From contig PUQB01000873.1 of the NCBI GenBank assembly GCA_003024785.1, forward strand, positions 1 through 64,000: a DNA stretch of 64,000 nt, in the 5' to 3' direction. Shown here in pieces: positions 1-64,000 of the stretch (position 1 is its first letter; each line of letters opens with the position of its first letter). Position numbers and translations under genes: made by a program. The DNA is from Selaginella tamariscina. Lineage: Eukaryota; Streptophyta; Lycopodiopsida; Selaginellales; Selaginellaceae. The notes beneath the pieces are model-generated. The model saw nothing but the letters and a program-made list of their open reading frames with translations. It was not told where the DNA came from and searched no databases.

Positions 1-739
1 TCTTTACTTATAATGTAATATTTTGAGGTTTATAAAAATTTTCAGTTTTTATATTAATAATAAAAGCTAAAATAAATACTAATACTTTCTATACACAACT
101 TTAAATAATCAACATCTATAATAGTTACTTTGTTTATAAGCAGATATAAACCACTATACTAAAAAGTGGTAAGTGTTAAAATAATAAGATAGTGTAGGTT
201 TTGTTGAATTGGTCCATGATTATTACTTTTAATACTTTAATTTCTTTAACACACTATATCATTATATTAATTCTTTAATTTTCAAAAATTCAAATTCAAA
301 AGATTGTTGTTTTTTAAATTCGTACCATATATACGATTAAAAAAATTTAATTTAGCCAAGGCAAAAAAGGATTTTTTTGTTCCATGGTAGATAGGCAAAT
401 AGTTCTATTTAATGAATAAGGATGTATATGTAATGTTTGTTTAAAATTCTACACTTGAATAAGTTATAACAAAATAGAAAATTTATAAAGTATATTGCAA
501 AGTAAAAAAAATGATTTTTTGTATAAGTCAAACATAATAGAGATTTATCCTAAATAAGAAAAGAAATAAAAGATTGAAGACTTACCCTTATGTGTTAAAA
601 GTATTTGTACAAAATGAATATGTTTTTGTCACAATGCAAAAGCTAAAGAGCAGGTGAATATTAATTATAAATTAATATATGAGATGAGAATATACAAATA
701 ATAATTTGATTTCATATAGATATACATATATAATTAAAT

Positions 740-777
740 ATTATACACACACACATGTGTGTGTGTGTGTGTATAAT
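740..777. repeat. Self-complementary (AC)n(GT)n microsatellite
   Basis: A short AC run is followed directly by a GT run, and both are bounded by TTATA/TATAA, so the tract is close to a perfect palindrome able to form a cruciform. The duplicate at 37,347-37,400 has the same arms with an (AT)n core inserted at the dyad centre. Confidence 0.8.
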
Positions 778-3756
778 TGAAATTACATGTAAAATATATA
801 TATAAAGATGCGTTAAATAATTTGTTTCCAAATTTTCCATTTAAGTTCCTAAAACAATATATAAAAAAAATGTGTTTATATCCTAGAGGTACATATATGT
901 ATTTGTAAACCTATATTTTATATTGATGACATATAACATGCATATACATATGTATATATCAATATATATGTTGATGTATTCATATGAAACATACAGATGC
1001 ATAAAGAGAGACACAATTATGACAATCTCAATTAAATGTTTATTTAAAATGTACGTCATCTTCTTCTACATTTGAAGACATGCTTAATATATGAACCAGC
1101 ATATACATAGCTTGCACACGTGCACATACACATGCCTTCACGCACACACATGCTTACCTCAAATTGTTTATTTTAAAAAACTTGAAGATATGAACTAACT
1201 TCTCAACACTTCCATTGCAACCATTTGTTAATTTATAAGTGACCTTTAAAACCAAATTAAATATTTTTGAAGCCATAGAAATAGTGTAGCCTATATCTTA
1301 TATATTTGTGTGTATGTGTACCCATATATGTTATATATATATATGGTTGAATGCATGCATGTATATAATGTGTTACACATTTGCGTATGCATGTATGAAT
1401 TAGATGAATATATAAAATTTAAACTATACAGACATGTATACATTTTGTCTAGTGTGAATTTTATTTGAAGATACATTTAATTTAATTCTTACATGTATTA
1501 ATTAGGAGAATGTATACACATGCACAAGCATATATACACTAAATACATACCTCTGACTTCTTGTCTTGACCATGAAGAATGTGTTATGTGGAACTTCATC
1601 TGTTTTTTGTGATCTCTTATAGGGACTCAACCATATTAATTTAATTATATATTCTTACTTATATATAAACATATAATACCACCGTTGGTAAACCTATGCC
1701 TAGGGAGTTCACTTACACTAATATATAAATGCTATATATAAATGGTCATAAAGTATATGGTAAAATTTTATTAAATGAAATAAGTAAGTACACATACGTC
1801 ACCATTGTGAAAGTCTCTTTGGTTACCATCGTGAAAGTCTTTATGTATGTATGGTAAAACTATTTGGTGATTGAAGAAATTGAATTAATTGATATGTTGC
1901 ATAAAAATTAATATTGAAACTAACAAACTCCTAAACCAAGAAGTATATATACAAATTGTTCTTAATTAATTACATAGGTTAGGACCTTACAATATGACTT
2001 ACACATGGTACTCTTATTACTTTATATAATTTTATGTGAGATTGTGAATGCCTTTTGAAAATATATAAAATAATAAATAAATAAGAATTAATTTCTTCTT
2101 CCTTGTTTTATTTATAAGAATATGTGTGTTATTAATTAAATATGATTATGATGAAATCTAATTTAATTTCTAACATGTACTTTAGCCTCTTTTATTCATT
2201 GATTCTATATTAACACTATTTAATAACTTAAAAGTGCAAAGAAGGTATCAGTAATATTTATAATTACATGATAACACTTTATCATAATCTTGTGCAAATG
2301 AATAATCTTACACTTAGTTCATGTTTCAAATAACCCTCCTTAATGTTTGGTTGGTAATATTAACAACACTTTAAGTATGGCCCACCTAAGTAACTGTGTT
2401 TATAACTTAGATATTCATTATTTCCAAATTTATTTGATTTTTATATTAATCAATTAAAAAGTTATTTAATAGGAACATGAGGGCTTCAATTATTTCCTTG
2501 TTGTGAAAAGAAGGATGACAAATTAAGTTTTTATTAAGGCAAATGCTTTACATAAGTGAATATACTTTGTATATATTATTAGCAAAGACATTTACGTATA
2601 ATGCAATATATTTAGGGCATATGTGTCAAATGACATCAACTTTAAAAGTGTGAGAAAACGAAATGTGTGTATATCCATGTGTGTAAATCTATGGCATACA
2701 ATTAAATATGTTAATTAAATTGTTTAAGTGCAAGTTCACACATTTTTATTATTTATTTATTTATTTGTGCTCAAGTAAGTTTATTTCAATATTAAAAATG
2801 ATTTTACACTTACATGAATTAATCAATACATTGAATCTTCATATTGTATGCCATAGATGTACATACTTGCATGTTACATTTTATCACATTTGTGAAGTTT
2901 AATTTATCTTAACTAGTATATTTACTTAATTTTTTTTTTTAAATTATAAGATTAATAATTAAGTGACATGTCACATATCAACAACAAACATGTTGTAAAG
3001 GACTGCATCATGTCAAGATGTAAATGTATAAACAACATCATGTGACACAATACATTGTGTTGTAATGCAAAAGTTAAAATGAGGTAAACGTTTAGTTGGA
3101 AGTATATATAAAGTATTTTTGCTGATATGACATCTTAATTAATGCATTTGTCCTGAAATACATAATTGTGAGTATCAATATCATCTGAGAGACTATCGTA
3201 ACGAGTTAAGTATATTTTATATATTATATTTTGATGTAATCATCAGAAAGGATTTGCTAATCTAATTAGCACCAATAAAAAAACCTTTGACATAGAAGAA
3301 GTTGAAATGCGGCAATATACTTAAATATTTACACGTGATTTTTTCTTGTTCTCTTCTTAAACCACTTGAGGTTCTATTATAACTTTATTAATAAGTGGAG
3401 GATACGCTAAACAAGCTCAACAAAGTGCAAGCGGAGGAAAGGCTAAATAAACAAGCTCAATAAAGTGAGTTAATCTTCTTTCTTACGTATTGTTTTGTAT
3501 TAATACCACAGTAACGCAACTTAATCAACATAGATCACATTTCACCAGCTTGAAACAAGTTGATCGGGTTCTTTTCATATCTATTAAATTAGTATTAATA
3601 TTATGATTACTTACACAGTAATGAAATAATACTAAACAAATTCATCACTGGTCATGCATGAAACATGAAGCATATTTTGGTGAACTATATAAGAGACAAA
3701 AAACAAATTACCTTTATTTAGTTTTATTAAGTCTCTATTTCATAACTTTTAGCAAC

Positions 3757-4814
3757 TTAATCAGTTGGGATGGGCATCGATTCGAACCTCGGTGGATCTT
3801 CAAGGTACATAATCCCCTGTCGCTCGTTTTGCGGTGGTACAGCCCAGTTAAGACCATGGTAACGAGCGGTATGCCAACTCCACTCGAGAGTTCCTGACAT
3901 CATATATCCAAGACCATCGATGAACGCCTTCACCTGTGGAGAGAAGTAGCTGGCCTTGGATATTGAAGCATGCAGCTCACAGAACCTTCGATCCACGGAG
4001 TGCACAAGCTCACTTGTGAGATTGACTGCCGTCTGAAAATCAACACCTTCCGACAAGCAAAATGCCGAAGGAAGGTTGTTAAAATCTCGTCCTATGTACT
4101 CTTTGCGGAATGATAAGATATCGTTGGCTATTACCATGTGGTCGACACAGGCAATCTCGATTTCTTTAATCTCCGGACGATTTAACACATGTTCATCTAG
4201 CTCAATGCCTGCTCCGTATTCCATCAAGGGAACCAGTATCATGCCAGAGCTAACAACACGCTTGAGTTCAAGTAGCTGACTCGGCTCAACACCGCATGCT
4301 CCTCGCGGAGCTTGGATTGATGAGCTATCAGATTGAACAAAGTGGAGCACCTATCAGAGAGCCGAGCATATTGCGTTGCTGTCATGCTGGTCCGCAACTG
4401 TTCCCATAAGGAAACAAAGCAAGAAAGGAACATGTCATCTCCTCCTTGCCAATCACGAGTTTGTGAATTGCCTCGGATGACTTGAGTGTATTTATGCATG
4501 AGAGCACCAGTCTTGTTGCCGTCGGCCCCAATCGACTTGACGTCGTCAGCCTTTGTGTCCAGGAGAATGAACCAACATAAGAATTTTGTCAACAATGGGA
4601 GTCTCGATTCAAAGGCCGTGGGCCAGAATGCACACGCTAGAAAGGGCCACTTCTCCGCCACAATGAACTCCAGCTCCTTGTCATTGGTGGACTCGGCAGA
4701 ACATTTACAAAACTCATCGATTTCCTTGACTAGATTCTCGTACACTGGATGCAGCTTGGACAAAGGGAATGAGCAAGGCAAGGACGGAAGGTAGATTTGA
4801 GTGAGGCCTTCCAT
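3757..4814 (-). pseudogene. Microbial-type terpene synthase-like pseudogene A (one frameshift)
   Basis: Intronless coding sequence of about 353 codons, a usual size for single-domain MTPSL enzymes, which ionise prenyl diphosphates to make mono- or sesquiterpenes, normally in the cytosol. Seen: an N-terminal start MEGLTQ at 4,814; an Asp-rich segment LLDTKADD (about residue 90) in the place of the first metal-binding motif; a textbook second metal site NDILSFRKE (NDxxSxxxE); and a C-terminal RY pair in TARYHGLNW. The stop is TAA at 3,757. Relative to copies C and D, one G is missing near 4,288 (CTCGGCTC against CTCGGGCTC), which shifts the frame mid-gene and splits it into 4,239-4,814 and 3,757-4,350. 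It is the least damaged of the four copies. The Asp-rich motif is atypical, so even the intact ancestor's activity is uncertain. An upstream in-frame TTG is ignored in favour of ATG. Confidence 0.85.
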
Positions 4815-4841
4815 TGCCAATGAGAGAATGAGAGATTATTA

Positions 4842-4906
4842 CTAGAAGAAGAAGAAGAAGAAGAAGTATTGTACATTTGTAAGATACATCTGACGTAATT
4901 ATATAG
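4842..4906 (-). promoter_or_regulatory. Terpene synthase A leader with (GAA)n tract and TATA box
   Basis: Reading the minus strand, CTATATAATTA (4,896-4,906) lies about 85 bp before the ATG and is a good TATA box. It is followed by a TGACG-type bZIP-like motif in reverse and a CTT-rich leader (GAA repeats on plus, about 4,844-4,866). Copies C and D have the same layout. The Harbinger element begins only about 27 bp upstream of the TATA box. Confidence 0.6.
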
Positions 4907-5288
4907 TCGTCAAGCCGCGATTAAGTAACAGTGGGGCTATTCGCACTTAAACTTATCCTAATATTAAAGTCATTTTTAAGTGTTTTTTCTATTTGCACAA
5001 GCATGTATTTACCCGTTTTTTAATGTTTTTTTCTTAAATATTCCAAGTTCGCACATCTGTACTTAAAATTTAGTACTTCCTTAAATTTAAGTTTTTTAGA
5101 CCAATTTTTAAGTGAGGGGTGGGGGGGTCATTTTAATTTTAAGAATTTACCTAAAAAATATTTGAAAAATATTCTAAAATGATTCTAATGAAATAAATTT
5201 GCACCAAGTGTTGGCGCTTGCGGGAAAAAATTTCTAGCAAATTACAAGGATTTACAAGGATTTTTTGTGAGGTTTGAGGACCGTGTTT

Positions 5289-6517
5289 ATGGCGGACGAC
5301 AGTAATAAAAGAAGAGTGGAGAATTTAGAGGAGGAAGAAGAGAATTTTTTGGTAGGGTTTGCTGAATCACCGATGGCGCCTGGAAGATCACCGGCCCTTG
5401 GATCTGGGGGAACTCGTGGAAGCAGAGGAGGGCAAGCTAGTGGCCCAAGAGCTGGGCTTGGAGCAAGCATCAATGCAGGCCGTGGATTTGAGTATGTTGG
5501 AGCTGGGTGTGGACCAAGTGCGGAGCTCGGTGGTGCAGGTCATGATCTCAACACGGTGGAGCTAGAGGAGGGCACGGAGCTCCCACAGCTTCAAGGACTC
5601 GGCTATTTTCAGAACTTGTAAGTTTTCATTCCTTTTAGGGTAGAGGTTGCTTGAAGTTTGAGTCGTTAGGTGTTTGTTAGGATGTGGAGGACCAGGAAGA
5701 TGATGAGGAGCTCCCCGATGAAGAGGAAAACATTCTCGAGGGTGATGATGGTGGTGAGTTTGTGGATACCTCTAGGTTTGCAACTGCTCCAGCAAAAAGA
5801 AGTCGAGGAAAAAACTGGAAATGGGAGGACACAGCGGTGCTGATTGACCTCATGAGGGAGGATTACTTAGCCAAGATCGCTGGGAACAGGAGCAGTGAAG
5901 AGGCTATGTTGAGTGGGAATCAGCGATGGATCTTGCTGGCAAGAAAGATGAAGGAGGCTGGATACGATCGTGATCAGAAGATGTGTAAGCGTCGATGGCA
6001 CAATATGCTAAGTGACTACAGGTGTGTTGGAGATTTTCAGCGGAAGACAGGAAACCCAGACTACTTCGGGCTGAATCCGACTGAAGCGAGGCAGCTTCTT
6101 CCTGGTTTGAACACGCAAGTGATGCCTCGGGCCATGTATGATGCGATGGGTGCTTTTCTTGGAAGGGATGCATCAACAGCCCCCTCATTTCTTGCAGATT
6201 CAGATGTAGTTCAAGATGAGGATGATCCCACGGAAGGAGATGATGCTCATGGAGATGCTTCTCAGGTGCCTGGGAGCTCAGGGAAGAAGAAAAAGAAGTC
6301 AAAGAAGGCAAATGAGTAGTCTGCTCAGGGAAGGGAATGCCTTGTCTGCAGCTAGAAATGAGCTGAGTTTGGCATGGTAGCAGGAGACCCTTGCATGCCA
6401 GCGAGAGATTTGCCAAGCTGAGAAAGAGAAGGCTTCTGCTACTACCAGCCTTGCCGGGGCAATTGTGAACATCTCCATGGCCTTGTGCAACTTTTTAAAT
6501 GGTGCAGCTGCTCCTTA
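5289..6517 (+). pseudogene. Harbinger ORF1: Myb/trihelix-like DNA-binding protein
   Basis: In Harbinger elements this protein binds transposon ends and helps the transposase enter the nucleus. Seen: an acidic, Gly-rich N-terminal part from ATG 5,289; an acidic stretch; then a trihelix-like domain (about 5,800-6,080) with the spaced aromatic residues WKWED, RWILLARKM and CKRRWHNM; and a Lys-rich tail KKKKKSKK near 6,285. A GT-AG intron at about 5,618-5,680 is plausible, but the frames on its two sides do not join cleanly. After TAG at 6,317 another frame continues as a Gln/Glu-rich helix to TAA at 6,517, so the C-terminus is probably frameshifted. DNA-binding role is inferred from family and position. 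Confidence 0.7.
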
Positions 6518-6957
6518 ATTTTCTAGTTGCTAGCGAATCTAGATTTTTGCTTGTTTATTCGAGTCTACTTGTTTGCTGGTTTTTTAATATATTTTGGAAG
6601 TTTAATATATTTTGGAAGTAATCAAAAATTTTATTCTTGCTATTTTTCAGGAAGAAACCGAGCCACCCCCCTGGAGCCTTCATCACCTCTTCCTCAACAA
6701 CTTGAACATGCAGTTGGAGAAATCGGGCTAACACAACTTCAGCCGCCATCACCTGAGCCTTCAAGCCTCCAAGCTGAGCCCCCGATCATGAGAAGATCCT
6801 TGAACAACCGAATAGCAGTGATTGATGCGTGACAAGGAACAAAATATGCCTCATCATTTTTCAGGTTTGATATTTTGAGCACTTCAAAACTGCAATGTTT
6901 TACATACATATTTCTATGCTAGGTTTTGGTTCTTGTAGTTGAAGCTTTCAGATTGAT

Positions 6958-8286
6958 TGCTAACGACAAGAGCCCTGCTTTACCAACTTTACCTGGTGAA
7001 GATGATGATGAGACGGAGCTTCGCGAGCTATGGCTGCCAAGAGGTTTTGCACCGGGCTATGGTGGGTGAAGCTAAGGAACCTCACAGCTTGGAGCAAGTT
7101 CTTCATGGAGTATTATGAGCCTGGACAGTGGAAGAGAAAGCTCCGAATGGAAAAGAAAACCTTCTTCTTGCTCTATGGTATGTTAGAGGAGGACATCCGC
7201 AAGCAAACACGACGTGGAGGAGAGCAGTTCCTATCGATGTTCGCTTGGGAGTCACCTTGTACAAGCTGTTCAAGAACACAGACTACTCGGATCTTTCAGA
7301 TAAGTTTGGAATTGGTGAATCTACTGCTCATGACATTGTTTGTGAGACTACTACTGCGATCGTCAAGAGCCTGGGGTACAAGATTTGATTCCCAGAGACA
7401 ACGGAAGAAGTTCAGGCTGTAGCTGCGGGCTTTCAAAGGGTGATAAGAACCCAATTGCCCAATGTTGCGGGGCAATAGATTGTACGCATTTTGAGATAAT
7501 TCGTCCCGCTGGGCCCAGACGGTGAGAGCTATTACGATCGGAAGCAGCGTTACTCCGTGATCATGCAAGGAGTGTGTGACGCTCAAAAGAGGTTCTTGAG
7601 TGTGTATGCAGGCTGGCCAGGTGAATACTTTTTTTTTTTACCAGGTTCTTATTTTTCTTTTTAATATTTTTTTCGTTTCTAGGGAGTGTGCATGATATGA
7701 GAGTTTTTCGGAACTCTACTCTAAGAAACAGATTGCAGCAAGACAACTACTCATAGCACCTCTTGAGCTTGCATTCGATGAGAGGATGAGCCTTACCTGG
7801 TGGGAGATGAGATAAAGGTTACCAGCTCCAGCAACATCTAATGATCCCTCACACAAGTAAGTGTTGTTTGATTTTTATTTACGTAAGTTGTAAAGTTGTC
7901 ACAGCTCCCCACCCAACGAGGGGTGAGTTCGAGTTCAACCTCCAACACCACCTTGCTCGGATTGTTATTGAGCAAGCATTTGGACTTCTGAAAATAAAGT
8001 TAAATGTCTGGATCAGAAACAAAAAATTGCCCGAAGTACCTCCGAACATCATCAAGAGTTGTTGCATCTTGCACAACTTCTTGATTGATGTTGGTGAAAC
8101 CGATCTTCGGGCTGAGATACAAGCATGGAAAGAGGAGGTTAAAAAGCGGAAGAGGCTTAAAACATAGTGGATTATGGTGATCCTGTGCAGGCTGAGGGAG
8201 AGCCACTAGAAGACTTGCGAGGGCTAGAGGATGCTAGGGACATCCGGGAGAACCTCACCGACTTTCTCTGTTTGCGTTCTTATTGA
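6958..8286 (+). pseudogene. Harbinger DDE transposase, broken
   Basis: Cut-and-paste transposase of the DDE_4 family. Seen in order: the helix-turn-helix-like segment GIGESTAHDIV (about 7,305); the first catalytic Asp in AIDCTHF (about 7,470); the second in GSVHDMRVF (about 7,690), split by a GT-AG intron at about 7,620-7,681; and the catalytic Glu in VIEQAFGLLK (about 7,965), followed by CCILHNFLID. The C-terminal RENLTDFL ends at TGA 8,286. Frames change near 7,130, 7,510, 7,755 and 8,165 and there are internal stops, so no functional protein is expected. The order and spacing of the triad make the family assignment secure. Confidence 0.9.
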
Positions 8287-8564
8287 ATATTTCAAATACT
8301 CCCGGGAAATGAAATTTGAATTTTAAGTTTTTTTATAAGTATGTGAATATGCAAATGATAAGTACGTGATGTGTGAATGAACTTGTATTTTAGTTGAAAA
8401 ATGTATGTTATAAAACTAGGGTATGTGGAATAGAAAACATCTTAAATCTTTACTTAAATGTTTAAGTTTGCTTTAAGTTCTATACGTGCGAACATGAAGT
8501 TCTTAAAATTTTAAGCGAGTAACTTTAAAATTTTAAGATTAAGTTCATGTGCGATAGCCCCAGT

Positions 8565-9976
8565 GGTATTAGTATGTTCCTAATAAATTAATATATAATT
8601 AAATAAAATGTGTATAGCTTTATTGGTGAAGCATGTGGATATAAGAATAAATGAAATTCAGAACATATTGAAGACTAAAAGAGAGAGAAAGAAAGAAATA
8701 TAAATGCTCTTACTATAATTGTTTTTCAAAGAAGAGAATTGATAAAATAAACAAATCAAATAGGCCAAATAAAAGAAATTATTAATTAATGAATGTGCTT
8801 ATTAATATTTCTGTTAATTTTAAAGTTTAATCAATGAATTTTAGTTATGGGTAAGGGTTAAGCAAAATAAATTAAAAAGTAAGATAAAAAGATTCACAAA
8901 AAGCTTTCAAAATTGTATAGTTAAAATATCAAATTAATGTATTGTGTATAATGTTTCATTTATCAAGAAGGGTGTACAAATGAAGATTTGGCAAGTCAAG
9001 AATTTATAATTTAAGAGCACCAAACAATTTTTTATAAATATATTTGCCATGATGATAATAAAATATAGGTGTAGATGTAAATGTAAATATATATTCTTTA
9101 ACTTCCAATAGTGTTAATGAAATGGAGTTAAAAAAAACATTTTGTTTGGTGGTGTAAAATTGTAATTCTTTTTTTTTGTTGTGGTGTGAAATAAAAGAAA
9201 TTATTAATAAGTGAATGTGTTTATGTTAATTTTTAAACTCAATTTAATGAATTTTAGTCATGGGTAAGGGTTAAACAAAATAAATTAAGAAATAAAATAA
9301 AAAGATTCACGAACGAGCTTTTAAAATTGTATAATTAAAGAAAATATTGAGATTGAAAAATTAAGTTACAATTTTTAAAGATGAAGTGTGAAAAAAAATT
9401 CTTAAAATATTTGAAAATGTTAAAAAAATATCAATTTTTCATGATGTATTAATTGAAAAACATGTAATTAATTCATAATGTTAAACATCATCACCAATTA
9501 ATTGTTATAAAATTGGTGGTCACAAGGTATAAAAGCAAGTGTGAAATGTTAATTATATTTCATAACGATTAGATATGGTTCGCATGGCAAGCCATGTGAT
9601 ATATACATTTGCACTTTTTTACTATGGCATATATCACTGGTTGTATACGCTTTGAGTGTGTGAGTTTGTGTGTATGCTTTCTGTGTTTTTTATGTTTTAT
9701 GTATGTGTTCAGTGCCAAAATACCCCTTAATTTTTGTTGACGCGAGAGTAAATAGAATTTCTAAAATTGATACTCTTGTACAGCTTTTAAAATTGCTCGT
9801 CTATATTTGATTCAGTACAATATTTGGGTATTGATTATTATTAAATAAATTAGATCAAAATATGTTAAAATTACTCTAAACTAATGCATTTTTATACAGT
9901 AGAATACTTAATTACTAGTACTACTATTACTATTACTACTACTACTACTACTAATAATAATAATCTCTCATTGACA
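8565..9976. other. AT-rich non-coding spacer with an internal direct repeat
   Basis: No gene seen. 8,565-8,702 matches 41,492-41,644. A segment at about 8,766-8,930 recurs directly at about 9,187-9,340 (shared GGGTAAGGGTTAA and AATTGTATA landmarks), and a related sequence occurs near 17,815 and 51,090. The spacer ends in an ACT/AAT trinucleotide run (about 9,915-9,962) just before terpene synthase copy B, where the other copies have (GAA)n. Confidence 0.6.
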
Positions 9977-10731
9977 ATGGAAGGCCTCACTCAATCTACC
10001 TTTCGCCCTTGCCTTGCTCATTCCCTTTGTCCAAGCTGCATCCAGTGTACAATAATCTAGGCAAGAAAATCGATGAGTTTTGTAAATGTTCTGCCGAATC
10101 CACCAATGACAAGGAGCTGGAGTTCATTGTGGTGGAGAAGTGGCCCTTTCTAGCGTGTTTATTCTGGCCCATGGCCCTTAATCGAATGTTGGTTCATTCT
10201 TCTGAACACAAAGGTTGACGATGTCAAGTCGATTGGGGCCGACGGCAACAAGATTGGAGCTCTCATGCATAAATACACTCAAGTCATCCGAGGCAATTCA
10301 CAAACTCGTGATTGGCAAGGAGGAGATGACATGTTTCTTTCTTGCTTTGTTTCCTTATGGGAACAGTTGCGGACCAACATGACAGCAACGCAATATGCTC
10401 GGCTCTCTGATAGGTTCTGTGAGCTGCATGTTTCACTATCCAAGGCCAGCCAGGTGAAGGCGTTCATCGATGGTCTTGGATATATGATGTCAGGAACTCT
10501 CGAGTGAAGGCGTTCATCGATGGTCTTGGATATATGATGTCAGGAACTCTCGAGTGAAGGCGTTCATCGATGGTCTTGGATATATGATGTCAGGAACTCT
10601 CGAGTGGAGTTGGCATACCGCTCGTTACCATGGTCTTTAACTGGGTTATACCACCGCAAAACGAGCGACAGGGAATTATGTACCTTGAAGATCCACCGAG
10701 GTTCGAATCGATGCCCATCCCAACTGATTAA
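9977..10731 (+). pseudogene. Terpene synthase-like pseudogene B, internally deleted
   Basis: Same gene as copy A but in the opposite orientation. The start ATG is at 9,977 and the TAA at 10,729-10,731. An early frameshift separates the start from the main frame (open from 10,009). A second break lies near 10,200, in the region of the Asp-rich motif. The middle of the gene, including the NDxxSxxxE metal site, is missing: the frame jumps from ARLSDR to RFCELH. The end contains three 50-bp tandem copies of the segment coding for VKAFIDGLGYMMSG. Since 50 is not a multiple of three, the frame is lost. It cannot encode an active enzyme. Confidence 0.88.
10454..10603 (+). repeat. Three 50-bp tandem copies inside terpene synthase B
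   Basis: The unit starting GTGAAGGCGTTCATCGATGG occurs at 10,454, 10,504 and 10,554 with no visible differences, which suggests recent replication slippage or unequal exchange. Copies A, C and D have one unit. Confidence 0.95.
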
Positions 10732-13700
10732 GTTGCTAAAAGTTATGAAATAGAGACTTAATAAAACTAAATAAAGGTAATTTGTTTTTTGTCTCTTATA
10801 TAGTTCACCAAAATATACTTCATGTTTCATGCATGCCCGGTGATGAATTTGTTTAGTATTATTTCATTACTGTGTAAGTAATCATAATATTAATATTAAT
10901 TTAATAGATATGAAAAAAGGAGAGAGAACCCGGATCAACTTGTTTCAAGCTGGTGAAATGCTTGTTTATTTAGCCTATCCTCCACTTACACTTTGTTGAG
11001 CTTGTTTAGCGTATCCTCCACTTGCGTGTAATGTCACTGAAACTTTTCATATAGTTATTAATAAAGCTATAGTAAAACCTGAAGTGGTTTAAGAAAAGAA
11101 AAAAATAAAATAAAATCATATGTAAATATTTAAGTATATTATCACAAATATATAAATATTTAAGCATTTCAATTTCTTCTATGTAAATGGTTATTTACTA
11201 GTGCTAGTTAGATTAACAAATCCTTTGTAGTCGGTGGTTACAAAAATATAATATATAGAATATAGTTAAGTCATTATAAAGTATTTACGATAGTCTCTCT
11301 CAGATGATATTGATACTCACAGAGTCAAAGTATGTATTTACGGCACGTCCGTGAGCGCCAGAGTTTGAGTGTGGTAAATTAGGTCTCTTGAAGTCAAATG
11401 CCTTAGTTAATATGTCACATCAGAAAATACATTTTATATATACTTCCAATTGAAATGTTTACCTTGTTTTGCATCATTACACGATGCAATACTTTTAACG
11501 CTTTTGCATATGGACATCATGCAATAGGTTAAAGACATATGTGTCAAATGACATGTTTGTTATGGATACTTGACATGTCACCTAAGTATCAATTTATTTA
11601 TTATTAATTTTATAATTTAAAAAGTGTAATGTAACTAATTAAATACGTAAGCTACCTTACAAAAGAGATTAATTATATAAATTCATTAATTAATATAATT
11701 AAGATAAATTAAGCTTTCCAAGCGTGAGAAAATGTATATGTACATACATGTGCATATGTGCATCTATGGTATACAATACGAAGATTCAATGTATTAATTA
11801 ATTCATGTTAGTGCAAAATTACACATTTTTAGATTTTTATTTATAAGATAATTTCAATATTCAATTTTGCTTAAATCAATATATGATTGCAAGTGCAACT
11901 GATTTCAATATTCAATTTATAAGATAATAACCAAATATATAGCATATTTTTAAATTTTAAATTTGATATAGTTTCATATTAGACTCATTTCATTCAAATT
12001 TAACATTATAATAATATAGTATAAAAAGCTATACAAGTTAAGCTACTTGTTTCTTATTTTAGATTTATATTTTTTAATTTTTTAATTTATTTTTATACAT
12101 TTTACGTTTTTGCACATTAATTTATGAATAAAAAATTTCTTTTTATTACATAAAAACTAAATTAATTTTTCGCTACTTTAAAGTTTTGCATTAGAATAAA
12201 CATAAAAAAGGAAAATTTAAATTTAGATATAAAGTATTTTTATAAACCTAAACTATGGTTGTAAACATGAATAACTTATTAAAATTGATTTAAATTTTTT
12301 ATTTATTAAAATGTTAAATTTGACTAATGATCTTAAGATATATTAAAAAATAATAAATTTAAATAAATTTAAATATATAGTGGCATCTCGTGTTTTATAA
12401 ATTGAGTATTGTAACATTTTTAATATTCAAATAAAATTCTTTGAGCATAAATAAATAAATAAAATAATAAAAATGTGTGATTTTGCACTTACATAAATTA
12501 ATTAACATATTGAATTATATGCCATAGATGTACATATACACACATGAATGTACATTTTCTCACACTTGTGAAGTTGATGTCATTTAACACATATGCCCTA
12601 AACATATTGCATCATGTCTTAATACAAAGGTAAAAAAGAACTAAATGTCTTTGCTGACAATATATATAAAGCATATTCACTTGTGTGCATTTCTCCTACA
12701 GAAAACCTAATTTGCCCTAAAAAAATCAGTATTTATCAATTTCATATTGATTATAATGAATTTGATGTATCATATAAAATTACTATAGGGTTTTTCTAAC
12801 CCACTCAATTGCATTTAACTCACACGTGATGGCGAAGGGGTTAGCACTTATTACTAACGCACAACATGTAAAGATGTCAAATAAGTGTAACAAAGACACC
12901 ACACCTTTTATCTTTTATGTTAAATATAGATATAAATATAATATAGTGCAATATCTTTACCTCCCACACATATTGAAGAAAAGACTCATGCTAGTGTCAT
13001 ATATAACTTTTAATAGGCACGTGTGCATGACATGATGCAATAAGTTAAGGGTATATGTGTCAAATGACATTAGTCTCACAAGTGTGAGAAAATGTGTGTA
13101 CATCATGTGTTTGTATGTAATGTTAGTTAATTTATGTAACTACAAAAACACATATTTTTATTACTTATTTATTTATTTGTGCTCAAATAATTTTATTTCA
13201 ATACTATAAATGTCTCAATACTCAATTTATAAAATGAGATGCCACTACATATTTAAAATTATTAAAATTACCTTTTTAAATATAAATTAATATCATTATT
13301 TAAATTTAACATTTTAATAAAAAAAAATTTCGTAAATTAATTTTAATAAGCTATTCATGTTTAAAACCATAGTTAGGTTTATAGATACTTTATATTTAAA
13401 TTCATATTTTCCTTTTTCATATTTTATACTAATTAGAAATCTTAAAGTAACAAAAAATAATTTAGTTTTTATGTAATAAAAAGCAAATTTGTATTCATAA
13501 ATTAATGTGCAAAAATGTAAAAATTATAAAAATAGCTTTGAAAAAAGATATAAATATAAGTACAGCTTTTTTATACTTTATTATTATAATGTTAAATTTG
13601 AGTGAAATGATCTAATTTGAATAATGTATTAAGTTTAAAATTTAAAAATATGCTACATATTTGGTTATTTTCTTATAAATTGAATATTGAAATTTATTAT

Positions 13701-16405
13701 TATTAAAATAAATTTAGCATAAATTTAAATATATAAATAAAAATTTGAAAATGTGTGATTTTGCACTTGAATTAATTAATATATTGAATCTTCATGTTAT
13801 ATGCCATAGATGTACATATACACATGTATGTACATATAGAAGATTAATTTATCTTAATTACATTAATTATTTGGTTAATCTCTTTTTAAATTATAAAATT
13901 AATAATGATTAAACTAATGCTTAGGTGGCATATCACTTATCAACAACAAACATGTTATTTTACACATGTCCTAACGTATTGTATTGTGTCAAGGTGTATA
14001 AGTAAAAACAACACTAATAGATATGTTTTAAAAGTATTACATTAGTGTAGAAATATAAAGGTCAAAACAAGTTAAACATTTTGTTAAAAGTATATATGAA
14101 GCATTTTTTTGATGTGAAATCCTAATTAAGGGGCCTTTAGTTAAGACATTTGAGAATCAAAATTAATAATAATATGAATATTATTAAAGAAAATCATTTT
14201 ATTTTTGTGACAAACTTGTCACAATAAAATATTTAAAAGAAATTCTTAAAATTAAAATTACTAAAAAACTTGCATGCATATGTACTTATTAAAAGTTATG
14301 TACAACACTAGCATGAGTCTTTTCTTAAATATGTGTGGGAGGTAAAGAGACTATATTATATTTATGTATATTTAACATAAAAAATACAAAAAAAGTGTGA
14401 TGTTTTTGTTACACTTATTTAACATATTTACATATTAAAGAAAGTGCGTTAATAATAAGTGCCAACCCCTTTGCCTTCATCTGTAAGTTAAATGCGATTG
14501 AGTGGGTTATGAAAACCCTATGGTAATTTTATATGATACATCAAATTCATTATAAACAATATGAAATTGATAAATGATAATTTTTTTTAGGGCAAATTAA
14601 GTTTTCTTTAGGGGAAATGCACATAAACGAATATGCTTTGTATACACTACTAGCAAAGATATTTATTTTTTTACCTTTGTATCAGGACATATACAATATG
14701 TTTAAGGCATATGTGTCAATGACATTAACTTCACAAGTGTGAGAAATGTACATCCATGTGTGTGCATGTACATCTATGGCATACAATTTAATATGTTAAT
14801 TAATTTATGTAAGTGCAAAATCACATGTTTTTATTATTTATTATTTATTTGTGCTCAAAGAATTTATTTGAATATTAAAAATGTTACAATATTCAATTTA
14901 TAAAACACAAGATGTCACAAGATGTAATAAAAAGAATTTTTTTATTCATAAATTAATGTGCAAAAACGCAAAAAGTATAAAAATAAATTTAAAATTAATT
15001 ATATATATATATAATATATATATATATATAAATAAAGATATCAAGTATAACTTTTTATACTATAATGTTAAATTTGAATGAAATGAATCTAATTTAAATA
15101 ATATATTAAGTTTAAAATTAAAAAATATGCTATATATTTAGTTATTATCTTATAAATTGAATATTGAAATCAGTTGCACTTGCAATCATATACTGATTTC
15201 AATAAAATTGAATATTGAAATTATTTATAAATCAAAATGTAGAAATGTGTAATTTTGCACTAACATGAATTAATAATACATTGAATCTTCATATTATATG
15301 TCATAGATGTACATATGCACATGTATGTACATACACATTTTCTAACGCTTGTGAATCTTAATTTATCTTAATTATATTAATTAATAAATTTATTTAATTA
15401 ATCTCTTTTGTAAGGTATTTACCGTAGTTACTTTACACTTTTTAAATTATAAAATTAATAATAATTAAATTAATGTTTAAGTGACATGTCTATCAATAAC
15501 AAACATGTCATTTGACACATATGTCCTTCACTTATTGCACGGTGTCCATATGTAAAGGTAAAAAAACGTCGTGTAGTGATGCAAAAGTCAAAACGAAATA
15601 AAACATTTAGATTGGAAGTATATATAAAGTGTTTTTTCTGATGTGGCATATTAACTAATGCATTTGACTTCATGTGACGATTCGGACCACCGTCAACCAA
15701 TGAGATGTACTTAGGTTATCCTAACCTAGCCTTTGACTCTGTGAGTATCAATATCTTGAGAGAGACTATCGTAAATACTTTATAATGACTTAACTATATT
15801 CTATATATTTATTTCTGTAACCACCGAGTAGAAAGGGTTTGCTAATTTAACTAGCACTAATAAATAACCATCTACATAGAAGAAATTGAAATGCTTAAAT
15901 ATTTATATATTTATGGTAATATACTTAAATATTTACGTATGATTTTTTTATTTTTTTTCCTTTTCTTAAACCACTTGAGGTTTTATTATAGCTTTATTAA
16001 TAACTATATGAAAAGTTTCAGTGTCATTACACGCAAGTGGAGGATACGGTAAACAAGCTCAACAAAGTGCAAGTGGAGAATAGGTTAATAAACAAGCTCA
16101 ATAAAGTGAGTTAATCTTCTTTCTTGCGTATTGTTTTGTATTAATACCACAGTAACGCAACTTAATCAACATATAGATCACATTCACCAGCTTGAAACAA
16201 GTCGATCCGGGTTCTTCTCTCTCCTCTTTTCATATCTATTAAATATTTAGTATTAATATTATGATTACTTACACAGTAATGGAATAATACTAAACAAATT
16301 CATCACTGGGCATGCATGAAACATGAAGCATATTTTGGTGAACTATATAAGAGACAAAACCTTTATTAAGTTTTATTAAGTCTTTGTTTCATAACTTTTA
16401 GCAAC

Positions 16406-17457
16406 TTAATAAGTTGGGATGGGCATCGACTCGAACCTTGGTGGATCTTCAAGGTACATAATTCCCTGTCGCTCGCTTTGCGGTGGTACAGCCCAGTTAA
16501 GACCATGGTAACGAGCGGAATGCCAACTCCACTCGAGAGCTCCTGACATCATATATCCAAGACCATCGATGAACGCCTTCACCTGTGGAGAGAAGTAGCT
16601 GGCCTTGGATATTGAAGCATGCAGCTCACAGAACCTTCGATCCACGGAGTGCACAAGCTCACTTGTGAGATTGACTGCCGTCTGAAAATCAACACCTTCC
16701 GACAAGCAAAATGCCGAAGGAAGGTTGTTAAAATCTCGTCCTATGTACTCTTTGCGGATGATAAGATATCATTGCTGTTACCATGTGGTCGACACAGGCA
16801 ATCTCGATTTCTTTAATCTCCGGACGATTTAAACATGTTCATCTAGCTCAATGCCTGCTCCGTATTCCATCAAGGGAACCAGTATCATGCCAGAGCTAAC
16901 AACACGCTTGAGTTCAAGTAGCTGACTCGGGCTCAACACCGCATGCTCCTCGCGGAGCTTGGATTGTTGAGCTGTCAGATTGAACAAAGTGGAGCACCTA
17001 TCAGAGAGCCGGCATATTGCGTTGTGTCATGTTGGTCCGCAACTGTTCCCATAGGGAAACAAAGCAAGAAAGGAACATGTCATCTCCTCCTTGCCAATCA
17101 CGAGTTTGTGAGTTGCCTCGGATGACTTGAGTGTATTTATGCATGAGAGCTCCAGTCTTGTTGCCGTCGGCCCCAATCGACTTGACGTCGTCAGCCTTTG
17201 TGTCCAGAAGAATGAACCAACATAAAATTTTGTCAACAATGGGAGTCTCGATTCAAAGGCCGTGGGCCAGAATGCACACGCTAGAAAGGGCCACTTCTCC
17301 GCCACAATGAACTCCAGCTCCTTGTCATTGGTGGATTCGGCAGAACATTTACAAAACTCATTGATTTCCTTGACTAGATTCTCGTACACTGGATGCAGCT
17401 TGGACAAAGGGAATGAGCAAGGCAAGGCGGAAGGTAGATTTGAGTGAGGCCTTCCAT
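16406..17457 (-). pseudogene. Terpene synthase-like pseudogene C, several frameshifts
   Basis: Third copy, in the orientation of A. The ATG is at 17,457 and the TAA at 16,406. The N-terminal frame (17,425 to 17,027) runs past the Asp-rich region but is shifted near 17,225, where AATAAAATTTTG replaces the AACATAAGAATTTTG of copy A. Further single-base losses occur near 16,760 (destroying the NDxxSxxxE frame), 16,833 and 17,010-17,025. The C-terminal frame (16,705 to 16,406) is intact to the stop and ends in PTY rather than PTD. It is more damaged than A or D. Confidence 0.85.
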
Positions 17458-17538
17458 TGTCAATGAGAGAATGAGAGATTATTACTAGAAGAAGAAGAAG
17501 AAGAAGAAGTATTGTACATTTGTAAGATACATCTGACG

Positions 17539-17549
17539 TAATTATATAG
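17539..17549 (-). promoter_or_regulatory. TATA box of terpene synthase C
   Basis: CTATATAATTA on the minus strand, about 85 bp before the ATG at 17,457, in the same leader context as copies A and D. Confidence 0.55.
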
Positions 17550-17575
17550 TCGTCAAGCCGCGATTAAGTAACAGT

Positions 17576-17713
17576 GGGCTATTCGCACTTAAACTTATCT
17601 TAATATTAAAGTCATTTTTAAGTGTTTTTCTATTTGCACAAGCATGTATTTACCCGTTTTTTAATGTTTTTTTCTTAAATATTCCAAGTTCGCACATCTG
17701 TACTTAAAATTTA
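17576..17713 (+). mobile_element. Left-end remnant of the same Harbinger insertion
   Basis: Directly after the AGT target site (17,573-17,575) the sequence matches the first about 140 bp of the Harbinger at 4,933, less one G of the terminal repeat, and stops inside the element. The shared insertion point shows that copies A and C descend from one post-insertion ancestor and that the rest of the element was later lost here. Confidence 0.9.
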
Positions 17714-19593
17714 TACAACAAAACACACATAAATAGTTATGCACATCCGTATACGTTTCGTCAATCTCTATATACATATGTAGAGATGCACAAAGGTAAC
17801 GAGACAAACAAGGAAATAAAATAAAGGATTAATGAACAAGTTTCAAATATTGTACAGTTAAAAGATTAAGAATGATTTTATTACAGTAAGAAATCAGGTT
17901 ACAGTTTGTAAAAATGAAGTGTAAAAAATTTTGAAATATTGAAATGTATGTATTATATATGTAAACATCTTAACACTTAACAATATGAATAAGAATTAGA
18001 TTTTAACAAAATAATATCAATTTTTTAGGATGTATTAGTTGTTAAAGAATATGTGGCTAATTTAAAAGGTTAATATTATCAACAAGCTTATTATTAAAAT
18101 GTGGTCAATAAGGTATATGGAAGTAAGTACATGATGTTAAAGTAGTTAATTATGGCTCATAAGGTAAGTCATTATTTTTTGGGTCATTGAAAAGACTCAA
18201 TGGTTGTTAATGATTTGTTTTAATTAGAAAAAGTTGCATTTTTAATATTGTTTTTGCTTGGTTCTTATTATAAAGTTTAAATGGCATAAAATTTATCTAT
18301 ATGAAAATGCAATATTATAAAGAAAGATTTAACTTCACACTAAAATTGTGAATGTAAAGAGTTTTTGGACTAGGAACAACAAGTATAAAGCCTTTAGTAA
18401 GTAGTATTAAGTATATTTGTCATGTAATGAATAAAAGTATAAATGCAAGTATAAAGCCTTTAACTTTTTACAGTGTTATTGAAATTGAGTGTTATTGAAA
18501 TGGAGTAGAACAAATAGGGAAAGACACTTCTCCTGTTTACATGGAATTATAGTTCATTTCTTAGTTTAAAGGGCCGGTCTTATACAGATTAATGTAAAAA
18601 TAGATGTTTTATGTTTTATTAAAACATATAAACATTTCAAACAACAATTCTAATATTATTTACTTGGAGTCATTTCAATGTATGCATAAGGAGTCACCAA
18701 GAGTGGGTGTTAGTAAAAGTTTAGGTTGAGTGAGTATGTAAAATTATAAAATGAGGATCCTTAAAAAGATTTATTTGTATAATTTATTTTTTTCATATAA
18801 GTTAATGTTTATGGCAATGTGTTATTATTGCATAAGTTGTATGACTCTCCTTAATATAATAAGTAACATCCATGTGTTTGTTTAGAAGATGATGTGAAAT
18901 TATATATTTAACAAGGTGATGTTATGTTTGTAATGGACGTTGTAATAATATAGAAGGCACTTATAATAAATGCAAGTCCTTTATGGTTATGGTGGGTTAG
19001 GAAGTTTGAGGATATATGCATGTTGTAACTAAAATGGGCATAATACATGAAAATGGAAATATAAAATAAATTGCTAATTAATACTTAAGTTTTAATTATT
19101 AATTAATTATTAATTAATATATAATTAAGCCTTATATATTAATTAATTAATAAATTAATCCTTAATTAGTAAGGAATATTCCTAAAATATTTTAAAATAT
19201 TCATATTATTCTTCGTTGTAAAAATAGTTTACAATAATTAAAAAATAATATCAAACATAATTACAAATAAAATCATTGCATGTTAATTTATTTATAAATA
19301 CTTTCTCCTTAACCATATAAGATATCTCCTTAATTTGTCTAAGTCATCACTCTTCAAATTAATAAAATCATTTTGGTCAATATTTTTATGTTGTTGTCAC
19401 CACGTAACACTCTCATGAATCCAGTTAGGAGTTGCCATCCTTGTTAATACATAAGCTGTGATAAGAACAGGATTGCATAAAGACTTATCTAAACATGACG
19501 TTCCTTAAGAATAATATTAGAGCGTCCTGTTTGCTCTTCTTCATTTTATAAAATTCAAAATCACGAAGTCAAGAAAGGATTTGTGGATATTGC

Positions 19594-22500
19594 TCACAAA
19601 ATTTTGAAATTTTCCTTTCTGAGGCATGTATCCAAGTGGTTCACTAGCTCATCCATGGTATTGATATCAGAATATGGGTCGAAAGTGATTGGATGGATAC
19701 AAGTAATGTTTTGGTTGAGCATAGCCTTTTTAGGAGAGTCGTCTACCACTAAGATATGTGCATTCTTCATTATTGATCTCCTCATGAAGCCCAATAAATC
19801 TTTCATTCTTGAAGAAGTATGGCTTGCTTTCCTTTTTATATCGTAAAATTCGAAAGGTTTATAACATATTCGCTGATCAAAAATCCAATTTTACGAATCA
19901 CCTTTTCTACAACACTACAATTTTCTTAAGCAAATTTAGCAGCGGTGTCAAGTTGTGAATATGTATGCATGACTAAATCCCCACAAGTGCATCAATCTCC
20001 TTAAGCTTTTGAAAGAGACGGTCCAACCCGGGCAAAAAATGATATCATATCAAAATTTACCATGACAAGGAATGAAATCTCCTTGTTTGATTTCTTTTTT
20101 TCTATCCTCGGCCTTTGTCAATGAAGCAGAACACCATTGACATCCAACAACACAATATGATCATGGGTAACAAGGGTAGCATTGCCTCTCAAATGCTTTG
20201 CAACTCACTTGTTTGTTCCCTTTCACATTTATCTGTTGACACTATATTGTTGCCTATCCCTTTATCATTTACTTGTACATCATTTTTACAAGATTTAGAT
20301 ATTGCAGGTGCTGAAGAAAGTGATTTAAGAACTGAAGGCAATAAAAATGGTGATGAAAAAACTGAAGTGGTCCCCATGGTAAGGATGTTTTGAGCTGCAT
20401 TATTATCTATTTCCTGCATGAACTCTATCATTCTGACATGTGGCACAAGAAGTTTTCGCCAAACCCCTCTCTTACCTAATGCCAGTGCTAAAAATCCATG
20501 TTCTCAACCGTTTCATTACATTTGCAAAATGATAGTTAACTGGCCTTATAATTATCAAGGTATCTTATTTACCTTGTTAATGTGTGACCCATGTTTGAAC
20601 TAAAAGCTTCTTTAATCCTTGAGAATTTATTTTTTGTACAAATATAAACAAAATATACAAAAATGCCTTATGTTACATTTATTTACAAGTATTCGTCACT
20701 CTAACAATTCATTAATAATTTCTTCTTTGCTATTACCTTTTGAGTGAGGCGAAGAAGGTTTTAGCCGCTTGGAAGATCGTTCAACATCTTCTGTATCTTT
20801 GTTTATGTTTCCATGGTCAATGGAGTATGTGAATGTTCTGTGCTCCTTGAGATAACTTCCGGTCTAAGATGTGATTGAAGATGGTCCTCAAACTCCAACA
20901 TTGAACCAAATTCCTCTTCAGAGCTATTGCACTTCTCGGGAGGGAACTTTTCTAAATACTTCTATATGGCTTTATTGGGGTAGTAGTTCAGAACCTCTTT
21001 ATTCACTTGTTCAGGTCCTCAACCATGGTCTTATCCTTTTCAACGGCAAACACACATGTATCCGAAGGTAAGACTCCTTCAAGAGATCCCCTAGTGCAGC
21101 AGTCAAAAACCCATGCATCATTGTGAGGACCCCTGATCAAGTTGACAATGCTCCGTGCAGCCTGACTTGTAATGTTTGGATAACGTACATTGCCGAATAT
21201 GTCCCTTTCAGCTATCGGTGTATCAGATGGAGGTTCAGGCCCGTTGGAGTGCAAACAATGCCTAGCTAGTTATTTGAAAGTTTGAAATTGTTTGGCGCAT
21301 TCCTAACAACCAAGTGAACAACTGTATCAATGCACTTGGGATCAGCATTGTTTTATAAAATCCTGTCCAACGATGTTTATTCTTCTTGGCGAAGATAAAG
21401 GCAAAAGCATCAGTGACATAAGCCAAAATCAAGAAAAAATACCTAAAAAAGTAGGTATCAGTTAAGAGTGCAAGCATGAATTCAATAATAAATACCTTCT
21501 TGTACATGCTTGCACAGCTAAGTTTCTCCACCAAATCCTCTAGTGCCCTATCTATCGTAGGATTTTTTGACACCTACTGATCCATCACAAATAATTGAAA
21601 CGGTTTTTCTGCAAGCAGTGATGTTAACCCCATAAAGTCTTCAAATCTAGTAAAGTTACCCCATAAATCCCTATAGATGTTTGTCATGATTCGTAGCATC
21701 TTCTTTTATAAGGTTTAACTCGGTTCTCCGTTGCTGAAGGATTGCCATAAGAGAAGATGTCATCGCAATGTTCTCCTTTTTAGCGTTGGCGTGCAATAGA
21801 TTCTTGTCCAAATCTTCCGATTGGTTCACCCATTGGACAAGCATATCATCGTCTGTCACATGCAAATATTTGCTGACCTCTTCGTATGTTGAAGCTAAGG
21901 TCCAACCCAGTTTTAATAGTGTATTCCCAACCACTCCTTGAAGTGCATGACCGTCTTCAACTCCATTGCCTTGACATGAAAAGGAGAGGTGGGGCTGATG
22001 TTGTTATGTAGTTTGCCATCAATGACCAAATCAGCTAAGACATTCATCTCCTCCATCGTTGTTTTATTTAAAGGCTTCAACCATGTGAGCTTAAAATCGT
22101 TGCCTACATCCTTTGTAGATTGAACAGATTTAGACTTCGGCGTCTTACTGGGTTTTTTTGTAGACTTCTTTGAGGGCTCCCCTTCACTTGTATGCTTCTT
22201 CTTCAGTGTTCCTTTTGTAAACGATTCCATAATCCTCATCTATTTGGGCAAAGATCTTATCCTCGGGACAAGAAATCAACATCACCAGAAAGGATATTTC
22301 CTTCCCTCCACCTGGCAAAATCAACTGCTACAATTTTTTCAACTCTTTGCAAAAAAAAAAAGAGATAGATTAATATACTGGCGAGATAAATCTCGCCAAG
22401 ACAATTTACTTACCTGGTATTTCGGACATTGTTCTCTCCTTGTAGTAGCTCTTTCTGGTCGCCCAAGATTTTCCCACATGGATTGCGTGTGTTTGAACTT

Positions 22501-23830
22501 CTCCCATTTTTGTTGTTGTAATGGTTGGTGTCAGCAGTGTCCCATTCTGCTGATAACTTATGGTACTGCTCGATTGTGAGATTCGACTTAGCTAAAAATG
22601 CCGATCTTTTTGTTAGCTTCTCATGGGTATGCTCAAAAAGTTTTGTTGCCATTGTTCCTTTATTGTGTTCATCGAGAAGTCATTGGGATGCCGTTATTGT
22701 GTGCTGGCCACTAATAATGTAGTACCTAATTGATTTTTTATTCTCTATCTGAATCTTTGTGATTTGTTTTGGTGTTGTGACCCACACTATCTCAATGCCT
22801 TTCTTTCTTTCATAGTATGGGCACAAAATAACATTATGTGGAACAGTGTAAGAATTGTTGTTCTTCATCTTCTCCACGAGCTTAGTTACATGTTCCTGCT
22901 TGAGTGGCTTGTAATTAAAGTTTGGGTTGACGCTGCAATACTTAACCCTACACTCGTAAATCTTATCATCCAGCATTATTTCTTTGTGGCTTATTGTAGC
23001 ATGGGATGCCACAGGTGCAGCTGACAAAACGACATATGATTTTCTTTTGCGATCCGAATCAACATGTGTGATCCCTGACTGCAGCTGTTCTAATGTTCTC
23101 AGCACACTCTTCCAGCTCCCGAAGATTCCTAAACAAATTGAACGTGATCTATAAAGAACCTAGGACCGAGCCACCCTCTCAATCTCTGTAATTGTCGGTG
23201 TGTTCTTCTTCAATAAGAAGAGGGACAATTGCTCCACTTATGAATGTTCTTATTGTGAAGCAATATTGTTAGAATATACCTACTTGATGAGTATGAAGAT
23301 CTTCAAAGTAGACATCTAATTGGATCCCCTCCATAAATGGGCTTTTGTTTAGTTGAAGAAGAACTCCACGGTCGACATCATTAGTAAAATGTGAAATCAT
23401 TATCCATAAGTCGACAAAACCATCCGAGATTCTTGTCGTAACTAGCGACCTCAGGATCCGAGAACGTGACATTGGATGGAACAAGGAATATGTGTCGAGC
23501 ATTGTTCAATCTGGGTTCGTAGCCTGCTTTCGGGTGCTTGACTAGTAAATCTAGTTTCCATTGTTTTGCTTGTCCACGCGATATAATAAAGGTTAATTTG
23601 ACAGCAATCATGGTTGCTCCAATGCGCTTCCCATTTATTTTGAAATATGGCCAAGTTAATTCAGAATCCCCTGCCCGTCTTATCTCCTTCTCTCATCTTC
23701 AATATCACCTCAATTCCACATCCGAGTATAACATATTTTATTTTAATTCTTATCCAGAATTTAACGACGACTCCATACTAATGACTGAATCTCCTTGTTT
23801 GATCAAACCGTCTTTTTGCACAATACACTA
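19594..23830 (-). pseudogene. ParB-like / DNA methyltransferase-like gene, PM-A copy
   Basis: A long broken gene read from about 23,830 down to 19,594. Order on the minus strand: an unrecognised N-terminal region with DVDRGVLLQLNKSPFMEG; a ParB-like region (23,105-22,680) with YCSVNPNFNYKPLKQEHV and ISGQHTITASQ in the positions of the ParB Arg-rich box; helical segments (22,650-21,671); a Rossmann-like part with FQLFVMD (about 21,590) and TDAFAFIFAKK (21,420); then PNITSQAARSIVNLIRG followed by WVFDCCTRGS and FAVEKDKT (21,190-21,040), resembling methyltransferase motifs X, I and II. Motif order IV-X-I fits beta-class amino-methyltransferases. Breaks include a gap near 23,275 (intact in PM-B) and several stops. 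Possible introns prevent a full model. Function is inferred; DNA is the likely substrate. Confidence 0.55.
22380..22397. promoter_or_regulatory. Single palindromic site inside the ParB-like gene
   Basis: GGCGAGATAAATCTCGCC is an almost perfect dyad of the same type as the upstream array, lying alone between two coding pieces (probably an intron). PM-B has it at 55,731-55,748 with two base changes on one side. Confidence 0.7.
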
Positions 23831-24139
23831 TGAATACAATTCAAATAAAAACGCACACACACTTGTATAAACCTGAATATACAAAATTAATACACTGATA
23901 AATTCGCATATACCCTTCTTTATTTCAGAAAGAAGTGGACAGGATTAATTGTCCAAAGCTGACCTTTGTGATAGTGCAAAAGACTAATAACATTTATTTT
24001 AAACCACCACAATGTGAACTTTGGACAGTTTTACATGGTTTACTGGCTTTTATTCAAAATATTATGATAAGATAATAGAATTAAATAAAATGAGATAAAC
24101 AACTTATATATACTAATACACATATACATTCACATGGAA

Positions 24140-25136
24140 GGGGTGGTAGGATTAATTTGCCACTTTTTATGCCTATTGAAATGGTGAGCGAGATTAATCT
24201 CGCCACCCTTCTCAATCCCCTGAATGGGTGTGCAGGATTAATCCACCACCCTATTCGGTCTTAGAGAGAACTGGGTGGGATTGATTTGGCCCATCCATTT
24301 AAGGGACCTAGAAGGGTGGCGAGATTAATCCACCACCTTATTCGGTCTTCGGGATTGATTTGGCCCACCCATTTAAGGGACCCAGAAGGGTGGGGGATTA
24401 ATCTCGCCCATCATAAAGGGATGGCGGAATTAATCCCGCCACCCTTCTTGGTCCTCTGAAAGGGTGTGCGGATTAATCCCGCCACCCTTCTCAATTTTAA
24501 AGAGAACTGGGCGGGATTGATTTAGCCCACCCATTCAGAAGACCAAGAAGGGTAGCGGGATTAATCTCGCCACCATGGAAGGGATGGTGGAATTAATCTC
24601 GCCACCCTTTTCAGTCCCTTGAACTGGTGTGCGGTAATCTTCTCCGTCTCAGACAGTGGTCGGGATTGATTTGACCCACCATATCAGGAGACAGAGAAGG
24701 GTGGCGGGATTAATCCTGCCACCCCTTCCATGCCTGGTGGGCGGGACTAATCCCGCCCACAACACTCTCATATGGATAATGGCCGTTGGCGGGATTAATC
24801 CTGTCCCACACTCATTGAGACATAAATACTCTTGTATATATTAATCCAAGAAGGGTGAACGGAATTAATCCTCCACCACCTTCATGCCTCCTTGGAGTCA
24901 GCGGAATTAATCCCGCCACCAGGCATGGAAGGGTCGGTGGGATTAATCTCGCACCCTTTATGTCTCAATGAGTTTGGGGTGGGATTAATTCCGCCGACCA
25001 GGCATGGAAGGGTTGGTGGGATTAATCTCGCTGCCCTCCGCACATGCCATGGGCGGTGGGATGAATCCTGCCCTCCATGAGGCTAACCAAAGAGCGGCGA
25101 GATTAATCTCGCCGCCCTTTGGTTAATCTCGCGCAC
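24140..25136. repeat. Array of about two dozen 18-bp palindromes (PM-A)
   Basis: Variants of GGCGGGATTAATCCCGCC recur about every 40 bp, just upstream of the ParB-like gene. Many units differ from the consensus by matched changes on both halves (for example GGCGAG...CTCGCC), and dyad symmetry often continues into the flanks (GTGGCGGG...CCCGCCAC). Spacers contain repeated phrases such as GAACTGGGCGGGATTGATTT. The array is GC-rich within AT-rich DNA. Open frames across it (repeated GGINPA-like peptides) are artefacts of the repeat. Confidence 0.92.
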
Positions 25137-25610
25137 ACACAAATATATATATGTATATATATATATATAAGAGTGTGCATGTGTGTCAGAGATAGAAACA
25201 TCAATAAGATTATACAAATACACACATATATATATGTATATATGTATATGTATTGTATATACAGGAGTGTGCTGTGTGTGCGAAAGATAAATAAATAAAA
25301 TTATACAGATACACACATAATATATGTATGTATATATGTATTTAGTTAGGTATATATAAATGTGTATATGTATATCGTGTGTATGCATGTGTGAGCTAAA
25401 CAAATAAAATTATACAGATAAATACACACACACACACATATATATATAATACAAAATTTATATGTGTATGTATATACATGAGTGTGCGTGTGTTGCGAGA
25501 GATAATAAATAAATTTTATTATTAAGATACATACACATATAAATGTATATGTAAATACAGATAAATAAATATACACAGGAGTGTGCATGTGAGAGAGAGA
25601 GATATTTCAC
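25137..25610. repeat. TA/GT-rich microsatellite block
   Basis: Runs of TATATG, ACACAC and TGTGTG are separated by a repeated phrase around GGAGTGTGC and ATAAATAAAATTATACAGAT that occurs several times at about 110-130 bp spacing. No gene. PM-B carries a shorter version at 58,479-58,740. Confidence 0.75.
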
Positions 25611-25738
25611 TTATGTGAATGCGCCTTCAAACCCTACTGCACCCACGCCTTATGAAAGAGAGATTTTTGATCTACGGCAAAGCCACTTTATTGATCTATG
25701 GCACAGCCGTTCTATTCCACCGCCGCCGCCGCGTCTTC

Positions 25739-25860
25739 TTGAAACCCTAAGAATATATCTGAACCCTAAAAGATATATATTAACTCTAATCGAATATTCT
25801 TTTAAGAATATACCTAAACCCTAAAAAGAATAAAATATATATTGACCCTAAACGAATATT
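25739..25860 (+). repeat. Interspersed AAACCCTAA-type telomere-like motifs
   Basis: ACCCTAA/ACCCTAAA occurs at least four times in about 120 bp, alternating with ATATAT and GAATATTC. These are not tandem telomere units; they resemble telo-box elements. The same block is in PM-B at 58,882-59,000. Confidence 0.6.
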
Positions 25861-25965
25861 CTCTTATATATTATTATAATTTTAAATTTGTGTGAATGTG
25901 TGGGTGTGTGAGTGTATCACATGCACCCCAAAAATAAAAATCATGCCGGGGTTTAACATATGTGT

Positions 25966-26787
25966 GTCTATGAGAGTGTTAAATTTTCACGTGTAGCAAT
26001 ACATATATACACATATAATATACACATAGACATACGTCATAATATTGTCACGTTAGTACATATTATGGATCATGCATGGTGTGTATGTATGAGAGAAGAG
26101 AGAGAGTGCTAAAAAATTAATTTCGTGCACATTGCATATATTAGTATACATATATACATACACACGTGTATACACACAGACATACATACATATTACATGT
26201 GTAAATTCAATGTGTTACATACACACATATTGAATACATAAATCATACATGCGTTGAACATGATGTTTTTGATAAAGAAGCAACATATCTCTCCAATTTG
26301 GTTTAGGGTTTAAACCCAATGCAAGTATTTTATTATTAAATTTTAATATTTATATAAAAAGTTTATTATTCGTATATAAATACACAAGAAAACACGCATA
26401 AAGAATTGTTGATAGTTAAGTAGATAAACATAAAATCACAAATCATTCTACTGATTTGTCAATTAATTTTAAAAACTTCATTTTAAAAATGCAAATTATA
26501 ATTTGCTCATATTTTAAAATTGTAAATATATATTTTACCCAATTTTAATTTAAAATGACATAATGATATTAAAACACATTTGAAAGCAATCATAGCACAT
26601 AATATATATTAGTATAAATCTTATACTAATATAAACTAAATCCATGCACTTTTTTTAATTATTTAATATAATTTACTCTAAACACTAAACATATGTAAGT
26701 CCCAGTGTAGAGTGTGTGTAACTATAAATGTTTGGTTTGGGTTTTAAACTCTAAATTGTAAATATAAAGCTAGATGCTTTATTTATA
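25966..26787. other. Non-coding AT-rich gap
   Basis: Contains CA/TA microsatellites (26,000-26,230) and AT-rich sequence between PM-A and the truncated MULE. No conserved open frame or RNA gene seen. Confidence 0.6.
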
Positions 26788-28506
26788 TCATGGAGTCATG
26801 GAAGGGCTGAAAGACTAGGCACTTGCTCCAAGTTCGCATCTTCAAACTAGCTATGAAGTCGACATCCGTTCCAACTTCTTCACCATCCTCTTGCAGTCCC
26901 TTTAGGATCTGAATGGCTTCCTTGTGCACAGCCTTCCAATACAAGTCCAAGATGAACCACTTAATCCACTCTTTGTCCTGCATGCCTGGAAGCCCAAGTG
27001 TTTGTTGTTCTGCCTTGGATTCAAGATGATTGAGCTTGTTCAAGTATCTGAGCCGCAGCATGTTTGAAATCTTTGCTTTTGACATCGCGTTACAACTTCT
27101 CAATGCCCATCCAGCAACACTGCTTATGAGAGATATTCGTCACTCTGGAACCACTCCTCCCAACTCTGGGTCTATGATAGAGGAACTTGTGCTACGCGTG
27201 TCATGCTTCTTGTACACTAGCTGCTTCAGGTTCAGTTCAAGCTGTGGATTGCCTTTAGCACTGGTGACTACTCTGTCGAGATCATCATCGATCTCGTTCT
27301 GCACATAGATAAGTTAAAAACTTCTTTCCTATCAATCAAACCGAAGGTTACCTTGAAAAGAATCTTTGTGTAGATCAGGTTTGGAAGAGGATGCCAAGCC
27401 ACCTTTCCTATCGCACTCTCCTTCCACTTCCGCACCTCAAGACGATCAACCTCCGTGAGTGACTCAAGATTTTCTGAGTTCCTTCAGTACTAGTGCAAAC
27501 CACCTTTATAGCGAGGGAATATGTGGTAGTGTTGTTTCCACAGATGTTGCTGAAGATCTGTTCTTGAAACTATAGTCTAGACTCTTAACGAAAAAAAAGA
27601 AAATACTCACATGTTTATCGATTGAAACATCAAAACCAGTTGAAGATTGTTGAGGTTCTCTATGGAGATGAACTTGATTGAACGCGAATAGCCATCGTTG
27701 CTTGTCCTCTACATCCTCTCGGTAGAGCTTCTGCAAAGCCTATAGCCTATGGTTCCCGTCCCATCAGCTGAACTTTTGGTTTGATAGCCTTGAAGCCCAC
27801 TATTTGTACTCCGGCTGAGTAAGAGCTTGCCGAAAGACCAGTGCTGCTCGCATTGAATCGGGTTTTTTGACAACTCCGATAGCTCCTTAGCAGTGAGTGG
27901 ATCTCCGATGGACAGAATGAACAAGGCCGTGTTGTAGATAACCAGCCTTCTTCAACAATGACACCAGCCTGTCCAAGTCCCTTGGGTTCGCTCGTTGAAC
28001 CACCTTAAAATGCATTCTACAAATTGGCACATCAGAGGATCACCAAGTCCCTTGATAGTAATTTTGTCAAGCAAGTTCGTTGAGCTCTCCAAATGCAGGC
28101 TGGCCGGTATGCTGTATAACTTCTTCGGCTCCTTATCGTTCTTCGCCTTCTTGCCTTTTGGATCAGCTTTCCCATGGCCTCTCTTTTTGCTGATTGCCTC
28201 CTCCAAGTCGTCCTCGTAAAAGAAAAAGAGCTTCAACTGCCTCTGTCATCTGCACTTGCTCTTTCAGGATTGCAACCTCAGCGGATGAAGGAGGCAACTG
28301 CGACGAGCTCTCTGGAAATCTGTGATGGTTGATGGAGGCTGCTCCTGCTCAACTGGTACTACTTGAGGCTGAGTCACTGGAGGATTCTCCTTTGCTACAT
28401 TAGATGGTTCTCCTCTCTTTCCTCGCTTGTGCTTTGATATCCTCTTCTCTTCCCGTGGCTCTTCATCAGGCACAGTCTCTTGTAGACGTTTTGAAGCTCT
28501 CACCAT
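26788..28506 (-). pseudogene. ParB-like gene of MULE copy 1, 3' truncated
   Basis: Starts at MVRASKRLQE (ATG 28,506) just after a 5' UTR intron acceptor TTTCCAG. The order is a highly charged Lys/Glu N-terminus; a nuclear-localisation-like KKRGHGKADPKGKKAK (about 28,170); GLGDP; FILSIGDPLTAKELSEL (about 27,900); the degraded region corresponding to WDGNHRLQAL in the other copy (about 27,740); then helical text ending in a Leu/Arg/Lys-rich segment SNMLRLRYLNKLNHLESK (about 27,050). The element breaks at 26,788, before the methyltransferase domain. Frames change several times, some probably at introns (for example after 27,300). ParB-like is my reading of the DGNHR box and the preceding L/S-rich helix; not certain. 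Confidence 0.55.
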
Positions 28507-28602
28507 TTTGCAAACTCTGGAAAGCAAACACACAAGTCAATTGATTCGGAGACAAAAGGAAAAACAAAAACCAAAGATTACTAACCTTGTGCCACTCGAG
28601 CT

Positions 28603-29170
28603 AGATGGTGCCGACCCTCTCAGTCGGCATAGAAAAGTAGATGAGTGAAACCTACTGACTAAGACTGGTTGGTGCCGACCCTCTTAGACGGCATAGATGA
28701 GATGATGTATGAAGTATGCCGACTGAGCCAGGATGGTGCCGTCCTCTCAGACGGCACAAATGGGAAGACCCTTTAACTCTGGCATAAAAAAAAACACATT
28801 GTGATATGGATACTTAAGTTGCAAATCAAAAAATAAAGAAATTGAACAAACCTTGTGGCTACCGACTGAGCAGGATGGTGCCATCTCTCTCAGATGGCAC
28901 AAATGGGAAGACCCTTTAACTCTGCATAAAAAAAAAACACATTGTGATATAATACCTGAGCCGCAAATCAAAAAATAAAGAAATTGAAACAAACCTTGTG
29001 GCTGCCGACTGAGTTTGGATGGTGCCGTCTCTCTCACACGGCACAAATGGGAAGACCCTTTAACTCTAGCATAAAAAAAAAACATATTGTGTTATGAATA
29101 CTTGAGCCACAAATCAAAAAGTAAAGAAATTGAACAAAACTTGGGCTATCGACTGAGCAGGATGGTGCTG
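28603..29170. repeat. Tandem hairpin repeats between divergent genes (MULE copy 1)
   Basis: About four units of roughly 120-140 bp. Each has an inverted repeat such as GTGCCGAC-CCTCTCA-GTCGGCAT or GTGCCGTC...GACGGCAC, then AAATGGGAAGACCC, an A-run, and (minus strand) a splice-donor-like CACAAG|GT. It lies between the ParB-like gene (minus) and the transposase (plus), where a bidirectional promoter is expected. Confidence 0.85.
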
Positions 29171-29649
29171 TTAATCTAAATCAGCACAGAAATCTCAACT
29201 GGTTTACTTGGGTGCTACACGAATCAACTTGAAATGGATGGCGCTGCTCCTCTTAGGCCCCTTGGAGGAGATTTCATATATAAGATCTAAAATAGAAAAA
29301 CCCTAGCCGCAATGGAAACAATAAACCTTATCTACCAAAAAACCCTAGCCACAATGAAAACAGTAAACCCTACAGAATAAATGTGACATTAAAATTTAGG
29401 GTTAATATTAAAATATGTGAATAATTGTTAAAGGTGAAGATATTTCAAATTATAAAAGATAATAATTAAATTACATCGGTGATACTAGAGAGGACAACAT
29501 TAAGAATACTATGAGCTGGGTAGCGTAGAATTAATTATATACAAAAGTGTGTTCACGTTTATTATCAACGATATTATTTTGACGAACGAGAGTGTGTTTA
29601 ATCTTTTGCTTTGCTTTCCTAAACCACCAAGCTTTCTCCTTGCGTTGTC

Positions 29650-32310
29650 ATGGCCAGAGTTACCTATGAAGGCATTGATAAAGATTTCCCAGTCGATGAA
29701 GATGGAAATGCTTTTGTATTTGAACATGATCTTCATATTGCTTTCAACATTCCTTATTGGTTCAATATACATGTGGTTCAATTGATGTCAGTTTTTGTGA
29801 GTTCTATGTGGAATTGTTACTAGAAGGCAATGCATCAAACCAGTTTATTTTTTATACATTGTGCCTGGCAAAGGGCCCGATTCAGGTTGCGGACAAAGGA
29901 GCGTGAGAAATCCATGCTGGTGTGTCTTCTAAGAGCAGACAAATGTAGGATAGGGAAGGATCTCATTAGTTCATCTGAAGTTAAACGAGTCTCTGAACTA
30001 TCGGAGATATACAATGGAAATGTCATTTACAAACTTCCTCCAAAGAAAGAAAGCACAGAGAAATACTTGGGATGAATCGCAAGGATGGATGCTACCATTG
30101 GATACACCCGAGCACAACACACTTGCATGTTCCGGTGCAAGTCAGTCAAAGTTCATGTGTCGGACATCTCAAATGCATCAATCCTATCTGCCCCTACTTG
30201 GCTTTTGAGAAGAAAGCAAATGAATGTCACTTCAAGGATGCTGTGGAAAAGGCGAAGACAATTGAGTCAGGCAAAGTAAAAGGCATGAAATGTAAGCATT
30301 TGTGGGGAGGAGCCATTGCACTTGTCCGGCTTATGTGTACTACATTCTGTCATACGACATTTCTTTTACAAGGTTGTTCATTCACAGAGGTGTTCATCAT
30401 CATCCAATCAGCCCTTCAGTGTTAGCTTCAAACGTTCAGCGTGCCAAATCTAGTGTTAGCAACGTGGTAAAGAGCAATCCATGAACCAATCAACGAGTGA
30501 TTGAGTTTCAAGCTACACATGAGCTCATCTTTGAAGAACTTTTCAAGGAAGAAGGAGAAGTCTCATACACTGGTTTACTCTCAAAACTTGAACCTTTTAC
30601 AAACTATCGAAGGCATTTTTCTTTAGATCTCGGCACACTGACGTGACCTTTTCTTTAGGACTCGGGACAATCAAGACAGAAGGAGATACACTTTAGAGAG
30701 GGTTACAAGGGTCTTCTAGAACTGAAGACAAAGTTGCCAATACCTTTCATTCACGTCATACATGTTCCAGGGATGGAACTGCATGGTGCTAAGGAGCAGC
30801 CTTTGATCTTCAAAATAACAGTTGAGGCACTGGATTTAGGAGTTGACTACATCAGAAGGTGTCAAAGTGGAGGAGACCTTCATGATCAATGGGTTGTTCT
30901 GGACCACACACACCGTATACCAGACTGGGTGATAATTGGAATACACCTATATGACCCATTATAAGTTGTAGAACTCTTCATAACACTTTCTAATCTTTGT
31001 TATATAATGCTCTCTTATAGTGTCAAATCCATGGTCACTATAGCTTACGCATATATGTGCCGCGAAGATAATGTTGCAGTGCTAAAGTTTTTGAACACAA
31101 TGCTAGAGGTTTATAAGAAACAGGGTTTGAAGAATGTAAACTTTGCTGGTTTCATGTCGGATGAAGCTAGAGCGATATGGATAGCCTTGCGCCAAGTATT
31201 CAATAATAGAGAAAAGATGAAAGGAAGGGAAAGAAGTTATCTGTTTCATTTTATGCAATCCGTGTGTCATGTGACAAAGAAATGAATCGCATAAGAGCAC
31301 GCGAAGAACACATGAAGCTTGCTTGTGCCTGGCCTATAGCACTGAATGAATAATCTAAAAAAGAACAACTAGCAATTATTGAGTCTTTTTGGGAAGGACG
31401 AGCGTCAAACATTCACGCTTTGAAGACATGGCTGTCTTAGTGGATCAGGCATGAGGACCACATCTCCATGGTGGAACTGGGAGACATGAGAAGAAGGACT
31501 CGCGAGCGTTCCAACTACAAACAATGTTGAAGTGATTCACGCGAGAGCAAGAAGAGCAAGATTGGCCAAAAGAGTACCACTACTGGAGGCGACAATGTTA
31601 GACCTCACCGATGTAGTTCTGCAGAGTGAGAAGGTGAAAGCGGCAATAGAAGGGAGGTATACAGGGTCAGGTCCTTCGAAGGAAACTCTATTGAAACAAG
31701 TGCAACGCAAACTCTTTGAGGGGAAAAGTGTATCTCCATCAGCAATTATCAATCTGGTGGAAGACGAGGAACACTTGACCAGCCCGAAGTTCACGAGTAC
31801 CACTAACATTCGAGTGCAAACTGTCAGGAGAACAGTCACAAGAACATAACAGTCTGATTCTCGACGTTCACACAGACATGATGTAGAATACACAGAGCGG
31901 GTGGTACAAAACAACAAGAGAAAGAGGTTAAGGTTTGAAGAGAAAGAGATTGCACAAACAGAGTGGGCCATCAGACGAATCAGAGCATCTAGTAAGGTTA
32001 AGTGTTTGGGGATGAATCAAGAAGGAACTGCTCTGTGTGGAAAATCAATTGGTTTTCCAAGTAGAGTGCCAGCACCAGGATTCTATAGAAAACGAATGTA
32101 CAATGATGCCTTGGGGAATTAGGAGTATGTACAACAGATGATGTGGTTTTGCCCAAGAGATTTAGGGTGTTTCACACGGCCAAATGGCAAAATTCTTCAG
32201 TCAAAAATTCCAACACCACCAATGGTTTGGCCTATGCTCAAGGAAACAAAGCTGACAAGTGAGGAGTTTAGAGAATTACAAGATGCAGGCTTTGTTCTGG
32301 AAGATTTATA
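29650..32310 (+). pseudogene. MULE transposase, copy 1
   Basis: Begins MARVTYEGIDKDFP (ATG about 29,650). Shows the N-terminal zinc-finger-like pattern CVGHLKCINPICP (about 30,150), the phrase RGVHHHP (about 30,390), and the MULE catalytic core WVVLDHTHRIPDW (about 30,900) with GFMSDEARAIW (about 31,155) and a C..H region in the position of LFHFMQ (31,245). Numerous stops (near 30,075, 30,480, 31,285, 31,350, 31,440 and 31,850) and frame changes break it. The SWIM domain is absent because the copy ends at about 32,436. It cannot be autonomous. Confidence 0.8.
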
Positions 32311-32436
32311 GGGGACAGCAAGAAGAGTAGATGAGAGTCAGAAGGACAAAACACCATCACCACCACGTGGAGCTGGATCTATAACAATTCCACATTTTGA
32401 AAGACGCATGGTCCGAACTCTAACAAAAATGTCCTG

Positions 32437-32960
32437 AGTGTCCTGACCTCATTCCGTCAGAAATCTCATTACAGGTCTGGAGGAGTTTCCAAAGGTGCTG
32501 AAATTCGTAGAAGAAGCAAGTGTCGGCCATTCAGTTTACACGGGCTTGCCAAATCTTTCATTTTTTGGTGCCGTTGCAACGTATTTGCACCGGAAGCTCA
32601 AGATGGAGGCGTCGTTTTAATATATATCCAGGGAGATCTTTCGCAGAAAACCGTATGCAAACTACCTTGAAGGCGCTGATGCCCTCAGGACATAAAATTC
32701 GAGCACATCGAGGAAGACCGAGATCGTTGTGGGGGCAACATGCCGTCTTCCAGCTCCACGGGCACTAGGATTAACCAATATCACCAGGGCGTGTAGTACG
32801 GTTTCATTTGCAAGCTTTGTTATATAGACACTGGCACTGGATTGCTCTAAATCCGGCCTTGCTAAGTGGGAGTATTGTTTGAGAGAAGTTCCAAAGTGCT
32901 TGGGAGTACTTGAAGTCTGTGACGCCACATGCTCAAGTGGTGATTAGAAATGGGCAAAGT
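32437..32960 (+). other. Unrecognised coding-like island
   Basis: Beyond the point where the MULE copies diverge, GC content stays coding-like and one plus frame reads about 55 residues without a stop (about 32,455-32,619, including EEFPKVLKFVEEASVGH and PNLSFFGAVATYLH), with further open pieces to 32,950. I do not recognise a family. It may be a captured gene fragment or an unrelated remnant. Confidence 0.35.
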
Positions 32961-35900
32961 TCAAGACTCACAGAAAAGGTTGATCTACTACAACAGTAGT
33001 AGATGTATAAAATAATCTAACATACATGGACTACTTAACACTATACATGTATTCTTATTTTGTTGGTACTCCACCAAGTTATAGGTATATATTTGTCAAT
33101 TGTAGAACAAGCATGGCTGCAAAGCAGTGTGTGTGCGTGCGTTATAAGGTGATTTATATGTCGATACATGCACATGGGTAAAACACATATATAACATCAG
33201 AACAATATAAATATATGCTAGACATACACATTAAATTTAAACCATTATATTATATATGCGTGTGTGTGGCAAGCTTGCAAGGAACGGATTGTGTAAGTTT
33301 GATCTTGTTTACAGAACCAGTAACTAAATCCTACGGTCTAGGACCCCCCAATCCTCAGGAAATTGACATTAGGATCAAAATAACAAAGAATCAGTGAATT
33401 TCATAAAGCATAGCCAGCGTAAGTTTATAAATTTTAATTTTAATATTTAAATTACATATTATTAATTTTAAAATTTAAATTTTAATATTTAAATTAATAA
33501 TGTCATTCTACTTAAATATAATATATTAGGGGTTCTTACAATATGTATTTAATATAATATTTTTAAATTAAACTATGTAATATATTTTTAAAATACAAAT
33601 ATACCTTTCAGCATGATAATGTCCATATTCTTGCATCAGCATGAAAATCTCTAGATTCTCTGAGAATGCGCTAATATCTTTTTATAAACCTCATTAAAAT
33701 AATTATATAAACATTGGAAGCATAGGAATGATCACACACAGTGTGGAATCACTCCCATCCCATGGCCATTAGCTAAGCATTCCCATTAAACATAACCAAA
33801 AATAATTATATTTACTTAATAAACAACATTTTTTACAATGAGATGAATAATTAAAAATATTACTTAACAAGTTCCTTTATTGTTGGAAGTATAGAGAAAT
33901 TATCAATTTATCACACATGACACGAGATCATCATTACACACTGTGGCTTAATACATGGTCGGAACATAGGCTTAATAACGATTGGTGAGAACGTGATAAA
34001 AGGTTGGGTTCAAGTCTATTAATCTCTTCTCTCTCTAAAGACAGTAAAAAATATGTTTGTATTTATTTAATAAATATTAATAAAAATAATAATAATTTCC
34101 TCAATATAAATGATGCTTACAAGTGCAACGATACTCTGGTTTGTTACCCTGGTACAATACTTCTTAAAGATCTGTATTTTAAGATTTAATCTTTAATCTT
34201 AATTAAAAGAACTTTGATGGAACTTCAAATTCCAAGATCCACAAGCTACGATAGGATGCTGAACGTAAAAATACATTGTATATCTGTATACGTATGATTA
34301 AGGTGTACACGGTAACGTTGGACGTGTACATATATATTCATGAGAGGCTAACTATTTTAATAAATATTAAGCTAATGGTGTAATTTATCACTGTTTAAAT
34401 ATGCTATCAGTAGAATATTTTACTATTGATGAATGTATTCTCTCAACAATTCAAATATGCTAAAGAAAAAGAATACTAATATATTTTGATTAAGTGGTTA
34501 TTTTGATATATATAATTTTAAATTTAAAAAGTGTATCTTTTCATTTTTAAATCATATGTACATATTATATGTTACATTGTATGAATATATTATAAATTAC
34601 ACATTTTTAAATATATTAAATAAATTGTTAATTTTGCATTAAATTATAAATTATAAATTTTAATATTTCAGTTTTAATTTTAAAATCAGCAGTGAAATTT
34701 TCATCTTTAAAAGATAAATCCCACTACTGATTTAAACATTAATATTAAAATTTGTAAATGTACATCTTAAATTTGAAATTAAGAATAATATTGAATTTAT
34801 TACTTTTATCTTAATCCTGTCTTAATCTCTTTTTAATATAAAATTATTTTTTGTTCGCTATCGTTGCTTACAGCAATATTGTATTTATTAATTACAAAGC
34901 ATGAATATAAATTTCTTTAAGAATATACAGTTTTTATTTATGAACCTTTATCGAAAATTATTCTAAATACATGGGAAAATTCAACTCTTTCTAAACTGTT
35001 AAGTTACAATATATTTCATATTAAAAAAAAAAGAAGTAAAAATCTATTTATCTAGGTAAAAGCTATGATATGTTTCTAAATATTCTAAAGATGTGTTTGA
35101 ACTAAATTAAGCATGTTTTTTTGGCTTACTCATGAAAGAATGTGTAAATGCGGGTGTGTGTGTGTGGGAGTGGTATATTTATACATATAAACACATATGT
35201 ACCCTTGGCAATCATATATATAAGATGTTAACTAGTTTAATGATTTTAGCAACATGTAATTCTAATAAACATGTTTTTACTTTGTGCACATATATAGAAC
35301 AAGGTTAACTCAAACGTTCAATGCATCTAAATTATACATTTGTAATGAATTTAATTAACATATTATAATTTAAATATTACAACTAAATATGTGTGACCAT
35401 CAAAATATACACTTTAATACATATTACAAATTTTCTATGTAATGGACCATTAGTTAAATATGTTCAATTATATTGTAGAAGAAGAAATTATGGTTAAAAG
35501 GGTAATTATAAAACATGTCAATAAAAAAAATCATGATAAAAAGAGATAAAATGACATGATCAACAGCTTCAAGAAAAAAAATTTGAAATTTTAAATGATA
35601 TTCACTTTGTATTATTTCATCACATGCTGCTTCCTATATTATGTTGATTTAGATGTATTTGCAATAATTGAATTGTAAAAATAGTAACAAATGTAAAAAC
35701 ATTTGGAACATGTAATGGTGTGCACATCAAATGATAAATGTTTATGTATTCATGCTTGGGTTTTATGTCTCTTTAAATGACTTGATTTGTGTGTAAAATG
35801 CAAACTACAATGGTTTCATTTGCAGTCCCTTGAATAAATGGTTCACTCAACTATCCTTTTTACCCCATTTTCCTCACTAGTTGTCTTCCATAGAATTAAG

Positions 35901-36620
35901 GCATCACTATGTCAATCTTGTTATTTTAATTATTATTCAAGAGTGTCATATAATATAATTATAATGTTCATTATCACATCTATTGTGGAAAGGAAATCAT
36001 CAACGTGATTAAAATATGTGTTGTATGTTTACAACTTTAGTAATGTAAATTGGGTGGCTTATAATGTGATATTATTTGAAAAGAAAGTGGAAAAATCATT
36101 TTAAGTTGTTATAGTTTATGCAATTGCATAGCGCTCCGTAACAATCATTTACATTTGATAATTATGACTTTGGACGATACATGTTTATTTAAATGTATGA
36201 ATGTGTTTAATCCTTGTTAAGATGTAAACGGTTTAACAATTTAAACAAGTTTTCATGATAGTTACTATGTGATTAAACATGATGATCAAGCTTTTAACTT
36301 TTGAGGACACGGTTATGTTTAGCACAACTTTGTGCTACGTGAAAATAAATTTGTAATAATTGTTCTTTTAAGAAATTGAGCAAATGAGGGATAATTTGCA
36401 TTTATATTCCAAAAGAAAATATTAAGAAATGAGAAAAAAATTTTAAGGATAGAAGCGGTTGTGCTTAGGTTTAAAATATTTCACATTTATATGTGAGAAA
36501 AACCAAGTAATTTAGAAGTGTAAATTGAGGATGTGTATATAATGTATTTAATGCAATTATTTTTCAGCTTTTAGCAAGGAGTGTAATAAAGATGGTAGTT
36601 TCTTTATCTTCTAACCTGTC
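32961..36620. other. Long AT-rich non-coding region
   Basis: No gene, RNA or element with clear ends seen. There are short CA/GT tracts near 33,120-33,260 and 35,150, A/T-rich direct repeats of AATTTTAAT at 33,420-33,500, and otherwise unstructured sequence up to the start of the second segmental copy. Confidence 0.6.
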
Positions 36621-37346
36621 TTCTTTACTTATAATGTAATATTTTGAGGTATGTAAAATTTTTCAGTTTTTATATTAATAATAAAAGCTAAAATAAATAC
36701 TAATACTTTCTATACACAACTTTAAATAATCAACATCTATAATAGTTACTTTGTTTATAAACAATATAAACCACTATACTATAGAAGTGGTAAGTGTTAA
36801 AATAATAGGATAGTGTAAGTTTTGTTGAATTGGTCCATGATTATTACTTTTAATACTTTAATTTCTTTAACACACTATATCATTATTTAATTCTTTAATT
36901 TTCAAACAAATTCAAATTCAAAAGATTGTATTCGTACCATATATACGGTAAAAAAAATTTAGATTTAGCCAAGGCAAAAAAGGATTTTTTTGTTCCATGG
37001 TAGATAGGCAAATAGTTCTATTTAATGAATAAGGATATGTAATGTTTGTTTAAAATTCTGAATGAATAAGTTATAACAAAATAGAAAATTTATAAAGTAT
37101 ATTGCAAAGTAAAAAAAATGATTTTTTGTATAAGTCAAACATAATAGAGATTTATCCCAAATAAGAAAAGAAATAAAAGATTGAAGATTTACCCTTATGT
37201 GTTAAAGTATTTGTACAAAATGAATATGTTTCTGCCATAATGCAAAAGCTAAAGAGCAAGTGAATATTAATTATAAATTAATATATGAGATGAGAATATA
37301 CAAATAATAATTTGATTTCATATAGATATACATATATAATTAAATA

Positions 37347-37360
37347 TTATACACACACAC

Positions 37361-37394
<34 letters not shown>

Positions 37395-37400
37395 ATAATT
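37347..37400. repeat. Expanded palindromic microsatellite (AC)n(AT)n(GT)n
   Basis: Counterpart of 740-777 with an AT run of about 18 bp at the centre of symmetry. It remains self-complementary end to end. Confidence 0.8.
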
Positions 37401-40319
37401 GAAATTACATGTAAAATATATATATAAAAATGCGTTAGATAATTTGTTTCCAAATTTCCCATTTAAGTTCCTAAAACAATATATAAAATAAATGTGTTTA
37501 TATCCTAGAGGTACATATATGTATTTGTAAACCTATATGTTATATTGATGACGTATAACATGCAAATACATATGTATATATCAATATATATGTTGATGTA
37601 TTCATATGAAACATACAAATGCATAAAGAGACACAATTATGACAATCCAATTAAATGTTTATTTAAAATGTACGTCATTAAATATGTACGTCATCTTCTT
37701 CTACATTTGAAGACATGCCTAATATATGAACCAACATATACATAGCTTGCACACGTGCACATACACATGCCTTCACGCACACACATGCTTACTTCAAATT
37801 GTTTATTTTAAAAAACTTGAAGATATGAACTAATTCTCAACACTTCCATTGCAACCATTTGTTAATTTATAATGACCTTTAAAACCAAATTAAATATTCT
37901 TTGAAGCCATAGAAATAGTGTAGCCTATATCTTATATATTTGTGTGTATGTGTACCCATATATGTTATATATATATATGGTTGAATGCATGCATGTATAT
38001 AATGTGTTATACATTTGCGGATGCATGTATGAATTAGATGAATATATAAAATTTAAATTATACAGACATGTATACATTTTGTCTAGCGTGAATTTGTTTG
38101 AAAATACATTTAATTTAATTCTTACATGTATTAATCATGACAATGTATACACATGCACAAGCATATATACACTAAATACATATTGTGACTTCTTGTCTTG
38201 ACCATGAAGAATGTGTTATATGGAACTTCATCTGTTTTTGGTGATCTCTTATAGGGACTTAACCATATTAATTTAATTATATATTATTACTTATATATAA
38301 CATACTAATACCACCATTGGTAAACCTATGCCTAGGGAGTCCACTTAACTAATATATAAATACTATATATAAATGGTCATAAAGTATATGGTAAAATTTT
38401 ATTAAATTAAATAAGTAAGTACACATACGTCACCATTGTGAAAGTCTCTTTGGTTACCATCGTGAAAGTCTTTATGTATGTATGGTAAAACTATTTGGTG
38501 ATTAAGGAAATTGAATTAATTATATGTTACATAAAATAATTAATGTTGAAACTAACAAACTCCTAAACCAAGAAGTATATATACAAATTGTTCTCAATTA
38601 ATCACATAAGTTAGGACCTTACAATATGACTTACACATGGTACTCTTATTTTTGGTATTACTTTATATAATTTCTTATGTGAGATTGTGAATGCCTTTTG
38701 AAAATATATAAAATAATAAGTAAATAAGAATTAATTTGTTCTTCCTTGTTTTATTTGTAAGAATATGTTGTTATTAATTAATTTGATTATGATGAAATTA
38801 GTTTAATTTTAACATGTACTTTAGCCTCTTTTATTCATTGATTCTATATTAACACTATTTAATAACTTAAAAGTGCAAAGAAAGTATCATTAATATTTAT
38901 AATTACATGATAACACTTTATCACTCAAATGAATAATCTTACACTTAGTTCATGTTTCAAATAACCCTCTTAATGTTTGGTTGGTAATATTAATAACACT
39001 ATGGCCCACCTAAGTAAATGTGTTTATAACTTAGATGTTCATTATTTCAAATTTATTTATTTTTATATTAATCAATTAAAAAGTTATTTAATAGGAACAC
39101 GAGGGCTTCAATTATTTCCTTGTTGTGAAAGGAATTATTAAGGCAAATGCTTTACATAAGTGAATATACTTCGTATATATTATTAGCAAAGACATTTACG
39201 TGTGATGCAATATAGGGCATATGTGTCAAATGACATCAACTTTACAAGTGTGAGAAAATGAAATGTGTGTATATCCATGTGTGTATGTAAATCTATGGCA
39301 TACAATTAAATATGTTAATTAAATTGTTTAAGTGCAAATTCACACATTTTTTATTATTTATTAATTTATTTGTGCTCAAGTAAGTTTATTTCGATATTAA
39401 AAATGATTTTACACTTACAAGAATTAATTAATACATTGAATTTTCATATTGTAATACATAGATGTACACACTTGCATGTTACATTTTCTCACATTTGTGA
39501 AGCTTAATTTATCTTAATTAATAAATTTATTTAATCTTTTTTTAAATTATAAATTAATAATTAAGTGATATGTCACATATCAAGAACAAACATGTTGTCC
39601 TAAAGGACTGCATCATGTCAAGATGCAAATGTATAAACAATATCATTTGTCACATGTAGTAAACGTATTTCATGTGTTGTGATGCAATGAGGTAACGTTT
39701 TAGAAGTATAAATAAAATATCGGAAGTATATAAAGGATGTGACATTTTAATTAATGCATTTGTCCTGAAATACTAATTGTGAGTATCAATATCATCTGAG
39801 AGACTATTCGTAACGAGTTAAGTATTTCTATATATTATATTTCTATGTAATCACCAGAAAGGATTTGCTAATCTAACTAGCACCAAAATAACCTTTGACA
39901 TAGAAGAAGTTGAAATGCGGCAATATACTTAAATATTTACACATGATTTTTCTTGTTTTCTTAAACCACTTGAGGTTCTATTATAACTTTATTAATAAGT
40001 GGAGGATACGGTAAACAAGCTCAACAAAGTGCAAGCGGAGGATAGGATAAATAAACAAGCTCAATAAAGTGAGTTAATCTTCTTTCTTACGTATTGTTTT
40101 TTAATACCACAGTAACGCAACTTAATCAACATATAGATCACATTTTATCAGTTTGAAACGATTCATCCGGGTTCACTCTCTTTCCTCTTTTCATATCTAT
40201 TAAATTAGTATTATATTTTAATTAACTTACACAGTAATGAAATAATACTAAACAAATTCAACACGAAGCATATTTTGGTGAACTATATAAAAGACTAAAA
40301 CAATTACCTTAGTAGCAAC

Positions 40320-41373
40320 TTAATAAGTTGGGATGGGCATCGATTCGAACCTTGGTGGATCTTCAAGGTACATAATTCCCTGCCGCTCGTTTTGCGTGGT
40401 GCAGCCCAGTTAAGACCATGGTAACGAGCGGTATGCCAACTCCACTCGAGAGTTCCTGACATCAATATCCAAGACCATCGATGAACGCCTTCACCTGTGG
40501 AGAGAAGTAGCTGGCCTTGGATATTGAAGCATGCAGCTCACAGAACCTTCGATCCACGGAGTGCACAAGCTCACTTGTGAGATTGACTGCCGTCTGAAAA
40601 TCAACACCTTCCGACAAGCAAAATGCCGAAGGAAGGTTGTTAAAATCTCGTCCTATGTACTCTTTGCGGAATGATAAGATATCGTTGGCTGTTACCATGT
40701 GGTCGACACAGGCAATCTCGATTTCTTTAATCTCCGGACGATTTAACACATGTTCATCTAGCTCAATGCCTGCTCCGTATTCCATCAAGGGAACCAGTAT
40801 CATGCCAGAGCTAACAACACGCTTGAGTTCAAGTAGCTGACTCGGGCTCAACACCGCATGCTTCTCGCGGAGCTTGGATTGATGAGCTATAAGATTGAAC
40901 AAAGTGGAGCATCTATCAGAGAGCCGAGCATATTGCGTTGCTGTCATGTTGGTCCGCAACTGTTCCCATAAGGAAACAAAGCAAGAAAGGAACATGTCAT
41001 CTCCTTGCTGACCATGAGTTTGTGAATTGCCTCGGATGACTTGAGTGTATCTATGCATGAGAGCTCCAGTCTTGTTGCCGTCGGCCCCAATCGACTTGAC
41101 GTCGTCAGCCTTTGTGTCCAGGAGAATGAACTAACATAAGAATTTTGTCAACAATGGGAGTCTCGATTCAAAGACAGTGGGCCAGAATGCACACGCTAGA
41201 AAGGGCCACTTCTCTGCCACAATGAACTCCAGTTCCTTGTCATTGGTGGATTCGGCAGAACATTTACAAAACTCATCGATTTCCTTGACTAGATTCTCGT
41301 ACACTGGATGCAGCTTGGACAAAGGGAATGAGCAAGGCAAGGGCGGAAGGTAGATTTGAGTGAGGCCTTCCAT
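40320..41373 (-). pseudogene. Terpene synthase-like pseudogene D (nonsense plus frameshifts)
   Basis: Fourth MTPSL copy. ATG at 41,373, TAA at 40,320. A TGG-to-TAG change near 41,130 (KFLCWF in copy A becomes KFLC-stop) ends the N-terminal frame just before the Asp-rich motif. The frame from 41,058 then runs intact through NDILSFRKE and the region that is frameshifted in A, until one base is lost near 40,465 (ATCAATATCC against ATCATATATCC), giving a stop after DGLGY. A further loss occurs near 40,395. D therefore supplies the correct frame for A's break, and A supplies D's; no copy is intact. Confidence 0.87.
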
Positions 41374-41454
41374 TGCCAATGAGAGAATGAGAGATTATTA
41401 CTAGAAGAAGAAGAAGAAGAAGAAGTATTGTACATTTGTAAAATACATCTAACG

Positions 41455-41465
41455 TAATTATATAG
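41455..41465 (-). promoter_or_regulatory. TATA box of terpene synthase D
   Basis: CTATATAATTA on the minus strand, as in copies A and C. The adjacent TGACG motif of copy A is changed to TAACG here. No Harbinger lies upstream. Confidence 0.55.
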
Positions 41466-41488
41466 TCGTCGAGCCGCGATTAAGTAAC

Positions 41489-41491
41489 AAT
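41489..41491. other. Unfilled Harbinger target site
   Basis: Flanks GATTAAGTAAC and GGTATTAGTATG are the same as those on either side of the element at 4,933-8,561. Here they are joined by a single AAT in place of AGT-element-AGT. Confidence 0.9.
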
Positions 41492-42580
41492 GGTATTAGT
41501 ATGTTCCTAAATAATTAAATTAATATATAATTAAATAAAATGTGTATTAAAATATTTAGCTTTATTGGTGAAGCATGTGGATATAAGAATAAATGAAATT
41601 CAGAACATATTGAAGAATAAAAGAGAGAGAAAGAAAGAAATATAAAGCCTATCCTCCACTTGATTCACTTGCGTGTAATGACACCGAAACTTTCCATATA
41701 GTTATTAATAAAGCTATAATAAAACCTCAAGTGGTTTAAGAAAAAGAAAAAAAAAATCATATGTAAATATTTAAGTATATTACCACAAATATATAAATAT
41801 TTAAGCATTTCAATTTCTTCTATGTCAAAGGTTATTTACTAGTGCTAGTTAGATTAGCAAATCCTTTCTAGTCGGTGATTACAGAAATATAATATATATA
41901 TATACTTAAGTCATTATAAAGTATCTACGATAGTTGATATTGATACTCACATAATCAAATAACAGTATACGATGTTATTTACGGCACGTCCGCGGCAAAT
42001 TAGTGTGGCAAATTAGGTCTTTTAAGTCAAATGTCTTAGTTAATATGTCACATCGTAAAATACACTTTGGTATATATTTTTAATTAAACGTTTATCTCAT
42101 TTTGACTTTTGCATTGCTACACATGTAATACTTTGAACGATGTGTCGAACTCACGTTTATTTTACCTCTTGCGTATGGACACCATGCAATACGTCTAGGA
42201 CATATGTGTCAAATGACATATTTATTATTGATACTTGACATGCCACCTAAGCATTAATTTAATTATTAATCTTATAATTTAAAAAGAGATTAATTAAATA
42301 ATTATATTAATTATTATAATTAAGATAAATTAAGCTTCACAAGTGTGAGAAAATGTATATGTACATCTATGGCATACAATATGAAGATTCAATTTATTAA
42401 TAATTCATGTAAGTGCAAAATTACACATTTCTAAATTTTGATTTATAAGATAATTTCAGTATATGATTACAAGTGCAATTGATTTCAATATTTAATTTAT
42501 AAAATAATAACCAAATATATAACATATTTTTAAATTTTAAACTTAATATATTATTTAGATTAAATTCATTTCACTTAGAT
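41492..42580. other. Non-coding flank related to 8,562-8,702 and 10,973-12,060
   Basis: 41,492-41,644 follows 8,565-8,702. At 41,645 it jumps to sequence matching 10,973 onward, so relative to the first block about 2.3 kb containing terpene synthase B is absent. No gene seen. Confidence 0.75.
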
Positions 42581-42588
42581 TAAATTGT
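42581..42588. repeat. Target-site duplication of MULE copy 2, left
   Basis: TAAATTGT directly precedes the element end GAGTGTCGCC. The same 8 bp follow the right end at 50,678-50,685. Mutator-like elements usually make 8-11 bp duplications. Confidence 0.6.
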
Positions 42589-42773
42589 GAGTGTCGCCAT
42601 TTTGGAGGCTTGGGGCCCAGGAGGCCTGGGCTCGAATATTCTAGAATATTTTAGAATATTCTTTTTGGTCGGCAGTATTGACCTCAATTGGCAAAATTTT
42701 TTTTTTAGTAAACTGTTGTATTTCTACCTTATTCTTTTTATATTAGCTTAATTTATTACTCAATACACATTAG

Positions 42774-45360
42774 CTAAAGTTTCTTCTTTATCTTAAGTAA
42801 AGCTGCAGTTCTCGAACCACCAGCTAGGCTTGGACGTGGAGGTGTCTGAATAGGTATTTCCTCTGGTCTAATGTTCTCTGCGAGCTTGTTTGTTACTAAC
42901 CTAGAGAGTTCGAAACTCTTCTCGGTTCCTATAATATTCCTTCCGAGCTTGACGGCAGCTAACAACGATGATCCGGTTCTGGAACCAATATCCCAGACTA
43001 GGTCGCCATGTCTACTGAGACGCTCAATCAAAAGCTGTATGAGTCGAACACTCTTCGGTTGAATCATCATCCTGCACAAACTTCCATTAGGATAAACAAA
43101 GTAAAGTACTTCCTTACCAAGCCTCTTGAAAACGGTCGACGGTATCGACGAGGATCGTGTTCATCAACGCCAGAGGGTTTGGCCTCTTCGACTTCTTCTC
43201 AGAGCTTTGCAGCACCAAGAGAACCAACAAGTTATCTTGCCACATAGACCAAGTTAAACTTGAACTTGAATAGCTAGCTTGCTAGGTTACCTTAATTTTG
43301 TCACGTATCCCCAGCCTCATGCACGGTAGACGCTGTAAGTCCCTGCAACCTCCAAGTTGATTACCGCAGCCGCCTGAATCACCACTGAAACAGAAGGAGA
43401 ACTCGCGAAGACGACCATGAAACCACTCGCTGCCAAGTGCATTCCACTGAACTGCAAGGCCTCCTCAAACTTCACCGAATCTAGCTGCACAATGTCTTGT
43501 TGATGCTAGCACCTCCATATACAAGTTCATTGGGCAAGTCAAGGATGATGAGGTTGAAGCTGTATTCACCTACCACTTCCTGGAACACTGTTTGTGACTC
43601 AGCTGTCTATATTTTGTCAACTGTTGTCGGAGCTTGGTGTACACCTCTATCTGGGAAGCACCCGGCTCGAAAAGGACATGCTCATCTCCTCCATATCGCA
43701 CACAGCCAGGTCGTAGGATCCACGGGATGCAGCCAGTGTCGGGATGAAGGTGATTAGGTCGTCCTTGATGTCCAAACCAGCTACAAGTGGCTGCACCTCA
43801 TTAATTGTAAAGTCGATTGCTGGCGGAGGTGCTGTAGAAGAGCTTGGTCCCGCTCCCACTCCCTTTGCAGGTGTAGTTGTCTTCTGCACCATCTTCTTCA
43901 TCTTGCTCTTCTTGATAGCCTCTACTTCGTCTGGCTCCGCTAGAAGATCATTGCCATGCATGTCGAACAGTGAGCTCTCCCAAGCTGGTGGCTGTTGCAA
44001 TGGACAGTCGAGCCAGAATGGAACATGCTCTTGTTCGAACGGTGTTAGAGCTCCTCTGCTCTTCGACCACATGTGAGGCTCGCTTGTATGATCTGTCCAC
44101 AGCTTCATCATTTGAGACGGTGCCATTTTCTTTGCCAGTATGAACTTGTAACACAAAGTTAGTCAATAGCAATGTTGGAATGAAAGCTTACCTCCATATC
44201 ATCCGACGCGCAGACTCCTCACGCTCCAGAAACTCATTCGGCTCCATCAAATAAATGAACCGTATGCAGTCATGGAAGGGCTGAAAGACCAGGCACTTGC
44301 TCCGAGTTTGCATCTTGTCAAACCAGCTCATGAAGTCAACATTCGTTCCACTTCTTCACCATCCTCTCGCAACCCCTTAAGGATCTGAATGGCTTCCTCG
44401 TGCACAACCTTCCAATATAAGTCCAAGGTGAACCACTTGATCCACTCTTTGTCCTGCATGCTTGGTAGCCCAAGTGTCTGTTGTTCTGCCTTGGATTCGA
44501 GACGAGTGAGCTTGTTCAAGTATCGGAGTCGCAACATGTTTGAAATCTTTGTCTTTGACATCGCGTACAGCTTCTCAATGCCCATCCAGCAACATTGCTT
44601 ATGAGAGATGTTCGTCACCTTCTGGAACCACTCCTCCCCAACTCTGGGTCTATGATAGAGAGGAACTTGTGCATACGCTTGTCATGCTTCTTGTACACTA
44701 GCTGCTTCAGGTTCAGTTCAAGCTGTGGATTGCCTTTAGCACTGGTGACTGCTCTGTCGAGATCATCGTCGATCTCGTTCTACACATAGAATAAGTTAAA
44801 AACTTCTTTCCTATAAATCAAATCAGGTTACCTTGAAAAGGATCTTTGCACAGATCAGGTTTGGAAGAGGATGCCAAGACGTCTTTCATGTTGCACTCTC
44901 CTTCCACTTCTGCACCTCAAGACGATCAACCTCCGTGAATGACTCAAGGATTTTCTGAGTTCCTTCAGTACTAGTGCAGACCGCCTTTACAGCGAGGAGA
45001 ATATGTGGTAGTGTTGTTTCCACAGATGTTTCTGAAGATCTATTCAATGAAACTGTAAGTCTTTAACGAAAAGAAAAGAAAATACTCACATGTTTATTGA
45101 TTGGAACATCGAAACTAGTTGAAGATTGTCGAGGTTCTTCATGGAGATGAAACTCGATCGAACGCAAATAGCCCATCGCTGGTTGTCCTCTGCATCCTCT
45201 CGGTAGAGCTTCTGCAAAGCCTGTAGCCTATGGTTCCCGTCCCAGCAGCTGAACTTTCGGTTTGAGAGCCTCAAAGCCCACTGTCTGTACTCCGGCTGAG
45301 TAAGAGCTTGCTCAAAAGACCGGTGCTGCTCGTACTAAACCGTGTCCTTCAACAGCTCTG
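42774..45360 (-). pseudogene. ParB-like / beta-class DNA methyltransferase gene, MULE copy 2
   Basis: Read from 45,360 down: WDGNHRLQAL (about 45,240), a ParB-type nucleotide/DNA-binding box; helical text with SNMLRLRYLNKL (44,540); a low-complexity linker with Thr/Pro/Ser (43,870); YSFNLIILDLPNELVY (about 43,560) in the place of motif IV (usually DPPY or SPPY); a hydrophobic strand ASGFMVVFASS (43,420); FVYPNG; then KSVRLIQLLIERLS, GDLVWDIGSRTGSS and GRNIIGTEKSFEL (43,050-42,880), a clear motif X-I-II module of N4-cytosine/N6-adenine methyltransferases. It stops at 42,774. The order IV to I defines the beta class. Stops near 43,640 and 43,330 and frame changes indicate introns or decay. The N-terminal exons have been flipped away by the inversion at 45,364. 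Motif I is confident; ParB is moderate. Confidence 0.65.
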
Positions 45361-45363
45361 TCT

Positions 45364-46098
45364 AGCTTGAGTTGGTAGCCACAAGGTTAGTCATCTTTGA
45401 TTTTTATTTTTTATTTTGTCTCCTAATCAATTGACTTGTGTGTTTGCTTTCCAGAGTTTAAAAAATGGTGAGAGCTTCAAAACGTCTACTAGAGACTGCG
45501 CCTGATGAAGAGCCACGGGAAGAGAAGAGGATATCGAAGCACAAGCGAGGCAAGAGAGGAGAACCATCTAATGTAGCAAAGGAGGATCCTCCAGTGACTC
45601 AGTCTGAAGTAGTACCAGTTGAGCAGGAGCAACCTCCATCAACCATCACAGATTTCCCGGAGAGCTCGTCGTAGTTGCCTCCTTCATCCGCTGAGGTTAC
45701 AGTCCTGAACGAGCAAGTGCAGATGACAGAGGTAGTTGAAGCTCTTTCTTCTTTTAGTGAGGACGACTTGGAGGAGGCAGTCAGCAAAAAGAGAGGCCGC
45801 AGGAAAGTTGATCCAAAAGGCAAGAAGGCGAAGAGCGATAAGAGCTAAAGGAGTTATACAGCATACCGGCTAGCCTGCATTTGGAGAGCTCAGCGAACCT
45901 GCTCGACAAAATTACTATCAAGGGACTTGGTGATCCTCCTGATGTGCCCATCTGTAAAATGCATTCGAACGAGGTGGTTCGATGAGTGAACCTAGGGGAC
46001 TTGGACAGGCTGGTGTCATCGTTGAAGAAGGTTGGTTATCTACACAACACGGCCTTATTCATTCTGTCCATCGGAGATCCACTCACTGCTGAGGAGCT
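45364..46098. other. Inverted segment with AGCT at both breakpoints
   Basis: This 735-bp segment is the reverse complement of 27,881-28,602 in MULE copy 1, while sequence on both sides is collinear between the copies. AGCT stands at each breakpoint in both copies (27,881, 28,599; 45,364, 46,095). Copy 1 keeps the gene contiguous, so copy 2 carries the derived arrangement. Confidence 0.88.
45465..46095 (+). pseudogene. Detached N-terminal part of the ParB-like gene
   Basis: Reads MVRASKRLLE from ATG 45,465 after an acceptor TTTCCAG. It continues through a charged domain, the NLS-like KKRGRRKVDPKGKKAK (about 45,790), GLGDP and LFILSIGDPLTAEEL (about 46,050). One TAG interrupts it at 45,672 where copy 1 has a frame change, and one base is missing near 45,847. 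Because of the inversion it now runs away from its former downstream half at 45,360, so no full protein can be made without re-inversion. Confidence 0.75.
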
Positions 46099-46820
46099 AT
46101 TGGTGCCGACCCTCTCAGTCGGCACAGAAAAGTAGAAGAGCATATCATGCCGACTGAGATAGGTTGGTGCTGACCCTCTCAGACGGCACTGAAGAGATAA
46201 TGGTGCCGACTGAGCTAGGATGGTGCCGTCCCTCTCAGACGGCACAAATGGGAAGACCCATTAACTCTGAAAAAAAAAAAATACTTGAGCCGCAAAGCAA
46301 AAAATAAACAAATTGAAAATACCTTGTGGCTGCTGACTGAACCAGGATGGTGCCGTCACTCTCAGTCAGCACAAATGGGAAGACCCTTTATCTTTGGGAT
46401 TCTGACACAAATGGGAAGACCCATTAACTCTGAAAAAAAAAACATTGTGATATGTATACTTGAGCCGCAAAGCAAAAAATAAACAAATTGAAAATACCTT
46501 GTGGTTGCCGACTGAGCAGGAAGGTGCCGTCACTCTCAGTCGGCACAAATGGGAAGACCCTTTATCTCTGGGATTCCGACACAAATGGGAAGACCCATTA
46601 ACTCTGGAAAAATGGATAGACCCAAAGCAAAAAAAAACAAATTGAAAATACCTTGTGTGTCGACTAAACCAGGATGGTGCCGTCTCTCTCACACGGCACA
46701 AATGGGAAGACCCTTTAACTCTGAAAAATAAATTATTTGAGCCGCAAATCATAAAATAAAAAAATTGCACATACCTTGTGGCCGCCGACTGAGCAGGATG
46801 GTGCCACAATCTAAATCGGC
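46099..46820. repeat. Tandem hairpin repeats between divergent genes (MULE copy 2)
   Basis: Five to six units of the same kind as 28,603-29,170: GTGCCGAC/GTCGGCAC or GTGCCGTC/GACGGCAC stems with a CCTCTCA-type loop, AAATGGGAAGACCC, an A-run, and the minus-strand donor-like CACAAG|GTATTTT. The duplicated phrase GACACAAATGGGAAGACCC is extra in this copy. An open minus frame through the repeats (46,890-46,366) is a by-product of unit length. Confidence 0.87.
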
Positions 46821-47290
46821 ATAGAAATCTCAATTGATTTACTTGGGCGTGCACAAATTGACTCGAAATGGATGGCGTCGCTCCTCTCAAGCCCCTTGGA
46901 GGAGATTTCAGATATCAGATCTGAGATAGAAAAAACCCTAGCCGCAATGGAAACAGTAAATCCTATTTACCAAAAACCCTAGCCGCAATGAAAACAGTGA
47001 ACCCTATGGAATAAATGTGACATTAATATTTAGGGTTAATATTAAAATATGTGAATAATTAGTAAAGGTGAAGATATTTCAAATCATAAAAGGTAATAAT
47101 TAAATTAAATCGGTGATACTAGAGAGGACAACATTTTAAGAACACTGTGAGCTGGGCAGCGTAGAATTAATTATATACAAAAGTGTATTCACGTTTATTA
47201 TCAATGATTATAATTTTTTTTGGCGAACAAGAGTGTGTTTAATCTTTTGCTTTGCTTTCCTAAACCACCGAGCTTTCTCCTTGCGTTGTC

Positions 47291-50200
47291 ATGGCCAGAG
47301 TTACCTATGAAGGCATTGACAAAGATTTCCCAGTCGATGAAGATGAAAATGCTTTTGTGTTTGAACATGATCTTCACTTTGCTTTCAACATTCCTTGTTG
47401 GTTCAGTATACATGTTGGTTCAATTGATGTATTTCTGCGAGTTCTGGAGAAGATGTGGAGTTGTTACCAGAAGGCAATGCATCAAACCAGTTTGTCTTTT
47501 ACACATTGTGCCCGGCAAAGGGCCCGTTGTTCAGGTTGTGGACAAAGGAGCGTGAGGAATCCATGCTGGTGTGTCTTCTAAGAGCAGACAAATGTAGGAT
47601 AGGGAAGGATCTCATTGGTTCGTCTGAAGTTAAACGAGTCTCTGAACTACCGCAGATATACAATGGAAATGTCATTTATGAACTTCCTCCAAAGAAAGAA
47701 AGCACAGAGAAGTACTTGGGGATGAATCGCAAGGACGGATGCTACCATTGGACACACCGAGCACAACACACTGGCATGTTCCAGCACGAGTCAGTCGAAG
47801 TTCATGTGTCGGACATCTCAAATGCATCAATCCTACTTGCCCCTACTTGGCTTTTGAGAAGAAAGCAAATGAATGTCACTTCAAGGGTGCTGTGAGAAGG
47901 CAAAGACAACTGGACAGGCAAAGACAACTGAGACAGGCAAAGTAATAGGCATGAAATGTAAGCATTGTGGAGAGGAGCCATTGCTAGTGCACACTTGTCC
48001 GGCTTATGTGTACTACATTTGCCAGACGACATTTCTTTTACAAGGTTGTTCATTCACAGAGGTGTTCATCAGCATCCAGTCAGCCCCTCAGTGTCAGCTT
48101 CAAACGTTCACGTGCCAGATCTAGTGTCAGCAACGTGGTAAAGAGCAGTCGCGAACCAATCAATGAGTGATTGAGTTTCAAGCTGCGCGTGAGCTCATCT
48201 TTGAAGAACTTTTCAAGGAAGAAGGAGAAGTCTCGTACACTGGTTTACTCTCAAAACTTGAACCTCTAACAAACCATCGAAGGTATTTTTCTTTAGATCT
48301 CTACACACTGACGTGACCTTTCCTTTAGGACTCGGGACTGGATTACACAATCAAGACAGAAGGAGACACACTTTAGAGAGGGTTACGAGGGTCTTCTGGA
48401 GCTGAAGACAAAGTTGCCAATACCTTTCATTCACGTCATACATGTTCCAGGGATGGAACTGCATGGTGCTGAGGAGCAGCCTCTGATCTTCAAAATGACA
48501 GTTGAGGGACCGGGTTCAGGAGTTGATTACATCAGAAGGTGTCAAAGTGGAGGAGACCTTCATGATCAATGGGTTGTTCTGGACCACACGCACCGTATAC
48601 CAGACTGGGCGACAATTGGAATACACCTTTATGACCCATTGTAAGTTGTAGAACTCTTCATAACACTTTCTAATCTTTGTTATCTAATGCTTCTTACAGT
48701 GTCAGATCCATGGTCACTATAGCTTACGCAGATATGTGCCGCGAAGATAATGTTGCAGTGCTGAAGTTCTTGAACACAATGCTAGAGGTTTGTAAGAAAC
48801 AGGGTTTGGAGAATGTCAACTTTGCTGGTTTCATGTCGGATGAGGCTGGAGCGATATGGATAGCCTTGCGCCAAGTATTCAACAACGGAGAAAAGATGAA
48901 AGGGAGGGAAAGAAGCTGTCTGTTTCACTTTATGCAATCCGTGCGTCAGGTGACAAAGAAATGGATCGCAGAAGAACACCGCGAAGAACACATGAAGCTT
49001 GCTCGTGCCTGGTGCAGCACTGAATGAACAATCTAAGAAAGAACAACTAGCAATTCTCGAGTTTTTTGGGAAGGACGAGCGTCAAATATTCGTGCTTTGA
49101 AGACATGGCTGTCTTGGTGGATAGGCATGAGGACCACATCTCCATGGAACTGGGAGACATGACAGAAGAAGGACTCGCGAGTATTCCAACTACAAACAAT
49201 GCTGAAGTGATTCACACAAGAGCAAGAAGAGCAAGATTGGCCAAAAGAGTACCACTGCTGGAGGCAACAATGTTAGACCTCACCGATGCAGTTAAGGTGA
49301 AAGCGGCAATAGAAGGGAGGTATACAGGGTCAGGTCCTTCGAAGAAACTCTGTTGAAACGAGTGCAACGAAACTCTCTGAGGGGAAAAGTGTATCTCCAT
49401 CAACAATTATCAATCTGGTGGAAGACGAGGAACACTTGACCAGCCCGGAGTTCACAAGTACCACTAACGTTCAAGTGCAAACTATTAGGAGAACAGTCAC
49501 AGGAACAGAACAGTCTGATGCTCGACGTTCACACAGACATGATGTAGAGTATACAGAGCGGGTGGTCCAAAACAACAGGAGAAAGAGGTTAAGGTTCGAA
49601 GAGGTTTTGGAGAGAGAGATTGCACAAACAGAGTGGGCCATCAGACGAATCGGAGCATCCAGTAAGGTTAAGTGTTTGGGGATGAATCAGGAAGGAACTG
49701 CTCTGTGTGGAAAACCAATCGGTTATCCAAGCAGAGTGCCAGCACCAGGATTCTACGGAAAACGAATGTACAGTGATGCCTTGGGGAATGAGGAGTATGT
49801 ACAACAGATGATGTGGTTCTGCCCAAAAGATTCAGGGTGTTTCACGTGGCCAAACGGCAAAATTCTTCAGTCACGAATTCCAACACCACCAATGGTTTGG
49901 CCTGTGCTCAAGGAAACAAAGCTGACAAGTGAGAGGTCAGAGAACTACAGGATGCAAGCTTTGTTCTCGAAGGTTTACAGGGGACAGCAGGAATAGTAGA
50001 TGAGGGTCAGAAGGACAAAACACCATTGCCACCACGTGGAGCTGGATCTACAACAATTCCACCTTTCGAAGGACGTATGGTCCGGACTCCAACAAAAATG
50101 TCTAAGGAACAAAGAAGCATTTCCACAAGGCCAAGACGTTTTTAGGTCGTGTGAGAAATGTTGAAGTGATAGTTAGAGGACGGAAGGAGGCTTTCATTGT

Positions 50201-50366
50201 GTCGGCAGGAAATGACTCTGCAAAGGTGACTATTAGTACTTATCCTACATGCAGTTGTTTTACCTTTCAGAAGAGCAAAAGTTGGAGCCCATGTGTACAC
50301 ATGTACTTTGTCTACAGCCGTGTGCTTGGCTTGAACCCGGACGTCACATATTTTCTACAAAGGTGA
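47291..50366 (+). pseudogene. MULE transposase with SWIM zinc finger, copy 2
   Basis: Starts MARVTYEGIDKDFP (ATG 47,291). Seen in order: a zinc-finger-like CVGHLKCINPTCP (about 47,830) and CKHCGEE...HTC (47,960); RGVHQHP (48,060); the catalytic core WVVLDHTHRIPDW (48,570), joined across a 59-bp GT-AG intron (48,641-48,699) to VRSMVTIAYADMC; GFMSDEAGAIW (48,830); CLFHFMQ (48,920); a Cys-rich segment with ALCGKPIG and WFCPKDSGC (49,700-49,850); and a SWIM finger CSCFTFQ...CVH (50,250-50,300), ending at TGA 50,366. The transposase nicks element ends in the nucleus. Frame changes near 47,450, 47,900, 48,125, 49,020, 49,350 and 49,970 argue against an intact product, although some could be introns. 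Better preserved than copy 1. Confidence 0.82.
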
Positions 50367-50677
50367 TTGCTCAGTGAGATGGAGGTCCACCGTTTACTGG
50401 TGAATTGCAGCAGAGTTCATGACCCACCGTTGCTACAAGGATAAATGGTTTACATAAAAATGCTTTGTTTGAATAGTAACTTATTGAACTTTTTTATAAA
50501 GTATTCAAAAAATTTCTAAAAATTTATTGGTCGGCAAATATTAAGCCAGTCGGCATATTAAAAAAGCTTATATATTCTAGAATATTCTAAAATATGCTAG
50601 AATACCTGGAATATTTGCGAATATACTAGAATAATACGAAGCCTCCTGAGCTGGAGCCTCCTTTTCGCTGAGACCCA

Positions 50678-50685
50678 TAAATTGT
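50678..50685. repeat. Target-site duplication of MULE copy 2, right
   Basis: TAAATTGT, matching 42,581-42,588. PM-A has TAAATAGT at the equivalent place (about 17,723), so this word belonged to the target. Confidence 0.6.
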
Positions 50686-52915
50686 TATGCACTTCCCTAT
50701 ACGTTTCGTGCACAAAGGTAACGAGACCGTTACATAAACAAGGCATAAAATTCCATGGATGGGTAAAATTCAATCGTAAATAGAATATATAAGTATATGT
50801 TAATTTATTGTAATATAGTCTAAGATAATTTTAAAATATATATTATTTTTAAATAGGCATTTTAAAAAGTTATCAATTTTAATTTAAAGGATCATTCATA
50901 TTGATCAATTTCACCTTAACGAATATTGTTAATTCTTATGTTGGGCATATTCATATGTTTATAAATCATATTTCAAAACCTTTAACTTTATTAGTTAAGA
51001 AATTATCAAAACTCAAAACATATAATTGAAGAAATTGAAAAAACCAAAAAGGTGAATGTAATATTTTTCTTTTTGGTTTTTTAGGCTCAATTTAATGAAT
51101 TGTTGTTAAAAAGGGTCAACAAGGAAACAAAATAAAAGGATTAATGAACAAGCTTCAAATATTGTACAGTTAAAAGATTAAGAATGATTTTATTATAGTA
51201 AAAAATCAAGTTACAGTTTGTAAAGATGAAGTGTAAAAAAAAATTTGAAATATTTAAGAACCATTGTGAAGATGTAATTATATATGCAAACATCTTAACA
51301 CTTAACAATATAAATAAGAATTAGATTTTAACAAAATAATATTAATTTTTTTTAGGATGTATTAATATGTGGCTACTTTAAAAGGTATCAACAAAGCTTA
51401 TTATTAAAATGGTGGTCAATAAGGTATATGAAAGTAAGTACATGATGTTAAAACAGTTAATTATGCATCGTAAGGTAAGTCATTTATTTATTTTCGGGTG
51501 ATTGAAAAGACTATTGAAGGAATTCAATGGTTATTAATGATTTGTTTTAATTAGAAAAAGTTGCATTTTGAATATTGTTTTTGCTTGGTTAGTATTATAA
51601 AGTTTAAATGGCATAAAAAAATTTTACATGAAAATGCAATATATATAAAGAAAGATTTAATTTCACACTAAAATTGTGAATGTAAAGAGCTTTGGAATTA
51701 AGAACAACAAGTATAGAGCCTTTAACTAATAGGTAGTATTAAATATATTTGTTATGTGATGAATAAAAGTATAAATGTAGATACAAAGCCTTTAACTTCT
51801 TACAATGTTATTGAAATGGAGTAGAACAAATAGGGAAAGACACTCCTTCTGTTTACATGGAATTATAGTTCATATTCTTAGTTTAAAAGGCCGAAAATAA
51901 ATGTTTTATGTTTTATTAAAACATATAAACGTTTCAAACAACAAATTCTAATAACATTTAGTTGGAGTCATTTCAATGTATGCATAAGGAGTCACCAAGA
52001 GTGGGTGTTAGTAAAAGTTTAGGTTGAGTGAGTATGTAAAATTATAAAATAAGGATCCTCAAAAAGATTTATTTGAATATAATTTAATTTTTTTCCATAT
52101 AAGTTAATGTTTATGGCAATGTGTTTTATATTGCATAAGTTGTATGACTCTCCTTAATATGAAGTAACATCCATGTGTTTGTTTGGAAGATGATGTGAAA
52201 TTATATATTTAATAAGGTGATGTTATGCTTATAAGAAATTTAATGGACATTGTAATAATATAGAAGGCACTTATAATAAATGCAAGTGTTATGGTGGGTT
52301 AAGGAAGTTTGAGGATATATGCATGTTGTAACTAAAATGGGCATAATACATGAAAATGGAAATATAAAATAAATTGCTAATTAATACTTAAGTTTTAATT
52401 ATTAATTAATTATTTAATTAATATATAATTAAGCCTTATATATTAATTAATTAATAAATTAATCCTTACTTAGTAAGGAATATTCCTAAAATATCTTAGA
52501 ATATTCATATTATTCTTCGTTGTAAAAATAGTTTACAATAATTAAAAAATATTATCAAACATAATTACAAATGAAATCATTGTATGTTAATTTATTTATA
52601 AATACTTTCTCCTTAACCATACAAAGATATCTCCTCAATTTGTCTAAGTCATCACTCTTCATATTAATAGAATCATTTTTATCAATATCTTTATGTTGTT
52701 GCCACCACCTAACACTCTCACGAATCTAGTTAGGAGTTGCCATCCTTGTTAATACATAAGCTGTGATAAGAACAGGATTGCATAAAGGCTTATTTAAAAC
52801 ATGACGTTCCTTAAGAATAATATTGTAGAGCGCCCGTTTGCTCTCTTCATTTTATAAAATTCAAAATCACGAAAAAAAAAAGCGTCAGGAAATGTTTAAT
52901 ATTGTGGATATTACT

Positions 52916-55900
52916 CACAAAAGTTTTTGAGATTCTCCTTTCTAAGGCACGTATCCAAGTAGTTCACTAGCTCATCCATGGTATTGATATCAGAATATGG
53001 GTCGAAAGTGATTGGATGGATAATAAGCAATGTTTTGGTTGAGCATAGCCTTTTGAGGAGAGTCGTCTACCACTAAGATATGTGCATTCTTCATTATCCT
53101 TAACTGATTGATCTCCCCATGAAGCCCAATAAATCTTTCATTCTTGAAGAAATATGGCTTGCTTTCCTTTTTTATATCGTAAAATTCGAGAGGTTTATAA
53201 CATATTCGCTGGTCAAAAATTCAATCTTTACGAATCACCTTTTCTACAACACTACAATGTTTCTTAAGCAAATTTAGCAGCGGTGTCAAGTTGTGAATAT
53301 GCATGCATGACCAAATCCCCACAAGTGCACCCATCTTCTTAAGCTTTTGAAAGAGACGGTCCAACCTCGGGCAAAAAATGATATCATATCGAAATTTACC
53401 ATGACAAGGAATGAAATCTTCTTGTTTGATTTCTTTTTTTCTATCCTCGGGCCTTTGTCAATGAAGCAGAACACCATTGAATCCAACAACACAATATGAT
53501 CATGGGTAACAAGGGGTAGCATTGCCTCTCAAATGCTTTACAACTCACTTGTTTGGTCCTTTTCACATTTATCTGTTGACATTATATTGTTGCCTATCTC
53601 TTTGTCATTTACTTGTACATCATCTTTACAAGATTTAGATATTGTAGGTGCTGAAGAAAGTGATTTAGGAACTGAAGGCAATAAAAATGGTGATGAAAAA
53701 ACTGAAGTGGTCCCCATGGTAAGGATGTTTTGAGCTGCATTATTATCCATTTCCTGCATGAACTCTGTCATTCTGACATGTGGCACAAGAAGTTTTCGCC
53801 AAACCCCTCTCTTACCTAATGCCAATGCTAAAAATCCATATTCTCAATTGTTTCATTACATTTGCAAAATGATAGTTAACTGGCCTTATAATTATCAAGG
53901 TATATTATTTACCTTGTTAATGTGTGACCCATGTTTGAACTAAAAACTTCTTTAATCCTTGAGAATTTATTTTCTGTACAAATATAAACAAAAATATACA
54001 AAAATGCCTTATGTTACATTCATTTACAAGTATTCGTCACTCTAACAATTCATTAATAATTCTTCTTCGTTGTTACCTTTTGAGTGAGGCGAAGAAGGTT
54101 TTAGCTGCTTGGAAGATCGTTCAACATCTTCCGTATCTTCTGTTTATGTTTCATGGTCAATGGAGTATGTGAATGTTCTGTACTCCTCGAGATAACTTCC
54201 GATCTAAGATGTGATTAAAGATGGTCCTCAAACTCTGACATTGAACCAAATTCCTCTTCAGAGCTATTACACTTTTCGGGAAGGAACTTTTTTAAATACT
54301 TCTATATGGCTTTATTGGGGTAGTCAGTTCAGAACCTCTTTATTCACTTGTTCAGGTCCTCAACCATGGTCTTATCCTTTTCAATGGCAAACACACATGT
54401 ATCCTGAAGGTAACACTCATTCAAGACGGATCCCCTAGTGCTGCAGTCAAAAACCCATGCATCATTGTGAGGACCCCTGATCAAGTTGACGATGCTCCGT
54501 GTAGCCTGACTTGTAATGTTTGGATAACGTACATTGCCGAATATGTCCTCTCAGCTATCGGTGTATCAGATGGAGGTTCAGGCCCGTTGGAGTGCAAACA
54601 AATGCCTAGCTAGTTATTTGAAAGTTTGAAATTGTTTGGCACATTCCTAACAACCAAGTGAACAACTGTATCATTGCTTTGGGATCAGCATTGTTTATAT
54701 AAAATCCTGCCCAACGATGTTTATTCTTCTTGGCAAAGACGAAGGCAAAAGTATCAGTGACATGAGCCAAAATCAAGAAATAAATACTTGAAAAAGTAGG
54801 TATCAGTTAAGAGTGCAAGCATGAATTCAATAATAAATACCTTCTCTGTACATGCTTGCACGGCTAAGTTTCTCCACCAAATCCTCTAGTGCCCTATCTG
54901 TCGTAGGATTTTTTGACACCTGTCGATCCATCACAAATAATTGAAACGGTTTTCTACAAGCAGTGATGTTACCCCATAAAGTCTTCAAATCTGAGCAGTA
55001 AAGTTACCCCATAAAGCCCTATAGATGTTTGTCGTGATTTGTAGCATCTTCCTTTATAAGGTTCAACTCGGTTCTCCATTGCTGAAGGATTGCCATAAGA
55101 TAAGGCGTCATCGCAATGTTCTCCTTTTTCGCTTTGGCGTGCAATAGATTCTTGTCCAAATCTTCTGATTGGTTCACCCATTGGACAAGCATATCATCAT
55201 CTGTCACATGCAAATATTTGCTGACCTCTTCGTATGTTGAAGCTAAGGTCCAACCCAGTTTGTAACAGTGTATTCCCAACCACTCCTTGAAGTGCCTGAC
55301 TGTCTTCAACTCCATTATCTTGACATGAAAAGGAGAGGTGGGGGATGTTGTTGTTAATCTGTAGTTTGCCATCAATGACCAAATCAGCTAAGACATTCAT
55401 CTCCTCCATCGTTGTTTTATTTAAAGGCTTCAACCATGTGAGCTTGAAATCGTTGTTTACATCCTTTGTAAATTGAACAGACTTAGACTTCGGCGTCTTA
55501 CTGGATTTCTTTGCAGACTTCTCTGAGGGCTCCCTTCACTTGTATGCTTTTCTTCAGTGTTCCTTTTGTAAACGATTTCATAATCCCCATCTATTTGAGC
55601 AAAGATCTTATCCTCGGACAAGAAATCAACATCATTAGAAAGGATGTTTCCTTCCCGCCCACCTGAGCAAAATCAACTGCTACAATTTCTTCAACTCTTT
55701 GCAAAAAAAAAAGAGACAGATTAATATACTGGCGAGATAAATCCCGCTAAGACAATTTACCTACCTGGTATTTCGGACATTGTTCTCTCCCTGCAGTAGC
55801 TCTTTCTGGTCGCCCAAGATTTTCCCACATGGATTGCGTGTGTTTGAACTTCTCCCATATTTTGTTGTTGTAGTGATTGGTGTCGGCAGCATCCCATTCC

Positions 55901-57131
55901 GCTGATAACTTATGGTACTGCTCAATTGTGAGATTCGGCTTGGTTAAAAACGCCGATCTTTTTGTCAGCTTCTCATGGGTATGCTTAGAAAGTTTTGTTG
56001 CCATTATTCTTTTATTGTGTTCATCGAGAAGTCAATGGGCTGCCATTATTGTGTGTTGGCCACTAATAATGTAGTACCTAATTGATTTTTTATTCTCATC
56101 TGAATCTTTGTGATTTATTTTGGTGTTGTGACCCACACTATCTCAGTGCCTTTCTTTCTTTCATAGTATGGGCACAAAATAGCATTATGTAGAACGGTGT
56201 AAGAATTGTTGTTCTTCATCTTCTCCACGAGCTCAGCTACATGTTCCTGCTTGAGTGGCTTGTAATTAAAGTTTGGGTTGACACTGCAATACTTAACCCT
56301 ACACTCGTAAATCTTATCATCCAGCATCATTTCTTTGTGGCTTATTGTAGCATGGGATGCCAAAGGTGCAGCTGACAAAACGACATATGATTTTCTTTTG
56401 CAATCCGAATCAACATGTGTGATCCCCGACTGCAGCTGTTCTAATGTTCTCGGCACACTCTTTCAGCTCCCGAAGATTCCTAAACAAATTGAATGTGATC
56501 TATAAAGAACCTAGGACGAGCCACCCTCTCAATCTTTCTAATGATGTCGCTGTGTTCTTCTTTAATAAGAAGAGGGACAATTACTCCACTTGTGGATGTT
56601 CTGTATTGTGAAGCAATATCTGTTGAGAATATACCTACTTGATGAGTATGAAGATCTTCGAAGTAGACATCTAATTGGATCCCCTCCATAAATGGGTTTT
56701 TGTTTAGTTGAAGAAGAACTCCACGGTCGACATCATTAGTGAAAACGTGAACGTCATTATCCATAAGTCGAAAACCACCCAAGATTCTTATTGTAACTGG
56801 CGACCTCTGGATCCGAGAACGTGACATTGGATGGAACAAGGCATATGTGTTGAGCATTGTTCAATCTGGGTTCACAGCCTGTTTTCGGGTGCTTGACTAA
56901 TAAATCTAGTTTCCATTGTTTTGCTTGTCCACGCGATATGATAAAGGTTAATTTGATAGCAACCATGGTTGCTCCAATGCGCTTCCTGTTTATTTTGAAA
57001 TATGGCCAAGTTAATTTCAGAATCCCCCTGCCCATCTTATCTCCTTCTCTCATCTTCAATGTCACCTCAATTCCACATCCGAGTATAACATATTTTATTT
57101 TAATTCTTACTAAATCTCCTTGTTTGATCAA
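52916..57131 (-). pseudogene. ParB-like / DNA methyltransferase-like gene, PM-B copy
   Basis: Same gene as 19,594-23,830. The N-terminal piece is better kept: one frame from 57,131 to about 56,770 (GDLVRIKIK, ISRGQAKQWKLDLL), then 56,760-56,480 with DVDRGVLLQLNKNPFMEG and the strand FSTDIASQYRTSTSGVI that is destroyed in PM-A. The ParB-like region lies at 56,456-56,115, interrupted at KQ by a base loss (TCTCATCTGAATC against TCTCTATCTGAATC). Helical pieces follow at 56,004-55,019. Methyltransferase-like motifs are at about 54,920 (FQLFVMD) and 54,600-54,380 (motifs X-I-II). The C-terminal piece includes NAHILVVDDSP (53,070). The first in-frame codon at 57,131 is TTG, so the true start lies in an unseen upstream exon or is lost. 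Role as in PM-A; no intact frame. Confidence 0.55.
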
Positions 57132-57469
57132 ATCGTCTTATGCACAATATACACTATGAATACAATTCAAATAAAACGCACACACTTGTATAAATCCGAA
57201 TATACAAAATTAATACACTGATAAATTCACATATACCCTTCTTTGTCTCAGAGAGAAGTGGACATGATTAATTATCCAAAGCTCACCTTTGTGATAGTGC
57301 AAAAGACTAATAACATTTAATTTTAGAACCACCACAAATGTGAACTTTGGACAATTTTACATGGTTTACTGGCTTTTACTCAAAATATTATGATAAGATG
57401 ATAAAAGTAAATAAATAGATAAGCAACTTATATATACTAATACACATATACATTCACATGGAAGGGGTG

Positions 57470-58478
57470 GTAGGATTAATTTCGCCACTCCTTTTATGCC
57501 TATTAAAATGGTGGGCGAGATTAATCTCGCCACCCTTCTCGGTCCCCTGAATGGGTGTGCGGGATTAATTTCACCACCCTATTCGGTCTTAGAGAGAACT
57601 GGGCGGGATTGATTTGGCCCACCCATTTAAGGGACTCAAAAGGGTGGCGGGATTAATCCACCATTCTATTCGGTCTTAGAGAGAACTGGGCGGGATTTAT
57701 TTGGCCCACCCATTTAAGGGACCCAGAAGGGTGGGGGATTAATCTCGCCCATCATGGAAGGGATGGCGGAATTAATCCTGCCACCCTTCTTGGTCCTCTG
57801 AAAGGGTGTGCGAGATTAATCTCGCCACCCTTCTCAGTTTCAGAGAGAACTGGGTGGGATTGATTTAGCCCACCCATTCAGAGGACCAAGAAGGGTGGCG
57901 GGATTAATCTCGCCCACTATGGAAGGGATGGAATTAATCTCGCCACCCTTTTCAATTCCCTAAACTGGTGTGCGGTAACCCTTCTCTGTCTCAAACAGAA
58001 GTGGTCGGGAATGATTTGACCCACCAGATCAGGAGACAGAGAAGGGTGGCGGGATTAATCTCGCCACCCCTTCCATGCCTAGTGGGCGGGATTAATCCCG
58101 CCCACAACACTCTCATATGGATAATGGCCATTGGCGGGATTAATCCTGCCCCACACTCATTGAGACATAAATACTCCTGTATATATTAATCCAAGGGTGA
58201 ACAGAATTAATCCCCACCACCTTCACGCCTCCTCGGACGGTTGGTGGAATTAATCCCGCCACTAGGCATGGAAGGGTTGGCGGGATTAATCTCGCCACCC
58301 TTTATGTCTTAATGAGTTTGGGGTGGGATTAATCCCTCCGACCAGGCATGGAATGGTCGGCGGGATTAATCTCGCCGCCCTCCGCACATGCCATGGGCGA
58401 CGGGATGAATCCCGCCCCCATGAGGCTAACCAAAGAGCGGCGAGATTAATCTCGCCGCCCTTTGGTTAATCCCGCGCA
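57470..58478. repeat. Array of about 24 palindromes (PM-B)
   Basis: Same consensus GGCGGGATTAATCCCGCC and order of variants as 24,140-25,136. Several units are more perfect here (for example GTGGGCGGGATTAATCCCGC at about 58,084). Mean spacing is about 42 bp, and the array ends just before an (AT)n run. Confidence 0.92.
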
Positions 58479-58488
58479 CACAAATATA

Positions 58489-58536
<48 letters not shown>

Positions 58537-58760
58537 AGTGTGCATGTGTGTCAGAGATAGAAACATCAATAAGATTATAATACACACACATATATATGTA
58601 TATATGTATATGTATACGTATATACAGGAGTGTGCGTGTGTGTGCAAGAGATAGATAAATAAATTTTATTATTAAGATACCACACTAAATGTATATGTAA
58701 ATATAGATAATAAATATACACAGGAGTGTGTGTGGAGAGAGAGAGATTTCACCTGTGTGA
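58479..58760. repeat. (AT)n and GT-rich microsatellites
   Basis: An uninterrupted TA run at about 58,494-58,534 is longer than the PM-A equivalent. GGAGTGTGC phrases are spaced as in PM-A, with fewer units. Confidence 0.75.
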
Positions 58761-58881
58761 ATGCGCCTTCAAACCTTACTAACCGCCACGCCTTCTGAAA
58801 AGAGATTTATTGATCTACGACAAAGCCGCTCTATTGATCTATGGCACAGCCATTCTATTCCACCACCGCCACCGCGTCTTC

Positions 58882-59000
58882 TTGAAACCCTAAGAATATA
58901 TTTGAACCCTAAAAGGAATAAAATATATATTAACTCTAATCGAATATTCCTTTTAAGAATATACCTAAACCCTAAAAAGAATAAAATATATATTGACCTA
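58882..59000 (+). repeat. Interspersed AAACCCTAA-type motifs (PM-B)
   Basis: Counterpart of 25,739-25,860, alternating with GAATATTC words. Confidence 0.6.
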
Positions 59001-59104
59001 AAGAATATTCTTTCATTATATTATCATAATTTTAAATTTGTGTGAATGTGTGGGTGTGTGAGTGTATCACATGCACCCCAAAAATAAAAATCATGCCGGG
59101 GTTT

Positions 59105-59609
59105 AACATATGTATGCAAGTTGTAACTAAAATGGGCATGGCTATAGTCCCATTTCCTAATAATTAGCAATTTTAGCTATTTAATTAGCATTTTCTAATA
59201 TTAAAGGAATATTCTTTAGAATATATGTTTGAAAAAGAATATTCTTTAGAATATTCTATTTTGTATTCTACCCTTTAATAAATTATAGCATTCATTGAAC
59301 AAAAATTAATAACATTATAAAAGTAGAAGTATTAAATTATATAATATATTGCCTAATATAACAATTAAGGAAGAGCATAAGAGGTACATTATATAAATAT
59401 TGATGTTGTTATTAAAATATTAATATTTAAATATAACATTATTAATTAAAAATTTGTATAGTATATATAAAATCCTATAATAATATAGTCAATCTTCCAT
59501 ATCATTTTTTAAATTTATATAGTTAAGTATACAATTTGGTACTATTATTAAAGAGTTTATAATAATTATGAATATTAAATATATGATATTTTATAATTTT
59601 GTAATTGCT
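59105..59609. other. AT-rich spacer with GAATATTC palindromes
   Basis: Starts with a copy of the phrase GTTGTAACTAAAATGGGCAT, also found at 52,325 and 19,024, then GGCTATAGTCCC, then several AGAATATTCT words (59,205-59,265). It could include the 3' end of the transposase-like element that follows. No gene seen. Confidence 0.5.
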
Positions 59610-62600
59610 TTAAGCTTCAGAAAACATACATTCCCTTGCAGTTTTGTTAATCGTGACTTTATCAACGCTTCTTGACATCCACCCATATCGAATGGATTTA
59701 ACATTTATAAAACATGCTGGGTCTTTTTGATTGGGAGACCATGTTTTCTCTAGGCATCCATTATATCTTTCGCTCTCCTTCTCGTGTCGCCTTTTTTGTG
59801 GTTTGAACCATGCAACCTTAACAATACTATTTTTTGTGATTACTTCAGGTGTGTCGATAATTTGACCCATCCAAATAGGCTGATTATATGACGCATCTGG
59901 AGTAATGAGAACCATCATTAGTTTTTGAAGATCCTTGCAGCAATCAAAGTATGCTTTAGGTTTTTGGTTCCTTTGTCCAACAAAGTGTGGGGTTTGCACT
60001 TCCACATCACTACTGGCTTCTATGTCGTCTGTGCTCAGTGATGTCATTTCAATCTCCTCTCGCCACCTTGTTTTAGGCCAGAAAGGGTGTTGCAATTCTG
60101 TACTTGTGACAGTAGGCCCTTCCAACTCTCGAACAACAGTCTCCCAATAGTGACCACATGCTTATATAGTTCTGAGTAACCAGTTGCCTTATCAGAATTC
60201 TTTGGCATCGATTTTTGAACCCATGCCACATATTTTTTGATGCCATCAATAATAACCTCTTGTTCCTTGAGCTGGGCACTCAATGGAATAGGGTCTGGTT
60301 GTCCTTCTGGGAGAAGTGGCTTTCCATCCTCTCCACTTTTGAAGAGCATTAAGCCCTCTTTCGGTAACCACTCCTGCTCTGATGGCCGTAACTTGTACTG
60401 CATAATAGGTATACCATCTCGTATGGAGAAAAAGAATTGTAGCGGCACAAGGTGACCAACTAAAGAATCACTCCCTTCTTTTATATACTCCTTGAGAAAT
60501 TTTTTGAAGTCTGGCACCTCAGTCACAAGCAAAGCACAACTTTTTTTGGAGATGCAATTTTCAAAAAGATTCATCATATGCGGTAAGTAAGTGCACTTGT
60601 CCTTTTTGTAGAGTTGGAGACCTTGCTGAAGAACGCATCAATATCTTCATGAGTGTGACCAACCATAAGGAAACTGAGCGTGATTGTTTCAAACACACCT
60701 TTGGCAACAAGCATTGACAAGTATGCTAGCACATATCTAGAAAATAAAAGTAAGTATGAGCTTGAGAAACCCTTAAGTAAAATGATTTACCTATTTTTGT
60801 TCTCGCCTGCACAATTATCCATCTGTAAAAGCAAATGACGAGGAAGCTTATTTGATGTTGAGGACACATGTACACTATTTGAGCTAGATCCCTCCACTGA
60901 ACCTGAACTCTCAACAGGGCCATTTTTTGTGCAGGTTGTTGACAATGCCTCTCATATTCCCAAGTAGCCTCAAGTGCAGACGTGTTCATGAGAGCATTAT
61001 GTAAAGGTTGAAGGTGTTGTTTCTTCACTTTGAGATCACTGATAGGACTTGTCTGTGAGTGGGCTTCAAGGTTTCTGAAACACATGGCTAACGACCCAAT
61101 AGTGAAATTGGAGTCGCTAGACCAATGTGGAAGTGAAAAGTGTCCATATGACTCACAACCGTGTCCATGTGTTAGCACACCTGTCAATGAAATCGGAAGT
61201 TTCATGACATTTCCAAGGCACTTTGGTGTTGCAAAGAGCTTTGGAATGCTGGTCTTTGAATGATCCATCCATCTTGTCATGGATCAAGCACAGGTACTCT
61301 GATGGGCGTGACACAGAAAGCATGCGGTGTGCATAGTACTGAGACCGGCAAGTTTGTTGTGCAATCATGTGGGCCTCCATCTTCCTTTGAATGGTAGTGA
61401 TCTCCACCAAGGTTTTTGCACAAGCCTCTGCAGCCTTCAATGATGTACAAGTGTCACACTTAGAAAAGCTAGAGTGTTTTGCAATCTCCACATCCTTAAA
61501 ATGAGTATTCCATATGTTGTTGAAGGTACCAGTGCAGATTGCTTGGAGCCCCATCAAACTGAGGCACTTGTTCACATGTTCACACAGTTTCAATTGAGTG
61601 TAGATTGAAGGTAAAACCTTGAGATTTTCCCTGACCCCTGCATTTGTGGTTCGGCATTTGTGAGGCATCCTGTCTGCATTTGCTTCCACAAAAGCCTTGA
61701 GTATCTCTATGGCTGCCATGATGTGAGAGCGGGTTTTGACCAAGCGAGTGTTCCCATGAACTGAGGTTCGCGCTCCATCTAGCCACTCATCCCTCCGACG
61801 GTAGAACGTGGTCTTTGGGATCCCGTATATACTGTACCAAGCTTTGAAGCAGATGGCCACCTTATTAAATACCATGGATGTACTCTGATAACCTGTGTCC
61901 GAGGCCATTCCATCAATACACCCAGTTAGTGCAGCATATACAAACTCATGCCTTTGCTTTTGGGTGAGCATACGAAAGACATGTCTACATTGGGTAATTT
62001 CATTCCGGTCTGCCATCTGACAACACTTCTTCTTGCAACAGTCAATCGTGGAAATGCTCGTAACACTTTCGGAAGATGTAGGATCCATCTTTACCCTCTT
62101 GCTGAAACTTGCAGGGGAAGATCTACAACCCATGAATCGCCTTTTTCTTACAATAGGACCAATGCAAGGAACCTCTTCAAATATGAGTTGTTCTTCCGGG
62201 TTGTTATTATTGAAATCCAACCCAGAATATGTTGAACCATCTTGCCGTCTTAATTCAGATGTTCGCCACCTCACGAGGGATCCAGGATACAATGTGCCAT
62301 TAGGTGAAACCTCTGTCACAACTACACCCACGAAGTCGGACCCTAGTTTCTCTTCTGACACTGCTTCCATTGGATTTATAGCTGTGATGATGCCTCTTCC
62401 GACTTCAATCTCACGAAGAAAGAGAATCACCTCATCCATCACAGCAGGCAAGCCATCATCTGGTAAACTCGTGCTACTATTTGTTTGTGACTCTGCATAT
62501 TCTGTGTCAGCCTTGACTTCATCCAAATTCCACAATACAGGAGAACCCTCCTCAAATTCCATTCCCAGAACCTCAACATGCTTGTAAATGGTGTTCACCC

Positions 62601-62727
62601 ATACGTACACACAAGATCCTTGGGCAATATTGTGACATGATGCATTATTATCTCGAACTTCCACAGTTCCAGTGCCAACTATCTCGTTGTTCCGAAGAAG
62701 ACATACTTTATCTCCAGTATTAAACAT
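59610..62727 (-). pseudogene. DUF8039/DUF7869-like transposase gene, frameshifted
   Basis: Read from ATG 62,727 (Met5 of a longer open frame, next to an acceptor-like TTATGTGCAG). Domains: an N-terminal barrel-like GTGTVEVR...CHNIAQG...VYVWV (residues 15-70), as in Ptta/En/Spm-type DUF8039; basic patch RKRRF and KRVK (195-217); Cys cluster DCCKKKCC (233-240); GIPKTTFYRRRDEWL (306-320); CDTCTSL (428); RPSEYLCLIHDKMD (478-491). After a 4-bp duplication it continues with HSKTSIPK, LTGVLTHGHG, SDSNFTIGSL, QMDNCAGENKNR, then a 54-bp intron (60,737-60,790), and FLMVGHTHEDIDAFFS (about 60,650), the hallmark of DUF7869. The C-terminal part (60,577-59,610) ends with an adaptor-like PIWMGQIID...VKVAWFKP. 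Frameshifts lie near 61,268, 60,930, 60,620 and 60,160. Transposase role is inferred from family; the two Asp motifs suggest an RNase H-like fold. Confidence 0.65.
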
Positions 62728-62877
62728 ATTGTCCTGCACATAAATAATTGTATTATTTATGATATCTGTTTATGCAATATTTCTAAGAAATCTGAATTAC
62801 GGTTACTTAATAATATGCATATGCAATAATACATAATTATGTTTAGAGATAATATCTCATGTTTGATTAATACAACT

Positions 62878-63575
62878 GATGGGCGGGATTAATCCCGCCC
62901 ACGAATCCCTCCGACGAGGAACGGTCGGCGGGATTAATCCCGCCGCCGACTCAACCCCTTCGGAGAGAGTCGGCGGGATTAATCCCGCCTTGGACTCCCT
63001 CCGACAAGGAAGAGCCGGCGGGATTAATCCCGCCGCCTCTTCCTCCTCGGGGGGAGTCGGCGGGATTAATTCCGCCGACTCTTCTCCGGCGAGGATTAAG
63101 TCGCGGGATTTATCCCGCCGGACTCCCCCGAGGAGGAAGAGGCGGCGGGATTAATCCCGCCGGCTCTTCCTTGTCGGAGGGAGTCCAAGGCGGGATTAAT
63201 CCCGCCCACAATTCTTACGACGGGGAATGGGTGGCGGGATTAAACCCGCACATAACTCTCTCCAAAACTATGATTTCAAAGAGATCTCGGGATAAATCCT
63301 GTCCCCAAATCCTTAAAACAGGGAGTGGTGGCGAGATTAATCCCGCCACCCCTTCCCTGCCTCCTAAAATGGTTGGCGGGATTAATCCCGCCGACAACTC
63401 TTTCTAATAAATTCTGGTAACTCTTCATCAGTTGAGAAGGTTATCGGGATTAATCCCGCCACTCTTTTTCAGTGGCGGAGAAGCATTGCCCGAGAGATGG
63501 TGGCGGGATTAATCCCGCCACCTCTTCGAAGAGGCGAAAAAGAAATGGCCGGATTAATCCCGCCGCCCCGGTTAA
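62878..63575. repeat. Third palindrome array, upstream of the DUF7869-like gene
   Basis: About 15 units with the same core GGCGGGATTAATCCCGCC, here mostly perfect, 35-60 bp apart, starting about 150 bp upstream of the gene's ATG. Spacers pair with one another (TCCCTCCGAC against GTCGGAGGGA; CTCCTCGGGG against its complement). A weaker unit follows at about 63,608. Confidence 0.93.
62972..63206. repeat. 235-bp nested foldback inside the third array
   Basis: The outer palindrome unit, its TTGGACTCCCTCCGACAAGG spacer, the next unit and the CTCTTCCTCCTCGG spacer are repeated in reverse complement around a centre at about 63,089, with nearly perfect arms of about 90 bp and an unpaired centre of about 55 bp. 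The whole could fold as one long hairpin or as a row of small cruciforms. Confidence 0.9.
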
Positions 63576-64000
63576 CCTAGAATATTAAGTTAAAAGGATA
63601 TTTAAACGGGATAAATCCCTAACGGAATATATTATAATCCTAATGCATTCCTAAACCCCTAAATTGTAATTTTAAGAGAGAATGTAAGAGAGTGAATCTT
63701 TATAAGTATTTTTAAATTTGTTTATAATACTTACTTGTAAACAGCACTGAAGGCGCCGTGCTTTCCTATAAAGAATAGCACCCAATTTAATCTCGCTCCT
63801 GAGATGATCACTATGAAGAAAAAAGAAGATCTAAAGAGTGAAAAATACAGAAATGAAGAAACCCTTGCCGGAGAAAGAACCAGATCTGAATTTGAGTGGG
63901 AAATTAAATGCATTTTCAAATTTACATGTCAGACCGACAATACATATGTCAGAAATTCAAATTTTTTAAAAAGAACAGAAAATAAAAAGATGAGTTGACA
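63576..64000. other. Window edge: possible minus-strand exon
   Basis: Minus strand 63,919-63,731 has an open frame whose end reads FIGKHGAFSAVYK, similar to a protein-kinase glycine loop (GxGxFxxVYK), followed at once by a donor-like GTAAGTATT (about 63,733). This could be the first exon of a kinase gene or fragment running left, but no downstream kinase exon is recognisable before the palindrome array. Weak evidence. Confidence 0.25.

Follow-up and report, generated by a model that had tools for sequence, protein, structure and literature searches.

The window, a stretch of 64,000 nucleotides of Selaginella tamariscina DNA, contains a complete copy of a transposon in which a transposase gene on the plus strand is accompanied by a divergent gene on the minus strand, whose predicted product would join a ParB-like N-terminal part to a C-terminal domain of the beta-class N4/N6 methyltransferase type. 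The original prediction that a methyltransferase-like gene stands beside the transposase gene within element ends was borne out: similarity to other copies stops at both boundaries of the element (42589..50677), which is flanked by an 8-bp target-site duplication, TAAATTGT, at 42581..42588 on the left and 50678..50685 on the right.

Anatomy and copy number of the element

The window corresponds to contig C1252 of the 300.7-Mb assembly G000, and the other C and L labels used below denote loci of that assembly. Alignment of long copies revealed a sharp loss of similarity at the element ends. Among seven copies of this family (family 1), the target-site duplication is exact over 9 bp in C1145 and C335 and over 8 bp in C113 and the window copy; it matches at 7 of 8 positions in C1170, and none was seen in C1370 or in C532, the end of which was placed short, inside a repeat. 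A subterminal GAATATTCTA-type repeat at 42637..42662 has an inverted copy at 50579-50604. Repeats of this type lie close to both ends in family 1 as well as in the second family described below (locus L089), and their nGAAnnTTCn pattern recalls heat-shock elements. The window also holds a second, partial family-1 copy (26790..32433) that is 86-88% identical to C1145.

A search of the assembly with the 128-amino acid ORF at 42777-43160 (minus strand) returned 1,358 first-look candidates, from which at least 150 places were scored, all with E values below 1e-60. The exact 23-base left end of family 1 occurs 229 times in the assembly, with no occurrence of a reversed-pattern control. Five full young copies outside the window differ pairwise by only 10-44 substitutions over ~8.4 kb, which marks family 1 as recently active. 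Because the same pairs differ by 20-31 indels, mostly of a single base, set against these substitution counts, we infer that the small private indels are mainly assembly errors. Contamination by bacterial or phage DNA, which a domain pair typical of phages could suggest (PMC12704722, as far as its accessible text goes), has a negligible probability; it is refuted by the presence of at least 150 scored copies in the assembly, by introns and by target-site duplications.

The transposase gene (47291..50444, plus strand) has three exons and encodes 1019 amino acids in C1145, the only one of nine copies checked in which it is intact, and is broken by indels in the window. Target duplications of MULE/Mutator elements measure 8-11 bp, and the exact ones of both families fall within this range. 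The label of MULE given to the element in the original prediction is not established: in its favour are the duplication size, the terminal repeats and a SWIM finger (PF04434) in an ORF of C532, which at an E value of 0.0042 and 17 bits lies under the cut-off of 19.6, but the transposase has no match to the MULE transposase profile PF10551. Comparison of the transposase by hhalign with nine PF10551-matching stretches of this genome did not rise above controls, and none of the 77 PF10551 places in the assembly lies within the long copies of the element that were compared. By duplication and anatomy, the element may best be called MULE-like. MuDR, with its mudrB gene, is likewise a two-gene element with 9-bp duplications, but differs in that the genes of the present element diverge from the centre and its transposase escapes PF10551. 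A separate MULE with a full PF10551 match is found at 16 places with identical score in the assembly, has open frames of 433-673 amino acids and was apparently amplified recently.

Elsewhere in the window, microbial-type terpene synthase-like genes or fragments are located at 40465-41130 on the minus strand (PF19086, E value of 1e-24) and at 3760-4835 (PF19086, 4.9e-16 for 3760-4350), and the ORF at 17030-17563 is similar to them by eye; terpene synthases of microbial type fit a non-seed plant. A Myb/SANT-like DNA-binding ORF (PF13837, 5e-12) near another ORF (5681-6316 and 7012-7419, plus strand) might, at a guess, represent a PIF/Harbinger-type element. A group of long ORFs at 59613-62769 (minus strand), of up to 538 amino acids and with one DUF7869 match just under the cut-off, is possibly another transposon.

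The ParB-like and methyltransferase-like gene

A gene model derived from the majority of five young copies contains six exons and five GT-AG introns of 46-56 bases. Only C113, out of nine copies checked, has the gene intact, coding for 992 amino acids; private indels of one or two bases occur in seven of the nine. In no copy checked are both genes intact together, and both are broken in the window copy. In the latter, the gene extends from the remainder of exon 1 to the PF01555-matching exon 6 (42774..45360, minus strand) and, apart from small indels, is collinear with the intact C113 gene; the exon 1 remainder with the CWDGNHR box, also conserved in the second family, occupies 45089..45334, and exon 6 with motif X-I extends from 42774 to ~43071. 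The N-terminal part of exon 1, comprising the ATG at 45465, a basic N-terminus and the first ParB-like box, lies on the plus strand in a segment of ~741 bp (45361..46100) that has the opposite orientation in each of the nine further copies aligned over it (L031-L037, L039 and L040). It is because of this inversion that the basic N-terminus was first seen on the plus strand. The separate plus-strand gene initially read at 45465-46095 is hence ruled out; it is the inverted N-terminus of the same gene, which is uninverted in the nine copies and in the second copy of the window. An apparent frameshift before exon 6 is equally no sign of gene death, since the reading frame continues once a GT-AG intron of 46 bases is removed. 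The 492-amino acid open frame given for L038 (G000:C1235:22000-31990) in the search table is spurious and stems from a long N run beside a methyltransferase exon. In the C1145 copy (L041+L031), around positions 4000-5040 of the element, tandem repeats of ~137 bp resemble repeated 5′-UTR mini-exons with their introns (unit CACAAG/GTAT...TTTCAG/AGTTAATG), the last unit joining the ATG exon of the methyltransferase-like gene.

The assignment of the methyltransferase domain is solid, and the domain is complete. The motif module recognized earlier in the minus-strand gene was recovered by PF01555 (N6_N4_Mtase) both in the window ORF at 42777-43160 (minus strand; E value of 3.6e-6, 27.5 bits, cut-off of 26.7) and in the spliced protein, in which the match to the METHYLTRANSFERASE domain covers residues 898-953 of 992 (1.1e-8, 35.8 bits). 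The intact spliced protein also matches PHROG methyltransferase families (best E value of 1.8e-10). In a tblastn search against phages, only the C-terminal methyltransferase part of the 992-amino acid protein was matched (best E value of 3e-4 among the 20 of 265 records listed), and exon 6 alone reached 1e-6 (60 of 379 records listed); parts of the protein were also compared twice with viral contigs, and no relative turned up. Beta-class N6_N4 methyltransferases are characterized by the motif order IV ... X-I together with a SAM motif, and the catalytic motif of the N6_N4 class is (D/S/N)PP(Y/F/W). Comparison by hhalign of a two-family profile with ten phage or plasmid ParB-linked methyltransferases aligned 190 columns (P of 2e-6 and probability of 89.5, in a one-template comparison); DLPN was aligned with DPPY, and motif IV precedes motif I, which is the beta-class order.

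The SAM motif is WDIGSGTGSS in both families. Among 49 pattern matches, spread over 47 loci that include overlapping ones, 42 read GSGTGS, six GSRTGS and one SSGTGS, the GSRTGSS of the window copy being a minority variant. Motif IV is FNLIILDLPN in 45 of 46 pattern matches at 45 loci and FNLVIFDLPN in the other, counts that include overlapping loci and in which the search pattern restricts the variants visible. The canonical (D/S/N)PP(Y/F/W) is absent, motif IV being DLPN in both families, and the missing aromatic residue of DPPY is thus a family trait. Catalysis is uncertain because of this missing residue, and enzymatic activity of the protein is plausible. We consider it rather unlikely that the enzyme is dead and its domain kept as a SAM- or DNA-binding fold in a protein acting purely as repressor or activator of the element. 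The occurrence of DLPN in both families, next to a SAM motif that looks canonical in most copies, and the low dN/dS of the domain would agree with such a loss, but both the D and the second P persist, some phage proteins with DLPY bear a methyltransferase annotation, and one lost aromatic residue need not end activity.

The ParB-like label is of another kind. The series NEVVRRVNP...GYLRNT...CWDGNHRL...KLY, largely conserved across both families, resembles two ParB boxes in order. The DGNHR box pointed out in the original prediction is indeed present (ORF 45089-45334, minus strand), but ParB membership is not sustained, as PF02195 has no match in the protein or anywhere in the whole assembly. 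With our own profile of 13 phage or plasmid ParB proteins, both boxes align in order and far apart with a score of 0.0, within the range of shuffles (323 of 500 scored, best 6.2), and hhalign gave no match. The only trace among ParB profiles is PF18763 (ddrB-ParB), at an E value of 0.17 for the window ORF. Two AlphaFold predictions, with pLDDT of 31.6 and 38.3, were too low for a reading of the fold. We use the term ParB-like at the level of motifs and by analogy with algal proteins, not as a statement of membership.

Conservation in a second family

A PF01555 search of the assembly, with at least 150 places scored among 739 candidates, revealed a second family with a 106-amino acid open frame at many places. 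Sampled places fell into family 2 (C571, C681, C486, C993, C531 and C744) or family 1 (L085, L086, L088, C1016, C50 and C586). Family 2 has the same divergent gene pair in the same place and orientation. Between the families, identity of the methyltransferase-like protein is 49-51% along most of the sequence and rises to 72% around motif I, and that of the transposase is 34-82% depending on the segment, with the minimum in a frame-broken stretch. By eye, an exact 9-bp duplication was read in C486 (TTTGTAAGA) and in C993 (TCTTTATTG), and one matching at 6 of 9 positions in C571; the left end of C681 was looked for and not found.

Comparison with C113, the reference shared by all comparisons, gave dN/dS values of 0.22-0.39 for the family-1 methyltransferase-like gene in the 18 comparisons, out of 23, whose dS was 0.02 or more, representing 16 distinct copies (L009 and L040 are the same copy, as are L011 and C532); the other five, with few changes, gave 0.28-0.85. 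For the transposase, five of six comparisons gave 0.12-0.52 and the sixth had no changes. Differences are enriched at third codon positions in the window copy (p of 1.4e-4) and in all six comparisons, covering five distinct copies (p below 0.05); base positions in one selection test were taken from the majority of five copies. These values indicate purifying selection on both genes, a signal that is real but moderate, since introns diverge barely more than exons (7.9%, 19 of 240 sites, against 6.0%).

These data bear on whether the second gene is a functionless passenger of the Pack-MULE type. Mutator-type elements tend to acquire fragments of host genes (PMC6446971, in its accessible part), but two families with proteins that are ~50% identical have this gene at the same position and in the same orientation, and its dN/dS is similar to that of the transposase. 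Both observations disfavour a passenger gene, which we hold to be very improbable.

Repeated palindromic sites and possible function

In C1145, TCAGTCGGCA occurs 16 times in the 2.06 kb outside both genes and not once in the 6.4 kb of the gene regions, the limits of which were set by hand. The family-1 sites occupy the intergenic repeats and the vicinity of both ends; in the window, the central region between the divergent genes (46101..46830), as compared with young copies, consists of tandem repeats with CAGTCGGCA half-sites. In the five young copies of family 1, CAGTCGGCA occurs 15-18 times per copy, against 0.035-0.075 expected, and the window copy contains six. The family-2 locus L089 has 25, of which 22 pair into 11 perfect palindromes, CAGTCGGCATGCCGACTG, with a spacing of 39-40 bp, in an array upstream of the methyltransferase-like gene. 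The 20-base palindrome CCAGTCGGCATGCCGACTGG has 1,130 exact occurrences in the assembly and its reversed-pattern control has none. The matches listed lie on eight contigs, six of which have a PF01555 match 3-4 kb away; the palindrome contigs C1 and C13 are absent among the best 150 scored PF01555 places. CCCAGTCGGCATGCCGACTGGG is a candidate target sequence. Because the half-site is shared despite ~50% protein identity, and is doubled into palindromes in family 2, it points to a conserved DNA-binding protein encoded by the element.

The explanation that we favour, with somewhat less than even confidence, is that the second gene encodes an element-specific DNA-binding and SAM-binding protein that acts on CAGTCGGCA/TGCCGACTG sites for self-marking or anti-silencing. 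Such a protein would bind these sites, which overlie the promoter region common to the two genes, and would methylate DNA or otherwise alter chromatin at that place, so that both genes stay expressed, in a manner resembling the working of the VANC proteins of VANDAL elements; the element would perhaps also tune its own transcription. The repeated palindromic sites indirectly favour the original proposal that, through this gene, the element may mark itself or escape silencing. Against this explanation stand the DLPN motif, the ParB homology below significance, the moderate selection signal, the finding of no copy with both genes intact, and the sites near both ends, which are equally expected of transposase-binding sites. 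The MURB protein of MuDR is thought to act as an accessory factor of transposition. A possible, if unlikely, alternative is that the sites bind the transposase and that the ParB/methyltransferase-like protein assists transposition (for example in end bridging, excision or reinsertion), with no role in transcription or silencing. The half-sites near both ends and in the middle, as in subterminal transposase sites, and a gene pair kept together in two families are compatible with this alternative, but the densest arrays lie between the genes, in the promoter region, and not at the ends.

These arrays between the genes, recalling by analogy those of parS or of VANC targets, also allow a bolder version of the self-marking explanation, which we find distinctly unlikely, in which a ParB-derived protein would load onto the CAGTCGGCA palindrome array and give the element, and nothing else, a bacterial-type base mark (4mC or 6mA) that maintains its transcription in a genome where 5mC silences transposons. 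In phages, fusions of ParB-CTPase and N6_N4 methyltransferase are described in the accessible text of PMC12704722. Phage and plasmid fusions, for example that of Wolbachia phage WO, have the same domain order and a methyltransferase domain that aligns over its full length, but the plant protein, with 992 amino acids, has a long middle region, DLPN, introns and a ParB-like part beyond profile recognition.

VANDAL elements of Arabidopsis carry VANC anti-silencing proteins (PMC10398659, PMC5735166), the target regions of which consist of short motifs repeated in tandem within noncoding DNA (PMC10398659). As far as the accessible parts of these papers go, the likeness lies in a DNA element that combines an extra gene with such repeats. 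By contrast, VANC is not called a methyltransferase in the accessible part of PMC10398659, the binding proposed here is hypothetical, and the target motifs of VANC6 and VANC21 differ, whereas one half-site is common to our two families.

The original view that no described plant transposon encodes such a gene is in line, for land plants and MULEs, with the open-licence papers listed by our searches, among which we found no such ParB-methyltransferase gene; the accessible text of a paper on Mutator evolution (PMC6446971) mentions neither ParB nor methyltransferase. It does not extend to algae, in which transposons with ParB-methyltransferase genes have already been reported (PMC12477816, as far as its accessible text goes). 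The algal element resembles ours in encoding a ParB-like and N4/N6 methyltransferase protein of ~1,000 amino acids (1104 in the alga), with the transposase gene on the other strand. It differs in its length of 21.5 kb, against ~8 kb here, where the duplications are of 9 bp and the host is a land plant; moreover, we describe two many-copy families (with the family-1 left ends counted above) and palindrome arrays, with ParB homology at the level of motifs and with the algal proteins known by description only.

Our findings extend transposon-borne ParB/methyltransferase-like genes from algae to a land plant, in which many copies are young, one gene copy is intact and a candidate cis-site is present. 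They raise the questions of bacterial-type self-marking by transposons and of an anti-silencing route parallel to that of VANC. If the parS/ParB-like reading were true, eukaryotic transposons would have repeatedly recruited a phage-type marking module. An active enzyme would provide a vascular plant with element-specific 4mC or 6mA, and a dead one would exemplify a methyltransferase fold that has become a site-specific regulator.
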